Shown: positions 1 through 64,000 of the stretch, one piece after another
Layout of the letters: each line of letters begins with the position of its first letter
Position numbering within the stretch: position 1 is the first letter of the stretch
From: Citrobacter gillenii
GTDB taxonomy: Bacteria > Pseudomonadota > Gammaproteobacteria > Enterobacterales > Enterobacteriaceae
NCBI RefSeq assembly: GCF_013337685.1
Contig: NZ_SUQN01000008.1
Location: 186,001-250,000 of the forward strand
Direction: 5' to 3'
Length of the DNA: 64,000 nt
Notes under the pieces: model-generated
What the model was told of the DNA's origin: nothing
Database searches by the model: none
The model's input: only the letters and a program-made list of their open reading frames with translations
Made by a program: the position numbers and the translations under genes

Positions 1-1
1 G

Positions 2-388
2 CAGAAAAAACGTGTTTTTCTGGCGCGCGCCATCGCCCAGGACGGACAGGTCATTTTGCTGGATGAACCGTTCACCGGCGTAGACGTGAAAACCGAGGCC
101 CGCATCATCGACCTGCTGCGCGAACTGCGCGATGAGGGGCGCACGATGCTGGTCTCTACTCACAATCTGGGTTCGGTGACCGAGTTTTGTGATTACACGG
201 TCATGATCAAAGGGACGGTGCTGGCGAGCGGCCCGACCGACTCCACCTTTACCCCCGAGAATCTCGAGCTGGCGTTCAGCGGCGTCCTGCGCCATGTGAA
301 GCTGAGCGGCGGTGAGCAGCACGTAATCACCGATGATGAACGGCCGTTTATTTCTCGACGTACGCCCAACGAGGGGGAATCGCCATGA
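2..388 (+). CDS. sitB: SitB, ATP-binding subunit of Mn/Fe ABC transporter (5' end cut by window)
   Basis: This is the C-terminal part of an ABC ATPase that powers manganese/iron import at the inner membrane. The reading frame is open to the first base, so the gene starts outside the window. The visible part begins just after the LSGGQ signature with [13 protein letters not shown]. It continues with Walker B and the catalytic Glu ([12 protein letters not shown]), a D-loop and the switch His in STHN. The stop overlaps the sitC start by four bases (ATGA), so translation is probably coupled. The two permeases that follow are of the zinc/manganese (ZnuB/MntB) type, which fixes the assignment as SitB of sitABCD. 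SitA would lie upstream. Confidence 0.93.
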
Positions 389-1248
389 ACTGGCTGACAG
401 AACCGTTTGGCTACCAGTATATGCTCAACGCCATGTGGGTCTCGGCGATGGTCGGCGGCCTGTGCGCGTTTCTCTCCTGCTATTTAATGCTCAAGGGCTG
501 GTCGTTAATTGGCGATGCACTGTCACACTCGATTGTGCCGGGCGTTGCCGGGGCCTATATGTTAGGGCTCCCCTTTGCGCTTGGCGCGTTTCTTTCCGGC
601 GGGCTGGCAGCGGGCAGTATGCTGTTTCTTAACCAGCGTTCGCGCCTGAAGGAAGATGCGATCATTGGGCTGATTTTTTCCTCTTTCTTCGGCATCGGGC
701 TGTTTATGGTGTCGCTCAATCCGATGTCGGTGAACATTCAGACCATTATTCTCGGTAATGTGCTGGCGATTGCACCGGAAGATATTCTGCAACTGGCGAT
801 TATCGGCGTCATCTCACTCACCATTCTGCTGTTGAAGTGGAAAGATTTGATGGTGGTTTTTTTCGATGAGAACCACGCGCGTTCTATCGGTCTGAACCCA
901 GGCCGCCTGAAGCTGTTATTTTTTACGCTGCTCTCAGTTTCCACCGTTGCGGCGCTGCAAACTGTCGGCGCATTTCTGGTGATTTGCCTGGTAGTGACGC
1001 CCGGTGCCACGGCCTGGCTGTTGACCGATCGCTTTCCCCGGCTGCTCACTATCGCCGTCGCTATCGGTAGCCTGACCAGCTTTTTCGGTGCCTGGCTGAG
1101 CTACTGGCTGGACGGCGCGACCGGCGGAATTATTGTCGTTCTGCAAACACTGCTGTTTCTGCTGGCGTTTGTCTTCGCGCCAAAACACGGTCTGTTGGCC
1201 AACCGTCGCCGCGCCCGCCAGGTGAATAAGGAGTCCTCATGTTCTTAA
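385..1248 (+). CDS. sitC: SitC, Mn/Fe ABC transporter permease
   Basis: This 287-residue inner-membrane permease of the ABC-3 family has about eight hydrophobic segments from residue 15 to 270. It carries the typical early motif [18 protein letters not shown], the metal-permease signature in which Asp and His line the path. It starts four bases inside sitB, and its end overlaps sitD by ten bases. It is paralogous to SitD (both have LKGW-GDA-SHA/S in the same place), as expected for the two-permease Sit system that imports Mn(II) and Fe(II). Regulation by Fur/MntR would act on the promoter upstream of sitA, outside the window. Confidence 0.93.
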
Positions 1249-2090
1249 CCGCCCTGTTGGAACCCTTTCAGTTCAGCTTTATGGTGAACGCGCTGACCAT
1301 CTCCGTTATCGTCGCCATACCCTGCGCGCTGTTGTCGGTTTTTTTGGTGCTCAAAGGCTGGGCTTTGATGGGCGATGCCATGAGCCATGCGGTATTTCCG
1401 GGGATCGTACTGGCTTACATCGCGGGCATTCCGCTGGCCATTGGCGCGTTTATCGCTGGGCTGTTCTGCGCGGTGGCGACCGGCTATCTCGATGATAACA
1501 GCCGCATCAAACGCGACACGCTGATGGGTATAGTCTTCTCCGGCATGTTTGGCGCAGGACTGGTGCTGTACGTCTCAATCCAGTCTGAGATTCATCTGGA
1601 CCATATTCTGTTCGGCGACATGCTCGGTGTCTCGCTGGGGGATATCGCACAAACGGCGGTTATTGCGCTGGGGATTGCCCTTGTTATCGGGTTAAAGTGG
1701 AAAGATCTGTTGCTGCACGCCTTCGATCCGCACCAGGCAAAAGCCTGTGGGCTGAACACCACCCTGCTGCATTATGGTCTGCTGTGTATGATCGCGCTCA
1801 CCATCGTCGCCACGCTGAAGTCGGTGGGTATTATTCTGTCGATCTCGTTGTTAATTGCGCCGGGCGCGATTGCAATTTTACTCACGCGCCAGTTTTCCCA
1901 CGCCCTGATACTCGCCGTCGTCATGTCGATGGCCACCTCATTTATGGGCGTGTACCTGTCATTTTTCATCGACAGCGCACCGGCCCCGACCATCGTCGTC
2001 TTATTCTCCCTGCTATTTGTTATCGCCTTTATTTATTCCACTCTACGCGATCGCCGTTTAGAACGGCGACGCCAGCAATACGACCTCTAA
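1239..2090 (+). CDS. sitD: SitD, Mn/Fe ABC transporter permease
   Basis: This is the second permease of the Sit importer (283 residues, about eight membrane segments). It is homologous to SitC, with VLKGWALMGDAMSHAVFPG near residue 40. A short basic cytoplasmic tail (DRRLERRRQQ) ends the protein. It begins within the last codons of sitC and is followed within a few bases by a hairpin terminator, so it is the last gene of the operon. Length and gene order match sitABCD of Salmonella, Shigella and Citrobacter. Confidence 0.93.
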   Translation: MFLTALLEPFQFSFMVNALTISVIVAIPCALLSVFLVLKGWALMGDAMSHAVFPGIVLAYIAGIPLAIGAFIAGLFCAVATGYLDDNSRIKRDTLMGIVFSGMFGAGLVLYVSIQSEIHLDHILFGDMLGVSLGDIAQTAVIALGIALVIGLKWKDLLLHAFDPHQAKACGLNTTLLHYGLLCMIALTIVATLKSVGIILSISLLIAPGAIAILLTRQFSHALILAVVMSMATSFMGVYLSFFIDSAPAPTIVVLFSLLFVIAFIYSTLRDRRLERRRQQYDL

Positions 2091-2093
2091 CGT

Positions 2094-2120
2094 GTGGGCA
2101 CTCAGATGCCCACTTTCGTT
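2094..2120 (+). terminator. Terminator of the sit operon
   Basis: A perfect 7-bp stem (GTGGGCA at 2094-2100, TGCCCAC at 2107-2113) with a six-base loop is followed by TTTCGTT. It lies directly after the sitD stop. Confidence 0.75.
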
Positions 2121-2261
2121 ATTAGAATACGCAATGACAATTTTATCAGCGTATTGAGCAACTCACTCCCTCTGAAACCATGCCATATTTACCGACGTTA
2201 TTTATCGCGACGATAGTAACTATCACATCAGATATAAATAAATACAAACAGGTAAATTTTT

Positions 2262-2984
2262 ATGAGCAAGATGAGCATGTCCGAAATATATTCGGAACCA
2301 GAAGCCTACGGATTACCACGTAAAGGTATTACACTTAATAGCAAGACTGCTGCATTGGTGGTAGTTGATCCACAAGTTGATTTTCTAAGTCCGCAGGGAA
2401 TTGGCTGGGAAGTATTTAAAGACAGCATCACCGAAAACAATACCGTAGAAAACCTGGAAGCGCTGTTTAAGTTGGCAAAAGAACAGCATCTTCCTGTATT
2501 TGTCTCTCCACATTATTATTTCCCACATGATCATAAATGGGTATCGACCGCACCAGGCGAAACATTTATGCACAGCACGGGAATGTTTGATCGTCAGGGA
2601 CCGCTGAACGTGGATAATTTCGAAAATTCAGGTGCTGACTTTATGCCGCAGTTTAAACCCTATATTTATGACGGCGAAACGGTCATTACATCACCGCATA
2701 AAATTTTTGGACCAGAAACCAACGATCTGGTGCTGCAACTCAGAAAACGTGGCATCTCCCAGGTCATTCTGGCAGGTATGGCCGCCAATCTGTGCATTGA
2801 ATCCCATTTGCGTGAATTGATTGAGCAAGGCTTTGAGGTTGTCGTAGTTAAAGACGCCACGGCAGGGCCACGAATTCCGGAAGGTGACGGTTATCTCGCC
2901 GCACTCACCAACTACCGTATTATTGCTAATGATTTATGGGACACTGAAAAGACGATTGAAACAGTAATAGCCGCAGCTAAGTAA
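2262..2984 (+). CDS. Cysteine hydrolase, isochorismatase family
   Basis: This 240-residue cytoplasmic protein has the isochorismatase-like fold. The catalytic triad can be read: Asp in VVVDPQVDF (about residue 37), Lys in TSPHKIFG (about 148) and Cys in GMAANLCIESHLRE (about 178). The family hydrolyses amides, imides or isochorismate; no substrate can be read from sequence. It stands alone between the sit terminator and a secreted serine-hydrolase-like gene 90 bases downstream, and the two may be co-transcribed. The first ATG follows AGG at about nine bases; a second ATG lies three codons in. Base composition is somewhat more AT-rich than the neighbours. The family assignment is firm; a nicotinamidase or enterobactin role is not supported. 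Confidence 0.85.
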   Translation: MSKMSMSEIYSEPEAYGLPRKGITLNSKTAALVVVDPQVDFLSPQGIGWEVFKDSITENNTVENLEALFKLAKEQHLPVFVSPHYYFPHDHKWVSTAPGETFMHSTGMFDRQGPLNVDNFENSGADFMPQFKPYIYDGETVITSPHKIFGPETNDLVLQLRKRGISQVILAGMAANLCIESHLRELIEQGFEVVVVKDATAGPRIPEGDGYLAALTNYRIIANDLWDTEKTIETVIAAAK

Positions 2985-3074
2985 CGACTATCGGCACCTT
3001 TCATATCATTATCTAATTGCTGTGCAGTTATCGCCAACAACTGCACAGAAAAATCAATAAAACGGAACCCCTCC

Positions 3075-4697
3075 ATGAAGCTTAAGTTAAAGGTGATTGC
3101 GGCATGTATTTTACTTTCCATGTCCGTTTCAACCTCCGTGGTGATTGCCGCCCCTAATTCTAACGAGACAACCTACTTAGTTAATCGTGGTAACCCACAG
3201 TTAAAAGTAAACGGTAAATATATCGATCAGATGATTGCCGAGGTGATGGCGAAAAATAATCTGCCCGGTTTATCCATGGCGATCGTTCAGGCTCCGTATA
3301 TCCCGCGCTCAGCTGGATATGGACTGGCAACACTCACCAATGATGAATTGGCTTCGACCAAAACTATGTGGGGTATCGGGCCAATCACTCAGGCTTTTAC
3401 CGCCGTAGCGGTCATGCAGCTGGTAGAGCAAGGAAAATTAAATCTTAATAACCCAGTAAGCAAGTATATACCCGGCTTACCGGAAAGCTGGCATAACATT
3501 ACGATACTGGAGTTAATGCAACACTCTTCCGGGATCCCCGACTTCAGATCCTTCGGCTATAAACAAGCGCAGAAATATACACCTGCGCAGCTGGTTGATC
3601 TTGTCAAAAATAAACCACTCGAATTTAAAAACGGTACTGATATCAACGCCAGTGCGACCGACTTTATTTTGTTAGGGATGGCTATCGAAAACGTCAGCGG
3701 GATGCGTTATGAAGACTTCGTTATCAAATACCAAATTGAACCATTAGGCCTGCAAAGCACACAGTTCGCGAAGGATATGCCAACTAAAGCCTATCTGGAT
3801 CGCCCAACACCCGACAAGCAACACAACCAGCACGCTAAATTTAAAGCAGAAATCGCCTACATCAACCCGGTTGAACCCGCAACCGGTTATGTCGCCGCGG
3901 GTGAAAAACTGGAGCCGGTCAGCGCTATCGCCACCGATAACCTGTACGCGTACGGCGGCTTGTGGTCATCAGCTGAAGACATCAGTAAATGGGACATCGG
4001 TCTTGCAGGCAGCACGCTAGTTAAAGATAAACAGCTGCGCGATATTATCTACAGCCCCGCAAAACTGAAAAACGGCAAAGTCGTGCCCGCTATGGCTGGC
4101 TGGGAATTTACCCGTCATCCTGGTTTCCTTGAAATCAAAGGAACGACCGCTGGTTTCAGCGCCTATCTGAGCCGCTTTACCGCCGGTGATGAACTGGTTT
4201 GCGTGACGATACTGACCAACAAAGAAGGTGTCGACATGACCCAGGTGGCACGTGATATTGCCGAAGCCTACAAAACCGGACTGAATTCTGGTTTAAATTC
4301 AGAGAAAATCAAAAATCAAGAGAGTAAATACTCTGTCGATGAGACTATTTCCCGACTGAAGGCCATTCTGAATAGTGAAGGTGTTCCGTTATTCACCGAG
4401 ATTGATCATGAGAAAAATGCCGAGGGCGCTGGCATGAACCTCAGACCAACGAAAGTCCTGGTATTTGGTAATCCTAAAGTCGGTACAAAACTGATGCAGG
4501 ATAAACAGGGCATATCGCTTGATCTGCCGTTACGTGTTTCCGTCTGGCAGGATAAGATTGGTCGGGTTTGGGTTAGTTATGAAAACCTTGATGACGTGGC
4601 AAAAAATTATGGTATCCAGGACCAAAAGACCGTTGATAGTCTTGATAATTTCATGACTAATCTGGTCAGTCGGTCTGTAGATGTTTATATCCAGTAA
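3075..4697 (+). CDS. Secreted serine-hydrolase-fold (beta-lactamase/PBP-like) protein with lost SxxK motif
   Basis: This 540-residue protein has a clear signal peptide (cleavage near AAPNS, residue 26) and a class C beta-lactamase/esterase-like domain (about residues 45-400). Supporting motifs are HSSGIPDF near residue 155, YAYGGLWSSAEDISKW near 300 and a TTAGFSAYLS segment near 360. At the position of the catalytic S-x-x-K the protein reads P103-I-T-Q106 (codons CCA ATC ACT CAG), so the nucleophile and general base are both missing. The C-terminal 140 residues are a DUF302-like tail (VFGNPKVGTKLM; SVWQDKIGRVWVSYEN). It is probably a periplasmic, catalytically inactive or re-purposed member. 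The gene follows the cysteine hydrolase by 90 bases. Confidence 0.8.
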   Translation: MKLKLKVIAACILLSMSVSTSVVIAAPNSNETTYLVNRGNPQLKVNGKYIDQMIAEVMAKNNLPGLSMAIVQAPYIPRSAGYGLATLTNDELASTKTMWGIGPITQAFTAVAVMQLVEQGKLNLNNPVSKYIPGLPESWHNITILELMQHSSGIPDFRSFGYKQAQKYTPAQLVDLVKNKPLEFKNGTDINASATDFILLGMAIENVSGMRYEDFVIKYQIEPLGLQSTQFAKDMPTKAYLDRPTPDKQHNQHAKFKAEIAYINPVEPATGYVAAGEKLEPVSAIATDNLYAYGGLWSSAEDISKWDIGLAGSTLVKDKQLRDIIYSPAKLKNGKVVPAMAGWEFTRHPGFLEIKGTTAGFSAYLSRFTAGDELVCVTILTNKEGVDMTQVARDIAEAYKTGLNSGLNSEKIKNQESKYSVDETISRLKAILNSEGVPLFTEIDHEKNAEGAGMNLRPTKVLVFGNPKVGTKLMQDKQGISLDLPLRVSVWQDKIGRVWVSYENLDDVAKNYGIQDQKTVDSLDNFMTNLVSRSVDVYIQ

Positions 4698-4771
4698 CTG
4701 GATATAGTATTCTCAACGCCCCCACGCTGCGAGGTCAGAACCTGCCCCGCAGCATATAAAGCGCTAATTTA

Positions 4772-5131
4772 TCAGCCCCAGCTCAACAGCGGGCTGAGCG
4801 CTTCGCGCCCCACCAGCGCCCGTAACGCGGGCAGGCGACAGCTGTGAGCCAGCAGCGGAGGCAGCGCAAAAATGATGTCGCTGGAGAGCATGACATTCTC
4901 CAGTTGCCCCCATAAGTACCAGCCAGTATCAACACCACTTGGCGGAACAAAAAAATGCAAATGCCCGCCCTCTGGCGGTTCATCGGCAATGCCCAGCCAC
5001 TGGCTAAAGCGCGGGATAGCCGGTGAAACGTGCGTCACCCGCGAGCAGTTGCGGACCTGGCTTGCAGGAATGTAAAACTCCTGCGTTCCCATGCGGATGC
5101 GCACGGCCGCCAGGTTAACGGGTTGCGTCAT
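4772..5131 (-). CDS. Small CheW-like protein, last gene of chemosensory operon
   Basis: A protein of about 119 residues ends the minus-strand chemosensory operon. I place the start at the ATG at 5131, with GGAG about ten bases upstream. A more upstream in-frame start would lie deeper in the preceding CheW gene. It has a beta-rich segment (VRIRMGTQEFYIP-ASQV) resembling the start of a CheW fold and then a divergent region. Wsp-type systems carry two CheW proteins (WspB, WspD), and this may be the second, degenerate one. Recognition is weak; the operon position is the main argument. Confidence 0.55.
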   Translation of the reverse strand: MTQPVNLAAVRIRMGTQEFYIPASQVRNCSRVTHVSPAIPRFSQWLGIADEPPEGGHLHFFVPPSGVDTGWYLWGQLENVMLSSDIIFALPPLLAHSCRLPALRALVGREALSPLLSWG

Positions 5132-5639
5132 CACCACAGGTCTCCTGATAACGGTCAAATACCAGATTCAGATCCAGTAGGGTGAACCAGGTGTCGCCCA
5201 CCTTGACCACCCCGACCGCAATCGGCTGTAGCGCCGGAGGCAGCGAATCACCGGGTAAATGAATCTGGCTTTCCACCACCTCAAGAACATCAATCAATCT
5301 GTCAATCAGGATGCCACTTTGCATCCTCTCACCGCAGCCAATCAGGATAGTCCGTTTTCCCAGGGCGTTAGCCACGGGGTTGTCAATCAGGCCGTCCAGC
5401 CTCATGACCGACTCCACGCGCCCGCGATAGTTGATCACGCCTTCAAGCATCGGCGGACAACAGGGTACCCACGAGATAGGACGTTCCGCGAGGATCTCTC
5501 TTATCTGCGCGCCGTAGAAAGCAAAGTTTTTATCCGCCAGCTGAAATAACACCAGCGTGCACTGCGGCTCATCGACGCTTTCACACTCGGGTTTCTCACC
5601 ATGATTCAGCGCCAGGATCTGCTCCAGTTGTGGGCTCAT
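5115..5639 (-). CDS. CheW-type adaptor
   Basis: This 174-residue cytoplasmic coupling protein links the receptor to the CheA kinase. The CheW fold is visible from about residue 28 (LVLFQLADKNFAFYGAQIREIL), with the typical GVINYRGRVESVM-LD motif near residues 68-85 and a last strand (VGDTWFTLLDLNLVF). Its start overlaps the stop of the cyclase gene by four bases and its end overlaps the next small CheW-like gene, so it belongs to the same transcript. Confidence 0.85.
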   Translation of the reverse strand: MSPQLEQILALNHGEKPECESVDEPQCTLVLFQLADKNFAFYGAQIREILAERPISWVPCCPPMLEGVINYRGRVESVMRLDGLIDNPVANALGKRTILIGCGERMQSGILIDRLIDVLEVVESQIHLPGDSLPPALQPIAVGVVKVGDTWFTLLDLNLVFDRYQETCGDDATR

Positions 5640-7321
5640 GCCCTCTCCTTTTCTTCAGCGATACAGAAGGTGTTGCGGCCTTTTTGCTTGGCGGCATACA
5701 GCGCCTGATCGGAACGCTCACGCAGCGTTTCAATACGATCGCCAAACTGCCACTGCGCGATACCAGCGCTGAAGGTACTGTGAAAATAGGTATCATTAAC
5801 GGAGAACGCGACCTGCTCGTAATCCTTGCGTAAACGTTCCACTACCAGGGCTGCCGTTTCGCTGGTGGTATTCGGCATGATGATGGCGAATTCTTCCCCG
5901 CCGTAGCGGCCCACGATGTCGGTGCTGCGTAAACGATGGGAAAACAGCTGCGAGATGCCGACAATCACCTGGTCTCCGACGACGTGGCCGTAGGTATCGT
6001 TAATATTTTTAAAATGATCCAGGTCCACCATCACCATGCAGAACGGTTTACCGCTGTAGTTAGATTCGGCGATCGCGCTTTTAAGAAAGTGGGTGGTCGT
6101 CGAGTGGTTGTATAACCCACTCAAACTGTCCTGCGACATCCGGGCGCGCAGGGTGCGCATTCTTTCCGCTCGGATCGACACGGCATGGATCAATCCCTGA
6201 GGATCGGCCTGTTTGAGGATAAAGTCCTCCGCACCAATACTCATGGCGCCAAACTGCGCCGTCTTATTAGTTTCACTGGAAAGATAGGCAATCGGCAGGC
6301 CAATGTGCTGCGGGATCTGGCGGATCAGTTTGGTCAGATCCACGCCGCTAAACTCAGGCATGTGGTAGTCCATTAGTACCAGATCAATCGGCTGGGCGTT
6401 CAGCACATGCAGCAAATACTGAGGTTTCTCCAGCACATGCACGTCCATTCCCGCCATCCGCAGCATTTCCGCGTTGTATTCCGCGACCGCTGGCTCATCG
6501 TCAATCAACAGGATCTGATAGGGTTTCTTTAGCGACGGCTGGGTTAAGCGGTGAAGCTCCTGCACTAAATCGGTGATAGACGCCGGTTTAACAAAGTAGC
6601 CGTCGCAGCCCGATTTTATGGCATTAATGCGCGCCGTAAAGTCGCTGTGACAGGAGAGAAACAGCACCGGGAAAGCGGTGCCAACTTTCTTTTTCAGATC
6701 CGACATGGTCAGCGGGCCGCCGTAGGCGTTGTCCGGAAAGCTGACATCCATGATCACCACGGAAGGCGGTTGCGCCAGTACGGCCTGGGTAAAGTCCTCG
6801 GTATTCGCAAAGACATGGCAGGTAAAACCAAAGCAGCGCAGTTGGGTGGCGAGCAGCTCAACCTGATCGAGGTCATCATCGCACAGGTAGATCGGTTTAC
6901 TGGTACGGCGGACAAACGCCTCCTCTGGACGCTCCTCAGGGTTCGGTAATTTGAAGCCTGTGTCGCTGATACGATGCTCAAGACTGAGCTGTTCTTGCGT
7001 CAGGGTATACAGCCAACGGAGGATCCTCCGTAGCTCATCGCAATGTAATGTGCATTGCTCCGGCTCGGTGAGTAATCGCTCACCTTCCGCGGAGGCAGTA
7101 GCGAGCGGAGCAAAGCCAAAAGACCCGGCAGACCCGTGAATACTGTGCAGCAAAATATGCAGCTGTTTACGACAAACCTCGCTGGGTTCGGCGACCAGTT
7201 GCACCAATAGCCTGTCCGCTTGTGCCAGCATATCGGGAATGCGGCGTAAAAACCCCTGTCTCAGCCGTGAGATTTTTTCCTGAGCGGCAGCCATAGCAAG
7301 GTGCTTATTTTCTTGTTTCAT
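5636..7321 (-). CDS. HPt-REC-REC-GGDEF diguanylate cyclase, output of chemosensory system
   Basis: This 561-residue response regulator makes c-di-GMP. Domain order is a histidine phosphotransfer domain (residues 20-110, HSIHGSAGSFG), a first receiver (145-255, CDDD and VIMDVSFP), a second receiver (268-385, IDDE and VLMDYHMPE) and a GGDEF domain (about 400-555). The active-site motif is GGEEF at 474-478. The inhibitory I-site RSTD sits at 465-468, exactly five residues upstream, so the enzyme should be active and subject to product inhibition. It takes the WspR role in this operon but is more elaborate: it could receive phosphate on two Asp sites and relay it through its own His. Its stop overlaps the CheW start. 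Confidence 0.93.
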   Translation of the reverse strand: MKQENKHLAMAAAQEKISRLRQGFLRRIPDMLAQADRLLVQLVAEPSEVCRKQLHILLHSIHGSAGSFGFAPLATASAEGERLLTEPEQCTLHCDELRRILRWLYTLTQEQLSLEHRISDTGFKLPNPEERPEEAFVRRTSKPIYLCDDDLDQVELLATQLRCFGFTCHVFANTEDFTQAVLAQPPSVVIMDVSFPDNAYGGPLTMSDLKKKVGTAFPVLFLSCHSDFTARINAIKSGCDGYFVKPASITDLVQELHRLTQPSLKKPYQILLIDDEPAVAEYNAEMLRMAGMDVHVLEKPQYLLHVLNAQPIDLVLMDYHMPEFSGVDLTKLIRQIPQHIGLPIAYLSSETNKTAQFGAMSIGAEDFILKQADPQGLIHAVSIRAERMRTLRARMSQDSLSGLYNHSTTTHFLKSAIAESNYSGKPFCMVMVDLDHFKNINDTYGHVVGDQVIVGISQLFSHRLRSTDIVGRYGGEEFAIIMPNTTSETAALVVERLRKDYEQVAFSVNDTYFHSTFSAGIAQWQFGDRIETLRERSDQALYAAKQKGRNTFCIAEEKERA

Positions 7322-7336
7322 CGTGAGGTTTTTGAC

Positions 7337-7693
7337 TTATTCAGTAGCAGGCTGCAGCAGCGCATTGACCGCGGCGCCGAGGTTTTCCGCCAGATTTTCA
7401 TCTTTTTTCACCCAGCGATCATACGGCACATCGCTGGCCGTCACTTCATTGGCGCTCAGCAAAATAAACGGTTTAGACCAGCCCTGGGCACGCAGCAGCG
7501 CCAGCAGATCCAGCCCGCTGATCTCTGGCATATGCAGGTCGCTAATCACCAGATCGAGTGTTTTATCCGAATCCAGGCACGCTAAGGCAGAGATGGCGCT
7601 TTCCACAATCACCACCTCGTAGCCGTCCATTTCCAGGAAGACGGATGCCAGTTCAGCGGCAAAAAGATCATCATCAACTAATAAAATTCGCAT
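7337..7693 (-). CDS. Stand-alone receiver-domain response regulator
   Basis: This 118-residue CheY-like protein has only a receiver domain: acidic pair DDD at residues 7-9, phosphoacceptor Asp in VISDLHMPE, Ser in LLSAN and Lys in WVKKDE. No output domain is present. It sits 15 bases before the cyclase gene and 22 bases after the hybrid CheA, so it is probably a phosphate sink or relay from CheA towards the HPt domain of the cyclase. Confidence 0.88.
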   Translation of the reverse strand: MRILLVDDDLFAAELASVFLEMDGYEVVIVESAISALACLDSDKTLDLVISDLHMPEISGLDLLALLRAQGWSKPFILLSANEVTASDVPYDRWVKKDENLAENLGAAVNALLQPATE

Positions 7694-7715
7694 CGTCTCT
7701 CTCGGTGTTGTGCCC

Positions 7716-9842
7716 TCAGCACAACAGCATTTTTAAGGTTTTTATCAGGCTGTCCTGCTCGAAATCGCCCTTGGCAATATAGGCATCCGCGCCTACCTGA
7801 ATACCGCGCCGCCGGTCTTCTTCCTTGGCGCGGGAGGTCACGATAATAATCGGCGTGTGCTGGTAGTTTTTCTCGCCACGCAGCGATTTTGTGAAGGTAA
7901 AACCATCCATAAACGGCATTTCGACATCCGTCAGGACCGCATCAAACTGGGTCAGTTTCGCTTTCTGCAAGCCTGACAGCCCATCTTCCGCCAGCGTCAC
8001 CTGATAGCCGTGCGCTTCCAGTACATTTTTTTCTATCTCGCGGGTATTCAGCGAGTCATCAACCACCAGCACATGCCAGGCGTTTTGCGCCACGCTCACC
8101 GGTTTTACGGGCGTACTGGTCTGTCTCGATTGCTGCGCCATCGCCATCAACGCAGGAACTTGTAAAATACTGACCAGCTGGTTCTCCGGCGTCTGGACCA
8201 TTCCGGATACCAGCGATTGCTGTTGCATATGCTTCGGTAGCGGTTTGATCATCATCTTGCGCTCATCAAGCAACTTATCGACCCGCAGCGCCATCTTGCT
8301 GTACTGATTCTGCACAATGATTAAGCGCTGCCCCGCCGGAGAGCGGCTTCCCTGACGTGCGTGTATACCGAGTAGCAGGCCTGCGCAAACCACCGGAATA
8401 AACTCGTTATGCAAAATAATGGCCGGGCGTCCGGCAATATCGCTGATCCCTTCCGGGGTGTACTCCACCACCTCAACCACGTACTGAGCGGGCAACCCAA
8501 ACAGGTGTCCCTGCTCTTCAAATTGCAGGATACGCATCATTGTCAGTGATACCGGCAGACGCAGCGTGAAACTCGTTCCGACACCTTGCCGACTGTACAC
8601 CTGCAAATCCCCCTGCAAATCGGTTACCACCGTTTTGCGCACCACATCAAGACCGACGCCGCGACCGGACAGTTCAGAAACGATTTTGCTGGTTGAAAAA
8701 CCGGGATGAAAAATAAGTTCATTGCACTCCTGCTCGGAGAGCTGCCCGGCCATCGACGCGGGAACCAGTCCTCTACTGACCGCCTTCGCGCTGATGGCCG
8801 GATAGTTCAGCCCACGGCCATCATCTTCCACCCGCAGTAATATTCCGCTGCCATCCTGCTGGGTAGTGATGGTGATCGTACCGCGCGTGGATTTACCGAG
8901 CGCCAACCGCTCATCAATGTCACCAATGCCGTGATCGACCGCGTTGCGCAGTAGATGCGTCAGCGACTCCGATAGCCGGTCAATAAGCTGGCGGTCAATC
9001 TCCACTTCCCCGCCCACAAAGCGGCAGACCACCTGCTTATTCAGCGTGGAGGCCAGCTCACTCACCTGCAATGAAATCGGCTCAAAGAGCGTGGAAAGCG
9101 GGAGCATGCGGATCCGCGCCGCCACGTCATACAGTTCAAACATCTGCAAATGCTGAACCTGTACGCTCTCTTTTAACTGGGCGCTGAAATCGCGGATCTG
9201 CTGACGAAGTTGCTCTGCGCTTAGCCCTAACAACCGCGGCACAATGTGACTCAGGTTCTGTATCTGCTGTTCCAGGCGGTCATGACCGGCGACCACTTCC
9301 CCCAGAATGTCGATCAGATCATCCAGCTTGTTGAGCTTAACGCGCACGAAGTCAGCCTGCTTAATGCCACCGTCCACGGTAATCGACGCCGCCGACGGCG
9401 CGGGTTTGTCCGCGTGAATAACCGCCTCCACCGCCAACGTAGCGGCTTCCCCACGGCTCGCACAGGCAAGACGTTCACACAGCCCCGCATCCGCAGGCGG
9501 CAGCTGGTTATCCCCTGCGCTAACAAAAAGCTGGGTCAATTGGTTTGAGAGATACTCCACCGCTTCATGAATCAGGTTGCCCAGCGCCCGGTCCGGCGTC
9601 AGTTTTTTTTCCCGCAGTTCGCTCAGGACGTCCTCCAGGTGATGCGTGACATCGGCGATACTTTGCAGTTTCAGCATCCGTGCTCCCCCTTTCAGGGTAT
9701 GCGCGGCGCGAAACATCTCACCGATCCCGGCATCAGTATGTTCCCCAGCAGAGAGCAGAAAGGCCCCCTCGCTGAGCGTCTGCAAATGACCTCTCCCTTC
9801 ATCAATAAAACGCAGAACGAATTTTTTCAGATCGATAGCCAT
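7716..9842 (-). CDS. Hybrid CheA histidine kinase with C-terminal receiver (WspE-like)
   Basis: This 708-residue cytoplasmic kinase has, in order, the P1 phosphotransfer domain with His48 (AAHTLKGGARML), a linker, P3 dimerisation helices (about 165-260), the P4 ATPase (N-box HLLRNAVDHGI, G1 DDGRGL, G2 GRGVGLDVV), the P5 CheW-like domain (about 425-560) and a receiver (about 588-705; VVDDS, VLTDVEMPFMDG, VTSRAK). This layout is that of WspE or other non-flagellar CheA-REC hybrids and not that of the flagellar E. coli CheA. It is the signal-processing centre of the operon. Confidence 0.94.
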   Translation of the reverse strand: MAIDLKKFVLRFIDEGRGHLQTLSEGAFLLSAGEHTDAGIGEMFRAAHTLKGGARMLKLQSIADVTHHLEDVLSELREKKLTPDRALGNLIHEAVEYLSNQLTQLFVSAGDNQLPPADAGLCERLACASRGEAATLAVEAVIHADKPAPSAASITVDGGIKQADFVRVKLNKLDDLIDILGEVVAGHDRLEQQIQNLSHIVPRLLGLSAEQLRQQIRDFSAQLKESVQVQHLQMFELYDVAARIRMLPLSTLFEPISLQVSELASTLNKQVVCRFVGGEVEIDRQLIDRLSESLTHLLRNAVDHGIGDIDERLALGKSTRGTITITTQQDGSGILLRVEDDGRGLNYPAISAKAVSRGLVPASMAGQLSEQECNELIFHPGFSTSKIVSELSGRGVGLDVVRKTVVTDLQGDLQVYSRQGVGTSFTLRLPVSLTMMRILQFEEQGHLFGLPAQYVVEVVEYTPEGISDIAGRPAIILHNEFIPVVCAGLLLGIHARQGSRSPAGQRLIIVQNQYSKMALRVDKLLDERKMMIKPLPKHMQQQSLVSGMVQTPENQLVSILQVPALMAMAQQSRQTSTPVKPVSVAQNAWHVLVVDDSLNTREIEKNVLEAHGYQVTLAEDGLSGLQKAKLTQFDAVLTDVEMPFMDGFTFTKSLRGEKNYQHTPIIIVTSRAKEEDRRRGIQVGADAYIAKGDFEQDSLIKTLKMLLC

Positions 9843-9853
9843 AATCGTTCTTA

Positions 9854-11266
9854 TTACCCGCTTTGATGGGCGAATTGCGCCAGTTGATGTTCACACAGAA
9901 AGCGAAACGTCGTGCCGGGAAAGACCATCGGCAAACGTAGACGACACACCGTTGAAGGATTGTTGATTTCATCGTTAAGTAATTGCATCACCACGCGATA
10001 AGTCCGCTGCGCGGGCTGGTGAAGTTCACTTTGGCGATACATTTCGGCCAGATAATAATGCGCGGGCCAGTAACCCGGTTCCTGATAAACCACCTGTTTG
10101 AACCAGGCAATCGCCTGCTGCGTCTGGTGCTGCCACATCATCGCCAGACCGAGCAACATTTTTGCCTCTGCCGACCATTCATCCTGGGCGAGGATCTTTT
10201 GCGCATTGCCGGTGGTCTGCGAGAACTCTCGCTGCTCAAGCGCAATCACGCCCTGAATCAGCAGCGCATCCTGATGGCCTGGATCGCTGCGTAATACGCA
10301 GGCGATACACTTTTCAGCATCGGAAAAACGTTTTTCATCGAGGCAGGCACGCGCCTTTTTCAGCCAGTCGTCAGACTTAAGCGTCGCGGGTGCGGCAGGC
10401 TCGACGGCAACAACGGGGGCGGTGACGGTCGCGCGCGGCGTAGCCCGTGGTGTTGGCACCACCCGAGGAGATTCAGCGTGGTGGCAAAAATAGAAAATGC
10501 TCTCTTCCTGCTCAAGCTTCAGGATATCGAAATTGTTCGCCAGCGTTTCTGCGTTGCCGAAGAACAGAGCGCCGTGCGGCTGCAGCATCTTTTGCAAATT
10601 TGCGTGCAGCTCGCGGCGGGTCGGCGTGTCGAAATAGATAGACACGTTGCGCAGCAAAATAATGTCCACTTCCGGCAGCAGTTGCTCTTTGATGATGTTG
10701 GTGCGGTGGAATGACACTTTTTCACGGATGGCGTCATGTAGCCGAAACTGGTTTCCCGTACGGGTAAAATAGCGCTGCTGAATTAACGGATCGACGCCAC
10801 GAAACGAGTAGCTGGAATAGCTGGCATTTCTGGCTTTCGCGAGAATTGCCGGGTCAATATCACAGCCGTAGAGTTCAACCCGTTCCGCCATCCCATCCTG
10901 GTACTTTTCATGCAGTTTGATGGCCAGCGAGTAGGCTTCTTCCCCTGATGAACACCCTGCGCTAAGAATACGCACCGGACCGCTACGCTGTTGCATGATC
11001 CGCGGCACCCATTTTTCGCAGATTAAATCCAGCGTGTCGCTTTCACGGAAAAAATACGTTTCGTTAATCGTAATCAGGGTAATAAAGCGATCAAACTCGT
11101 CCTGCGACAGCCGCAGTTTTTCATAGTATTCATAATAATCAGTGATATTACGCTCAGCCATGCGCTGACTCAGCGCCGATTTCAGCAGCGCTTCCATCGC
11201 ATTATCAAAGTGCAAACCCACCCGTTCTTTGATCAAGCGGGCATATTCTGGAAGGTTGGGTATCAT
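9854..11266 (-). CDS. CheR methyltransferase with TPR tail (WspC-like)
   Basis: This 470-residue SAM-dependent protein-glutamate methyltransferase acts on the MCP. The N-terminal helical domain (1-75) precedes the SAM-binding fold, with SAGCSSGEEAYSLAI near residue 105 and RNVSIYFD near 205. After a Pro/Thr/Ala-rich linker (about 270-300), the C-terminus has TPR-like helices (DALLIQGVIALEQ; AKMLLGLAMMWQ; WPAHYYLAEMYRQ). CheR-TPR fusions are typical of Wsp and other alternative chemosensory systems. The start overlaps the cheB stop by four bases. Confidence 0.92.
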   Translation of the reverse strand: MIPNLPEYARLIKERVGLHFDNAMEALLKSALSQRMAERNITDYYEYYEKLRLSQDEFDRFITLITINETYFFRESDTLDLICEKWVPRIMQQRSGPVRILSAGCSSGEEAYSLAIKLHEKYQDGMAERVELYGCDIDPAILAKARNASYSSYSFRGVDPLIQQRYFTRTGNQFRLHDAIREKVSFHRTNIIKEQLLPEVDIILLRNVSIYFDTPTRRELHANLQKMLQPHGALFFGNAETLANNFDILKLEQEESIFYFCHHAESPRVVPTPRATPRATVTAPVVAVEPAAPATLKSDDWLKKARACLDEKRFSDAEKCIACVLRSDPGHQDALLIQGVIALEQREFSQTTGNAQKILAQDEWSAEAKMLLGLAMMWQHQTQQAIAWFKQVVYQEPGYWPAHYYLAEMYRQSELHQPAQRTYRVVMQLLNDEINNPSTVCRLRLPMVFPGTTFRFLCEHQLAQFAHQSG

Positions 11267-12330
11267 GGCAATGTACTCTCGAAATGCCCGTGACCTGCCA
11301 TCGAAAGCAGCACCTTCGCGAGGCCATTCAGCGGGATCGTGCGGTGTATGAGCTGCTTATCAATCGCGTTCTTGTTCATACCAAAGACCACCGAACTTTC
11401 TTCATCTTGCGCCAGCGTTCGTCCACCTCGCTGGACGATAAGCTCGATGCCGCGACATCCATCGCTGCCCATTCCGGTCATGATCAGCCCAACCGCTTTT
11501 TCGCGGAACACCTCAGCGACCGACTCCAGTAACAGATTGCAGCTGGGGTGATACACGTCGCTTTCTTGTCGTGGAACCGTCGCCAGCCGTTGGTTACTTT
11601 TGACGATCAGATGCTGTTCCGGTGGCAGGATATAGACATTTCCGGCCTCCACCGGGTCATTATCCTGCGCCAGCCGTACCTTCAGATCGGTTACGCTGTC
11701 CAGCCAGTGCACCATGTTCTTGGCGAAACCATCGGCAATGTGCTGGGCAATCAGTACCGGACACGGGAACGTACCGGGTAAATCCTGCAACAGTTTGCTC
11801 AGTGCCTGCGGCCCACCGGTCGAACAGGCAATCGCCAGCACATAGGGCCAGTCGGCCGTGGTCTCAACCGTTTCCATTGCCAATCGCGTGCCCGACACAC
11901 TCGGTTCTGCAGGGTAGCGTAACCCCTTGATATGACGGATGACCTTCACGCCCACCAGCAGTTCCACCTGTCGATGCAGTGTACGGATGGCGAGTGGGGA
12001 GTCGTAGTTATAGTGCAACACCGCCAGCGCCCCGCGAGAGATGTAATCCTCATCGCCTGCATTTTCACCACCAAAATGCATGACCAGGATAGGGATTGCG
12101 CTGGTCGCCATGATGGTTTCGACGATCTCGACGTTATCGGCGGTCGACGTTTCCAGCGTCAGGATCAGCAGATCAGGCCCTAACTGTTGCAACAACCGCA
12201 TTGCCTGGCGGCGATGGGCCGCCTGCCCAACCACCGAAATATGTGGATGATCTTCCAGTTGCTTGACCAGTTGGTTGCGCGACACGCTGCCCAAATCCAG
12301 GATCAGTACCCGAATACCGCGGCTACTCAT
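11263..12330 (-). CDS. CheB-type methylesterase with degenerate receiver domain
   Basis: This 355-residue protein has a receiver-like N-terminus and an intact methylesterase domain with catalytic Ser170 (CSTGGPQAL), His197 (AQHIADGFA) and Asp290 (TGMGSDG). In the receiver the expected phosphoacceptor Asp is Thr58 (LLILTLE), the acidic pair is reduced to D12-L13, and no conserved Lys is visible after strand 5. The esterase is therefore unlikely to be switched by CheA phosphorylation in the usual way. It overlaps cheR at one end and the MCP gene at the other by four bases each. Confidence 0.92.
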   Translation of the reverse strand: MSSRGIRVLILDLGSVSRNQLVKQLEDHPHISVVGQAAHRRQAMRLLQQLGPDLLILTLETSTADNVEIVETIMATSAIPILVMHFGGENAGDEDYISRGALAVLHYNYDSPLAIRTLHRQVELLVGVKVIRHIKGLRYPAEPSVSGTRLAMETVETTADWPYVLAIACSTGGPQALSKLLQDLPGTFPCPVLIAQHIADGFAKNMVHWLDSVTDLKVRLAQDNDPVEAGNVYILPPEQHLIVKSNQRLATVPRQESDVYHPSCNLLLESVAEVFREKAVGLIMTGMGSDGCRGIELIVQRGGRTLAQDEESSVVFGMNKNAIDKQLIHRTIPLNGLAKVLLSMAGHGHFESTLP

Positions 12331-14417
12331 GCATCCATATCCATCAGGGTGAATGATGCAGAGGCCTCTTTCAGCGCCTTCGACAGCTGTGTCATATCCT
12401 GACTCACAATCAGAATGTCTTTGATCGACTGCGACGTGTAGTTACTGGCGACAACAATTTCACGCAGCGCCATAACCACCTGATTGCTGGCGGTTTTCTG
12501 CTGCTGGGTAGACAGCGAGATCTGCAGCGCCGCCGTAGAGGTTTGCTCTGCGGTAACGACGATATCATTCAGGTGCTCAGCGCTCAGCTGACACGCCCTC
12601 GTCCCCGATTTTATGCTCTCGCCACCTTTTTCCGCGTTCAGCACCAGGCGATTAATCGCGTTCTGGATTTCACTAATTTTATTCTCGATTTCAACCGTCG
12701 ATTCGGTGACTGAATCCGCCAGACGACGGATTTCAGCCGCCACCACGGAGAAACGTTTCCCGGCTTCTCCGGCGCTGGCCGCTTCCAGCGCGGCGTTAAA
12801 GGCGATCAGTTTGGTTTGATCCGCCACACTGTTAATGATCACCATCACGCGGCTGATTTCCGTCGACTTGTTGCCGAGCATCATGATTTCACGCATGTTT
12901 TGTTGGTTATCGTTGTCGATATCCGTCATGCGCATCAGCAGCTGCGACATCGAATCCGAGCCTTTATTGCAATCCTCAAGCGTCTGGTTGGCAATATCGA
13001 CCACCGCCCGCGAATGCTCGGCTATCTGGGTGGAAGAGGCCGACAGCTCTTCCATGGTGGAGGTAATTTCAGCCACTGAAGATGAGGTTTCCACGCTGGT
13101 TGAGGCCTGGCCGTCTACCGCCTCGGTGATGTGCAATGATGCCTGGTGCACTGAGTTCGCATGAGACACCATATCCCCCACCAGCGAGTGCAGGCGCTGG
13201 CGCATCATTTCTACCGCGCCGAGCAGTTCGCCAATTTCATCAGGATGATCCACCTGCACATCCACCGTTAAGTCACCTTCCGCGATGGTCTGCGCAATCC
13301 TCAGCACGCGGTTTAGACGGCGTGAAATCAGGAAGCGGCTGGCAATCGCAATCAGCAATAAAATGATGGGTAACAGCAACGCGGTGAACAGCAACAGGCC
13401 ATTGCGCACAAGATTGCTGCTCTTGGCGACATCATCCACATAGCTGGTGGTGGCGATGATCCAGTTGATCCCTTCAATGTACTCATAGACGGCAACTTTG
13501 GTCTTAGGTGCGACACCATAACCACTCACCCAGTTGTAGTAGGTGATGCCATTTTTATGTTCGAGGATATCGGCAAACAGCTTATAACCGTTGGCGTCAG
13601 TAATATTCACCGCCTGCTGGTTAGCCAGCGAAGGGTGCGCCAACATACGCCCGGGGTCGAACCCGGCATCCAGCACGTAGGCGTAGCCATTTTTACCAAT
13701 ATGCACATCCAATAACTGCCTGATGATCGGTTGCAGGGTCTGTTTGACATCAAACCCGACCGCCACGGCACCAATCACCTGACCATATTTATCGGCAATC
13801 GGCTCATAGTGGCTAATAAACTGCTTACCAAACAGCGTGACCACACCTGAAAACGGTTTATTTTTCAGTAGTAATGGCAATGCCGGATTATCGCGCCCCA
13901 ATACCGTTGCCGTCGCCGTGTTACCGGAACTGGCCAGCAACGTGCTGCTGACGCGAACAAACTGCTCGCCCTGCAGAATAAAGGTACTGGCAAAGACGCT
14001 GGTTAATTCGGTGAAATGGTCGTTTGTATTGGGGTTACTCAAAACGGCTTTTAGTTCAGACGCGTCCATAGAGCGCAGTGGCTTATTGGCTACATTCTGA
14101 TAGTTATTAATGTAAACATTGCTGTAATGTTCCGCATCCCGGGTAACCCGTTGAAACTCATTAGAGATATTGTTGTGGAAAATACGGGTGTTGGTTTTGA
14201 TCATTTCCAGCGCATTAACCTGCAGCTCGCTGGACAGATAATTCGATAACATAAAAGAGGCGCCAATCAGCAGCGTGGCAATGCACACCACCAGAATCAT
14301 GCCGAGTTTCATCGCGACACCCAGGTGAATACTGTGCAGCCAGGCGAGCACTCGTGCAGTGGGTCCGTCTGAAGATATGGCCGCCGGGCGTTCTTTTACT
14401 TTAATCATGTCACTCAT
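12327..14417 (-). CDS. Methyl-accepting chemotaxis protein (Cache sensor, WspA-like role)
   Basis: This 696-residue inner-membrane receptor has TM1 at about 36-58 and a periplasmic Cache domain at about 60-330, with the dCache-like GKNGYAYVLD segment near 245. TM2 is at about 345-367, followed by HAMP and the cytoplasmic coiled-coil signalling domain. The hairpin tip reads ADQTKLIAFNAALEAA, differing slightly from the common QTNLLALNAAIEAA. It is probably the only receptor for the downstream CheW/CheA pair. It starts 65 bases after the EAL gene stop. Confidence 0.93.
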   Translation of the reverse strand: MSDMIKVKERPAAISSDGPTARVLAWLHSIHLGVAMKLGMILVVCIATLLIGASFMLSNYLSSELQVNALEMIKTNTRIFHNNISNEFQRVTRDAEHYSNVYINNYQNVANKPLRSMDASELKAVLSNPNTNDHFTELTSVFASTFILQGEQFVRVSSTLLASSGNTATATVLGRDNPALPLLLKNKPFSGVVTLFGKQFISHYEPIADKYGQVIGAVAVGFDVKQTLQPIIRQLLDVHIGKNGYAYVLDAGFDPGRMLAHPSLANQQAVNITDANGYKLFADILEHKNGITYYNWVSGYGVAPKTKVAVYEYIEGINWIIATTSYVDDVAKSSNLVRNGLLLFTALLLPIILLLIAIASRFLISRRLNRVLRIAQTIAEGDLTVDVQVDHPDEIGELLGAVEMMRQRLHSLVGDMVSHANSVHQASLHITEAVDGQASTSVETSSSVAEITSTMEELSASSTQIAEHSRAVVDIANQTLEDCNKGSDSMSQLLMRMTDIDNDNQQNMREIMMLGNKSTEISRVMVIINSVADQTKLIAFNAALEAASAGEAGKRFSVVAAEIRRLADSVTESTVEIENKISEIQNAINRLVLNAEKGGESIKSGTRACQLSAEHLNDIVVTAEQTSTAALQISLSTQQQKTASNQVVMALREIVVASNYTSQSIKDILIVSQDMTQLSKALKEASASFTLMDMDA

Positions 14418-14482
14418 ATTTTTTATTCTCTATCTGAGAAGGCGCTGTTCTTTTTTTGAGTCAGAATTGTGCTGGCGCCACG

Positions 14483-16675
14483 CTATTTCAGCGTGAGCAG
14501 CGGTGTCGGCTTACCAATGTGATATCCCTGCAACCACCCCACGTTCATTTGCTCCAGGCATGCCTGAATACTGGCGTTTTCCACAAATTCGGCGACGACT
14601 TGCATGTTTTTCATTTCGGCAACGCGGCAGAATGATTCAACGATGTAGTAGCTGATTTCACTTTCCGTGATCCGCCGAATAAACGAGCCATCAATTTTCA
14701 AAATGTCCGCCTCGATATTCATCAAACGCGCATGGCTGGCGAACCCGGTACCAAAATCATCAATCGCCACCCGGCAGCCTAATTGGCGAATTAAACGCAG
14801 CGTTTCTACGGTTTGTTGTTTATCGGATAGCGTATCCGCTTCGGTAATCTCAAAAATAATTCGCTGCGGCGCGACGGCGTATTCCTGTAAGAGCTGGGTG
14901 ATCTTCGAGACAATATTTGAACGACATACCGTCACCGGTGCCAGGTTAATAGAAAAGCAACGCTGTGGATGGTGACACATGGCTTTGAGCGTATTTTCGA
15001 TGACCCATAAATCGATTTCCGGTGCCAGCCCCGCATCATGCGCCACCGGCAGAAAACTGTTTGGCGAAATAAATTCACCCTTATCGTTTAACATGCGAAT
15101 CAATATTTCATGATAGTGTTCTTCGCCCTGGGTGCTGACAATAGGCTGGGCCATCAGCACAAACGCATTGTTATCCAACGCATTTTGCAACGCCGTGCGA
15201 ATATCGGTTTTATCCACAATATGGTTGCCGAGCATGCGGCTATGTTGCGTTTCCAGGTTTTCGGGTCTGCCGTTGGTCAGAGACAACCCCGCGACCATGC
15301 CCAGTTTCCCCACCAACTGATAGATGTCATCGCTCACATCGTGAATCAGGCAATAGCCCAAACCACTGCGAAACCCCAGCCGCTGATTATTATGAAAAAG
15401 GCGAAAACCGTTAGCGGCCTGGTATAAATCACACAACCGCTCCCAGGTACAATTTTCCAGCCTGATCAGCAGATCATAACCGGCGTGATAATAGACCTTC
15501 TCACTTTCGACCAAATGCTTCTGCAAATGCTCAGCCAAAATTTTCTGATAACGGGTACGAAAATGAAAACCGTAGCGGCGGGAAAAAAGCTCCAGTTCGG
15601 GGAGTTGAATCAGGCACACCGTCGCATGTTCGGTCGTAAACAGCTCCGTCTTCAGCGCACGCAAGTTTGCCATGCCCGTCATCGGGTCGGTCAGACCTAA
15701 TACCAGCGCCTGGCTAAATCGTTGACGGGTAAATTTTGCCAGCGCGCCCATAATCACAATGGTGAGTGAAAAGATAAAAATAAGCGTTGAAACCATAGCC
15801 TGGTGCAGCATGAAACTCTCATCGCTGGCGATATAATTATCGTTATGCTTGCCCAGAATAATTAATACCACCGTCCACACCAGCATCGTAAATGAGTGGC
15901 CAATCTTAATAGCTCCCCACAGCATCAACGGGAAAAGCAGGATCAGGCTGTAGAATGAGAAGAAAATATTCGAGTTATAGGGCGACGTTAAACATAGCAT
16001 CAGACCAATAAGCACGGTGCACCACGCCATGACGCCGTATACCGTGACATTGCCTTTGCATTGTTCGCCGATCGACTTAATAAAGGTAAACAACCAGGAC
16101 GGTCGGCGCAGGATGCGAAATGCTTTGTAGAAAAAGGGGATCCCCGTCAGGCAACCGTTAGCAAGTCCCTGGACACGCACCAGCATTTCCAGACTCATAA
16201 TATGCAGGTTCGCCACATCCGATCGCTGACTGTGGGGAACCACAAAGGCGAAAATTTTGCTGAAAAGCAGATACAGCAAAATGTTGTAGCCGCAGAGCCA
16301 AATCATACGATTCAGGCTGATGGTGATCCGGCTAAAGCTGGCGCTACTGCGTCTGCCCGTCACTTTACGATAAATGGCATAGCTCAGCGTCGATGCCGCC
16401 GTCAGGCACAACGCATCCACGTGTTCGCCTGCAGGACCAACCCAAAACATCACCGCCAGAAACAGCATTATCCCCGGCAGAACCCGATAACCAAAGAGAA
16501 CCAATGCGGCGGAAAATACGGCTAATTTGAGATCGTAAACGGTTAATAGAGTATTATTAAGAATGCAGTAACCGTTAAGATAGTGTGCCAGTGGATAAAA
16601 AAGGCCAGGAATAGCAAGCGGCAGACACCATTCACGAGTGATTTTTGCAGTGTTTGTATTTATTATTGCGTCCAA
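14483..16675 (-). CDS. Membrane EAL-domain c-di-GMP phosphodiesterase with degenerate GGDEF
   Basis: This 730-residue protein has an N-terminal half with about eight to ten membrane segments (residues 15-320, MASE-like). It then has a GGDEF-like domain without the signature (HAGYDLLIRL where GGDEF is expected) and an EAL domain. The EAL catalytic set appears complete: E523 (EIL), N577, E609, D639-D640 (DDFGTG), K660, E696 and Q716. It is expected to degrade c-di-GMP, opposing the cyclase encoded in the same operon. The open frame has a TTG at 16675 as its only plausible early start and no strong ribosome site, so the start is uncertain. It is the first gene of the nine-gene operon. Confidence 0.9.
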   Translation of the reverse strand: MDAIINTNTAKITREWCLPLAIPGLFYPLAHYLNGYCILNNTLLTVYDLKLAVFSAALVLFGYRVLPGIMLFLAVMFWVGPAGEHVDALCLTAASTLSYAIYRKVTGRRSSASFSRITISLNRMIWLCGYNILLYLLFSKIFAFVVPHSQRSDVANLHIMSLEMLVRVQGLANGCLTGIPFFYKAFRILRRPSWLFTFIKSIGEQCKGNVTVYGVMAWCTVLIGLMLCLTSPYNSNIFFSFYSLILLFPLMLWGAIKIGHSFTMLVWTVVLIILGKHNDNYIASDESFMLHQAMVSTLIFIFSLTIVIMGALAKFTRQRFSQALVLGLTDPMTGMANLRALKTELFTTEHATVCLIQLPELELFSRRYGFHFRTRYQKILAEHLQKHLVESEKVYYHAGYDLLIRLENCTWERLCDLYQAANGFRLFHNNQRLGFRSGLGYCLIHDVSDDIYQLVGKLGMVAGLSLTNGRPENLETQHSRMLGNHIVDKTDIRTALQNALDNNAFVLMAQPIVSTQGEEHYHEILIRMLNDKGEFISPNSFLPVAHDAGLAPEIDLWVIENTLKAMCHHPQRCFSINLAPVTVCRSNIVSKITQLLQEYAVAPQRIIFEITEADTLSDKQQTVETLRLIRQLGCRVAIDDFGTGFASHARLMNIEADILKIDGSFIRRITESEISYYIVESFCRVAEMKNMQVVAEFVENASIQACLEQMNVGWLQGYHIGKPTPLLTLK

Positions 16676-17296
16676 ATCAATTTATCCGCTATACACTATA
16701 CCAATAGGACTTTAATCCAGATTCTAATGTCGCAAACAAATCCATTTGGGCTAGTCATTAACCATTGTAAAATTGATGACATTAACCGCACACTGAGAAA
16801 ATAAAAAAGGTTCTACATTGAAGCGTGCATCTTATTCATATCGCATCAGAAAATAAACCATCATTTATAGATAAAAATGGACATATCATGATATTTTTAT
16901 TTTTATCTCACCAGTTAATAAGCCACCTAATCAATTGATTAATAGTGTAAAAATACAGCGCCGCCAGCGTATCCATCGCACATCTTTAACGTGTGTACAA
17001 AAAACATTCCTTACAGGCATTAATGTCAACATTAATACGACACATCACCACTGAATGAAAGTGTGTTTTAATGTACATTTTTACCTGTTGACGAAACGTA
17101 CAGCGATCCTTATATTTATACACCGTTATTTTATCGTTAGCCATTCAGCTCCAGTGTTAATTAAATGTTGTACCTGAGAGTTTCACACCTTTCATCTACT
17201 TACTTGTAACAAAAATACCCATACTGTTATTTCATTAAGTCATAAAAGAAATTTAATTCAGCATATATGTGTATTTTCAGGAATTAAAAAGAATCC
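16676..17296. promoter_or_regulatory. Divergent promoter region between two c-di-GMP operons
   Basis: About 620 AT-rich bases without a credible gene separate the divergent EAL/chemosensory operon and the GGDEF-EAL/lapG/lapD operon. It should hold both promoters. It contains the dyad at 17019-17036 and a second small palindrome AATGTACATT at 17070-17079. The length and AT-richness suggest binding by nucleoid proteins or regulators, but no named operator was recognised. Confidence 0.6.
17019..17036. promoter_or_regulatory. Dyad ATTAATGT-CA-ACATTAAT, candidate operator
   Basis: Perfect 8-bp arms flank a two-base centre. The same core, TTAATGT-N2-ACATTAA, occurs at 34592-34607 in front of the giant adhesin gene, so a shared regulator is plausible. 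Confidence 0.5.
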
Positions 17297-19489
17297 GTGG
17301 CCACGTCTCTGTTTTCCCTAAAGGCAATAAAAGGATGGCAACATTCGATCACCGGCAAAATAACACAGTTTTTGCTGGCGGGGATCATTATTGCGTTTGG
17401 TGCTGGTGCCTTTACCAGTTGGAGCCTGATCGACAACTTTTCTTATCAGCAGTGGGTACAGAGAGCAGAAGCCAACGCCCAGATCATGACCTACATCATC
17501 CGCAGCGTGTATACCACCGTTTCGGTTGAAACCCGCGACACGGGGCAAATATCCCGTATTGTCTCGGACAGACAGCTTGGCGATACCGACTCCATTATTC
17601 AGACCGGCTATAACCCGGTAGACGTTCTGGCACTGGCCTCAGCGCAAACGCACAATCCCACCTGGATGTTCCTGTATACGCCAGATAAAGGTTTCGTGGG
17701 CATCAACAATAAGTCTGAAGAGGGCGACGGGGTAATCTCCTTCGCCGGGCGTTTGCCACGCGATGTGCTGGTCAACGACTATATCGGATTTGCCCAGATC
17801 AACGGCGAAGCGTGCTTCATCAGCGCCGTCCCTGTTCTGACGCCCTCAGGCGAAATCCTCGGCAGCCTGATAAGCAGCATTGGTAAGAAGAGTGATCTGT
17901 ACGCTGCCTATGATGCGATGTTGAAAAAGAGCAGTATCATTTTCGTCCTCATTTTACTGGCAACGCTGACGCTGGTGACGCTGTTCATGCGCCGTCTGTT
18001 CCGCCCGGTTCCGTTGCTGATTAACTCCATTACCCGCATTGCCCGCGAAGAAACCGACTCTGTCACCCCCTATCTTGACCAGGATGATGAGATTGGACAT
18101 CTCGCCAGCGCCATTGAAAAATTGCGCGTTGCGATGAAAGAACGCGGCTATCTACAGCGTATGCATGAGATGTCACAAAAGATGGAGCATATGGCCCATC
18201 ATGATTCGCTAACAGGCTTACCCAATCGCGTCTCTTTCGGACTGGCGCTGGATAAACGCGTCAGTGAAGTCCAGCAGGCAGAGAAACCGTTCAACTTGCT
18301 GTTGATTGACCTCGACAACTTCAAGCCGGTAAACGACACCTTCGGCCATAAAGCCGGCGATGAAGTGTTAATCAACGTGGCGCAGCGCCTGCAATTATTG
18401 CTGGGGCCAAACGATATGGCGGCACGTCTGGGCGGGGATGAGTTTGCGATTCTGCAACAGGTCAGCGACAACGCCGTTAAAGAGGCGAACCGGCTGGCGA
18501 AACGTATTCTCCGCGCGCTGAGCACACCGTTTAGCTGGAGCACCCACACCTTCTCTATCAGTTGCAGCATTGGCATTACCAGCGCACCTTATCAGGGCAA
18601 TAATACCTCAACATTGATGATCAATGCCGATCTGGCCATGTATGCCTCCAAGCACCATGGCCGCGGTTGCTTCCATTTCTTCGAAGACGGCATGGTGATG
18701 AAACAGAGCCACAGCCTGTTCATTAATCAGGAAATTATTGATGGTATTGATAACGAGCAGTTCGAACTTTACTACCAGCCCATCGTTAATCTGCAGGATG
18801 AAACGGTTCACGGCTACGAATCGCTGATCCGCTGGAATCACCCGACGAAAGGGCTGATTTACCCGGATTACTTTATCAATATTGCTGAAAGCTCGGGCCT
18901 GATTGTGCGTTTAGGTGAATGGGTAATTCGCCAGTCTTGCGCCGTCGCCGCAAAATGGCCGGAACACATCCGCATTGCCGTCAATGTGTCAGCCAACCAG
19001 CTACACAGCCCAGGGCTGGTCGACATCATCAAAGAAGCGTTACGCACCAGCCAACTGTCAGCCAATCGACTCGAAATTGAAATCACCGAATCCGAGAAAC
19101 TGGATCAGTCTATTGCCCTCCCGGTACTGAAAGAGATCCGCGCGATGGGGATCGATATCGCAATGGACGATCTGGGAACAGGCTACGCCGCGCTGGACTA
19201 TTTGCTGGTCTATCCCTTCACGCGCATCAAGATTGCCCGCACGCTTATCGATAAATTAGAGCAGGATAATGCCAGCCAGTACTTGATTGTGATGCTTATC
19301 CAGTTCGCGCAAAAGTACAATATCTCCGTCACCGCGGAAGGGGTGGAAACACCGCTCCAGCGCAACATTTTGCGCAAAATTAAGTGCCAACATGTGCAGG
19401 GATATTTCTTCAGCTATCCGCTGCGCGAGCGTGACGTGTTGTCTGCTTTTGCCGATGAAGCCCTTGCAGAAGAGGTTATGCATGACTAA
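17297..19489 (+). CDS. Membrane GGDEF-EAL dual-domain c-di-GMP enzyme
   Basis: This 730-residue inner-membrane protein has TM1 at about 27-50, a periplasmic sensor at about 50-210, TM2 at about 213-235, HAMP, then GGDEF and EAL. GGDEF is intact (G379-F383), but the I-site position reads GPND, so product inhibition is probably lost. The EAL domain has ESL at 508-510, Asn in VNVSANQ, Glu in EIEITES, DDLGTG, and the late AEGVE and QGY. The usual KID is K645-I-A647. Phosphodiesterase activity is likely but not certain. The start is GTG; a nearby ATG is out of frame. It leads a five-gene overlapping operon with two solute-binding proteins, LapG and LapD. Confidence 0.92.
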   Translation: MATSLFSLKAIKGWQHSITGKITQFLLAGIIIAFGAGAFTSWSLIDNFSYQQWVQRAEANAQIMTYIIRSVYTTVSVETRDTGQISRIVSDRQLGDTDSIIQTGYNPVDVLALASAQTHNPTWMFLYTPDKGFVGINNKSEEGDGVISFAGRLPRDVLVNDYIGFAQINGEACFISAVPVLTPSGEILGSLISSIGKKSDLYAAYDAMLKKSSIIFVLILLATLTLVTLFMRRLFRPVPLLINSITRIAREETDSVTPYLDQDDEIGHLASAIEKLRVAMKERGYLQRMHEMSQKMEHMAHHDSLTGLPNRVSFGLALDKRVSEVQQAEKPFNLLLIDLDNFKPVNDTFGHKAGDEVLINVAQRLQLLLGPNDMAARLGGDEFAILQQVSDNAVKEANRLAKRILRALSTPFSWSTHTFSISCSIGITSAPYQGNNTSTLMINADLAMYASKHHGRGCFHFFEDGMVMKQSHSLFINQEIIDGIDNEQFELYYQPIVNLQDETVHGYESLIRWNHPTKGLIYPDYFINIAESSGLIVRLGEWVIRQSCAVAAKWPEHIRIAVNVSANQLHSPGLVDIIKEALRTSQLSANRLEIEITESEKLDQSIALPVLKEIRAMGIDIAMDDLGTGYAALDYLLVYPFTRIKIARTLIDKLEQDNASQYLIVMLIQFAQKYNISVTAEGVETPLQRNILRKIKCQHVQGYFFSYPLRERDVLSAFADEALAEEVMHD

Positions 19490-20414
19490 TCGCCTGCGTT
19501 TGGCAACGCGTATTGTGCTTGCCGCTGCGCTGTTAATCCCCTTCTCTGCACGCTGCGCGACGGATGTTTTGCCCGAACAGCGCACGCTGGAGAAGATTGC
19601 CAGTATGAAAACTATCACCCTCGGTTACCAGGATGATGCCTTTCCTTTCTCGTACCAGGAAGGTACGTCACCTGCTGGCTATTCCATTGATATCTGTAAA
19701 AATATCGTCGCTGCGCTGAAAACCAAACTACAGCTTAAAACATTGAAAACGCAATGGGTGCGCGCAAACTCGGCATCTCAGTTTGTGCTCATTAAAAAAC
19801 ACATGGCCGATATCATGTGCATTCCGGCTTTTTATTCGAAGGGTCGCCACAGCATTAGCGAATTCTCATTGCCATTTTACTTTTCCAGCACTCGCTATGT
19901 GATGCGTAGGAATGATTATAATGGCAATCTACAAGCACTTTCCGGGCACAGCGTGCTGGTAAAAAGCGGCACAGTTTACGTTGAGCAACTACAGAAAATT
20001 AATACCGCCAACGCGCTTAACATTAATATTGAGCTGGATACTAACAACAACGTCGCCTTCAATGGCGTTCAGAGCGGCGCCTATCCGGCGCTGATTTCCA
20101 GCACTGTATTATTAAAAGGGATGATTGCGCAGGCCGCCAACCCGGATGAATATATGCTATCCCGTATTGCGCTCAGTGCGCCACTTCCGGCGGGACTGCT
20201 GCTCCCTTTACACGATAAAGAATTTAAAGCTTTTGTGGATGACACGTTATCTTCTCTGATGACCAGCGGTGAGTTTACGACCTTGTACAATAAATGGTTT
20301 CAGTCTCCAATACCGCCGAAAGCCATCAATTTAAATATTCCCATGTCAGATAATCTGAAAGAATTAACGTCAGCAAAAAAGAAGATCGGTTTTGATTATG
20401 AAAAATATAATTAA
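19482..20414 (+). CDS. Periplasmic solute-binding protein, family 3
   Basis: A protein of about 310 residues has a signal peptide (first 25 residues, ending SARCATD) and the SBP_bac_3 fold of amino-acid-binding proteins. A GYQDDAFPFSYQ strand is followed by GYSIDICKNIV and KSGTVYVEQ. I choose the ATG at 19482 because it gives a clean signal peptide and overlaps the upstream stop by eight bases. No ABC permease or ATPase is nearby, so it may work as a ligand sensor for the preceding membrane GGDEF-EAL protein and not in uptake. Confidence 0.87.
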   Translation: MTNRLRLATRIVLAAALLIPFSARCATDVLPEQRTLEKIASMKTITLGYQDDAFPFSYQEGTSPAGYSIDICKNIVAALKTKLQLKTLKTQWVRANSASQFVLIKKHMADIMCIPAFYSKGRHSISEFSLPFYFSSTRYVMRRNDYNGNLQALSGHSVLVKSGTVYVEQLQKINTANALNINIELDTNNNVAFNGVQSGAYPALISSTVLLKGMIAQAANPDEYMLSRIALSAPLPAGLLLPLHDKEFKAFVDDTLSSLMTSGEFTTLYNKWFQSPIPPKAINLNIPMSDNLKELTSAKKKIGFDYEKYN

Positions 20415-21291
20415 GCATGAGATGGCCCGGATAAAACGTGTGGCGCAGGGGCTGATTTTACTGGCTGGCCTCACCGTGTCCCCTGTGTTGATGGCGCAGC
20501 AGAATGCCGCCACGCTGGAACACATACAAATCAGCAGCGTACTGAACGTGGGTTATCGACAGCTGCCGCCGTTTTCCTTTACCGACCAAAACGGCAAGGT
20601 AACGGGGTATACCATTGCGGTGTGTAACCTGATTGCGGACAAACTGCGGCAGTATCTCAAGCTCAATAACTTAACCATTCATTATATTCCGGTGAATTTT
20701 GCGGAACGCTTTTCTGCATTAAAAACACGTAAAATAGACATGGACTGTGGCGTAAATACTAACGCGCCAGAGCGGACCTCCAGCGTTTCATTTTCCGTTA
20801 ACTACTACATCGCGAAAATGCGCATCATCTCTTTACGTAAAAACAATATTCATTCCCTGGCTGACTTAAAAGGACGAACGGTTAGCCTGACAGGCAGTTC
20901 AAAAGATTTGCTGGAATTCAACAAGGCGAACCGGGAACAGCATCTTAATATTTCAACAATAACCACTACCACGATAAACGGGGCGTTTAATAAAATGGCG
21001 CAGAATGAATCTGCAGCGCTGTTTATCGATGATATCCTGGCCTGGCCGCTGATTAATCAGAGTGAACTGCCTGACACATTCAGCGTGTCAGCCGAAACCA
21101 TCGGCGCGGATATGCACTATGCCATTATGATGCGCAAAAACGATCCGCAGTTTGTGGCGTTCATCGACAGTTCACTGAAAACCATTTTCGCTTCCCCTAT
21201 TAATGTACAGCTGCGCAAAAAATGGCTGGCGCCTTATGCCTGTAAACATACGGGAAATCAGCCTGCTACACCATGTCAGCATCACCCTTGA
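20398..21291 (+). CDS. Second periplasmic solute-binding protein, family 3
   Basis: A protein of about 297 residues has a signal peptide ending near VLMAQQNAA and an SBP_bac_3 domain (GYRQLPPFSF, GYTIAVCNLIAD, DMDCGVNTNAPER, SLTGSSKDL). It is paralogous to the protein before it, whose last codons overlap its start. The in-frame ATG at 20398 is preferred; an ATG at 20422 also gives a good signal peptide. Transporter genes are absent. The pair may sense two ligands or form a heteromer that controls a membrane c-di-GMP protein of this operon. Confidence 0.86.
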   Translation: MKNIIKHEMARIKRVAQGLILLAGLTVSPVLMAQQNAATLEHIQISSVLNVGYRQLPPFSFTDQNGKVTGYTIAVCNLIADKLRQYLKLNNLTIHYIPVNFAERFSALKTRKIDMDCGVNTNAPERTSSVSFSVNYYIAKMRIISLRKNNIHSLADLKGRTVSLTGSSKDLLEFNKANREQHLNISTITTTTINGAFNKMAQNESAALFIDDILAWPLINQSELPDTFSVSAETIGADMHYAIMMRKNDPQFVAFIDSSLKTIFASPINVQLRKKWLAPYACKHTGNQPATPCQHHP

Positions 21292-21986
21292 AAAAAATAA
21301 GCGTCTGTTCACTCACTCGCTTACTTCGCCTCTGGCAGATCCCAGGGGCGCTGTTGTTGCTATTGATGGTCAATTCGCTGCGCGCGGCGTGGGATTTTGC
21401 CACCATCATGCAGAAGTCCGATGTCCTCTATGGCCCCGCCAGCGCTGCGGCACAACAGCGCATCAACGCCTGGCAAAAGCTCTTAATTCAACTGCGCCAT
21501 GCCGATGAGCAAACACAGCTGCGCGCGGTAAATCTGTTTTTTAATACCCAGCTCCGTTACGCCGAGGATAGCGACGTCTGGCACAACGTCGATTACTGGG
21601 CGACGCCGGTGGAATCCCTGCGCCAGGGTAAAGCGGACTGCGAAGACTACGCCATCGCAAAATATTTCACGCTGCGGCAGTTGGGTGTTTCCGAAGAGAA
21701 GCTGCGTATCACTTACGTTAAAGCCCTACGTTTAAACCGCGCACATATGGTACTGACCTGGTATGCCACGCCTGACGCCATCCCTCTGGTTCTCGATAGT
21801 CTGACAAACACCCTTTCACCGGCCAGCCAGCGTCAGGATTTATTACCGGTGTACTCATTTAACGATAGCGGCCTGTGGCTGCCGGGCAACCAGAACACAA
21901 AACGTATTGGGGACAGCAAGAGACTTTCTCGCTGGCAGCAAGTATTCACCAAAATGCGGGAAGAAGGCTTCCCGATAGATAAATAG
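21273..21986 (+). CDS. lapG: LapG-type periplasmic cysteine protease (transglutaminase-like)
   Basis: This 237-residue protein has an N-terminal membrane/signal segment (about 16-39) and the bacterial transglutaminase-like cysteine protease fold. The triad is Cys123 (KADCEDYAIAKYF), His158 (NRAHMVLTWY) and Asp175 (PLVLDSLT). In Pseudomonas fluorescens LapG cuts the N-terminal retention module of LapA at a TAAG site when c-di-GMP is low. The same tetrapeptide is present in the giant adhesin encoded here, which supports the substrate assignment. It overlaps the upstream gene by 19 bases and is followed after nine bases by lapD. Confidence 0.93.
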   Translation: MSASPLKKISVCSLTRLLRLWQIPGALLLLLMVNSLRAAWDFATIMQKSDVLYGPASAAAQQRINAWQKLLIQLRHADEQTQLRAVNLFFNTQLRYAEDSDVWHNVDYWATPVESLRQGKADCEDYAIAKYFTLRQLGVSEEKLRITYVKALRLNRAHMVLTWYATPDAIPLVLDSLTNTLSPASQRQDLLPVYSFNDSGLWLPGNQNTKRIGDSKRLSRWQQVFTKMREEGFPIDK

Positions 21987-21995
21987 GGAACGTCA

Positions 21996-23930
21996 GTGTC
22001 ACTTTTTAAACAGTTACTTTTTTCTATTTCTCTTTTCATGATGATTGTCTTCAGCGGCAGTTTTATTGTGACGCTGGAAAGCTCCCGCCATCAATACAAC
22101 AACCAGCTGCTGGCGCATGCCCAGGATGCGGCAACGGCTCTGGGGGTTTCACTCACACCGAACGTCAACGATCCGGCGATGATCGAGCTGATGGTGAGCT
22201 CTATTTTTGATAGTGGTTACTATCAAAAAATCCGCATCGTCGATCTGACCAACGGTACAACGATGCTGGAACGTCACGCTGCGGCGTCAATCCCGGATGT
22301 ACCCGGCTGGTTTGTGGATCTGGTGGATGTGGTCCCGCAAACGGGCAATGCCACCATTATGCGCGGTTGGCAACAGGCCGCCCGCGTGGAGGTCACCAGT
22401 GACCCCATCTTTGCGGTGCAACGTTTATGGAGCAGCACTGTAGGCAATTTGGTGTGGATGCTGTCCTGTAGTCTGGCCTGCCTGCTGGCGGGGGTTATGC
22501 TGTTGCGTAAACTGCTGCGCCCGCTTAACTATCTGGCGAAACAATCAGAAGCGATTACCCGTCGCGAATTCCTGACGCTGCCTGAACTGCCAAAAACGCC
22601 GGAACTGCGCCGGGTCGTCGCAGCCATGAACCTGATGGCGACCAAGCTGAAATCACTCTTTGAAGAGCAGGCTATCTACAGTGAGCGCCTGCACAATGAG
22701 GCCTATCTCGACAGCCAGACCGGTATTGCCAACCGCCGCGCATTTGATATGCAGTTGCAGGCACGACTGAGCGATGCGGATACCGCACCGGGCTATTTGA
22801 TGTTGGTTCGCGTTCAGGATTTGGGGGGGCTGAACCAGCGTTTTGGCGGCCCGCATACCGATAAGCTGTTGCTGAATATCGCCAACCTGTTGAATGCACA
22901 CAAAGCCAAATACGCGCCGCTCGACAGCACGCTCGCCCGCATTCGGGGCGGCGAGTTCGCCCTGCTCTGTCCCGGCGTCACGCACGGTGAGATGCTGGAA
23001 CTGCGTACTTCGCTGACGCAAAAACTGACGGCATTTTATGCCACCGGAATGTCAGATCAACAGCCGGTCGCCTACTGCAGCATGGTGCCCTTCAGCGCCG
23101 GAGACAGTCCGCAGTCGTTGTTGATTCAGGCCGATCGTCTGCTGGTCGAAGCGGAAACGCATACCGACCACCAGGTCGTGCCGACGACAGAGGTCGCCAC
23201 AGCGAGCGAAGATCAGCATTTATGGTTTGTGCGTCTGGAGCACGCGCTGGAGAATCAGCAATTTCAGCTGGTGTATCAGCCCGTGGTCGATTGTCATCAG
23301 CCGGATAAAATCCTGCATTACAAAGTGCTGTCGCGCATTGTTGATGAGCAGGGCAATACCATTAACGCCGGTCGTTTCCTGCCGTGGATCCACCGTTTTG
23401 GCTGGAGCCATCGTCTGGACAAGGTCATGTTAAAACTGACCTTAAATCAGCTGAAAATCGCCCCCGGTAAGTTAGCGCTGAGTATCTCAGGCAGTTCAGT
23501 AACCAGTGCTCGCGCCATTTCCGACCTGTTAAATCCGCTGAAATACGCACCAAAGCTGGCCGGTCGGTTAATTCTCGAGCTGGATGAAAACCAGCTACCC
23601 GGGCCGAACCAAATGGCGATGTTTGTTAAAGCCGTAAGTCAATATCGCTGCTCGCTGGGCCTGCAACACTTCGGCAGTCGCTTCGATATGATTGGTCATC
23701 TGTCACAGTGGGGCCTGGCGTATCTGAAAATCGACAGCAGCTATATCCGCCATATCGACAAAGAAAAAGATAAGCGCTTGTTTATTGAAGTGCTCTGTAA
23801 CGCCACCCGCAGTATTGATTTACCGCTGATTGCCGAGCGCGTTGAAACCGCTGGTGAGCTTAAGGTGTTGCAGGAACTGGGCGTGGATGGCGCAATGGGA
23901 CAGCTGTTAGGCGAGCCCGCACCGCTGTGA
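21996..23930 (+). CDS. lapD: LapD-type c-di-GMP receptor (degenerate GGDEF and EAL)
   Basis: This 644-residue inner-membrane receptor has TM1 at about 7-28 and a periplasmic LapD/MoxY-type domain at about 30-145. TM2 is at about 148-168, followed by HAMP, GGDEF-like and EAL-like domains. Both enzymatic motifs are lost: RGGEF in place of GGDEF, and KVLSR in place of EALxR. That is characteristic of LapD, which binds c-di-GMP through the EAL domain and then sequesters LapG in the periplasm. The start is GTG after GGGAACGTCA. Its position directly after lapG matches the known functional pair. Confidence 0.92.
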   Translation: MSLFKQLLFSISLFMMIVFSGSFIVTLESSRHQYNNQLLAHAQDAATALGVSLTPNVNDPAMIELMVSSIFDSGYYQKIRIVDLTNGTTMLERHAAASIPDVPGWFVDLVDVVPQTGNATIMRGWQQAARVEVTSDPIFAVQRLWSSTVGNLVWMLSCSLACLLAGVMLLRKLLRPLNYLAKQSEAITRREFLTLPELPKTPELRRVVAAMNLMATKLKSLFEEQAIYSERLHNEAYLDSQTGIANRRAFDMQLQARLSDADTAPGYLMLVRVQDLGGLNQRFGGPHTDKLLLNIANLLNAHKAKYAPLDSTLARIRGGEFALLCPGVTHGEMLELRTSLTQKLTAFYATGMSDQQPVAYCSMVPFSAGDSPQSLLIQADRLLVEAETHTDHQVVPTTEVATASEDQHLWFVRLEHALENQQFQLVYQPVVDCHQPDKILHYKVLSRIVDEQGNTINAGRFLPWIHRFGWSHRLDKVMLKLTLNQLKIAPGKLALSISGSSVTSARAISDLLNPLKYAPKLAGRLILELDENQLPGPNQMAMFVKAVSQYRCSLGLQHFGSRFDMIGHLSQWGLAYLKIDSSYIRHIDKEKDKRLFIEVLCNATRSIDLPLIAERVETAGELKVLQELGVDGAMGQLLGEPAPL

Positions 23931-23971
23931 TGAAAACAGTCCGTCTGGGCGCCGTTGTTTTGCTTGCTTTT

Positions 23972-24055
23972 GCCGGATGGCGCTTCGCTTATCCGGCCTA
24001 CAAAATCAAATGGTTATGATTTTTTGTAGGCCCGGTAAGCCTGCACCACCGGGCA
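23972..24055. repeat. REP/BIME-type repeat pair
   Basis: Two inverted REP-like units lie between convergent genes. The first, at 23972-24004, has GCCGGAT...ATCCGGCCTAC; the second, at 24025-24055, has TGTAGGCCCGG...CCGGGCA. These are the standard enterobacterial intergenic palindromes and can stabilise or terminate transcripts from lapD. Confidence 0.85.
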
Positions 24056-24088
24056 TTTTCTACGTTGTCTGCAGGCTGTCTGTTGCCG

Positions 24089-24340
24089 TTAAAAAATTCG
24101 GTCATCGTTACCGAGCAGTTGTTCTAACCCTCCGAGTTCCTGACGCGCGTTCGCGCGATTCATTAATTTAACCTGCGCCATCGGCGGTAGATCGGTAATC
24201 GCTATAACGCCTTTACGGATCAACAGGTAAATCAAGTCATCCAGTACGCGCACCATCTCCAGGTCGCTCTTTTGCAGCATGGCCAGGAACTGTTGGTTGT
24301 CTATTTCAGTGCCGTGTTCATCAGGTGGAACAGCATTCAT
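24089..24340 (-). CDS. Small conserved protein downstream of the adhesin
   Basis: This 83-residue acidic, helical protein (VRVLDDLIYLLIRKGVI; ITDLPPMAQVKLMNRANARQEL) has no signal peptide or membrane segment. AAGG precedes its ATG. It follows the giant adhesin gene on the same strand after a hairpin. Similar small proteins sit next to type 1 secreted adhesin genes in other genera, sometimes labelled tryptophan-synthase-beta-like; that label has no support here. Function unknown. Confidence 0.65.
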   Translation of the reverse strand: MNAVPPDEHGTEIDNQQFLAMLQKSDLEMVRVLDDLIYLLIRKGVIAITDLPPMAQVKLMNRANARQELGGLEQLLGNDDRIF

Positions 24341-24371
24341 CTTGTTGCCTTAGATTAATATGTCGTGACGC

Positions 24372-24397
24372 GACTGCCCCGTGTACACAGGGCAGTC
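24372..24397. other. 26-base near-perfect palindrome between adhesin and small gene
   Basis: Arms GACTGCCC (24372-24379) and GGGCAGTC (24390-24397) enclose the palindrome GTGTACAC, with one mismatched pair. As RNA it makes a strong hairpin with no T tract. It may limit read-through from the adhesin gene into the 83-aa gene or protect the adhesin mRNA 3' end. Confidence 0.55.
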
Positions 24398-24405
24398 AGC
24401 TTCCG

Positions 24406-27400
24406 TTAGTGAGAGTGATTTTGTTCCGGTTTGGCGATCAGGTGATCCAGCGAGTACGTTGACGCATGCACATCGCTACTCAACGGTGTGGAGACTGCCG
24501 TGTCAATGCCATGCGCAACCTTCGCCGGGCTGGCAATCAGATGATGATCGCCGCCGCTTTGAATGTACTTCGCAATATCAACGCCTTCATGCAGCTCACG
24601 GGCCAAATCGCTCAGGTCGACTTTATCGAGCACGGCCTTCGCTTTATCGTCAGGACCCAGTACGGCTGCCGCCTGTCCGTGCGCGGATGCCGCTGGCGCG
24701 TATGACAAAGACAATGCGCTGTCATCAAACAGATTGTGCAGCGCATGCTGTGCTGCGGCGTGCTGTCCCTTGTCTGCCGCATGCGCTTTCACTGGCGCAT
24801 GATCTTCCATGGTGACATCAGCCATTTGCGCATGTGTCGTGGTATTGCCGTGGTTATCGTTCGCCTCAACCATCACGCTGACGCGATTATGGCCGGTACG
24901 CAAGGTCGACGTATCCACCGCAAAGTCATAACGCAGTTCGTTATTATTCAGATGAATAACCGTATCGTACTGATGACCATTGACCCGCGCTGTAATGTGT
25001 TCACCATCATGCACGTCGCCGGTTACGCTGCCGGTAAGGTGGGTGATCGCGTTCTGCGACTCTGCCTGCGAAATGTGGTTATCGCCGGTGATTTTATCCA
25101 CCACGATAGTGGCATCAGCGTGAGTATCCAGCACCACGGTTTTATGATTGGTCACATCCAGCGTGTTGCCCGCCGCATCCTTAACCGTGGTTTTCACCTG
25201 AACGTCGTTATCGCCTTCATTCAGCGCGCTGGTCGGTACCGCAACTGCGTAAACCAATTTATTGCTGTGCGGATCCTGTGTCACCTTCACCGTTGTGGAG
25301 AAACTGTTCACCGTCAGGGTGACGCTATCCCCCATTTTCGCATCACCGGTAACGACGCCAGAAATAACCGTGTCGTGTTGAGATTCCGTTTGGTTTACCG
25401 CGTTATCCCCTGCAATACCGTTATTGATGACAATCGTACCTTCGGCATGATCATCAACCACGTAAGAATGGGATATGTGGATGCTGTACGGGTTGCCGGG
25501 CGCATCATGACCAGTGACTTTGGCATCAATACTGGTGTTGGCTTTTAATACATCGGTATCCACATCAATCTGATAGCCCAGCTTGCCGCTTGGCAGCACG
25601 TCCACCGAACCATTAAATGTACTGTTACCAATCGTTAAAACCACCGGATCGCCTTTCTGCGCATCCCCTCCCACAGTACCGGTAATCGTCGTTTTCAGCG
25701 CCTGCAGCTCCTGCTGGTTCAGGACGTTGTCAGCAGTGACGTTATCGATATCCACCGTCCCCTTCGCCTCCCGATCAATGGTGAGGGTTTTCGCAGTATC
25801 GATTTCCTGACGGTTGCCCGCGTCGTCATGGGCGGTCACATGTGCCGTAATATTCTGGTCATGGACCAAATCCACGGTGCTGGCATCGACGCTAAACACT
25901 TTTTTACCGCCGCTGCTGGCGACTTTCGCCACCAGGTCTTTGCCGCCGACCCTGATGGTGACCAGATCGCCAACGTCAACATCACCGGTGACATAGCCGC
26001 TGATTTTGGTGTGCTGAAGTTTCGTTTGTGCGTTATTCAACACATCATCATCCGACACCTTATCCAGATGAATTTCTGCCACCACATTGGTGTCAATGGT
26101 CACCGGTTTCTGACTGTTCGCAGTCTGGGTATTTTTCGCCGCATCTTCACCCGTCACGCTAACGTAAATAGTGGGATCGGTTTGCAGACCAGCGGTGCTC
26201 ACTAACGCGGAGTAGCCCAGTTGTCCGTTCATATGCGGCAGTTCGACCACATCGGCATCCACCGTGATGTTATTGACGGTGATATGCACTTTATCGCCTT
26301 TATGCACATCGCCACCCACGGTGCCGCTGACTTCAATCTGGCCTGCCTTCACTTCATCCGCATTAATGACATCGTCACCGCCGACGGTGTTAATGGTCAC
26401 CGTCGCTGCCGCCGTGGTATCACGCGTAAAGTTCTTCGTGTAGCTGGCGTCCTGATCGTTACCGTGAACGTCATGACCAGTGACTTTCGCCACAATTGAG
26501 TGGTCGGCGTTCAGGTGTTGGGTGTCGATATCCACCGAATAATGCAGCTGGTTATCAACCGTCGCGGTGTAGGTATGATTGTCCACTTCCAGTGTTACGA
26601 TATCGCCGGACTTCACATCGCCGGTCACGGAGCCCGTCACCGTCGTCATCGGATGCACAGTGACGTCAGACTCCTGCGCGTTGAGCACGTTATCAGCGGT
26701 GATGTTATCAATCGTCACTCCCGCAACGGCGTTCAGATCGACGATGAGATGTCGGTCCGTCGACCCGGTGACCGTGTTCCCGGCCGCATCGGTGCCGGTT
26801 ACGGTCGCAACGATAGTCGGGTTGGTGCGCAGGTCATTAATGCTGACCTCTTTTGACCACTCCAGCGTGCCGTTATTGTTATGCACCACGGTGGTTAAGG
26901 TATTGCCATTGACCTGCAAGGACACCACGCTGCCATCGTGTAACCCTTCGCCTTTAACCGTACCCGTTATCATCGTTTTGCCTGTAAGCGCTTCTTTGCC
27001 ATTGATGACATCATCGCTGGCCACAGGGTTCATGTTGATGGTGATAGGGTTATCGGTGTCGATGCTAATAACCTTGTGCTGCGTATCCGATCCCGTCAGA
27101 TTGCCCTCGGTCACGGTAACAGAGACATCAAACGTCGGGTGTGCCTGAAGCACATTTGAGGGAACATCAACCTGGTAGCCAAATTCGCCTGACAGCCCCG
27201 GAATCGCAAATACCTTGCCGTGGTAGTCCACGCCGTTCACCGTGACGGTGACAACGTCGTTGGCATGCACATCCCCCGTCACCCTGCCACGCACAGGTGT
27301 GGTAGCGTTATTTACTTCATCGTGGTTCAGCACATCATCACCCGTCACCTTATCAACAGTCAGATGAACCTGCGGCTGATGCGGGACCGTCGTCCCGGTA

Positions 27401-30400
27401 CCGGTTGGCGGCGTGGTGATCGCTGGCGGGTTATGCATGATATACGGCGTATTCCCACTGACAGCCTGATTGTGAGTCCATGGCAGATCAATCAGTTTGT
27501 GGTCCGTTGCCGTCGCGGTATTACCATGATCATCATGCGTGGTAATCGAAACGGTGATATTACCGTTATCACCGAGATCACCCGTGCTCACTGAGGCCTG
27601 AAAACCCAGAATGTGATTTGGTAATTCAATGACATGGGTTGTATATCGGATCCCATTCCCAACAATAAGAATCACCTCATCATTCAACTTAGCATCTGGG
27701 TCAACATGTCCGGTGACAATCACATAGTCAGGTTTTCTGCCCGGAGCAAGATCCTGAGGGGTCGTCATGTTGGGCAATAAACCGGTGGTCATTGAATCAA
27801 TCGTAATCCTGGCATCGGCATGGGTATCAATCACTACCGGACGGTCATCATGCCCATATGCCACGTTACCTGCCGCGTCTGTGGCCGACACTTTCGCATG
27901 GATGTGCGGATCCAACAGCAAGTCCAGCGTGGAGACATCCGCGCTAAAGGTATGCTGCCCGTTACTGTCCTGTACCTGGGCGTAATAGACCTGATTGTTG
28001 ACGGTCAGCTCAACCCAATCGCCCACCAGCACATCACCGCCCACCGTCCCGGTGACGGCTGTCAGCGGGTTATGCGCCTCGTTATAGTTGATGACGGAAT
28101 CGTGATCCGCCGTAACGATAGGGTTGATGTGCACCGTAGCCACAGCATGGTCGTCAATCGTCAGGACATCCTGCGCCTGCGCCGTGGCGCTATTGCCATG
28201 CGGATCGGTGGCGGTAATGGTGGCGGTAATATGCGGATCGTGCTGCAACCACTGGGTAGTTACATCGACGCTGTAGCCTAATGTTCCGCCCAAATTCGGC
28301 AGCGGAATCACTTGAGTGTCCACCAGATGTCCGCCGATATTGAGATGAACAATATCGCCCGCCTTCGCGTCACCGCCCACCGTCCCGCTCACTACGGTGG
28401 TTGTTTTCTGCAACTCAGCACCGTTCAGAACCTTATCACCGGTGACCGGATCGATAGTGATTGCGGCGTAGGCTTTATCATCCAGCCCCACGTTATGGTG
28501 TGCCGTAATATGCGCATGGTTTTGCGCCGTATCGGTGACATCCATCGACACATCAATATGTGGGCTGGCGATAATATCGGACGTCGCCACCGAAATATGG
28601 AAGCCCATTTTATTACCGCCGAGGTCTTCCACCACCCCGGTATAAATCTGCCCGTTGATTGTCATCACCAGCGGATCGCCCGGATGCACTTCGCCGGTAA
28701 CCGTGCCGCTGACCAGCGTATGGCCCTGCATTTGCTCATCGCGGTTAAGCGTGTTATCCGGCGTTACCGTATCAATCTTGATTGCTGCGTCGACACGCGT
28801 ATCAATAATCACCGTCGTTTCGGCATCCGCTTTCGCCACGTTGCCCGCCGCATCGGTGGTGCTGACGGTGGCGGTTAAGTGCGGGTCGGCCAGCAAATCA
28901 GCGGTGCTGACCTTGATGCTATACCCAAGAACTCCACCGCCCAGATCGACAACTTTCCCTGTCAGGACGTGGCCTTTCACCGTCAGATACACCACATCAT
29001 TGACGTGCACATCACCAGCGACTTTTCCGGTTACCCAGGTAAACGGCTGGTGAGATTCGTCACCGTTCACCCGGTTATCGCCGGTAACGGGATCGATGCT
29101 CAGCATTGCTTTCGCGTGCAGATCCACCGTCAGATCGTGAGGCGTCTGCACATGCTGAATATTGTGTGGATCATCCACGCCATTGACCTGGGCAATAATA
29201 TGAGGGTCTTTAAGCAGATCGCGGGTCAGAACATCCAGTTTATAACCCAGTGCGCCATTATGTTCAGGTAAGTGCTGTACGGTTGTATTGTAGGTATGCC
29301 CGTTGACGATGATCTGCACCTTATCGCCGAATTTCACATCGCCAGAAACGGTACCCATCACCTCGGTGGTATGTCGAGCAGCCTCTGCACCATTGAGCAC
29401 ATCGTCACCCGCTACGGTATCAACAGTGATCCCTGCCCTTGCATGGTTGTCGATATGAACAGTGTGGGAAGTGCCGATGGTGACTTCATTACCCACCGCA
29501 TCGTGGGAAGTCACCGTTGCCGTAAAGGTGACATTTATATCCTGATTACCCTGGTTATTGCTGAATGCAGCCGAATCAACTGGAATTTGATAGCCCAGCT
29601 TACCCCCACCCAGGTCGATAACCTTGCCGGTAAACGTGTAACCATTAATCTCAATGTTCACCGCATCACCGACCTGTGCATCGCCGCCCACCGTACCGCT
29701 CACCAACTGTTTAGGCTTATCCAGTTCAAAGTGGTTCAGCACATTATCGTCGGTCACCTTATCGATGGTGATTTTCGCATCCGCATGCAGGTCGATATGC
29801 ACCGTATGATCGTGGGACACGGTTAACTGATTACCGTGTTCATCGACGGTGGAGATTGAAACATGCACGTTCTGATCGACACCATCAGGCAGGTTTTTGG
29901 TGCTCACCGGAATGCTGTAGCCTAACGAGCCGTCCGCCAGCAGCACCACGCTACCGTGCCAGGTCTGGTTGTTGAACGTTAAGGTCACAACATCGCCAGG
30001 TTTCGCATCGCCACCGACCGGTCCTGTTATCGTCGTCGTGTTCAGCAGAGATTCGGCATGACTGATAATGTCATCACCTGCCACGGTATCAATACCGATA
30101 CTGGCGCTGGCATCGAGATCGAGCCCAACGGTACGTTCTGTCGTGGCGGTGCTTTCGTTACCGTGATTATCGGTGGTGTTGATACGGGCATGAATCACCG
30201 GATCGTTAACCAGCGACTGGGTATCCACCAGGATGTGATACCCCAGATTCCCGCCAGGCAATGCTTCGACAAAACCAGAGTACCGATGACCATCAATCAT
30301 CAGCTCAACGGTGTCATGCAGTTTTGCATCTCCGCTCACCGTGCCGCTGATCTTCGTCTGACCGTTATTGTCCGTCGACTCCTTGATGTTGATGACGTTA

Positions 30401-33400
30401 TCAGCGGTCACGCCATCAATGGTGATATGCGACTGTGTGTACATATCCGAGTCGATAGCTTTTGACTCGCTATGGGTGACGCTGTTACCTGCCGCATCGG
30501 TTGAGGTCACGGTAACGTAAATCTCCGGATGCGTTATCAGCATATGGGTGTTTACCGGGAAGCTATAACCTAACCCACCACCCGCCAGCGCAATCACCGT
30601 CGTTGTAAGGGTATATCCGCCTTTCAGCTCCAGCGTCACCACATCGCCTGCTTTCGCGTCAATACCGGTCACTGTTCCGGTGATATGCGTAACGCCGCCG
30701 TTTTCTGAAAACTCTTTAATATTGATAATGTCATCGACGGCTACTTGATCAATATGCACCTGGTTTTCAGCGTAATTGTCGAGATGTACGGTGTGGGTGC
30801 TGACCGCCACCGCCACGTTACCCGCCGCATCCTGTGAGACTACGCTGGCGTGCACATCAACATCTTTCAGCACCATGCCGCTGTTGTCCGCAAAGGCGGC
30901 GGAGTCCACCGCGATGCTGTAGCCCAGGCTGCCGTTGCCCAGGTCGATCACCCGCCCGTGATAATCGTGCCCGTTGATAACCAGATCCACCCGGTCGCCC
31001 GCCCGGGCATCTTCCCCGCTGACGGTACCGGTAATGGTCCGCGTTTTCGCCGATAGCTCATTAAAATCCAGCGTATTATCGACCGTCACATCATCAATAC
31101 TGATGCCGTTGTGTGCCTCGGTGTCCAGTACCACGGTACGGTGATCCAGTGCGGTCACTTCATTCCCCGCCTTGTCGTGGCTGACCACCGTCACCACCAC
31201 CCCGTTACGGCCTGGCAGCAGCGTGCCCGTCGGGACCGCCACCTCGTAGCGCAGATGGCCGTTGTCATTCACCACTGTGCCGGTAAACGTCTGTCCCTGC
31301 ACGCTGACGGTCACCACATCGCCCGCCCTGGCGTCCGGTCCGTCCACCTTGCCACTGATCATTGTTGGCATACGATTTTCTGTGCTGTTGACCACGTCAT
31401 CCGTGGCCACCGGGCGGATATCCACCCCGTTTTCAGCGTAGTTGTCGATATGCACGGTGTGGGTGCTGACCGCCACCGCCACGTTACCCGCCGCATCCTG
31501 TGAGACTACGCTGGCGTGCACATCAACATCTTTCAGCACCTTGCCGCTGTTGTCCGCAAAGGCGGCGGAGTCCACCGCAATGCGGTAGCCCAGGCTGCCG
31601 TTGCCCAGATCGATCACCCGCCCGTGGTAGTCGTGCCCGTTGATGACCAGATCCACCCGGTCGCCCGCCCGGGCATCTTCCCCGCTGACGGTACCAGTCA
31701 CCACCTGATGACGCATATACAGTTCGCTGCGGTTCAGGATGTTATCCGCCGTCACATCATCAATGGTCAGGGCGTTGTGCGCCTCGGTGTCCAGCACCAC
31801 GGTACGGTGATCCAGTGCGGTCACTTCATTCCCCGCCTTGTCGTGGCTGACCACCGTCACCACCACCCCGTTACGGCCTTCCTTCAGCGTGCCCGTCGGG
31901 ACCGCCACCTCGTAGCGCAGATGGCCGTTGTCATTCACCACTGTGCCGGTAAACGTCTGTCCCTGCACGCTGACGGTCACCACATCGCCCGCCCTGGCGT
32001 CCGGTCCGTCCACCTTGCCACTGATCATTGTTGGCATACGATTTTCTGTGCTGTTGACCACGTCATCCGTGGCCACCGGGCGGATATCCACTCCGTTTTC
32101 AGCGTAGTTGTCGATATGCACGGTGTGGGTGCTGACCGCCACCGCCACGTTAGCCGCCGCATCCTGTGAGACTACGCTGGCGTGCACATCAACATCTTTC
32201 AGCACCTTGCCGCTGTTGTCCGCAAAGGCGGCGGAGTCCACCGCAATGCGGTAGCCCAGGCTGCCGTTGCCCAGGTCGATCACCCGCCCGTGATAATCGT
32301 GACCGTTGATGACCAGATCCACCCGGTCACCCGCCCGGGCATCCTCCCCGCTGACGGTGCCGGTCACCACCTGATGACGCATATACAGTTCGCTGCGGTT
32401 CAGGATGTTATCCGCCGTCACATCATCAATGGTCAGGGCGTTATGTGCCAGGGTATCCAGCGTCACCGTGGTGTTCTGCACCGCCACCGCGGTGTTGCCT
32501 GCCGTATCCACGCCGGTGACGGTGACCTGCACGTCATTGCGGCCTTCGTGGAGGGCGGAGGTCGGCACCGCCACGTTATAGCGCAGCTCCCCGTGTTCAT
32601 CAGTCACCACCACGCCGTTAAAGGTCTGGCCGTTCACCTGCACCGCCACCGGGTCACCCGGCTGCGCATCCCCGGTTACCGCGCCAGAAATCAGCGTCGG
32701 CATCCGGGACTCACTGCGGTTGACGGTGTTGTCATCCGCCACGGTGTCGATGCTGATGGCATCCGCCGCCTGGGTATCCAGCGTCACCGTGGTGTTCTGC
32801 ACCGCCACCGCGGTGTTGCCTGCCGTATCCACGCCGGTGACGGTGACCTGCACGTCGTTGCGGCCTTCGTGGAGGGCGGAGGTCGGCACCGCCACGTTAT
32901 AGCGCAGCGCCCCGTGTTCGTCGGTCACCACCACGCCGTTGAAGGTCTGGCCGTTCACCTGCACCGCCACCGGGTCACCCGGCTGCGCATCCCCGGTTAC
33001 CGCGCCAGAAATCAGCGTCGGCATACGGGACTCACTGCGGTTGACGATATTGTCATCCGCCACGGTGTCGATGCTGATGGCGTTTGCCGCCACGGTGTCC
33101 AGCACCACGTTTTTGTGTGTGACGGCAGTCGCTTCGTTACCCACATCATCATGGCTAACCACCTTCACCTGCACATCATTGACGCCTTCTTTAAGCGTTC
33201 CCCTTGGCACCTCAATTTCGTACCGGAGTTGACCATGATCGTCGAAAACCGTGCCGTGGAATTCTTTTCCCTGAACAGTCAACGTCACCGGATCGCCCGC
33301 TTTGGCATCGCCACTGGCGACGCCGGTAATCAGCGTTGGCATGCGGTTTTCACTGGCGTTAACAACATCATCATTCGCCACTGTCTCGATGGTCACAGCA

Positions 33401-34518
33401 TTCTGTGCCAGCAGATCGCTCTCGACATGATGCTCCGTAGAAACAGTCGTGGTATTCCCGGCATCATCGGTTGACGTTAACGTGGCGTGGAAAGTTGGGT
33501 CATTCAGCAACCCGTGAGTTAATACCGGGATGTTATACGTCAGCGGGCCATTGCCAGGATCGGTCACAATGCCGGTATATTCTTTGCCATCGACCAGTAA
33601 GGTCACGATATCGCCAGGTTTGGCGTCGCCGCCTACATGCCCATGGATGATGGTTTGCGTATGGAGAGATTCTTCGTAGTTAATCAGGTTGTCTGGCGTG
33701 ACGTTATCTACCGTAATATCGATGCGCGGGCCGGTGATATCAATCAGCGCATTGTCGAAAGTTTGTGCCGTTCGACCCGACACATCGGTGGCCGTTGCCA
33801 CCACGGTGACGTTCCCTGGCTGTAATCCACCCAGATCGGTATCGATAAACCAGTGACCGTTCCTCACAGGGACATCGACGGTGAATGTGTTTTTTTGGCT
33901 ATCGGTGAAGGTCAGCGTGACGTGGTTCTGGTTACTGGTGCCGCTTAAATGCGTCCGGTGGAATTCATTCTTGTTAATGTAGCCGTCGTTGCCTGCAAAC
34001 TCCGCAATAGTCACTTCTGGTGGGAAAAGACTGGCAGACCCGGACAGGATCCCCGCCACCGGCAGGTTGATATCGCCGTTTGGGCTACCCAGTCCCTTGG
34101 TGCCAAAACCCGCAGTAGGATCAACCACCTGCCCGGTCAGTTCAAGCTGAACCCGCGTGTGACCGCCACCGCCACCTTCCATCGGCACCGGTTCGTCGTT
34201 GCCCGCTGCGGTCGCGTCAAGTATCTGCGTCGGATCCGCACCATCGGCGATGGCTTTTTGTACGGCGGCAATATCCTGGGCATCATGATTCGGATTATGG
34301 CTTACCTGTATCCCGTGCTCTCCCCAGTGGCTATTACGCCCAATATCTACCGTCTGCCCGTTAGGTAGAGAGATACTGACCGCGCCGCCGGCACCGGTCA
34401 CAATTTCTTCACCGAGAGAGATCCTGTCGCCTTCATGAACAAGTCGTTGTGTGCCATTGGCTTCAACAACATAGACCTGTCCAATAATTGCTTTGATCAC
34501 ACCGAGTAATTTGCTCAC
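24406..34518 (-). CDS. Giant LapA/BapA-like type 1 secreted adhesin, 3,370 aa
   Basis: This large biofilm adhesin starts at a GTG at 34518 (GAGG about six bases upstream). The N-terminal retention module (1-115) contains the LapG cleavage site T103-A-A-G106 and is followed by a Gly5 stretch (115-119). After a linker and one variant domain come about 27 Ig-like repeats of 100-112 residues, each opening with a pattern like IDxVTxDNxLNxxE and containing GxVxGDAxxGD. The C-terminus (about 3230-3370) is Ala/His-rich and ends PEQNHSH. I see no RTX nonapeptides. Expected export is by the divergent TolC/ABC/HlyD genes, with the N-terminus held in the TolC pore until LapG cuts it. Some repeats are nearly identical in DNA. 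Confidence 0.94.
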   Translation of the reverse strand: MSKLLGVIKAIIGQVYVVEANGTQRLVHEGDRISLGEEIVTGAGGAVSISLPNGQTVDIGRNSHWGEHGIQVSHNPNHDAQDIAAVQKAIADGADPTQILDATAAGNDEPVPMEGGGGGHTRVQLELTGQVVDPTAGFGTKGLGSPNGDINLPVAGILSGSASLFPPEVTIAEFAGNDGYINKNEFHRTHLSGTSNQNHVTLTFTDSQKNTFTVDVPVRNGHWFIDTDLGGLQPGNVTVVATATDVSGRTAQTFDNALIDITGPRIDITVDNVTPDNLINYEESLHTQTIIHGHVGGDAKPGDIVTLLVDGKEYTGIVTDPGNGPLTYNIPVLTHGLLNDPTFHATLTSTDDAGNTTTVSTEHHVESDLLAQNAVTIETVANDDVVNASENRMPTLITGVASGDAKAGDPVTLTVQGKEFHGTVFDDHGQLRYEIEVPRGTLKEGVNDVQVKVVSHDDVGNEATAVTHKNVVLDTVAANAISIDTVADDNIVNRSESRMPTLISGAVTGDAQPGDPVAVQVNGQTFNGVVVTDEHGALRYNVAVPTSALHEGRNDVQVTVTGVDTAGNTAVAVQNTTVTLDTQAADAISIDTVADDNTVNRSESRMPTLISGAVTGDAQPGDPVAVQVNGQTFNGVVVTDEHGELRYNVAVPTSALHEGRNDVQVTVTGVDTAGNTAVAVQNTTVTLDTLAHNALTIDDVTADNILNRSELYMRHQVVTGTVSGEDARAGDRVDLVINGHDYHGRVIDLGNGSLGYRIAVDSAAFADNSGKVLKDVDVHASVVSQDAAANVAVAVSTHTVHIDNYAENGVDIRPVATDDVVNSTENRMPTMISGKVDGPDARAGDVVTVSVQGQTFTGTVVNDNGHLRYEVAVPTGTLKEGRNGVVVTVVSHDKAGNEVTALDHRTVVLDTEAHNALTIDDVTADNILNRSELYMRHQVVTGTVSGEDARAGDRVDLVINGHDYHGRVIDLGNGSLGYRIAVDSAAFADNSGKVLKDVDVHASVVSQDAAGNVAVAVSTHTVHIDNYAENGVDIRPVATDDVVNSTENRMPTMISGKVDGPDARAGDVVTVSVQGQTFTGTVVNDNGHLRYEVAVPTGTLLPGRNGVVVTVVSHDKAGNEVTALDHRTVVLDTEAHNGISIDDVTVDNTLDFNELSAKTRTITGTVSGEDARAGDRVDLVINGHDYHGRVIDLGNGSLGYSIAVDSAAFADNSGMVLKDVDVHASVVSQDAAGNVAVAVSTHTVHLDNYAENQVHIDQVAVDDIINIKEFSENGGVTHITGTVTGIDAKAGDVVTLELKGGYTLTTTVIALAGGGLGYSFPVNTHMLITHPEIYVTVTSTDAAGNSVTHSESKAIDSDMYTQSHITIDGVTADNVINIKESTDNNGQTKISGTVSGDAKLHDTVELMIDGHRYSGFVEALPGGNLGYHILVDTQSLVNDPVIHARINTTDNHGNESTATTERTVGLDLDASASIGIDTVAGDDIISHAESLLNTTTITGPVGGDAKPGDVVTLTFNNQTWHGSVVLLADGSLGYSIPVSTKNLPDGVDQNVHVSISTVDEHGNQLTVSHDHTVHIDLHADAKITIDKVTDDNVLNHFELDKPKQLVSGTVGGDAQVGDAVNIEINGYTFTGKVIDLGGGKLGYQIPVDSAAFSNNQGNQDINVTFTATVTSHDAVGNEVTIGTSHTVHIDNHARAGITVDTVAGDDVLNGAEAARHTTEVMGTVSGDVKFGDKVQIIVNGHTYNTTVQHLPEHNGALGYKLDVLTRDLLKDPHIIAQVNGVDDPHNIQHVQTPHDLTVDLHAKAMLSIDPVTGDNRVNGDESHQPFTWVTGKVAGDVHVNDVVYLTVKGHVLTGKVVDLGGGVLGYSIKVSTADLLADPHLTATVSTTDAAGNVAKADAETTVIIDTRVDAAIKIDTVTPDNTLNRDEQMQGHTLVSGTVTGEVHPGDPLVMTINGQIYTGVVEDLGGNKMGFHISVATSDIIASPHIDVSMDVTDTAQNHAHITAHHNVGLDDKAYAAITIDPVTGDKVLNGAELQKTTTVVSGTVGGDAKAGDIVHLNIGGHLVDTQVIPLPNLGGTLGYSVDVTTQWLQHDPHITATITATDPHGNSATAQAQDVLTIDDHAVATVHINPIVTADHDSVINYNEAHNPLTAVTGTVGGDVLVGDWVELTVNNQVYYAQVQDSNGQHTFSADVSTLDLLLDPHIHAKVSATDAAGNVAYGHDDRPVVIDTHADARITIDSMTTGLLPNMTTPQDLAPGRKPDYVIVTGHVDPDAKLNDEVILIVGNGIRYTTHVIELPNHILGFQASVSTGDLGDNGNITVSITTHDDHGNTATATDHKLIDLPWTHNQAVSGNTPYIMHNPPAITTPPTGTGTTVPHQPQVHLTVDKVTGDDVLNHDEVNNATTPVRGRVTGDVHANDVVTVTVNGVDYHGKVFAIPGLSGEFGYQVDVPSNVLQAHPTFDVSVTVTEGNLTGSDTQHKVISIDTDNPITINMNPVASDDVINGKEALTGKTMITGTVKGEGLHDGSVVSLQVNGNTLTTVVHNNNGTLEWSKEVSINDLRTNPTIVATVTGTDAAGNTVTGSTDRHLIVDLNAVAGVTIDNITADNVLNAQESDVTVHPMTTVTGSVTGDVKSGDIVTLEVDNHTYTATVDNQLHYSVDIDTQHLNADHSIVAKVTGHDVHGNDQDASYTKNFTRDTTAAATVTINTVGGDDVINADEVKAGQIEVSGTVGGDVHKGDKVHITVNNITVDADVVELPHMNGQLGYSALVSTAGLQTDPTIYVSVTGEDAAKNTQTANSQKPVTIDTNVVAEIHLDKVSDDDVLNNAQTKLQHTKISGYVTGDVDVGDLVTIRVGGKDLVAKVASSGGKKVFSVDASTVDLVHDQNITAHVTAHDDAGNRQEIDTAKTLTIDREAKGTVDIDNVTADNVLNQQELQALKTTITGTVGGDAQKGDPVVLTIGNSTFNGSVDVLPSGKLGYQIDVDTDVLKANTSIDAKVTGHDAPGNPYSIHISHSYVVDDHAEGTIVINNGIAGDNAVNQTESQHDTVISGVVTGDAKMGDSVTLTVNSFSTTVKVTQDPHSNKLVYAVAVPTSALNEGDNDVQVKTTVKDAAGNTLDVTNHKTVVLDTHADATIVVDKITGDNHISQAESQNAITHLTGSVTGDVHDGEHITARVNGHQYDTVIHLNNNELRYDFAVDTSTLRTGHNRVSVMVEANDNHGNTTTHAQMADVTMEDHAPVKAHAADKGQHAAAQHALHNLFDDSALSLSYAPAASAHGQAAAVLGPDDKAKAVLDKVDLSDLARELHEGVDIAKYIQSGGDHHLIASPAKVAHGIDTAVSTPLSSDVHASTYSLDHLIAKPEQNHSH
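30773..32450 (-). repeat. 666-base tandem repeats inside the adhesin gene
   Basis: A two-domain block of 666 bases (222 residues) recurs with very high identity. Equivalent points are at 30773, 31439 and 32105 for one half and at about 31110 and 31776 for the other. A further near-identical pair with a period of about 321 bases (107 residues) lies at about 32455-33100. Such identity allows in-frame gain or loss of domains by recombination and is a risk for misassembly. Confidence 0.85.
34201..34212 (-). other. Predicted LapG cleavage site (TAAG) of the adhesin
   Basis: Codons ACC GCA GCG GGC on the minus strand encode T103-A-A-G106. In P. fluorescens LapA, LapG cuts between the two alanines of the same motif at almost the same distance from the N-terminus. 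A cognate LapG is encoded at 21273-21986. Confidence 0.8.
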
Positions 34519-34849
34519 CGTAACCTCACTTAAATACCATCATTATTTTTATAAACTCGTTAATATATTAACGAACAAAAAACACATTCTTTTAATGTAA
34601 ACATTAATATTCAATGTGGAAAAAAACACATTTTTTAGAATGCATATACATGAGACTTGACTGGCAAATGAATATAATAAAAAATAACCAAAAATAAAAC
34701 ACGATGTGACAAAACATATCTCTGAATAGCTGATTGCAAGCGTCAATTAAGATAATTCATATTTGTTAATTAATATAACGTGTTTGTGAAAATGGATGAT
34801 GGCGACGACAACTGGATGTCATAACCGTGTGATATAAGGCATTCCTGTC
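34519..34849. promoter_or_regulatory. Divergent adhesin/exporter promoter region
   Basis: About 330 AT-rich bases separate the adhesin gene (minus) from the secretion operon (plus). No credible gene lies here. It should contain both promoters and holds the dyad described separately at 34592-34607. Confidence 0.6.
34592..34607. promoter_or_regulatory. Dyad TTAATGT-AA-ACATTAA, candidate operator
   Basis: Perfect 7-bp arms with a two-base centre lie about 75 bases upstream of the adhesin start. The core is identical to that at 17020-17035 in front of the GGDEF-EAL/lapG/lapD operon. Confidence 0.5.
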
Positions 34850-36193
34850 ATGAAGAAGTTTTTCGTTTTTCTGCTTTCATGGTTTTCAATAAATTCCGTG
34901 TATGCAGAAGACTTACACAATACCGTTAAAGACGCATTAGCCAATCACCCTGAAGTTAATGCGGCTATAAATAGTCGCTATTCAGCAGAAAAAGAACTCC
35001 GTGCGGCACAAGGTGGATATTTACCCGCATTGAATTTAAATGCCGAAACCGGGCGTAAAAATATTGATGATGCGACCACCCGTGCCGCAGGCAGCACAAA
35101 CGGGCTGACTCAATCCCCCAATGGCGCGACGCTCAGCCTGGAGCAAAATGTATTTAATGGTTTTGCCACCCATAGCGACGTTGCACGACAAAAAGCGACC
35201 GTTGATTCACGGGCATTTGGCGTGATGAACACCAGCGAAAGCACCGCTTACACGGTAATTCAGGCCTATTTTGATGTGCTGCAGCGCGAGGAGTTTGTTC
35301 GCCTGGCAGAAGATGATCTCGCTAACCACGAGCGCATTTACGACCAGATAAAACTGCGTACCGATCAGGGCGTGGGCCGCTCCGGCGACTTTATGCAAGC
35401 GGAAGCTCGTCTGGCGCAGGCACGGAACAATTTGCTCACCGAGCAAACCAACCTGGAAGACGCGAAGACCACGTTTGTCAGTGTAAGCGGTCAAGATCCT
35501 GAAGGGTTAAGCCTGCCGGAAAGCATTGACGCGCAGCTCCCGACCTCACTTGCCGACGCCAAAAACCGGATGGAAAACAACAACCCGTTACTGAAGTCTG
35601 CCAACGCCGACATCGAAGCCGCACATCAGCAGTATGAAGCGTCAAAATCGACCTTCTACCCGCGTGTCGACGTTGAGCTGTCTCGGGGTATCAGCAATAA
35701 CACCGATACCACCCGCGCGCACACTGAAGAGTGGGAAGCGATGGTAAAGCTGCATTACAACCTGTACCAGGGCGGCAGCGACAAAGCCAACATGGAATCT
35801 CGCGCCTACCTGCATAAACAGGCTCAGGATGTGCGCAATAACACCCTGCGCCAGTTGAATCAGGAGCTGCGCCTGGCGTGGACTGCATTACAAAATGCGC
35901 GCGCCCAGCTGCCGTCGGCGGAAGAATATGCCGACCGAAGCGTGAAAGTTCGCACCGCCTATCAGGACCAATTTAGTCTGGGTGAACGTACGCTGCTGGA
36001 TTTACTCGACAGTGAAAATGAAGTGTTCTCCTCTAAACGTCGTCTGGTTGAATTACGTTACCTGGCCATGACCAGCGGGTATCGAATTAGCGAACGCACC
36101 GGTGAATTAATGAGTATTCTAAAAATCGCACCGCCGCCATCGGGGCAACCTGTAGATACCGCAGCAGGAAATAACCTGCCGGAACTTCATTAA
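34850..36193 (+). CDS. TolC-family outer membrane component of type 1 secretion
   Basis: This 447-residue protein has a signal peptide (MKKFFVFLLSWFS..VYAED) and the duplicated coiled-coil structure of outer membrane efflux proteins. Features include ATLSLEQNVFNGFATHSDVARQ in the first half and MVKLHYNLYQGGSDKANMES in the second, with FSLGERTLLDLLDSENEVF near 390. It corresponds to LapE/BapB. It leads the secretion operon divergent from the adhesin and is probably the dedicated exit channel in which the uncleaved adhesin is retained. AAGG lies about eleven bases before the ATG. Confidence 0.92.
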   Translation: MKKFFVFLLSWFSINSVYAEDLHNTVKDALANHPEVNAAINSRYSAEKELRAAQGGYLPALNLNAETGRKNIDDATTRAAGSTNGLTQSPNGATLSLEQNVFNGFATHSDVARQKATVDSRAFGVMNTSESTAYTVIQAYFDVLQREEFVRLAEDDLANHERIYDQIKLRTDQGVGRSGDFMQAEARLAQARNNLLTEQTNLEDAKTTFVSVSGQDPEGLSLPESIDAQLPTSLADAKNRMENNNPLLKSANADIEAAHQQYEASKSTFYPRVDVELSRGISNNTDTTRAHTEEWEAMVKLHYNLYQGGSDKANMESRAYLHKQAQDVRNNTLRQLNQELRLAWTALQNARAQLPSAEEYADRSVKVRTAYQDQFSLGERTLLDLLDSENEVFSSKRRLVELRYLAMTSGYRISERTGELMSILKIAPPPSGQPVDTAAGNNLPELH

Positions 36194-36256
36194 TCATTAT
36201 TTATACAAATAAACATCTGAGCTGCACACTTATTATTAGCATGCTATTTTTAAGTC

Positions 36257-38473
36257 GTGCAGTCAGAAATGGTTGCTAAAATGAGTGCACAAGCTGAATT
36301 ATTAAATGAAGTCCCGGAGAATTCTGATAGCACAAATTCTCAATATCATGATCCCCGTAGCTATAATGACGACCCTTTATTAGATAGCTTACTCATTCTG
36401 TGTTCTTTGCACGGTAAACCCGCCAGTCGAGCAACATTAAGCAGCGGCCTGCCATTAGAAAACGATCGGCTCACACTGAATATATTCCCCCGTGCCGCTG
36501 CACGCGCCGGTTTAAAAGCCCGGGTGGTGACGCGCGCGCTCGATAAAATCCCCGCCATGTCCCTGCCCGCCGTTCTGTTACTGCGCTCCGGGGGAACCGG
36601 GGTGTTACTGGGCTGGAATGATGACGGTAGCGCCCGCTTTATGCCCAGCGAAAGCGAAGGAGGCGAAATCACCGTCGATGCCACCACGCTTGCGCAGAAC
36701 TATGCCGGCAAGGTAATTTTTGCTCACCCGCGCCACGAATTCGATTTGCAGGCAGAAGCATTTTTACCGCGTACTAAATCCTGGTTTAAAGATACGCTCA
36801 AGCTGTCGCGCTTTCTGTATATGGATGCCGTGCTGGCCAGTCTGCTGATCAACCTGATTGCGCTCGGCACGCCGCTATTTACGATGAACGTCTACGACCG
36901 CGTGGTGCCGAATCAGGCGACGGTAACCCTGTGGGTGCTGGCGGTCGGTATCTGCCTGGCTTTTGTCTTTGATCTGATCTTAAAAATGCTGCGCAGCATC
37001 TGCCTGGATATTGCTGGCAAAAAAAGCGATCTCATTATCTCCTCGACCCTGTTTGAACGCATTATCGGTATGGAGATGAAGGAGCGCCCTGCGCGCGTGG
37101 GCAGCTTCGCGCAAAACATCCACGAGTTTCAGTCGCTGCGCGATTTTCTCTCCTCGCTCACCCTGACCACCATTATTGACCTGCCCTTTACCCTGCTGCT
37201 GCTGGTTGTCATCGGCATTATCGGCGGGGCGCTGGCGTGGATCCCGGTCCTCACGCTGCCGGTTGCGCTGCTGTGCAGCTGGGCATTGCAAAAACCGGTT
37301 AACGCCGCGGTGGAAAAAACCATGAGCCTGGCCAGCGAACGCCAGGCGCTGCTGATTGAAACATTAAGCAGCCTGGATGCCATCAAAGTGAATAATGCTC
37401 AGAGCGAGCGCCAGTATCTGTGGGAGCAAACGCTGGGTAGCCTGAGTCGTCTGGAACTTCGCGTGAAAACCTTGTCCAGCCTGGCAAGCAACCTGACCGG
37501 CTGGTTCCAGCAGATCTCTGGCGTGGTAATGATCATCGTCGGCGTATACATGATAATCGGCGGCAAGCTGAGTATGGGCGGCCTGATCGCCTGCTACATG
37601 CTCAACGGTCGCGCCTTAATGCCGCTGGGCCAGTTAACTGGCCTGATTGCCCGCTATCAACAGGCGAAGCTGACCATCAAAAGTACTGAGAAAATGATGT
37701 CGCTGGCGCAGGAACGCCGGGCGGATGAAACGCCGCTCAAACGTGAACAACTGCAGGGCAGCATAGAATTTCGCGATGTGGACTTCAGCTACCCGGAACA
37801 AAAAAGCCTGTCGCTCAACAAGATCAACCTGACCATTTCGCCCGGTGAGCGTGTAGGCATTATCGGTCGTAGCGGCTCCGGTAAAAGCTCACTGAGTAAA
37901 TTGATCGTTAATTTGTACCCGCCCAGCGCCGGTAACATCCTGATCGACGGTGTCGATGCGCGCCAGCTGGACGTCAACGATCTGCGCCACAGCATCGGCT
38001 ACGTCCCGCAGGACATCCAGTTATTCAGCGGAACGCTGCGCGACAACTTGCTTTGCGGCGCGCGCTATGTCGATGACGAAACTATGCTGCGCGCGGCAGA
38101 ACTTGCGGGAGTGAACGACTTCGCCCGCCTGCACCCTGACGGCTATAACCTGCAGGTCGGCGAGCGTGGCTCGCGGCTTTCTGGCGGGCAACGCCAGGCC
38201 GTCGCGCTCGCACGTGCGTTATTACTCGATCCCCCTTTGCTGCTGCTGGATGAACCCACCAGTTCGATGGACAACACCAGCGAAGAGCAGATCAAACACG
38301 CGCTGGCCCCCTGCATTGCAGGTAAAACGCTATTACTGGTTACTCATCGCGCCTCAATGTTGTCGCTGGTTGACCGCCTGATTATTGTTGATAAAGGACG
38401 CATCATTGCCGACGGCCCGAAAGCGGTCGTGATGGATGCGTTAAAAAAGGGGCAGATAAATGCGTCTCGCTGA
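36257..38473 (+). CDS. Type 1 secretion ABC exporter (permease-ATPase fusion, LapB-like)
   Basis: This 738-residue inner-membrane exporter has an N-terminal C39-like domain (about 30-165) without the catalytic Cys, as in RTX-type adhesin exporters. A six-helix membrane domain follows (about 185-480). The ATPase has Walker A (GRSGSGKSS, about 540), signature LSGGQRQ (about 640), Walker B (LLLLDEPTSSMD) and H-switch VTHR. Three possible starts lie close together (GTG 36257, ATG 36269, ATG 36281), none with a strong ribosome site. The stop lies 14 bases inside the HlyD gene. Confidence 0.92.
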   Translation: MQSEMVAKMSAQAELLNEVPENSDSTNSQYHDPRSYNDDPLLDSLLILCSLHGKPASRATLSSGLPLENDRLTLNIFPRAAARAGLKARVVTRALDKIPAMSLPAVLLLRSGGTGVLLGWNDDGSARFMPSESEGGEITVDATTLAQNYAGKVIFAHPRHEFDLQAEAFLPRTKSWFKDTLKLSRFLYMDAVLASLLINLIALGTPLFTMNVYDRVVPNQATVTLWVLAVGICLAFVFDLILKMLRSICLDIAGKKSDLIISSTLFERIIGMEMKERPARVGSFAQNIHEFQSLRDFLSSLTLTTIIDLPFTLLLLVVIGIIGGALAWIPVLTLPVALLCSWALQKPVNAAVEKTMSLASERQALLIETLSSLDAIKVNNAQSERQYLWEQTLGSLSRLELRVKTLSSLASNLTGWFQQISGVVMIIVGVYMIIGGKLSMGGLIACYMLNGRALMPLGQLTGLIARYQQAKLTIKSTEKMMSLAQERRADETPLKREQLQGSIEFRDVDFSYPEQKSLSLNKINLTISPGERVGIIGRSGSGKSSLSKLIVNLYPPSAGNILIDGVDARQLDVNDLRHSIGYVPQDIQLFSGTLRDNLLCGARYVDDETMLRAAELAGVNDFARLHPDGYNLQVGERGSRLSGGQRQAVALARALLLDPPLLLLDEPTSSMDNTSEEQIKHALAPCIAGKTLLLVTHRASMLSLVDRLIIVDKGRIIADGPKAVVMDALKKGQINASR

Positions 38474-39833
38474 TTTCCTGGCTCGCGCCCGCCGCTCTGT
38501 ACAGCCCTACTTTCGTGCCCGCGATGAAAATCAAACTGACAGTATCAATGACGTCAGCCACGCCATTATTGATGACGCCCCGAGGGTGATTCGCCTGACG
38601 CTGTGGGTGATTCTGGCGTTGGTGCTGCTGGCCTTTGTGTGGGCGGGCTTTGCCAGCATCGACGAAGTGACACGCGGCGAAGGTAAAGCGATCCCCTCGT
38701 CAAAACTGCAAAAGATACAGAACCTGGAAGGCGGGATTGTTACCGAGCTGTACGTGCATGAAGGACAAATCGTTAACGCCGGTACGCCACTGTTGCATCT
38801 CGACGATACCCGTTTTGCCTCTAACGTCGGTGAAACAGAAGCCGATAAACTCGGCCTGCGGGCGAAGGTGGAACGCCTGACGGCAGAGGTTGAAAACCGG
38901 GACTTTGTTATCTCAGAAGAGATAGCCAGCAAAGCACCGGACGTCGCCCGCGGAGAAACAGAACTGTACAACAGCCGTCGCGCGCAATTTCACAACGAAA
39001 TCTCCGGACTTGAAGAGCAGTTGGTACAGAAGAAACAGGAACTGCGCGATGTTGAATCAAAAGAAGATCAGTTTAAGCGCAGTCTCGGGTTAATTCGCCA
39101 GGAAATCAAAATGTCCGAGCCACTGCTTGCCTCCGGGGCGATCTCGAAAGTCGAGCTGCTGCGTCTGCGCCGTACTGAAGTAGAAACCGCCGGGCAGTTA
39201 AATTCTATCAGCCTGACGTTGCCTAAAGTCGCTTCAGAAATAAAAGAGATTGAGAACAAAATTGGCGAAAGTCACGGTCGCTTTCAAAGCGATGCGCTGG
39301 CCCAGTTAAACGAAGCCCGTACCAATCTGAGTAAGGCGCAGGCCAGCGTCAAAGCACTGGAAGACCGCGTGAATCGTACTATGGTCACCTCGCCGGTCCG
39401 CGGTATCGTCCAGCAGGTCATGGTGAATACCATCGGTGGGGTGATTCAACCCGGTAGCGATCTGGTGGAGATCGTCCCGCTTGATGACAAGCTGTTGGTT
39501 GAAGCCAAAATACAACCGCGCGATATTGCCTTCCTTCATCCGGGCCAGCACGCGATGGTGAAATTTACCGCCTACGACTACACCATCTATGGTGGCCTGC
39601 AAGGTGAAGTGGTACAGATAAGCCCGGATACGGTTACGGATAAACAGGGGCGGAGTTTCTATATTGTCCGTTTGCAAACGGATAAAAACTATCTGGGGAC
39701 GAAAGAGCACCCGATGTTGATTATTCCCGGTATGGTGGCCAGCGTCGATATTCTCACCGGTAAGAAGACGATTCTTAGCTATCTACTCAAACCGATTATC
39801 CGCGCACGTGCGGAAGCACTGAGAGAACGTTAA
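38460..39833 (+). CDS. HlyD-family periplasmic adaptor of type 1 secretion (LapC-like)
   Basis: This 457-residue membrane fusion protein has one membrane helix at about 40-62, a split biotinyl-lipoyl domain (GEGKAIPSSKLQKIQNLEGG; PVRGIVQQVMVNTIGGVIQPG), a long coiled coil (about 115-310) and a C-terminal beta-barrel (FTAYDYTIYGGLQGEVVQISPD). It links the ABC exporter to the TolC protein. The ATG overlaps the exporter stop by 14 bases. Confidence 0.92.
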   Translation: MRLADFLARARRSVQPYFRARDENQTDSINDVSHAIIDDAPRVIRLTLWVILALVLLAFVWAGFASIDEVTRGEGKAIPSSKLQKIQNLEGGIVTELYVHEGQIVNAGTPLLHLDDTRFASNVGETEADKLGLRAKVERLTAEVENRDFVISEEIASKAPDVARGETELYNSRRAQFHNEISGLEEQLVQKKQELRDVESKEDQFKRSLGLIRQEIKMSEPLLASGAISKVELLRLRRTEVETAGQLNSISLTLPKVASEIKEIENKIGESHGRFQSDALAQLNEARTNLSKAQASVKALEDRVNRTMVTSPVRGIVQQVMVNTIGGVIQPGSDLVEIVPLDDKLLVEAKIQPRDIAFLHPGQHAMVKFTAYDYTIYGGLQGEVVQISPDTVTDKQGRSFYIVRLQTDKNYLGTKEHPMLIIPGMVASVDILTGKKTILSYLLKPIIRARAEALRER

Positions 39834-39841
39834 TGGCTCTG

Positions 39842-39867
39842 CGCCCCCAGTCATAACCCTGGGGGCG
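39842..39867. terminator. Hairpin between convergent HlyD and regulator genes
   Basis: Arms CGCCCCCAG and CTGGGGGCG form a perfect 9-bp stem around an eight-base loop, with no clear T tract. Its place between convergent genes suggests bidirectional transcript end formation. Confidence 0.6.
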
Positions 39868-39874
39868 TACGCGG

Positions 39875-40480
39875 TTATGATGGGATATAAGAAGTGAGCT
39901 TTCCGCGATTCAGGCTAATTTTTCCATCGCTAACCAGTTCCTGTAATACCTTGTGGATGGCACTGCGCGAGATATGGTTACGCGCCAGAATAAAGGTATA
40001 CACCGACGTTTTTTCGCGCACCTCAGGTGCCATCGCCCAAATATACTTCACATGTTCAATAATCAGCTCGCGAATAGTACGGTGCGATTGCAGGGTCTCG
40101 CGCTGAAAATAGCGTTGCAGATGGTGCGTTAAGATATCAAACGCCTGCTTCCATAAATTTTTAGCGGTGAACAGGAGATCAGCATTCTGCACGCTCATTG
40201 CCCACATTTCACAATCGGTGTCACAGCGTAAATAATGTCCTGCCACTTCGGTGCGCATTTGCGGTAGCCCGAGAATAGCGGGAGCTGAAATACTGACCGT
40301 GACTAGGTCATTTTCTACACGATAAACAGAGACCGTCCCTTTCTCCAGAAATAAGATATGTCCATCGACCTTCAGGTCAATACGCTGGCGTTTTTTCCGT
40401 AAGGAGAGCCAGGCGTTATCTGATTTCTTAATTTCATCACCAATAAGTACTACCGACTTCTCTATTTCATTCTGGAACAT
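39875..40480 (-). CDS. YaiV/IprA-like winged-helix regulator
   Basis: This 201-residue protein has an N-terminal Crp-like beta domain (HILFLEKGTVSVYRV near 40-60) and a C-terminal winged helix (FILARNHISRSAIHKVLQELVSDGKISLNRGKL). Layout and size fit the IprA/YaiV group of enterobacterial regulators; no cyclic-nucleotide-binding residues stand out. Located next to the secretion operon, it is a candidate regulator of the adhesin locus, though this is inference. A long inverted repeat lies about 50 bases upstream of its start. Confidence 0.75.
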   Translation of the reverse strand: MFQNEIEKSVVLIGDEIKKSDNAWLSLRKKRQRIDLKVDGHILFLEKGTVSVYRVENDLVTVSISAPAILGLPQMRTEVAGHYLRCDTDCEMWAMSVQNADLLFTAKNLWKQAFDILTHHLQRYFQRETLQSHRTIRELIIEHVKYIWAMAPEVREKTSVYTFILARNHISRSAIHKVLQELVSDGKISLNRGKLTSYIPS

Positions 40481-40983
40481 GGATATCTCTGCTACAAATT
40501 TATGCCTGACAAAAAAACAGAAACAAAAATAAATGCCAGCTTAATAACATGCTGACATTTATTTCCGTTTATATTTTTATGTTAATCCGGATGCTACGCA
40601 CTACAGGTACGACAAACATCGCAACCATCATGGTTTCACCACCCGCATTCCCAGGTGCTTTGGCGCGTTTTCGGTGTGAACCGTGTTCTCGCGTGGTGAT
40701 GCCGAACAGTATATTGCGCAGTCCAAAGAGAATTAATGCTTATCGCCTTTGTCATCATTATTTCTTCTTTCTGTTCTTTTCGCAATAGCCAGAAAGATAC
40801 AATTATTTGATTCCTATATGTTTTATTTTCATTAACAAACCATTACTGTTGTTGTGCTATGATACTAAATTGCAACATTTCGCGGTTCTGGCTGCAGAAT
40901 CTGACAGACATTGGTAGTCCTGATGGCCGGGATGTTTTTAATGCCGCCCCACCAATGAAAGCATCATCAAGAGTAGAGACATC
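40481..40983. promoter_or_regulatory. Intergenic region between divergent regulators
   Basis: About 500 bases separate the YaiV/IprA-like gene (minus) and the MarT-like gene (plus). Short open frames here lack ribosome sites and recognisable products. It holds the inverted repeat described separately at 40527-40564 and presumably both promoters. Confidence 0.55.
40527..40564. promoter_or_regulatory. Long inverted repeat upstream of the YaiV/IprA-like gene
   Basis: Arms AAATAAATGCCAGC (40527-40540) and GCTGACATTTATTT (40551-40564) pair at 13 of 14 positions around a ten-base loop. Read on the minus strand it is followed by a T-rich run, so it could be a leader terminator/attenuator or a large operator. 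Confidence 0.45.
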
Positions 40984-41772
40984 ATGTCTGAGACTGGTAA
41001 CATCAGTTATCTGATTGAAAGAAAAATCATCTTTACACCAGCGACTCAATGCCTGGCGAGAGTGGATCAACCCGAGCTACAGATAAAGCTCAAGCACTCA
41101 GCATCATTATGTCTTTTATTACTCATCCAAAATCACGGAAAAGTGGTTTCGCAAAACGAACTACTGGAATTTGGCTGGGGTGAAAACCATCGTCAGGCAA
41201 GCTTCAATGCCTTTTATCAGAGTATTCTCTCGCTGCGTAAAAGTTTACTTCAGTTAGAACTGGAAGCATCCTTTATCACAACCATTACCCGTAAAGGGCT
41301 GATCATCCAGGACACATTTAGCATTGAGGAAATTGACACGCCGGAGAATTGCCCTGCGGCAATAGAAGAAGATTGGCCGCCCAATACCGACCTCACTGAG
41401 TTTTCAGATAATACCGCACATAAAACACGGATAACCAGGACAGAATCTGTACTGGTCTTACTGACTATTATCATCTGCGGTCTGATACTGTATCCGTGGA
41501 ACACCCGTGATAATTATTTTTCCGGTTATATTGCCACCCAAAATACCCACTCAAACTGTAAGTATTATTTTAATAACGATGCCAGCGATTTCTCCCGACA
41601 CACTGCTTTTATCGATAAGAACCCAGGGTTGTGCCAGGACAATAAATTTATCTATATAACGACGTATCCTGAGTCCAAAAAACTGTCAGTGATCCAGTGT
41701 CGCTCCCCTATAAACGGAGAGCAGAAGAAGAATACCTGTCAGTCGGTCTATTACCCACGGTACGATAGCTAA
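40984..41772 (+). CDS. CadC/ToxR-like membrane-bound transcription regulator (MarT-like)
   Basis: This 262-residue protein has an N-terminal OmpR/PhoB-type winged helix (about 5-100; VVSQNELLEFGWG, NAFYQSILSLRKSLLQ), a linker, one membrane helix (about 154-172, VLVLLTIIICGLILYPW) and a periplasmic domain with several Cys. It is the ToxR/CadC arrangement. The overlapping next gene resembles FidL, the partner of MarT in Salmonella SPI-3. Its target is not identified; the adjacent secretion/adhesin genes are candidates. Confidence 0.82.
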   Translation: MSETGNISYLIERKIIFTPATQCLARVDQPELQIKLKHSASLCLLLLIQNHGKVVSQNELLEFGWGENHRQASFNAFYQSILSLRKSLLQLELEASFITTITRKGLIIQDTFSIEEIDTPENCPAAIEEDWPPNTDLTEFSDNTAHKTRITRTESVLVLLTIIICGLILYPWNTRDNYFSGYIATQNTHSNCKYYFNNDASDFSRHTAFIDKNPGLCQDNKFIYITTYPESKKLSVIQCRSPINGEQKKNTCQSVYYPRYDS

Positions 41773-42290
41773 TGAACTTACCTTCCCGCGCGCCCAAAAT
41801 CAGAACACAAACAGGTATTATCCTGCTGCTTTGTCTTGTGGTTATCAGTATTGTGAGTTTTTGGCAGCAGGGTAAAAATCATAGCCATCTACATAATCTA
41901 GCCTGTCGTGCTACGATCGAGATCGTACGCGATACGGCCTCGTTTCGCGGGATCATCGATATCAAAAGTGGGGACAGTAAAGGTATTGTGAATATTGATG
42001 GCATCATCAAAGATGCAAACAACAGCGAGCAAACCGTGCAACGCATGGTGTTGTTTACCCACTCCAGCTATGGCTCAAGCCCGGTATGGGTATCGCAGAA
42101 CATCCATATATCAAATCGTGAAACCGCCCCTGTCAGTATCATCCAGCAACTCCTGCCCGATTTCTTCCTGACCAATACCAGCGTCTCTAATGTCGATCTT
42201 TTCTCGCTGAATAAAGAAACCTACCTGATCACTAAAGAAGGCATCCCCTACCTGTACTGCCAGAATTATGACTTGCCCGAGAGTGAATAG
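41772..42290 (+). CDS. FidL-like membrane protein, partner of the MarT-like regulator
   Basis: This 172-residue protein has one N-terminal membrane helix (about 15-33) and a periplasmic domain (LACRATIEIVRD; a last Cys in YLYCQNYD). It overlaps the regulator gene (ATGA type), as ToxS does with ToxR and FidL with MarT. By analogy it may stabilise or tune the periplasmic domain of the regulator. Confidence 0.75.
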   Translation: MNLPSRAPKIRTQTGIILLLCLVVISIVSFWQQGKNHSHLHNLACRATIEIVRDTASFRGIIDIKSGDSKGIVNIDGIIKDANNSEQTVQRMVLFTHSSYGSSPVWVSQNIHISNRETAPVSIIQQLLPDFFLTNTSVSNVDLFSLNKETYLITKEGIPYLYCQNYDLPESE

Positions 42291-42775
42291 TGACACCGTA
42301 TTTTTGCGCCAAAGTGACGGGTGAATGTCTGGGGTAGTCGGTGATAAGATACTCTATTGTGGCTGAACTGAGGCTTGCCGTTGCAGCCCTTCAGGCTGCT
42401 TTCGATAGTGAAATTTATGGGTTTGTGTGAGTCTACAGGGGGTTCACATGAGACTGCCCGAGCACCTAAAAATATTAAAAAACGAGCATAATCAATATGA
42501 AAGAGTCACTTGATACGGACTTCACCAACCACACCCCCATGATGCAGCAGTACCTTTTTTTAATGATTAACCAATTGAAGTAAAAGCATAAAATAATTAA
42601 CATTTCGGTTCTAGTTTACTGATGGGATACATTTTGGTGAATGTGAGTGAGGTTTGAAAAAACAGATCACTAACTCTCTTAGGAGAAAAGAACCCACACA
42701 TTGGTTGTTTACTCAGATTTACTTAATAGATACACTATTTACTTGGATTAAATGGCATAGAAAGTAGCGATTAGC
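42291..42775. other. Gene-free segment at the core/island junction
   Basis: These 485 bases have no credible gene. A hairpin at 42383-42399 (GCAGCC, loop CTTCA, GGCTGC, then TTTCG) may terminate the marT/fidL-like transcript. From about 42450 rightwards the sequence becomes strongly AT-rich, so the left end of the island probably lies here. I found no attachment repeat because the right end is outside the window. Confidence 0.5.
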
Positions 42776-43186
42776 ATGACTAACAAGACTTCAACAAGAT
42801 GTGCAAAGACGATTTTATTTTTCTATGGTATATCGTTCTTACTTTCATTTTTAGTGGGTGTTTCAAATTTAATACCCGCACATGTTTATATAATTGTTTT
42901 CATTCCATGTTTTGTTGTCTTATGTGGATTCACTTTATTTTTGGGAAGAAGCAAGGTGATGAAGTCCTTGAACGATTCCATTTTATTCTCCTTTGCTCCA
43001 ATAGCAATGTTTAACCCAATTTATGGCTTATTGAACAAAGCTAAAAATATTACTGAAACGATTTCAAATACAGATAAATCACTCATGTTTTTCTATTTAC
43101 TAATTGCTATATGTTCTATTCTTAAAGCCTTAATTTCATTCTATGAATTATACAAAAACCTGACAAACCCCGAACAAAGCAGTTAG
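42776..43186 (+). CDS. Small multipass membrane protein, unknown
   Basis: This 136-residue protein has four hydrophobic segments (about 10-30, 34-54, 68-88, 100-122) and no recognisable domain. It is the first gene in the AT-rich part and stands alone on the plus strand, convergent with two small membrane-protein genes. Not recognised; possibly an accessory or immunity-type membrane protein. Confidence 0.55.
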   Translation: MTNKTSTRCAKTILFFYGISFLLSFLVGVSNLIPAHVYIIVFIPCFVVLCGFTLFLGRSKVMKSLNDSILFSFAPIAMFNPIYGLLNKAKNITETISNTDKSLMFFYLLIAICSILKALISFYELYKNLTNPEQSS

Positions 43187-43187
43187 T

Positions 43188-43436
43188 TTATTTTTTTAAC
43201 CTTAGTCGTATAACAATGACTAATGCAACAATCACAGGCCAACAAAGCAGGATAAAACACCCGCTACCAAATAGTATGTTATAGATGGTTGGATATTTAT
43301 CTTGATCCAGAAAAGCTACCCCCAAAGCACATATGATTGAATATATAACAAGAACAATCAACAACAATAATTCAGAGCATTCTTTTCCTTTTATTTTAAT
43401 AGAGATATCAGAAGTTAACATGTTCTCATTTTTCAT
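43188..43436 (-). CDS. Small two-helix membrane protein, unknown
   Basis: This 82-residue protein has two membrane helices (about 22-42 and 52-76) and a basic end (RLRLKK). AAAGGA precedes the ATG. It lies 16 bases after the tiny 44-aa gene on the same strand, so the two are probably one transcript. Function unknown. Confidence 0.55.
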   Translation of the reverse strand: MKNENMLTSDISIKIKGKECSELLLLIVLVIYSIICALGVAFLDQDKYPTIYNILFGSGCFILLCWPVIVALVIVIRLRLKK

Positions 43437-43452
43437 TATTTTTATTCCTTTA

Positions 43453-43587
43453 TTACCAAGTTGTAACCACTAACCAAATACCATAGATAATAGGAACAAG
43501 TGCAATCAGTATAACTTGCTCCGATAAATCTCTTTTGTTCCACCAGTAATTATATTTATTTACAGCTTTATTTATTAACGAAACCAT
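43453..43587 (-). CDS. 44-residue single-helix membrane peptide
   Basis: This short frame runs ATG 43587 to stop 43453. A strong ribosome site (GAGGGG) lies eight bases upstream. The product has a polar start (KAVNKYNYWWNKRD) and one membrane helix (VILIALVPIIYGIWLVV). A degraded relative of its coding sequence lies at about 44035-44140, which suggests this peptide family is duplicated in the island. Function unknown. Confidence 0.5.
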   Translation of the reverse strand: MVSLINKAVNKYNYWWNKRDLSEQVILIALVPIIYGIWLVVTTW

Positions 43588-43757
43588 TATATCACCCCTC
43601 AGTTATTATTTAATAATCTTACATTTTTAATAACAAATATACGCATAAAGTCAACTCTATATAGAATAAACATATTGATCATCCAATTGTAAAACCGTAA
43701 AATATTTATGCTATTTTTAACCTGAAAGGGTATTGTTATTAAACAAAAGGAATATAT

Positions 43758-44009
43758 ATGAAAGCTTATACTTTAAAAGAGCATAAAGATTCAGGAGAAC
43801 TTCACCTCTTTGAAGGGGATATGAACCCGGAAGGTTCAGAATATAAGTGTAATTCAGGTTCAAAATCCATATGCAAAAAAATGAACAAATCTGACAATAA
43901 GGGAAACCGATTTGCATGTGCCACCGATCAAGAAGCAAGGGAGAAAATAGCTAAAATAGGAAGAAAAGTTTGTGGGACTTGTGTCAGTCATTTATACGAA
44001 TCCTACTAA
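43758..44009 (+). CDS. Small Cys-containing protein, unknown
   Basis: This 83-residue soluble protein is Lys-rich with Cys residues at about 31, 39, 54, 72 and 75. The CGTC near the C-terminus hints at metal binding or a redox motif. AAAAGGAA lies eight bases before the ATG. It stands alone upstream of the MBL/E2-E1/JAMM operon. No family recognised. Confidence 0.55.
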   Translation: MKAYTLKEHKDSGELHLFEGDMNPEGSEYKCNSGSKSICKKMNKSDNKGNRFACATDQEAREKIAKIGRKVCGTCVSHLYESY

Positions 44010-44034
44010 TATTAAACTGCAATCTACCAATATT

Positions 44035-44140
44035 TAAATGATGGTCATATACAATCGGAACAAGTGCAATATTTTGCACTTGCCCCGATGAATTTTCAAT
44101 CCGCAAAAGAACCAATATACAATTTAATTACCACTCCTTC
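44035..44140 (-). pseudogene. Remnant of a second copy of the 44-aa membrane peptide gene
   Basis: On the minus strand this gene-free stretch translates in one frame to QVQNIALVPIVY, close to QVILIALVPIIY of the peptide at 43453-43587. Fourteen bases (GGAACAAGTGCAAT) are identical, and flanking bases are similar. No good start or continuing frame is present. The same bases also form a hairpin (CAAGTGCAA at 44061-44069, TTGCACTTG at 44074-44082). The rest of 44010-44257 holds nothing recognisable besides the promoter of the next operon. Confidence 0.35.
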
Positions 44141-44257
44141 TTATTGAAAATGCTATATATCACATAGTCATTGATGAATATATCCAACACATTATATGTA
44201 GATAACTCAATTAAAGGGGGGTAAAATTATCATAACTCAATCCCCCAGAGGACATGC

Positions 44258-44728
44258 ATGAAACGAATAATCGGTTATCTCTTCACCCTGCTTCTGCTCG
44301 TTGCCCTTGTGTATGCTGGGTTAGTTAAAGGGGATGTGTTCCCTGAATGGATCATGAGCAAGAAGCTGATGATCCGTTGTGGCCTGATAGGAGTGCTTGG
44401 TGGGACCCTTTACTGCCTCCGTGGTGTGTATATAAACAAGTGTGTCAGAAACTGCTGGGATGACCGTTGGCATGTTTGGTATGTGTTGAGACCTGTTGTT
44501 AGTGGTATCTGTGGTGTAGTGGCCTACCTGTTTCTAAAAGCAGGTTTGATAGTGTTAGATGCATCACAAAATGGTAGCGGTGGCGATTATGGATATATGG
44601 CATTTGCCTTCTTTGCTGGCTTGAATGTAGATAAATTCGTTGGCAAAATTGAGGATGTTGGTATGGCTATTTTTGGGATTGAAAAATCTCGCACAGCAAG
44701 ATCGGGTGATAATTCCGATCAGAAATAA
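44258..44728 (+). CDS. Membrane protein opening the MBL/E2-E1/JAMM operon
   Basis: This 156-residue protein has three or four membrane segments (about 5-25, 38-58, 75-98, 112-130) and a charged tail (EKSRTARSGDNSDQK). AGAGGA lies six bases before the ATG. It ends 16 bases before the MBL gene, so it is probably the first gene of the operon. By analogy with CBASS and related systems, a membrane protein in such an operon may be the effector; this is inference. No domain recognised. Confidence 0.65.
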   Translation: MKRIIGYLFTLLLLVALVYAGLVKGDVFPEWIMSKKLMIRCGLIGVLGGTLYCLRGVYINKCVRNCWDDRWHVWYVLRPVVSGICGVVAYLFLKAGLIVLDASQNGSGGDYGYMAFAFFAGLNVDKFVGKIEDVGMAIFGIEKSRTARSGDNSDQK

Positions 44729-44744
44729 TTAACAAGGATATAAT

Positions 44745-45899
44745 ATGTCTGCAAAGATATCATTCTTTCCCGTTGGTAATGGGGATATGACACTCATCCA
44801 AACGGAAGATGGGCAAAATATTTTAATCGATTGTCACATAAGAAAAGGTAAGGAACACCCTGATGTTCTTTCTCAGTTAAAAGAAAAGCTAACTCGTGAT
44901 GAGAATGGTAGATTATTTATCCATCTATTTATTTGGTCTCATCCTGATAAAGATCATTGCTCCGGAATCTCAGAGCACTTCCATTTAGGCAAACCCGAAG
45001 ATTGGAGTGAAAGATCAGATAAAATTTTCATTAATGAAATCTGGTCCAGTCCGATAGTATTTAGACGACACAGTTCACAAAATCATAATTTATGCTCGGA
45101 TGCAAGAGATCTTAATTCGGAAGTAAAAAGAAGAGTTAATCTTTACAAAGAAGAAAAACAGTTAGGTTGTGTAGGTAATCAGGTTTTAGTCTTAGGTGAA
45201 GATGAAAATGGCAAAACTGATGATATCCTTGATATTGTACTGCAACTTGATAATACAACCCGGCTAATTAATGGTTCATACTCATACAATTTTGAGGCTC
45301 ATTTACTTGCACCATCACCCAAAAAAGATTTGGATGAGGATGAAGATAAGTTAGGTAAGAATCATTCAAGTGTAATTATCAATTTTGAGTTAAAAGGTGA
45401 TAATAAAACAGCATTCTTTTTAAGTGGTGGCGATGCAGAAGTAGTTTGTTGGGAAGGTGTCCGTAACCGCCTGTCTAAGAATTTCAACATGTCGTGGCTT
45501 GATTACGATATACTACAAACCCCGCATCATTGCTCTTGGCGATCTTTATCCCATGATAGTTCAAGCGGTAAAGGAGATGAAGCAAAAACATCCGAACTGG
45601 CGATGGAAGTATTCAACCGAGCAAAACAAAATGCTTTCATAATTGCAAGTTCCAACCCTATTGCAGATGATGCGAATGACCCTCCATCATATCGAGCAAA
45701 AAAAGAATACGAACAGATTGTTGATAAAGTAAAAGGTCAATTTTTGTGTGTGTCGGATCATAAAAAGAATGGAGAGAATATTCCGTTAGAGATTGAAATT
45801 TCCGATAACGGTATTAAGAAAATTGCTGCATCTGCATTAGGTATGGCTGAATCATCAAGTGCTGCTGTAAATAGACAAGGTGGTGGTGGTTATGCCTGA
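44745..45899 (+). CDS. ComEC-like metallo-beta-lactamase-fold protein with Gly4 C-terminus
   Basis: This 384-residue soluble protein has the MBL fold of the ComEC/Rec2 group. The metal motif is S65-H66-P-D68-K-D70-H71, with a downstream Ser-rich NHSSVIINF, FFLSGGDAE and TPHHCS (third and fourth ligand regions). It has no ComEC membrane domain. The last residues are NRQGGGGYA, unusual for an enzyme C-terminus and similar in style to a ubiquitin-like or CD-NTase tail that is trimmed and conjugated. The next genes encode the E2-E1 and JAMM enzymes that could do this. MBL proteins next to E1/E2/JAB genes were noted in comparative-genomics work by Iyer, Burroughs and Aravind; the substrate role is my inference. 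Confidence 0.82.
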   Translation: MSAKISFFPVGNGDMTLIQTEDGQNILIDCHIRKGKEHPDVLSQLKEKLTRDENGRLFIHLFIWSHPDKDHCSGISEHFHLGKPEDWSERSDKIFINEIWSSPIVFRRHSSQNHNLCSDARDLNSEVKRRVNLYKEEKQLGCVGNQVLVLGEDENGKTDDILDIVLQLDNTTRLINGSYSYNFEAHLLAPSPKKDLDEDEDKLGKNHSSVIINFELKGDNKTAFFLSGGDAEVVCWEGVRNRLSKNFNMSWLDYDILQTPHHCSWRSLSHDSSSGKGDEAKTSELAMEVFNRAKQNAFIIASSNPIADDANDPPSYRAKKEYEQIVDKVKGQFLCVSDHKKNGENIPLEIEISDNGIKKIAASALGMAESSSAAVNRQGGGGYA

Positions 45900-47766
45900 T
45901 TGTCTTAGTAAAAAGATAGATCAGTTGAGCACAATCCTTGCACCTTATGGTGCAAGGAAGCTTTCTACGAATGAATTATCAAAATTCAACGATAAATATG
46001 TTTGTGCTTGGGAATTAGTAACTGATTTAGAATTTAGTAATGAACCTATTGTATTGCAACTAAGATACAAAACTCTTAGTCAATTTGACATTCCAGATGT
46101 GTTTATTTCCTCACCTAAAATTGATGTTTGCCAACTCCCGCACTTAGAAAAAGATGGCAAGTTATGTGTTTGGCCTGACAGTTATATCATCGATCATAAT
46201 GATATGACCTATGCAGTCGATTTACTTAACGATGCTATACTAATGCTAAGAAAAGGAATAAGTGGAGATTTAAATGAGGATTTTATTGATGAGTTCCAGA
46301 ACTATTGGATTTATCAATGTAATAAAATAGATCGACTTATAAGCCTGTGTGATCTAACAAATAAAAACACAAGGTTGGTTTTCGCTTATCGGACTCGGAA
46401 ATTTGGAGTAATATATTCTGACACACAAAAAGAATTAATTAACTGGTTGGAAAACCAAAAAATATTGCCATTAGAATCGGATGAAAGTAATTCAAAAGAT
46501 AAGAGAATAAGGCAACAGCAACTCTCTAAAATAATTTCAATTCCATTGATATTCTTCAATGAAGCCTGGTATCCGAGTCAGTATCCCAAAACTGCAAGGG
46601 ATTTTTTTGAACTCATAAATCAGCAACAGGAAGATCCAGAAAGCACTATTGAATTGATCTTAAGATCTTGTGCTAATATGTTCAATGTCAAGCCAATAAT
46701 TCTAATTTCATTCCCAACCCATTCAGGGATGAATATTATAGGAATACAGATTCCTAAGGGAGTTAGTGATCTTGCCACTGACCGCTTTGATACCAGAGGT
46801 ATTAGTCGGGGTCGATTCAGAAACACAGCTTTATTAGATGGCTATAGAAATTACATCGATGGAAAGATTTTAAAAAATAGAATAGGCCAAACTAAAACAG
46901 AAAATCTTATAGTAGACCGTTCTGACGATTCTTGGTTAACAGGCCGTGAGCATAACAAAACTTACAAGAAAATCTCAGAACATAAAGTAGCTATCGTCGG
47001 ATGTGGTTCAGTAGGTTCTTCTGTATCAAGACTGTTACTTCAATCAGGCATTAGAAAAATGATGCTTTGGGATGATGATTTAATGAAGAGTGAAAACTCC
47101 TCTCGTCATCTATTAGGATTTGATTCTGTTTATAAAAATAAAGCATTAGCTCTTGCTTCAAGGCTACGGGAAGAGTTTCCAAATGCCTATATAGAAGCTT
47201 TTAATGAAGATTGGACAGAAGATTCCAAGAATAACCAGAAAATTGCAGAAGCCGATATTATAGTAAGCTGCACTGCACATTGGAATACTGAACAGCAGTT
47301 AATTAAAAGACAGTCGGAAGACATTCTTGGTGCTATTGTCTTTGCATTTGTTGAAGCTCATGCAATGGCTGGGCATGTAATAGTCAACCAAGTGGATTCT
47401 AATGCTTTTAATAGCTGGCATATTACAGAAGGTAAATATATAGGTGCATTAAAATATCCTGCTACTTACTGGAAAGAAAATACTCGCAAAAGAATAGCTG
47501 CATGTGCCGGAGAGTTCCAGCCATACGGAGCTATCCCATTGACTAATTTACATGCTCTAACGGCAAGAACAGTAATAGATCTAATCATGGATCGTTTTTC
47601 AAATAAATCTTTTGCATATAGTTACATAGGAAGAGAAGCAGAGCTTTTAGAACTTGGTGGTAACTGGAATGATAAATGGATTGCACAATTCGGAAACCCA
47701 GGAAAGGGTGATTGTATTATACCTTTGATTTTTGAAAATTCTAATTGGGAAAAAAGTGATGCATAA
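45892..47766 (+). CDS. Cap2-like E2-E1 fusion (ubiquitin-transfer-like) enzyme
   Basis: This protein is 624 residues from the ATG at 45892. That start overlaps the MBL stop by eight bases and has the GGTGGTGGTGG codons of the MBL tail as its ribosome site; in-frame GTGs just upstream are possible. The N-terminal E2-like domain (1-140) has candidate catalytic Cys92 in HLEKDGKLCVWPD. A middle linker/adaptor region follows (150-350). The C-terminal ThiF/E1 adenylation domain (360-610) has G370-C-G372-SV-G375, DDD394-396, SRH near 405 and the probable catalytic Cys538 (IAACAGEFQPYG). The layout matches Cap2 of type II CBASS, which ligates the C-terminus of the CD-NTase to targets, yet no CD-NTase is present here. 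Confidence 0.88.
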   Translation: MPDCLSKKIDQLSTILAPYGARKLSTNELSKFNDKYVCAWELVTDLEFSNEPIVLQLRYKTLSQFDIPDVFISSPKIDVCQLPHLEKDGKLCVWPDSYIIDHNDMTYAVDLLNDAILMLRKGISGDLNEDFIDEFQNYWIYQCNKIDRLISLCDLTNKNTRLVFAYRTRKFGVIYSDTQKELINWLENQKILPLESDESNSKDKRIRQQQLSKIISIPLIFFNEAWYPSQYPKTARDFFELINQQQEDPESTIELILRSCANMFNVKPIILISFPTHSGMNIIGIQIPKGVSDLATDRFDTRGISRGRFRNTALLDGYRNYIDGKILKNRIGQTKTENLIVDRSDDSWLTGREHNKTYKKISEHKVAIVGCGSVGSSVSRLLLQSGIRKMMLWDDDLMKSENSSRHLLGFDSVYKNKALALASRLREEFPNAYIEAFNEDWTEDSKNNQKIAEADIIVSCTAHWNTEQQLIKRQSEDILGAIVFAFVEAHAMAGHVIVNQVDSNAFNSWHITEGKYIGALKYPATYWKENTRKRIAACAGEFQPYGAIPLTNLHALTARTVIDLIMDRFSNKSFAYSYIGREAELLELGGNWNDKWIAQFGNPGKGDCIIPLIFENSNWEKSDA

Positions 47767-48241
47767 ATTTCATTGTGCCGAATTAGATTTCAAAATATGC
47801 ATCAGCCAAAGCATAGTAGATGAATTATTTTCTCATCGTCAAACCCACTGTTTTAGTAAAGAATCAGGAGGTATGCTATTTTCCAATAATCTCAATGATT
47901 CTGAGATTGAAATCAATAAAATAACTACACCAGGCTCTACTGACTTGAGGAAAAGAAATTATTTCAAGTTAGATGAGAAAAAAGCCAAAGAAGATATCAT
48001 ATCGTTATTCAAGCAGGGTTTCCACTACTTAGGTGACTGGCATACACATAACGAAGGAATGGCAAGCCCATCAGGAACAGATATCCGCAGTATCCAAGAC
48101 TTATTTATCAAATCAGGTCATACAAGACCTTTTTTTCTCATGCTAATAATCCCAAACAAAGAAAATATTTCACACTGTTATTTATCAGCAGCAGATGGGA
48201 AGATGTTATATAAATTCACATATCAAAAACCAAACAAATAA
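47759..48241 (+). CDS. Cap3-like JAMM (JAB) isopeptidase
   Basis: This protein has 160 residues from the ATG at 47759. A TTG further upstream is less likely. The eight-base overlap (ATGCATAA) repeats the arrangement at the previous junction. The JAMM zinc site is complete: E35 (KESGGMLF), H95 and H97 (GDWHTHNEG), S105 and D108 (SPSGTD). In CBASS, Cap3 removes Cap2-made conjugates; in Bil/Bub pathways the JAB enzyme also trims ubiquitin-like tails to a terminal Gly. Here it could trim Tyr-Ala from the MBL protein's Gly4 tail or reverse its conjugation. Confidence 0.87.
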   Translation: MHKFHCAELDFKICISQSIVDELFSHRQTHCFSKESGGMLFSNNLNDSEIEINKITTPGSTDLRKRNYFKLDEKKAKEDIISLFKQGFHYLGDWHTHNEGMASPSGTDIRSIQDLFIKSGHTRPFFLMLIIPNKENISHCYLSAADGKMLYKFTYQKPNK

Positions 48242-48256
48242 AAAGGTTGTAATTAT

Positions 48257-48649
48257 ATGAATAGCACAAGTAAATCATATCCACGGTGGTTAATCATATT
48301 AATACTGTTATTTATTTTTGCTGGCTTCGTTGTTCTTGGGGTAATAATTAATCATAAGTATCACTCTAATGAAAGCTTATCTAAATATATACTCTTAATT
48401 CCCCCTGCAATTTTGTCATTAGGTTTTTCTGTATTTTATAAAAGATACGAAGTACAAGCTGAGTGGCTATTTTCATTTGCGACAGCTTCGGCTGCGATAA
48501 GTTTATGCGTTGATTCTTTACCTGGTGTCCAAAATGACCTTTTCCCTATATTCCTTCAAAGCGGGTTAGGCTATGCACTTCTCGTAATAATTGCAGCATT
48601 GTCGTTCGCAAAAATAATTTCGGCTTTCGTCAGTAGATTCATAAACTAA
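48257..48649 (+). CDS. Four-helix membrane protein closing the operon
   Basis: This 130-residue protein has four membrane helices (about 10-32, 44-62, 70-88, 100-122) and short loops. It starts 15 bases after the JAMM gene and is followed by a terminator, so it is the last gene of the operon. As a second membrane protein in this conjugation operon it is a candidate effector or anchor. No domain recognised. Confidence 0.62.
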   Translation: MNSTSKSYPRWLIILILLFIFAGFVVLGVIINHKYHSNESLSKYILLIPPAILSLGFSVFYKRYEVQAEWLFSFATASAAISLCVDSLPGVQNDLFPIFLQSGLGYALLVIIAALSFAKIISAFVSRFIN

Positions 48650-48665
48650 TCATATTTCAATTCTT

Positions 48666-48703
48666 AAAAGTGTAGTTAATATTTTCAGTTGCTACACTTT
48701 TTT
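48666..48703. terminator. Terminator after the MBL/E2-E1/JAMM operon
   Basis: Arms AAAAGTGTAG (48666-48675) and CTACACTTTT (48692-48701), followed by further T, form an intrinsic terminator. It overlaps the end of the minus-strand gene and may serve both directions. Confidence 0.7.
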
Positions 48704-48876
48704 ACAGGAAAGAAAACAAAAGGGAATACAATAATATAATATATAGGTAGTAAAATTATAAATGTTTCACCAAGACTATTGCTGTTAGCTAATAGTTCAT
48801 TAACGAAAAAAGTGTATATGAATGATAACAGGAACATAAAAGCCAATAGATATAGTATTTTTTTATTATTAATCAT
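48685..48876 (-). CDS. Small two-helix membrane protein, unknown
   Basis: This 63-residue protein has two hydrophobic segments (about 6-28 and 36-58) and a KKCSN end. GAGG lies seven bases upstream of the ATG. It is convergent with the conjugation operon. Not recognised. Confidence 0.45.
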   Translation of the reverse strand: MINNKKILYLLAFMFLLSFIYTFFVNELLANSNSLGETFIILLPIYYIIVFPFVFFPVKKCSN

Positions 48877-48961
48877 AATCAGGCCTCATCTATTTTAACA
48901 ATAATTCATTGATACAACATTATATGAGTATGTCAATAGCATCTATATAGATGCAAGGTAT

Positions 48962-49105
48962 GACTAAACGAAGCGGAGCTTCGTTCAGTCTCCTTGTTTT
49001 TCGCCCTTCGGTTGAAAAAGAAAGAAAGTCAAAGTCTTATCTAACTAATTGACATAAATTGCATTTCTATTATAACTGTATTATGGGTGTGCAAGGATTG
49101 CTCAC
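48962..49105. other. Hairpin-rich segment before mobC, oriT candidate
   Basis: An inverted repeat with 13-base arms (12 paired) around GGA lies at 48962-48990. A weaker TTTTTC/GAAAAA hairpin lies at about 48998-49020. A third imperfect dyad (GGTGTGCA...TGCTCACC) lies at about 49085-49105. The segment sits directly upstream of a MobC-like and a relaxase gene, where the origin of transfer of mobilisable elements usually is. No known nic sequence was recognised. Confidence 0.4.
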
Positions 49106-49139
49106 CATAAAGCGAATACACATATGAAAAGGAGTTTCT

Positions 49140-49532
49140 ATGAGTAATACAATAACGTTATCCTATACAAATGATTTTAAACCAATCAACAATCATATCC
49201 CCTCTGCTCAATCTTTGCGAATACATTGTGTCAGTGTTCGATTTAATAAAGAAGAATTGGCTATTCTCAATAAAAACAGAGGTGACAAAAGCAAAGGCGA
49301 ATGGCTTCGTTTAACTTCCCTTGATAGGCTTCCTCCTGTTGTTCCTGCCATCAATGTCGAAACATGGAAGTCATTGTCTGATATATCCCAAAAGTTAAAC
49401 AGATTAATCAATCATCTGGACACAAAAAGTAGTAATAGTGAATTAACTAAAACAGAGATCTTTGCAGTCAAGAAACAGATCAAAGAGCTTCGTTCGTGCC
49501 TTACAGCTTCTGCTGACCTACCAGCGATGTAA
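49140..49532 (+). CDS. MobC-like relaxosome accessory protein
   Basis: This 130-residue DNA-binding accessory protein resembles plasmid MobC: VSVRFNKEELAILNKNRG, then EWLRLTSLDRLPPVVPAIN, then a helical LSDISQKLNRLINHLD segment. In MobC families these regions form a ribbon-helix-helix and a dimerisation helix that help the relaxase open oriT. AAGGAG lies six bases before the ATG. It is nine bases from the relaxase gene. Confidence 0.8.
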   Translation: MSNTITLSYTNDFKPINNHIPSAQSLRIHCVSVRFNKEELAILNKNRGDKSKGEWLRLTSLDRLPPVVPAINVETWKSLSDISQKLNRLINHLDTKSSNSELTKTEIFAVKKQIKELRSCLTASADLPAM

Positions 49533-49540
49533 GTCGTTAT

Positions 49541-50752
49541 ATGAAGGGAATGCAACGAATTAAAAGACACAAGAATTTCGTTAATGTAGTGAAGTATGTG
49601 TTGAAGCCTGGTTCTCACCATAGAAGCGATCCATTAGTCATAGGTGGCAATATGACTGGTGATTGTGCATATGAACTGATAGCAGAGTTTGACACAGCAA
49701 GTAAGCTTAGAAGTGACATTGCAAAACCGGCCTGGCATAACTCGCTTCGTCTTCCTCATGGAGATAAGCTTTCCAAAGAGCAATGGAAGCTGATAGCTGA
49801 CGATTACATGGCTCAGTTAGGTTTTAGTGACACTCATCTTCGTTGTTATATATTACACGATGACAGTGTGGGTCAGCACATACATATCATTGCTAACCGA
49901 ATAGATTCGGTATCAAGTAAGGTTAACTTAGGTAGACATGAAAGCCTTAAAAGTGGTCGCATAATCCAGGAACTTGAAATCAAATACAGTCTCACTATCA
50001 CAAAAGGCCCTGAACCACTAAAACCTACGGATACTGGAAAAGAAACAAAAAAAGCAAAAAAGATTTCCCGGAATGAAGCAATGTTTGAACAAAGAACAGG
50101 TGAGATCTGCAATAAGCAGCAGTTACAAATGCTCCTTGATAAAACTTTGGCAGATTCACCAGATGTGAAAACTTTCCTAATAAGGCTTGAGGAAGCGAAA
50201 GTTTCATGTACAGCTAACATAGCTACCACTGGGAGAATGAACGGATTTTCTTTCGTATTCAATGGTATTGCATTCAAAGCATCTCAACTTGGCAAAAAGT
50301 ATTCTTGGGTAAATCTTCAAAAGCTCATCGACTACGAGCCTGAACGAGACAACTCACAACTACTTGATACCAGCACAGTTGCTACTGCTACTGCTACTGC
50401 TACTGCTACTGCTACTGCTACTGCTACTGCTACTGCTACTGCTACTGCAAAAGATGTTGCTGCAACGGATATACCAAGGGAAAGCATAAGTGAAAAAATT
50501 GCTGAACTCGAACTTCGACTCAGAGAAGACAGAAGAAACGGAATCGTAGAAAAGATTCTTCAAAAAAATGTTGTACAACGGCAAAAACACTCCAGGCTTA
50601 GTGGCTGGATTCCATTCATAAGAAGGTTCATAGAGCTTCTCAGAAGCTATGGGAAGAGCATTCTTCACAAAACCCATACGACCTTATCAAAAATCCATGC
50701 AATAAAATCGTTAAACAAGTCGATGGAATTTCGTTTATATACAGTAAGTTAA
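49541..50752 (+). CDS. MOBP-type relaxase with Ala-Thr repeat
   Basis: This 403-residue relaxase nicks and pilots DNA in mobilisation. The candidate catalytic Tyr19 lies in VVKYVLKPG. The metal-binding motif III is H106-D-D-S-V-G-Q-H113-I-H115 followed by ANR. The C-terminal third has an Ala-Thr repeat (about residues 281-303) and a basic helical region. It is shorter than many MobA proteins and has no primase or type IV coupling domain. No type IV secretion genes are in the window, so transfer would need a helper. A second ATG at 49550 is a possible start. Confidence 0.85.
   Translation: MKGMQRIKRHKNFVNVVKYVLKPGSHHRSDPLVIGGNMTGDCAYELIAEFDTASKLRSDIAKPAWHNSLRLPHGDKLSKEQWKLIADDYMAQLGFSDTHLRCYILHDDSVGQHIHIIANRIDSVSSKVNLGRHESLKSGRIIQELEIKYSLTITKGPEPLKPTDTGKETKKAKKISRNEAMFEQRTGEICNKQQLQMLLDKTLADSPDVKTFLIRLEEAKVSCTANIATTGRMNGFSFVFNGIAFKASQLGKKYSWVNLQKLIDYEPERDNSQLLDTSTVATATATATATATATATATATATAKDVAATDIPRESISEKIAELELRLREDRRNGIVEKILQKNVVQRQKHSRLSGWIPFIRRFIELLRSYGKSILHKTHTTLSKIHAIKSLNKSMEFRLYTVS
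50381..50446 (+). repeat. Hexanucleotide repeat (GCTACT) x11 in the relaxase gene
   Basis: Eleven perfect tandem copies of GCTACT encode alternating Ala-Thr. Because the unit is six bases, slippage changes length but not frame. The opposite strand reads as poly-Ser, which makes a misleading open frame. Confidence 0.95.
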
Positions 50753-50962
50753 AAATCTCATTTGTGATAAACACTCAACCATTGGTTATTAATTTAGATT
50801 AAGTCAAGCAAAAATTGATCGTTATTACAGATCGATAATTCATTTATGATAGCCCACACCTATCAAGTAACAATCATCGATCGGTACAAGCAATTTTACT
50901 AAAGCCAACGAGTCATCGAGAATCCCTACAAACAGCATTTAATCTTTCAGATTGGGATAGCT

Positions 50963-51241
50963 ATGAAAAACGAAACTATAAAGTGTCCATTTTGCTTTAA
51001 AGAAAGCGAACATGGTGTTCGTGTCTGCACTGGCTGTCATTCGACTATCAAATATGGAGCCGTTTCATCCTGGTTAGCTTTACTCATAGGAATTGTGCTG
51101 TTAGTAATTGCTTTCTTCATATTCGCTATCAGTCAAAGCTTTATATTAACTGTCGTTATATATTTTGCATCAGCAATTTCTTTAAGATTTTATTTACGTA
51201 AGAAATTTGCACACAGAGCCCTTTTCATACATAAAAACTAA
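50963..51241 (+). CDS. Zinc-ribbon membrane protein
   Basis: This 92-residue protein has an N-terminal zinc ribbon (CPFC near residue 8 and CTGC near 22) followed by two membrane helices (about 36-56 and 58-76) and a basic tail. Similar small zinc-ribbon/TM proteins occur on plasmids and islands. The preceding 210 bases contain partial dyads around GATCGAT but no gene. Function unknown. Confidence 0.62.
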   Translation: MKNETIKCPFCFKESEHGVRVCTGCHSTIKYGAVSSWLALLIGIVLLVIAFFIFAISQSFILTVVIYFASAISLRFYLRKKFAHRALFIHKN

Positions 51242-51274
51242 CTCATCCATTTTAAATATAATAAGGAACATTAA

Positions 51275-51661
51275 ATGAATAACTTTGTTGTTACCTCATT
51301 TTTCATTGCGATATTTTTAATTTCTGGCTGTTCAACATCAGGGAACCAGAATCTTAAAAATGAAACACCACAAAGCCTCCAGTCAAAGATCATTAAAAAC
51401 AAAACAACTAAGACGGAATTGCTCACTAAGTTAGGTGAGCCTGATACAAGAACCACACTTGATGACGGAAATGAGCAGTGGAGATACTTCATGTATAACA
51501 ATCAGTTTAATGCCTCGACTTTTATCCCTGTTGTCGGTTTGCTAACTGGCGGTTCTCAGACTCAGTCTAAAACGCTTGAAATAGATTTTAAAGGAGAGAC
51601 TGTCAGTAAATGGGCTTTCTCCTCTGACAACAACAACACCAAAACTGGTATTCTTAATTAA
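51275..51661 (+). CDS. SmpA/OmlA-like lipoprotein
   Basis: This 128-residue lipoprotein has a signal peptide with a lipobox ending in Cys (LISGC, about residue 19). The body resembles the SmpA/BamE fold (TTKTELLTKLGEPDTRTTLDDGNEQWRY). AAGGA is found upstream. It is followed by another lipoprotein gene and a terminator. Such lipoproteins are frequent on mobile elements; the role is unknown. Confidence 0.72.
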   Translation: MNNFVVTSFFIAIFLISGCSTSGNQNLKNETPQSLQSKIIKNKTTKTELLTKLGEPDTRTTLDDGNEQWRYFMYNNQFNASTFIPVVGLLTGGSQTQSKTLEIDFKGETVSKWAFSSDNNNTKTGILN

Positions 51662-51679
51662 TTATTTCTGGATAAGAAA

Positions 51680-51997
51680 ATGAAAATATACTCAATTCTC
51701 ACAGTTATCCTTACTACACTTCTTTTAACCGCATGTAACAGTGAGCCATCCCAAGATGATATATACATTGCTTTCAAAAGTGTCGTAGATAGATCAAATG
51801 CAAGTATGAAAGCTCTGAACTCAAGTATTCCAGAAAAAGATCTTTTGAAAATTGATTATGTGAAGAAAGTTAGTTGCTCAGAAGAAGTAAACAATGTTTA
51901 CAACTGCATCGTAGATGCTTCCATTAACAATATGAAACAAACAAAACCAATTAGGTTGGTAAAATCAGACGGTATCTGGAAAGAAATACAACAATAA
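51680..51997 (+). CDS. Small lipoprotein
   Basis: This 105-residue protein has a signal peptide and lipobox (LLLTAC, Cys about residue 19). The mature part has two further Cys (VSCSEEV and YNCIVDA) that may form a disulphide. It lies 18 bases after the SmpA-like gene and just before a strong terminator, so the two are probably co-transcribed. No family named. Confidence 0.65.
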   Translation: MKIYSILTVILTTLLLTACNSEPSQDDIYIAFKSVVDRSNASMKALNSSIPEKDLLKIDYVKKVSCSEEVNNVYNCIVDASINNMKQTKPIRLVKSDGIWKEIQQ

Positions 51998-52017
51998 AAA
52001 TTACAAACCATCTAACT

Positions 52018-52045
52018 AAAAAGCCCCTAATAGTAGGGGCTTTTT
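52018..52045. terminator. Bidirectional intrinsic terminator
   Basis: Perfect arms AAAAAGCCCC and GGGGCTTTTT enclose an eight-base loop between the plus-strand lipoprotein genes and the minus-strand 77-aa gene. Confidence 0.9.
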
Positions 52046-52055
52046 ATTTGAATGT

Positions 52056-52289
52056 TCATTCAATATTTAGCTGTTTATTATAATTGTTACAGAAACCTTG
52101 TGCATCTTCAAGTGTAGTGTATTGAGTCGCTTCTGGACCATCATAAACATCATTAGTCCCTTCATAATAGATAAAAATGACTTTTTTACCTTCGACTTCT
52201 TTTATCTCTGCGGTAAGTCTTTTTTGAGAGGTTTTAAAATCACCTGTTGGGAGTGGTGATTTTGAGAAGGGATTTTTTCCATAAGCCAT
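52056..52289 (-). CDS. Small soluble protein, unknown
   Basis: This 77-residue protein has a Pro/Lys-rich start and a beta-type core (KVIFIYYEGTNDVYDGPEATQYTTLEDAQGFCNNYN). No signal or membrane segment. It shares the minus strand with the ankyrin-like gene upstream, 74 bases away. Not recognised. Confidence 0.5.
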   Translation of the reverse strand: MAYGKNPFSKSPLPTGDFKTSQKRLTAEIKEVEGKKVIFIYYEGTNDVYDGPEATQYTTLEDAQGFCNNYNKQLNIE

Positions 52290-52363
52290 GAGGTTGTTCT
52301 CTTATAAACCAAATGAGCTATAAGTATGATGCTATCCGTTGGGAAAATCAAACAAAAATTAGA

Positions 52364-53065
52364 CTACTTAACAATATACAATTCTGGTTTCATTAATCGA
52401 AGTCTTTCAATCATTTCCTTAATATCAAAGAGAGTAATGTCCTTGCTATTCGCTCTGACACTAACTAATCTTATAGCTCTTTTTTGTTTGTCCAGATACT
52501 CTAAAAATTTGATGTAATCATTTCGTTTTTTCATATAGTATATTTTCATGTTAGTATTTTCTTGCTCTGTTCGATACCATGCCTGCTCTTCATCCCAGAG
52601 AGTAATGTCCTCAATATTCATATAGCGGGGATAATGCACCTGAAAGCCATTTCCCAGAAGTATTTCAATACCTCGTTTCATTTTATCAATGTGAGATAAA
52701 TGTATATCCCTGATATGAATGTCAGTAGACTTTATTTTACCCCTGTGCTTCATAAATATTTCAGGATGTCCAAAATAACCCATTCCCGATAAAACATGCT
52801 CACCTTCAAAATTTAAAAGATCTGGATTAATACCTGCTTCAAACAATCGATCTATTATTTCAATTTCATAATCATAATAACCCGATTTCCACAGTGCGGT
52901 TTTACCAACGAAATTTCGGTGGTTGATATCAACACCATTTTTAATCAACCAGTTCACTTCATCAACGCTTGTAGCTTCAAATAAAAGAGTCTGGTCAAGC
53001 ATACCCCTATGTGTAGAAAGTGGTAAAACCTCTGGCTCTAACTCTAACCATTCTTTTCTGATCAT
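52364..53065 (-). CDS. Ankyrin-repeat-like protein
   Basis: This 233-residue cytoplasmic protein has ankyrin-type units in the N-terminal half (LLFEATSVDEVNWLIKNGVDIN; GKTALWKSGYYDYEIIDRLFEAGINP-like; GEHVLSGMGYFGHPEIF). The C-terminal half is basic and helical without a named domain. Stand-alone ankyrin proteins on islands often bind toxins or host proteins, but no partner toxin is evident here. Function unknown. Confidence 0.6.
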   Translation of the reverse strand: MIRKEWLELEPEVLPLSTHRGMLDQTLLFEATSVDEVNWLIKNGVDINHRNFVGKTALWKSGYYDYEIEIIDRLFEAGINPDLLNFEGEHVLSGMGYFGHPEIFMKHRGKIKSTDIHIRDIHLSHIDKMKRGIEILLGNGFQVHYPRYMNIEDITLWDEEQAWYRTEQENTNMKIYYMKKRNDYIKFLEYLDKQKRAIRLVSVRANSKDITLFDIKEMIERLRLMKPELYIVK

Positions 53066-53156
53066 AAATAATCCTGCAATAATATTATCGTTTTCTTTTA
53101 TTTAGCGTGAAAAAAGATAATATTCAAATAAATTACAGGATTTATACTCATGAATA

Positions 53157-53594
53157 TTACAGTCTTAAATTCCTAACTTTAACAACTTCGTGAATGATTT
53201 GTTTTTCAATAACTCTCATTTCATATTGAGCTTTAAAAGTGTTATAAATATCTTCTGCTCGTTCCTGATTGTCATCAATATAGTTAACGAGAGAGTTTAG
53301 TTCACGAAGAACTGCCTCTTTATTGTTTAATTGTCGCAGTAGATTACTTGTAAGGCATTTATACACAGAACTGAACATCGTCATGATGTTGTCTATGTTG
53401 CGATTAGAACGAGTATAAAGTTGTTTGGGATAGAAATACTTTAAGTGATATCCAACAAAAACTAAATATAATTGTCGGGAAAAACTTTTATCATGTGGCT
53501 GATATCGTTTTGATATGTATTTATCTATGATGACAACAAGCTGTTCTTCAAGTGTCATTACTGAATTAAAATTGTTTTTGTCCATAAATTGCAT
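53157..53594 (-). CDS. Helical protein near the recombinase module, unknown
   Basis: This 145-residue, mostly helical protein (LEEQLVVIIDKYISKRY; NIDNIMTMFSSVYKCLTSNLLRQLNN) has a better start possibly at the second Met (DKNN follows). No signal or membrane segment. It lies 113 bases beyond the recombinase module on the same strand. Not recognised. Confidence 0.45.
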   Translation of the reverse strand: MQFMDKNNFNSVMTLEEQLVVIIDKYISKRYQPHDKSFSRQLYLVFVGYHLKYFYPKQLYTRSNRNIDNIMTMFSSVYKCLTSNLLRQLNNKEAVLRELNSLVNYIDDNQERAEDIYNTFKAQYEMRVIEKQIIHEVVKVRNLRL

Positions 53595-53707
53595 CCTTGC
53601 AAAATGTTTAATTGTCGTCCTGACAATACATATACATTTAGCACGTTATTATAAATAATCAAGCTATTCGTAAATAAATATTTACAGCGTAATATATTAA
53701 TGACAAT

Positions 53708-54139
53708 TTAAATTAGTTTTCTATCCGACCGGCCCCTGTCTATTGGTGGCAATGGTTCGTCTAAAATATTTTTATTTATGTTGTGTTTATACGCATTATA
53801 CTGCCATATAACGAATTGTTGCTTTAAATTCCTATTTTCTTCTTCAAGCACTCTATTTTTTGACTCCAGGTGAAAAATCCTTTGGGAAGCAATAGCAAGC
53901 GAAGAAGGTTTCTTGAAATTGTTTTGATTGTTTTTTATTCCATTCTTCTTACTTCGAAAGGCTTCGTTTATGTCTTTATGATATGATAAAGATTGTCTAC
54001 TCGGCTTATGATCAAGAAATGTAGAACATTCCTTACAAAGCTCTTCCCAAGTAATGCCTGGTTCACTCCAACCTATTATAGTATTTATAATTAGTACTTT
54101 GTCCTTTTTAGTTAATTTTTTTGACATCATTTTCTCCAT
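53708..54139 (-). CDS. Small coiled-coil protein of the recombinase module (GmtX/TnpC-like)
   Basis: This protein has up to 143 residues; the ribosome site GGAG points to the ATG at 54130 or 54127 as the true start. It has an N-terminal helical region (KLTKKDKVLIINTIIGW..GITWEELCKE), a coiled coil (about 88-112, RIFHLESKNRVLEEENRNLKQQ) and a PLPPIDRGR tail. It overlaps the 654-aa recombinase gene. The position matches TnpC of Tn554-type elements and, as I recall it, GmtX of Gamma-Mobile-Trio islands. A role in recombination complex assembly is inferred. Confidence 0.65.
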   Translation of the reverse strand: MEKMMSKKLTKKDKVLIINTIIGWSEPGITWEELCKECSTFLDHKPSRQSLSYHKDINEAFRSKKNGIKNNQNNFKKPSSLAIASQRIFHLESKNRVLEEENRNLKQQFVIWQYNAYKHNINKNILDEPLPPIDRGRSDRKLI

Positions 54140-56072
54140 TTTTATGTTCCAATAATTTATTTGAATTTATGACTCTTGATAAGTGTGAATAACTTTTGTT
54201 AGCCAATCGAATGAATGAACCGTCAGGCACTTCGTTATTCTCTAAGATACCAATTAACTCCTGTAATCGTTGTTTATTTTTTAAATGGAAAGTTAACCAG
54301 CGATCCTGATCTAATTGGCTATCATTTTCGTCTGAATTTTTTATAGTGATATCTATTAATTTATTAGTATCAATTAATCGCTCTTTAAGTCTTTCAAGAC
54401 TATCAAAATTACCTTTGACACAGATCTGCTCTGAGCAATTCAAACAATCTCTGAATTTTTCACATGGCGATAAAGTATAGTCATGAACACAATATCCAAA
54501 TTCGGTTTTATGAATAGCACCATGATTGATTGATAAAAGAGCTTCTTTCGAAACAGGATCACGAATTGTTATATTTTTAGTAATCAGATAATTAGTATCA
54601 CTACTTTTTAAAGACTCATATTCTTCGAGAACTTCTTCTTCACTGACATGGTTATACACTCGATTTTGTTTTATGCTTGCTCTTCCTGACCATTTAGCTA
54701 ATTCGTATTCGGTCATTCCATTTCGTTGAGCTAATGTATTCAATAAATGTCTCACTTGGTGAGAGTGGAAGTTAATTTTTCTTTCATGCTCTTTTTGATA
54801 TCCATATCGTCTGAAAATATTATCCGAATTTTTGCGAGCTAACACATTAGCCTGAAACAACCTTCTATCAGGATTATAAACCTCTATTATATTATCGGAT
54901 TTATTAGGGTGAAAAGTGTCTTTGAAAAATAAAAACAATAAATTGCTATATTTAATATTCCTTTTTTTATTATACCAAGGAAATCCTTCTGGTAATCTAC
55001 TTTGTAATTCCTCCCACAAGGTTTTCAATGAATAAACATTATTATCATATTTTAGTGATAGTCGCTTTAAGATTTTAACTCCCTCCTTTTCTGATATCAC
55101 TCTATTGTATAATATTTCACACACTTGAATAATCGTAAGTGCTTCGTTTTCTCTATACCTCTTAAATTGAGGCTGATTATGGAATGATTTAAAATCCAAT
55201 TCCATTAACTTGGCAAATCTCCTTGATTCTTTTGTTGCATCTAATATTCTATCTATTGCTTTTTGTGTTATCGCAACCATAACACTCGGAATCCATTTGA
55301 TATCACCACCAAACCCTTTACCGGCCCAAAAACGTAATCCCCATTTCTGATCACCTTTTCTTGTTCTCTGTGTATACATGCAATCAACAGTTAAAGATAG
55401 AACTTCTGAAATTCGAGAAGGTGCAGACATTAGTAAAGCAAAAGTGGAAGTAGTAAAAATGTCCCTAATGTCTGTTAAATCTTGACTGAATATATCAGCA
55501 AATATATACAAGACCTCTTCTTTTATTAGCTTATCACTATGCTTTCCATCATATAGAAAATTATCTCGATTATCTCTTATAGTGCTCTTCCAATTACCGA
55601 TAGCCTTATAGGTGAATGACTTTTCGTGTAAAAACGACACGATCCTTTTCAGTTCTTTGTTTAGGATAAAAACATAATTATTGGAATATTTTCTTTTGAT
55701 AAAGGAAAGTATTTCCTCAAGGATACTGTAATTAACATTGCAAATGTTATCAGAATCTAATTTCTTATCGAGAATGTATTCAAAACACCGTAACGCAGGA
55801 ATTATCACTGACAATCTATGTGGCTCACAAGGATATTCATGAATAACATATGCCTTTGCGAAACAAATAAAAGCAGAATTCATTTTTTCATTATGTTTGG
55901 TTTTTTCGCTCACCTTTGTAAACTTAATTCCTACACGATTAACACACCATTTATCTGAGTCCCAGTCCATCCCCATTTCATAGATTGCCACACATTTCAT
56001 TTCTTCAATAAAAGCACTTAAAGATTCAGATATTTTTTTATTTTTAAGTTCCTCTATATTAATGACACTCAT
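54108..56072 (-). CDS. Large tyrosine recombinase (GmtZ/TnpB-like)
   Basis: This 654-residue tyrosine recombinase carries the catalytic pattern in the C-terminal half: Arg in RISEVLSLTVD (about 217), H-x-x-R in SHQVRHLLN (about 468), and WSGRASIKQNRVYNHVS with the nucleophile Tyr (about 497). After the catalytic core is a Cys-rich zinc-finger-like stretch (CVHDYTLSPCEKFRDC LNCSEQIC, about 550). Its start overlaps the previous recombinase stop by four bases. Consecutive, translationally coupled recombinases are typical of Tn554-like and Gamma-Mobile-Trio modules. Confidence 0.82.
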   Translation of the reverse strand: MSVINIEELKNKKISESLSAFIEEMKCVAIYEMGMDWDSDKWCVNRVGIKFTKVSEKTKHNEKMNSAFICFAKAYVIHEYPCEPHRLSVIIPALRCFEYILDKKLDSDNICNVNYSILEEILSFIKRKYSNNYVFILNKELKRIVSFLHEKSFTYKAIGNWKSTIRDNRDNFLYDGKHSDKLIKEEVLYIFADIFSQDLTDIRDIFTTSTFALLMSAPSRISEVLSLTVDCMYTQRTRKGDQKWGLRFWAGKGFGGDIKWIPSVMVAITQKAIDRILDATKESRRFAKLMELDFKSFHNQPQFKRYRENEALTIIQVCEILYNRVISEKEGVKILKRLSLKYDNNVYSLKTLWEELQSRLPEGFPWYNKKRNIKYSNLLFLFFKDTFHPNKSDNIIEVYNPDRRLFQANVLARKNSDNIFRRYGYQKEHERKINFHSHQVRHLLNTLAQRNGMTEYELAKWSGRASIKQNRVYNHVSEEEVLEEYESLKSSDTNYLITKNITIRDPVSKEALLSINHGAIHKTEFGYCVHDYTLSPCEKFRDCLNCSEQICVKGNFDSLERLKERLIDTNKLIDITIKNSDENDSQLDQDRWLTFHLKNKQRLQELIGILENNEVPDGSFIRLANKSYSHLSRVINSNKLLEHKNGENDVKKIN

Positions 56073-57568
56073 AATAACCTACCCTCTTTTATCAAATCAC
56101 ATTTTTTAATAACCTCACTTACGGCCATTATTGTCCTATCTAATGCTGTTGCTGTTTTAATATCCTCTGTTATTTCTGCAATTCTTGCTCTTTCTTTCAT
56201 AAGGAAATCATAAACATCCTTATGAGGTGCTTCAATCCAGGGTTTAAAGTAAGGGCATGTATAACAAGGTAATGGGATTGGAGCATTACAATCATTACAA
56301 TTAGAACAATTACCAGAATTTATACCTTTATGATTTCTTATTTTTATACCACCTGTATCATTATTAACCAACTCACCCTTGAAAGCATTAACATACTTGG
56401 ATAGGCTTTCAGTCATTACTTCGTCTATTTTATCTGCATGTTCAGGCAGGTTTTTAACATAACAAGCCACAAATTTTGCAGAACGGTGATCCAGTAATTC
56501 TGCTATTGTATTCACCCCATAACCCTCTTGTGCGGCTCTTGTTCCCAAAGAATATCTAAATCGTCTTGCATTGATAGTATCCGCATATTCAAGTGAACCA
56601 AGTTTATTTGCAATTTTTTGTATTTTGCTCGTGATTAGATTAGCTTTTATATGAAGGAAATCGGTCAATAGCATTTGATAAAAACTGTTTTTATTTTGGA
56701 CTTGGGTTAAAGCATTTAAATCAATAAATAGTGGAAGTTCTACTAACTCGTCGTCAGTTAAAGGTCGTTCAAGCTCATGCTCTATAGTATTTATATTCTC
56801 CCTGCTTAATATGACTAACAAATCATTAAGTTCTTCAATAATTTTTAATTTTTTAAATTCCGAACGAAATGACCCACTATGCTTCGCTCTTGGGTATTGC
56901 AATGCAATTTCATTAAAACCATTACCAAATATGCTTAATATGTCTTTTAATTTCAAGTGAGAAGTTTGTATTGGTCTCCTTCCTGTATATGAAGTTACCA
57001 AGGCCATAGTCAATTCAGCAAGCGTAATCTGTCCTCTTTCATATAGAAGCATTGCCCCCTCATTGAAATTAATGATATCATTTTCAGTTAAAGGGCCTTT
57101 CTTTAAATCCATTGCATTCACCATTTCACCAACTCTTCTTTTTTTTGTTCTTCCCTTATACAGGTTTTCCACCTGACATTCGTTTACTCCCGGTAATTCT
57201 AAATAGAGCCATTTTTTAAAAAATATCCTCATGCTTTCAAGGTGATCTGGTCTGCTTATTAATGATCGCTTATGATAATTCCTTACATAAAGATCAGTTA
57301 TGAGTCCATCTTTAGAACTTTTTATAAAATCATTAAAAGCCCAAAACATTTTCTTTGTATATGAACTTGATCTCGTTGTAGCAAAAAAACTTAGAGTATT
57401 CAAAAATGAATCGTGGTGCGATATATGTAATTTCTCAAGAATAAGGATAATGTTTAATCTGATATTTTTATCTAAAATCCAAATGTTATCTGTTATCGAA
57501 AATTTATATCCACTATTTGCAGTTAACAGTTCATAATCTTTCCCCCTATAATTCAATTTATTCGTCAT
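56069..57568 (-). CDS. Second tyrosine recombinase (GmtY-like)
   Basis: This 499-residue protein has the tyrosine recombinase core: first Arg in SYTGRRPIQTSHL (about 193), RRFRYSLGTRAA as the box II region (about 343), and LLDHRSAKFVACYVKN with the candidate nucleophile Tyr (about 376). The C-terminus has a Cys cluster (CSNCNDCNAPIPLPCYTC, about 420-440), again zinc-finger-like. It overlaps both neighbours by 4-11 bases, so the recombinases are made together. Confidence 0.8.
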   Translation of the reverse strand: MTNKLNYRGKDYELLTANSGYKFSITDNIWILDKNIRLNIILILEKLHISHHDSFLNTLSFFATTRSSSYTKKMFWAFNDFIKSSKDGLITDLYVRNYHKRSLISRPDHLESMRIFFKKWLYLELPGVNECQVENLYKGRTKKRRVGEMVNAMDLKKGPLTENDIINFNEGAMLLYERGQITLAELTMALVTSYTGRRPIQTSHLKLKDILSIFGNGFNEIALQYPRAKHSGSFRSEFKKLKIIEELNDLLVILSRENINTIEHELERPLTDDELVELPLFIDLNALTQVQNKNSFYQMLLTDFLHIKANLITSKIQKIANKLGSLEYADTINARRFRYSLGTRAAQEGYGVNTIAELLDHRSAKFVACYVKNLPEHADKIDEVMTESLSKYVNAFKGELVNNDTGGIKIRNHKGINSGNCSNCNDCNAPIPLPCYTCPYFKPWIEAPHKDVYDFLMKERARIAEITEDIKTATALDRTIMAVSEVIKKCDLIKEGRLL

Positions 57569-58772
57569 TTTGACTCCCCTTACCTTTATAACTATATTTT
57601 TTTTGGTATCTAATTGAAGCTTCGTCAGCTTGCTCTTCTATAAACCTCCTATTATAAGTTGAAGCAGTACCTGAACCTTCTTTCCAGCCCATTAGCTTTT
57701 CCCGCATGACTTCTTGTTTTCGTTCACTTTGATTTTGCGAATCCATAAAGCGAGAAAAATCATAATTCCAAGTATGTCTTAACTTATGTCCTGAGAATCC
57801 TATAAGTAAACGATCACTTATACTTATTTTAGAAATTATTTTTTGATATCCTGATATGCTTAATGGTTTACCCTGATATGGTCCATGTTTATAAGTTATA
57901 AAAAGAAATTCAGACTTTCCTTTTAAATATAGTTTTCGATCATGAATGATATACTCCATTAATCTTGAAGCTAATACTTCACTTAGTGGAAGTTCTCTGC
58001 TAAGAGTTTTTACTAAAGGCTGATTCAATCTTGGATCAGAGATCTCGTCGGCTCGTCTTCGAATACATATCCTTTTTTTCTGAAAATTTATATCGTCAAT
58101 CTTAATATTTAATAACTCTCCTCTTCTTATACCTAATTCAGTGAGAATCATAATAATAATTGCATTTCTATTTCTAACATCTGGATCAAAGGGATTAGAA
58201 GGTGACTGTGGATCAATCAGTTTCATTAAAGTAACTACTGAATCATCTTTAAGTGTTTTATTTTTATTATCTTCACTATTTTTGTTGTCATGATCCCTTG
58301 GTCTTCTGACTTCAATCGCCTTTATCATTCTAGAAAAACTGGTTTTATGTCTGGAGGAATCATATTGCAATAATTCATCAACTAACCATGTCATATATGA
58401 GAGAATACTATTTATTCTATTGCGTAAGGTTTTTTTTGATACATAACCCAATCCTTTATTTATTATGCTATTCCTTAGTTCAGAAACAGCCCCCAAATAT
58501 GAAACCATACATTCAATTTCTCCCCCTGATAAAAATACCCCTCCCAGAATCCTTGTTTCAATATCTATATCGTTTTTTTCTAAGAATCTATAAAAGATTG
58601 TAATATTAACTGCTTTTGATTCTATCGTAGCTAATGCATGTCCATTATTTCTAAATTGTGTAGTTAGGTATAAGTTCGGATAATAAAGGGGAATACCAGT
58701 TTCTTTATTTGTCACAATGCAATATCGCTCTCCTGAATCAAGACGAAATTTATCTATTTTTATTTTATACAT
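57558..58772 (-). CDS. First tyrosine recombinase of the module (TnpA-like integrase)
   Basis: This 404-residue integrase has an N-terminal SAM-like DNA-binding domain (about 60-160) and a catalytic domain: Arg in LGIRRGELLNIKIDDI (about 215), H-K-L-R-H in GFSGHKLRHTWNYDF (about 324) and Tyr in SGTASTYNRRF (about 374). It is the first gene of the module, with an AT-rich promoter region and an 18-base palindrome upstream. It overlaps the next recombinase by 11 bases. Confidence 0.85.
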   Translation of the reverse strand: MYKIKIDKFRLDSGERYCIVTNKETGIPLYYPNLYLTTQFRNNGHALATIESKAVNITIFYRFLEKNDIDIETRILGGVFLSGGEIECMVSYLGAVSELRNSIINKGLGYVSKKTLRNRINSILSYMTWLVDELLQYDSSRHKTSFSRMIKAIEVRRPRDHDNKNSEDNKNKTLKDDSVVTLMKLIDPQSPSNPFDPDVRNRNAIIIMILTELGIRRGELLNIKIDDINFQKKRICIRRRADEISDPRLNQPLVKTLSRELPLSEVLASRLMEYIIHDRKLYLKGKSEFLFITYKHGPYQGKPLSISGYQKIISKISISDRLLIGFSGHKLRHTWNYDFSRFMDSQNQSERKQEVMREKLMGWKEGSGTASTYNRRFIEEQADEASIRYQKKYSYKGKGSQNDE

Positions 58773-58904
58773 ACACTCTCCTTTTTTGCTTTTTTATTAG
58801 GTGTAACATTTATTTTTATTTTGGCAATAATAATTTTGCATTTTAGGAGTTTATATATGTGATAACGACTTGTTTATGAACGATTTTCTTAGTTAATTTT
58901 TGCG

Positions 58905-58922
58905 ATTCCCCAGCTGGGGAAT
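58905..58922. promoter_or_regulatory. Perfect 18-base palindrome ATTCCCCAGCTGGGGAAT
   Basis: This GC-rich perfect dyad stands in a very AT-rich region about 135 bases upstream of the first recombinase start. It could be an operator for autoregulation, or a recombinase binding or crossover site. Confidence 0.5.
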
Positions 58923-59111
58923 ATATAATCCCTTCTGTTTACCTGAGAACAACTAAAACCTTATTCAAACCATACAACAAGCCAATGTTCCTAAAATATG
59001 TAAAACATTATGCAAAATATCATTAGAAAACAGCTTTGTTTTTTGCATTTTTCATAATGGTAATGGTTATATAATCATTAAAAATTATTTTGTCAATTTT
59101 ATTTTTAATGA

Positions 59112-59147
59112 ATAAAAAAATAGCCGATATTGATAATCAGCTATTTA
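59112..59147 (-). terminator. Intrinsic terminator after the HTH gene
   Basis: On the minus strand, stem AAATAGC/GCTATTT with an inner GAT/ATC pair is followed by a T run. It ends the transcript of the cargo genes before the recombinase module. Confidence 0.7.
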
Positions 59148-59157
59148 AATAAATCAT

Positions 59158-59763
59158 TTATTTTTTCAATATATTATTTAGAATCAGATTTTCTTGTGCA
59201 GAAGTAGAAAGCTGGATTACATTACTTAAAAAGTTAACAAACGAATCATGGAATATTTGTCTTTCGCTTAGATCTGTCCAATCTAAAAGCAAAGCTTCTT
59301 CTACTGAGATCCAAACGATATTGATGTGTTTTTCTGCTAAATAAATTTTAAATCTTTCTTCTGGTGTTCTAAGTGCATGTGATAGGATTTTATTTCGATT
59401 CTGTAACTCAGCAGAATTATCAATATGCCAGAATGGTTGCGGAATCGTGAAGTCGATCAATGAGTTAAATGCAAGTCCACGAACTTGTGCCGCTTGCATC
59501 GTGCTTACGATTTTATGCCCATCCCTCCAAATTTTTAAATCACGCAGTAAATAATTTACTCGTTGATTACGAGCTTTACTGTTGCCTGTTGGATATTGAA
59601 TGTAAGGAGGTCCATCTCCATTTTGGCGATAGCGAGCGAGAGTCTTAACACTTACTCCAAGATATAGGGCAGTAAGTTCAACATTTAATGCTGTATCATC
59701 CGGCAGTTCCCCAAATAATTTCCAAGCTTCTGTGAAGTCCCTTAGGGTGTCAACTATTGGCAT
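59158..59763 (-). CDS. AlpA/MerR-like helix-turn-helix protein
   Basis: This protein has about 201 residues. The ATG at 59763 is preferred because GGAGG stands five bases before it; an ATG 15 bases further upstream would place that site inside the gene. The N-terminal part has an excisionase/AlpA-type HTH (LNVELTALYLGVSVKTLARYRQNGDGPPYI). The rest is helical with no named domain. It is the last of a run of minus-strand cargo genes and may regulate them or the element. Confidence 0.65.
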   Translation of the reverse strand: MPIVDTLRDFTEAWKLFGELPDDTALNVELTALYLGVSVKTLARYRQNGDGPPYIQYPTGNSKARNQRVNYLLRDLKIWRDGHKIVSTMQAAQVRGLAFNSLIDFTIPQPFWHIDNSAELQNRNKILSHALRTPEERFKIYLAEKHINIVWISVEEALLLDWTDLSERQIFHDSFVNFLSNVIQLSTSAQENLILNNILKK

Positions 59764-59793
59764 ACTTCCTCCACTCATTCATTAAAATCTAAT

Positions 59794-61344
59794 TTATTCT
59801 TCAATTATAAGCAGTTCTTCCAAACACTCGTTTAATTTTTTGACATTAAGAAAATGTCCAGAAACAAAGTTAGAAGCAAGCCAAAATACCAAATTCAAAA
59901 ACTTCGCATTCGATGTGAATTCACATAAGATGAAAGCTAAGAATCTTGCTAAGTTTTCTTCACATGTCAGGCCATTTTTCATTTTAATTATAGCATAACA
60001 ACAAATATAGAATATCCTGTCGATTCTCGCCCCATAAGGGTTTATGAACGAAAAATCCGTATCTTTAAGTTTCCCGTTAAATATTTGGTTATTAGTATAG
60101 CTTTTCTGCAAATACCTAAAAAATAACTGGCTCATAAGAGCATATAAATCAATCTTATCATTGAATCTACCAGAATATAGCTTGATTAACTCTCCTAAAA
60201 AGTAACCTGTTTCATCATTTTTAGAATATGCCAAATTATATATATCTTCTATTGATAGCGGATAAGGATACATTCCAGCACTATGTAATAATATTCCCCT
60301 TTCGCGTTCACCATAAGAGGTATATTTAACCGCTTCATTGATATATTTATGAAAGTCGATAACCTTCATATTTAAAACTTTGTGAAAGAATATATTTGCC
60401 ATCAAATCGGCCGTGAAATATGGTATTCCGTTTGTAATACTGGCATAAATATTTTTTAAATAGTCATCCCCAACAATTTTACGAAACATATTAAGTTCAT
60501 TAGGGATATTACCGATCTTAGGATAATGTACTCTTATTTGCTTTTGAATAGCATAAAGATTTTTAATAAACTCACCATGATAAGCTTTAATACTTTCGGA
60601 TGTATTTATATTAATTTTTCCATTTTCATTTAATCCGATAGTCTTGTATTCATCTTCCTCTATTGCTTCTAACCACAACTTGATTGCCTGGGCATCTTCT
60701 TCTATTAGCAAAAATTTAATATCTTTCTCGATGAAAAAATTAACAAAAGAGTTGATACAAATATAGCAGATTGTAAAAATATCTGTTGATATATCACCTT
60801 CGATATCATCGCCTCCTGCTTCAAAATCTTTTATCTTTATATTTTTATCAGTAAGGCTGATCATTGATGCTTTAACTTGTTCGTTCTTAGCAATTAGATC
60901 TAATCTAAAGTTTACTGGAATATTCTCATTTATATTTAAATCTTGCTTTGGTTCCTTTTTAGGTAAAAAATCTTTTATAACATTTATCATCTCTTCCGGA
61001 TCTGAAGGTAAACTAATAGACTGAAAAAGATCCGTTCCATCGTTTGACTCATTTCTAATTTCGTGAGCTAACCGTAATACAGCAACATAGGGAGGCATTC
61101 TTTCTTTTAAAATTAATCTTTTCATCCCCACTTTATTTACTTCATCTAACTTGCTATTTAGTAATACTTTTGCAACAGGAGAATCACTACTAATAAAATA
61201 ATTACTATTAATAGAAGAGCCAGCTACAATGATTTTTGTTAGGTCTTTGCCATTATCATTATAATGAACCCCACAAACTACACCTTCAACATCATCAGAA
61301 GGAATAAACTCTTGGTTACTTTTCTTTGACATCATTATTTGCAT
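59794..61344 (-). CDS. Unknown 516-residue protein in the cargo operon
   Basis: The first Met codons are clustered (residues 1, 4, 5) and no strong ribosome site is visible, so the start is uncertain by a few residues. The N-terminal about 110 residues look beta-rich (GVVCGVHYNDNGKDLTKIIVAGSS), the middle mixed and the C-terminal 250 residues helical. No membrane segment or catalytic motif stands out. It starts 20 bases after the TPR-like gene and so probably belongs to the same defence-like transcript. Not recognised. Confidence 0.6.
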   Translation of the reverse strand: MQIMMSKKSNQEFIPSDDVEGVVCGVHYNDNGKDLTKIIVAGSSINSNYFISSDSPVAKVLLNSKLDEVNKVGMKRLILKERMPPYVAVLRLAHEIRNESNDGTDLFQSISLPSDPEEMINVIKDFLPKKEPKQDLNINENIPVNFRLDLIAKNEQVKASMISLTDKNIKIKDFEAGGDDIEGDISTDIFTICYICINSFVNFFIEKDIKFLLIEEDAQAIKLWLEAIEEDEYKTIGLNENGKININTSESIKAYHGEFIKNLYAIQKQIRVHYPKIGNIPNELNMFRKIVGDDYLKNIYASITNGIPYFTADLMANIFFHKVLNMKVIDFHKYINEAVKYTSYGERERGILLHSAGMYPYPLSIEDIYNLAYSKNDETGYFLGELIKLYSGRFNDKIDLYALMSQLFFRYLQKSYTNNQIFNGKLKDTDFSFINPYGARIDRIFYICCYAIIKMKNGLTCEENLARFLAFILCEFTSNAKFLNLVFWLASNFVSGHFLNVKKLNECLEELLIIEE

Positions 61345-61363
61345 ACAAATATGCGATACAAAC

Positions 61364-63148
61364 TTATAGTTTTTTTTCTGGCGAATCCAAAAAAAATTTA
61401 ATAGCTAAATCATGACCAAATCTTGTATATCCCAGCGATATGATTTTATCATTTAATCTTAATAGACTATTAGTTGGCTCTTTGAATTTTTTATAATCAG
61501 TATCATTTACAACTTTTTCTATCGCTGAAAAATACCCAATTTTTTCAAAAGCATGGAGTTTTAATCTTATAAAATCAAGATCCTGACTCGTATTATATTC
61601 TTCAATTAACGACAATGCCTTTCCCATTTCATTGTGGGACAAGTAGGTAGACAATGCCATTGTATGAATTGACATAGGTTTGTCTTTGTTATCAACAATA
61701 TCATAAAGAGAACAAAAAGCTTGATACAAACCTGTTTCGTACAACCCATTAAGATATTGGTAAACAATTGGAGAACACCAGTAGCAATGTTTATTGTCGA
61801 AGTATTTTCCCATTAATTCACATAGCTGATTGTTCCTTTCAACTTCTCTTAAATCTTCTGAAATATTATATATAAATACTGAGTTTATTGATTTAAAATC
61901 ATCGTTGTCACAATCACCAATTTCCTCGATAATATCATCTACTATCTTACTGTCTCTTCTGTTTATATCGCTCTGCTCAATATATAAATTTAATTTTAAC
62001 TTTGAGAAAAGCTCACTCAGCCTTCCTTGGTCGGTTTGTATTGCCCCCCCGGTATCGATCCACTCAATCAAACTGGTATCGTCTATCAACTCTCTTGCAA
62101 GGATAAAATCTGATAAGGAGATAACCTCTTTAGAAAGAATTCCTTTAACTATCTCTTCCTTATAACTTTTATCACCGCTACATCTTCGAATGATATTAAC
62201 AGGGTGGCTTTCTTGCTCCTGTTCATTAAGGTGTAAAACACGAAGGTTATTGGCTAATTCTTGACTTATTTTATCGACTGAATCTATGTTTTTTATAAGA
62301 ATTTCCCTCAGTCTTTCATCTCCTTCCTTCGTAAACAAATAGCAGGGAACAATTACATTAAAAAGCCTAAAATCACTCCCTTGGCTCTCAGCATATAATT
62401 TGAGTGTTTCATCTATAAGGTTCGATATCCGATCTTTTTCTTTTTGTGATAACAGCCAGTAATCGTCACCAACTATGTCTTGATTAAGTAACATACCTCT
62501 TGTGAACAAATGTATAACTCTGGAATTATAACTTGGGAAATAGTCCACTAAAAAATTTGCAACATCTAATGCAGTCTCAAAACTTTTTACTCTGAATAAA
62601 CCTGAGATCAGACCAATCAATTCCTCTTCGGTTAAACCATGCTTCCCTGTTGAGGCTCTCTCCTGCAAAACTTCTTCACTTAGTGTTAACTCAAGCAACA
62701 AAGCCCTACTAAAAGGGCCTTTAACATCTGTTGAATTATACCTATCCATCATTCTATCTTTGCCAAACTTGTTAAATTCAAGTCTTAATAATAAAGATAG
62801 TGATAGATCTTTTATCATTTCATTATTAGATGATAAAACTATTTCATTAAGAATAGAAAATTCCGCATGAGAATTTGCGTCTTCTACTAAATCAGCCTTT
62901 ATTCTCAATAGTACAAAAAGATCATTAATTTCTTTTGTTTGATTTTTAATAGATAAAATTAAATCAATTTTCGTTTTTGCATCTAATATTTTCCTATTAG
63001 ATATATCACTTAATATTTTTTTAACAGGTTCTCTAAGATCTTCTGGCACTGTTAAATTAATGAACGTATTATAATTCTCAATAAATAAATTTTTATCACG
63101 AGCGACATTATCTCCTGGTCCATAATGTGCTTGATTCAAACTTTCCAT
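61364..63148 (-). CDS. Helical-repeat (TPR-like) protein with N-terminal GDNV motif, possible GapS6b-like
   Basis: This 594-residue protein is almost entirely alpha-helical, with TPR-like units such as TALDVANFLVDYFPSYNSRVI and LYETGLYQAFCSLYDIVDN. Residues 6-19 carry the motif QAHYGPGDNVARDK, which matches the C-terminus of the adjacent 110-aa protein. Its ATG overlaps the stop of that gene (TAATG), indicating coupled translation and a fixed ratio. In Gamma-Mobile-Trio islands a two-gene anti-phage system named GAPS6 is, from memory, of this type; I cannot confirm homology. No nuclease or NTPase motif was seen. Confidence 0.65.
   Translation of the reverse strand: MESLNQAHYGPGDNVARDKNLFIENYNTFINLTVPEDLREPVKKILSDISNRKILDAKTKIDLILSIKNQTKEINDLFVLLRIKADLVEDANSHAEFSILNEIVLSSNNEMIKDLSLSLLLRLEFNKFGKDRMMDRYNSTDVKGPFSRALLLELTLSEEVLQERASTGKHGLTEEELIGLISGLFRVKSFETALDVANFLVDYFPSYNSRVIHLFTRGMLLNQDIVGDDYWLLSQKEKDRISNLIDETLKLYAESQGSDFRLFNVIVPCYLFTKEGDERLREILIKNIDSVDKISQELANNLRVLHLNEQEQESHPVNIIRRCSGDKSYKEEIVKGILSKEVISLSDFILARELIDDTSLIEWIDTGGAIQTDQGRLSELFSKLKLNLYIEQSDINRRDSKIVDDIIEEIGDCDNDDFKSINSVFIYNISEDLREVERNNQLCELMGKYFDNKHCYWCSPIVYQYLNGLYETGLYQAFCSLYDIVDNKDKPMSIHTMALSTYLSHNEMGKALSLIEEYNTSQDLDFIRLKLHAFEKIGYFSAIEKVVNDTDYKKFKEPTNSLLRLNDKIISLGYTRFGHDLAIKFFLDSPEKKL
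63092..63133 (-). other. GDNV motif, copy in the 594-aa protein (N-terminus)
   Basis: This encodes QAHYGPGDNVARDK at residues 6-19. It pairs with the copy at 63172-63213: the positions agree except for A/T, P/T and A/G. Confidence 0.8.
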
Positions 63149-63480
63149 TACTCATTATTCCCATTAATGATTTTATCTCTTCCAACATTATCGCCTGTCC
63201 CATAGTGTGTTTGTTTTACTGAGACTATTGATGCATTAGGGATATTTTCAAGTACATTCATCACTTCCGGGTTGGCTTTTAAATGTTTCTCAATAGCTTT
63301 TTCACTCATATCATCATTAACATTCAATTTTTCTATTTTTTCTGCTAAAAGTTCAGCATTTTCATCACTTGTAATAAATTCAGTTAGTTTCTTTTTAATA
63401 TTATCTTTTGTGAAAGATATTCCAGCCAGCAATAAATCATAGATAGCCCTTGAAACTATTGCTGTGGTAATAGGTCCCAT
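63148..63480 (-). CDS. Small protein with C-terminal GDNV motif, possible GapS6a-like
   Basis: This 110-residue protein has an N-terminal weakly hydrophobic helix (ITTAIVSRAIYDLLLAGISF), an amphipathic helical middle and a C-terminal tail. The motif QTHYGTGDNVGRDK is at residues 90-103, followed by IINGNNE. GAGGA lies before the ATG, and the gene overlaps the 594-aa gene. The tail's Gly/Asn-rich pattern and its match at the N-terminus of the partner recall bacterial amyloid-signalling pairs, in which an effector and a sensor share a short motif. Confidence 0.65.
   Translation of the reverse strand: MGPITTAIVSRAIYDLLLAGISFTKDNIKKKLTEFITSDENAELLAEKIEKLNVNDDMSEKAIEKHLKANPEVMNVLENIPNASIVSVKQTHYGTGDNVGRDKIINGNNE
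63172..63213 (-). other. GDNV motif, copy in the 110-aa protein (C-terminus)
   Basis: This encodes QTHYGTGDNVGRDK at residues 90-103, seven residues from the C-terminus. The DNA is also clearly similar to the copy at 63092-63133. Confidence 0.8.
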
Positions 63481-63503
63481 AATTTAGTCCTCGCGTGGTT
63501 TGT

Positions 63504-64000
63504 TTACTCGTTTAGGGGTGGGTATTTAGCTGATGCAAGAATATCATTATACAACTTAGGGCTACTTTTCAAGATATGCAACTCAATCTTTTGTAATGCC
63601 TCGAAGATTCTATCATTATCGGGAACAGCATACCTTTCCGTTGGGTCAGTTGTATTACGATGGTTAAGTAGTCTCTTAACAACAGCATAAGAAACAAGCT
63701 CTTCTGCTACACGACCAAAAGTTCTACGAAGATCATGCATACCAAGTTTAACAATACCTGCTTCTGCACAAAGGTATTCTCTCAAACTTTTGCTGTCAGA
63801 GTAATGACCAACTTTGCTCCGGTTCGATCGAGCGGGAAAAACCCATTTTAGTCTTTCTTTACGAGTTTCGGCTTCCTGAACAATGTCCCTTCTGTCTTCC
63901 AGTATCACCTTCACCGCATCACAAATTGGTAACTCATGGTCGTTTCGATTCTTAGTGTCATAGAAGCGAATGATACGATTTTCAAGATCTACATAACTTG
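63504..64000 (-). CDS. Tyrosine integrase, catalytic domain (5' end cut by window)
   Basis: The reading frame is open to the window edge (visible start YVDLENRIIRFYDTKNRND), so this is the C-terminal part of a longer phage/island integrase. The catalytic motifs H-D-L-R-R-T-F-G, LLNHR and the nucleophile Tyr in TERYAV are intact. It lies just upstream of the GDNV gene pair on the same strand. It is not closely similar to the three recombinases at 54-59 kb. It probably belongs to the larger island or to a neighbouring element whose attachment site is outside the window. Confidence 0.85.
   Translation of the reverse strand, partial: SYVDLENRIIRFYDTKNRNDHELPICDAVKVILEDRRDIVQEAETRKERLKWVFPARSNRSKVGHYSDSKSLREYLCAEAGIVKLGMHDLRRTFGRVAEELVSYAVVKRLLNHRNTTDPTERYAVPDNDRIFEALQKIELHILKSSPKLYNDILASAKYPPLNE

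Follow-up and report, generated by a model that had tools for sequence, protein, structure and literature searches.

A 6A-MBL operon variant in Citrobacter gillenii with Cap2/Cap3-like conjugation enzymes and an MBL-fold protein as candidate cargo

Which protein is conjugated by E2-E1 and JAB enzymes resembling Cap2 and Cap3, when the gene beside them encodes an MBL-fold protein in place of a CD-NTase? We addressed this question for an operon in a 64,000-nucleotide stretch of Citrobacter gillenii DNA, referred to as the window. We consider it probable, on comparative sequence evidence, that the operon is a 6A-MBL system equipped with conjugation enzymes of the Cap2/Cap3 kind, and that these enzymes conjugate the MBL protein as their cargo, in the way that Cap2 does with the CD-NTase. 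Loci in which JAB is a separate gene (the window, L008, L009, L083, L086, L087 and L067) are called split, and those of the relatives that carry E2, E1 and JAB in one chain are called fused. The five tightly packed genes described in an earlier note on this DNA were all recovered from the window ORF list, closely spaced and on the + strand, and contain the following features:

44258..44728, + strand: TM1, a 156 aa polytopic membrane protein that accompanies the system in its relatives; putative effector or membrane anchor
44745..45899, + strand: 6A-MBL enzyme with a ComEC-like MBL fold, 384 aa; NF058524 match and metal-site residues; candidate conjugation cargo
45879..45896, + strand: GGGGYA, the MBL C-terminus; proposed adenylation and conjugation site (Ala384), with a tail signature class in 36/36 representatives
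45892..47766, + strand: E2-E1 fusion of Cap2 layout (likely start ATG 45892; ORF 45880..47766 from GTG 45880); matches Prok-E2_B, ThiF and PDLC00836
46165..46167, + strand: E2 catalytic Cys codon (Cys96 from GTG); C in 50/50 rows (4 split, 14 CBASS, 32 fused)
47503..47505, + strand: E1 catalytic Cys codon (Cys542 from GTG); invariant in four split proteins; motif CAGEFQPYG
47732..48241, + strand: JAB/JAMM peptidase, Cap3-like, in a gene of its own; matches Prok-JAB and PDB 9ild, groups with CBASS JABs
48257..48649, + strand: TM2, small membrane protein with two hydrophobic segments; accessory and replaceable

Identity of the operon and its relation to known systems

The MBL protein scored 376.2 bits against the NCBI model NF058524, named "anti-phage 6A-MBL system MBL-fold protein" (cut-off 220), with the match spanning residues 7-356 of 384, and its metal-site residues H66, D68, D70, H71, D230 and H261 were kept in 36/36 divergent relatives. 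The name "6A-MBL" fits row 6a in Table 1 of Iyer, Burroughs and Aravind (2006; PMC1779556), where a triple-module E2-E1-JAB protein is listed with a metallo-beta-lactamase adjoining almost always, while row 6b of that table lists a type with a nucleotidyltransferase. The MBL-E2/E1-JAB neighbourhoods that the earlier note attributed to these authors match this row, and the novelty it claimed for the operon was overstated, since this kind of operon is already known and the MBL passes the 6A-MBL model. The extent of the match also makes it unlikely that a CD-NTase or ubiquitin fold is hidden in the MBL protein, an outcome that would have spoken against the original proposal. No paper on the mechanism of 6A-MBL was found in the literature searched, the coverage of which was incomplete, and an earlier report of MBL conjugation is therefore possible.

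The third ORF matched the Pfam families Prok-E2_B and ThiF, and the fourth matched Prok-JAB with 40.1 bits. The E2 Cys, the GCGSVG loop and the E1 Cys, from which a Cap2 layout had been proposed, were all found; Cys92 and Cys538 in that proposal are counted from ATG 45892 and correspond to Cys96 and Cys542 from GTG 45880. Among the four divergent split E2-E1 proteins, C96, G374, G376, G379, R409 and C542 were invariant. The JAMM peptidase is complete, as had been stated, with E44, H104, H106, S114 and D117 all present, and the window JAB matched PDB entry 9ild ("Peptidase") with an E-value of 1.6e-13. The PADLOC E1-E2 model PDLC00836 gave 345 bits for the window E2-E1, and in a search of 295 genomes it gave 344-385 bits for three split loci as compared to at most 167 for ten other matches. 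The two closest E2-E1 relatives found in genome contigs were from Pectobacterium (95% and 90%).

The E1 tree contained 50 rows (4 split, 14 CBASS and 32 fused), and the four split enzymes plus the 14 CBASS rows were placed opposite the 32 fused rows (100/99). Within their side, the split enzymes were placed among four CBASS rows (97/99), while CBASS as one side was not rejected in an AU test (p-AU 0.135); this weakens the case for a split E1 nested inside CBASS, and the split E1 may instead lie beside Cap2. The identity of the CBASS rows was verified by annotation for L068-L071 and by PADLOC cyclase matches of the upstream genes in L119-L128 (10/10). In a quick JAB tree of 47 rows, the split JABs were likewise grouped with CBASS (SH-aLRT 94), interleaved with L068 and L071. 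The two trees place the E1 and JAB enzymes with Cap2 and Cap3 of type II CBASS, which is consistent with the Cap2/Cap3-like machinery suggested at the outset.

We compared the operon to four kinds of known systems. It resembles the 6A-MBL system in that an MBL over the NF058524 cut-off lies directly before the E2-E1 gene, but differs from it in the separate JAB, in the position of E1 on the CBASS side and in the C-terminus of the MBL, which ends in YA whereas the fused relatives carry a Gly signature. In addition, the window E2-E1 and JAB scored only 71.7 and 42.4 bits against NF058523, the model for fused E2-E1-JAB (cut-off 320), as compared to 74.6 for the CBASS Cap2 of L068 and 598 and 648 for the fused proteins of L003 and L085. 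By these sequence criteria, the operon is best described as a variant of the known 6A-MBL system, with a separate JAB, an E2-E1 below the fused-model cut-off, and E1 and JAB enzymes that group with Cap2 and Cap3.

With type II CBASS, the operon shares an E2-E1 and a separate JAB behind the gene of the candidate cargo, which ends in Ala, although the window JAB, encoded as a separate gene, scored 65.3 bits against the NCBIfam Cap3 model (cut-off 200). The difference is that an MBL enzyme sits where CBASS has its CD-NTase, as the earlier note had observed. No PADLOC cyclase model matched any of the 20 window proteins scanned, which agrees with the reported lack of a CD-NTase, whereas ten comparison loci all matched cyclases. 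Related E2-E1 loci that lack the MBL gene, the other outcome named as a refutation of the original proposal, do exist and are ordinary CBASS with a CD-NTase. Bil and Bub systems contain E1, E2 and JAB components, which the window operon has in common with them; it differs in that E2 and E1 are fused and in that no ubiquitin-like protein was detected. Profile searches of the operon proteins (Pfam, PADLOC, NCBIfam) gave no match to such a protein, again in line with the earlier reading, though a very divergent one may escape profiles. Finally, the window MBL shares its fold with Avs1a, LmuA and RTasMBL (PADLOC E-values of 9e-17 to 1e-8), but scored 38 bits against the NCBIfam Avs1a model with a cut-off of 420, and none of these three is known to have conjugation enzymes.

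The C-terminal tail of the MBL protein

According to Jenson et al. (2023; PMC10097602), the CD-NTase is the cargo of Cap2 and is joined through a C-terminal Gly or Ala; a Gly or Ala end is reported there for CD-NTases whose operons encode both Cap2 and Cap3 in full, but not for those of other operons. In 14/14 CBASS loci, the CD-NTase encoded beside the relative of the window E2-E1 also ended in Gly or Ala, ten of these proteins being confirmed as cyclases. We examined the C-termini of the MBL proteins in 50 loci, five of which were excluded for being interrupted or truncated (a tail signature was also present in four of them, but not in L151), and the 45 intact proteins fell into 36 groups at 70% identity. 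A tail signature was found at most 16 residues from the end in 36/36 representatives, namely YA in 4, RAG in 13, HG in 13 and [YF]G in 6. YA formed the last two residues in 4/4 split representatives and the end in 7/7 split loci. In the 32 fused MBLs, the glycine was terminal in 14 and was followed by 1-8 residues in 18, so that a small residue (Gly/Ala) was the very last one in 18/36 representatives (4 YA, 14 Gly). The stretch preceding the signature varied among the MBLs, while the signature itself was kept.

After 5000 shuffles of each tail, a signature was carried on average by 4.2 and at most by 12 of the representatives, as compared to the 36 observed, with the shuffles ignoring shared descent. 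With RAG, HG, YG and YA fixed beforehand, 9/11 further representatives fitted (1.04 on average and at most 6 in shuffles). L142 and L150, which did not fit, carry FG, and YG was extended to [YF]G only after both had been seen. As a control, only 1/28 other MBL-fold proteins fitted the signature rule, with its glycine well before the end; 23 of these came from 24 loci that score below the cut-off and show no E1-E2 match in the examined stretch, many of the proteins being near-copies of the ComEC type, and five were second MBLs in 6A loci. Of the two roles that the earlier note offered for the MBL, modified or activating factor, the C-terminal data favour the first.

The YA of the split group may be kept by an overlap with the E2-E1 start codon, since its codons (TAT GCN) hold this ATG, at -8, in 4/4 split representatives. 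YA therefore counts little by itself in this group, and the cargo reading leans on the fused group, on the kinship with Cap2 and on CBASS L068, where the cargo has the YA end but no ATG overlaps it. An in-frame start is also contained in the motif codons of L088, L092, L105 and L146, while the other 28/36 signatures have no start-codon overlap.

Tail types in the E1 and MBL-core trees

In the E1 tree, RAG (13) and HG (13) each formed one clade (100/99 and 99/96), and [YF]G occurred in two places. The arrangement was different in the MBL-core tree, from which the tail was excluded (the trees had 36 to 50 rows). Here, RAG occurred in two places, and RAG as one clade was rejected with a p-AU of 0.0105, where the tree groups were named after seeing the trees and the AU p-values take no account of that choice. 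The split MBLs nested with HG and seven RAG rows in a 24-row clade (97/99), which on the E1 data was rejected with a log-likelihood 229 lower (p-AU 9e-52). HG did not form a single clade in the best MBL-core tree, though support for its placement there was weak and either arrangement is possible. In these alignments, the tail type follows the E1 tree and not the MBL-core tree.

The mean identities showed the same conflict. The split MBL cores were 45% identical to the seven RAG rows of the shared clade (RAG7), 45% to HG and 22% to the other RAG rows (RAG6), whereas the split E1 enzymes were 16-17% identical to each fused group and 25% to CBASS. Likewise, the identity between RAG7 and RAG6 was 25% for the MBL core and 33% for E1, as compared to 54% and 22%, respectively, between RAG7 and HG. 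The tree conflict and the mean identities together indicate that modules have been exchanged, with the tail travelling with E1. In the split locus L083 (6001-7155), the MBL core was 77% identical to that of the window over residues 1-330, while the last 54 residues were 100% and the E2-E1 97% identical; this MBL looks as if its core had been swapped by recombination and its tail left identical.

These patterns bear on two other explanations of the tail. YA in the split loci could be a by-product of the E2-E1 start, and the conservation in the fused loci a mark of shared descent in an unimportant tail, as the ATG at -8 in all four split representatives and the in-frame starts of the four fused loci would allow. 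We regard this as highly improbable, however, since most signatures lack the overlap, the residues before the signature vary while the signature persists, RAG is common to MBLs with 25%-identical cores but kindred E1s, and the YA of L068 occurs without an ATG. Alternatively, the MBL would be an effector or signalling enzyme and not the cargo, with the E2-E1 conjugating TM1 or a host or phage protein, and the tail serving as a docking peptide for E1 or E2. The intact active site of the MBL indicates that it acts as an enzyme, and a docking tail would likewise follow the E1 tree. Against this, all four distinct signatures have a small C-terminal Gly or Ala after a short motif, like Cap2 cargo and ubiquitin-like proteins, this residue is the final one in half of the representatives, and no comparable tail is known here in the other operon proteins, TM1 aside; we thus judge the docking explanation to be unlikely and prefer the MBL as cargo.

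Proposed conjugation, membrane partners and surroundings

For the MBL as cargo, the route that we infer from the sequences, including the conjugation itself, its targets, the processing of the tail, a phage trigger, the effector role and the substrate of the MBL, would be as follows. E1 would adenylate the C-terminal Ala384 of the MBL and carry the protein as a thioester on Cys542, from where it would be handed to Cys96 of E2 and attached to targets, and the JAB isopeptidase would remove it from them. In many fused relatives, JAB may in addition remove the 1-8 residues that follow the glycine. Such trimming would be needed in 18/32 fused MBLs, whose glycine is not terminal, and the need for it counts against the cargo reading. 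Attachment, probably in the course of phage infection, would raise or relocate the activity of the MBL, with an outcome probably exerted at the membrane via TM1, or in relatives via other membrane proteins or a patatin lipase. An MBL activity raised or placed by conjugation would be analogous to the case of cGAS, for which conjugation raises cGAMP synthesis according to Jenson et al. (2023; PMC10097602).

We lean slightly towards a broader reading, in which bacterial E1-E2-JAB systems are a general platform that conjugates whole enzymes via a short C-terminal peptide, and in which the 6A MBLs join the CD-NTases as a second class of modifiers without a beta-grasp fold. In many loci the MBL would be made as a precursor that JAB trims, and conjugation modules would have passed between the two kinds of cargo, MBL and CD-NTase, the cargo tail being altered accordingly. 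The window operon would be one case of this exchange. A passage in a 2025 review (PMC12355090) presents Cap2 as the only such system then known to activate a protein without a ubiquitin (beta-grasp) fold, others being perhaps undiscovered. From the tail evidence, the MBLs emerge as a second candidate class with one defined residue, and the same evidence suggests that what these E1 enzymes recognise is the tail and not the fold. Further cargo could be sought among proteins that have a short tail ending in Gly or Ala and are encoded next to E1-E2 genes.

The earlier note had taken both membrane proteins as effectors, of which TM1 stands as a conserved membrane component of the system while TM2 does not appear to be a core part. 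TM1 homologues were found in 7/7 split loci and near several fused loci, on the divergent side in L004, L100 and L136-L138 and downstream in L099. TM1 matched 179 plasmid records (best 49.6%), and by eye, among the matches listed, 19/20 TM1 records were also among 40 MBL records. No Pfam or NCBIfam match was obtained for TM1, and its structure model has four long helices at low confidence (mean pLDDT 67.5). For TM2, which has two hydrophobic segments, a homologue in L008 was used to build a profile; no plasmid match was found at E 0.1, no homologue in L009 or L083, and no such ORF behind JAB in L009. TM2 as a constant part was ruled out on these grounds, and it seems to be replaceable.

The gene directly behind E2-E1-(JAB) encoded a protein other than TM1 with two or more hydrophobic segments in 16 of the 36 representatives (window TM2 included), TM1 in 3, a patatin in 4 and a different product in 4; in the remaining 9, no gene was counted at this place under the rule applied. 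L005 is one of these 9, although a 263 aa protein with hydrophobic stretches is annotated there. The patatin was Pfam-confirmed in L085, L142 and L150 and annotated in L140; these loci, with patatin-like phospholipases, are fused 6A-MBL loci from distant bacteria, including Gluconobacter and Rhodococcus. The CBASS patatin CapV is a membrane-directed effector, and by analogy it is a fair inference that the 6A-MBL effector is directed at the membrane.

Genomes above the NF058524 cut-off numbered 6/295 in the order, 5/369 in the class and 7/398 in the phylum, the source genome being counted in each, and 5/367 in a second class. The fused L004 operon was present in 29/5426 E. coli genomes at 80% or more of its length. 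A tblastn search with the MBL recovered relatives in 249 plasmid records, 141/249 of them on conjugative plasmids. The closest MBL in viral contigs was 80% identical, and three Listeria records were matched among phage records (46% of the query, 29% identity). Four divergent split representatives were found in all; searches of 4 and 12 more genomes of the family for further split loci matched only two already known. An Aeromonas "CobQ" neighbour, considered as a third cargo type, turned out to be a 6A MBL (318 bits), misannotated as "cobalamin biosynthesis protein CobQ" on an Aeromonas plasmid (L067:4791-5975). A Pseudomonas syringae plasmid (L143) carries a 6A-MBL locus in which the MBL, E2-E1 and JAB frames are interrupted.

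The GC content is 0.35-0.38 at 42-50 kb, as compared to about 0.53 or more at 36-40 kb, and the AT-rich stretch also holds a relaxase and integrases. This setting, together with the many relatives on conjugative plasmids, would suit an island function in housekeeping or plasmid transfer rather than in defence. Such a function is nonetheless very unlikely in our view, given the anti-phage name of the NCBI family, a machinery close to CBASS, the patatins and membrane proteins at the effector place, and the restriction genes or WYL regulators near relatives. An anti-phage role is thus the probable one, as judged from the family name, the CBASS kinship and the neighbourhood.

Some further ORFs of the window may be mentioned. 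Upstream of the operon lie a gene for a small membrane protein (42776-43186) and a cysteine-containing ORF of 83 aa (43758-44009), neither with a family match over cut-off. The relaxase lies right behind the operon with a weakly NikA-like partner (49140-50752), and has a long alternating Thr-Ala stretch where its relative in L083 has Ala-Pro. On the - strand at 54108-58772, three consecutive ORFs (654, 499 and 404 aa) match phage integrases, with the scores of the first two falling slightly short of the Pfam cut-off, and are predicted to be an array of three tyrosine recombinases. A minus-strand ORF of 3370 aa at 24406-39833 has no credible Pfam domain stretch and adjoins an outer-membrane efflux protein, an ABC transporter and an HlyD protein; it is perhaps a large secreted adhesin with a type I exporter.
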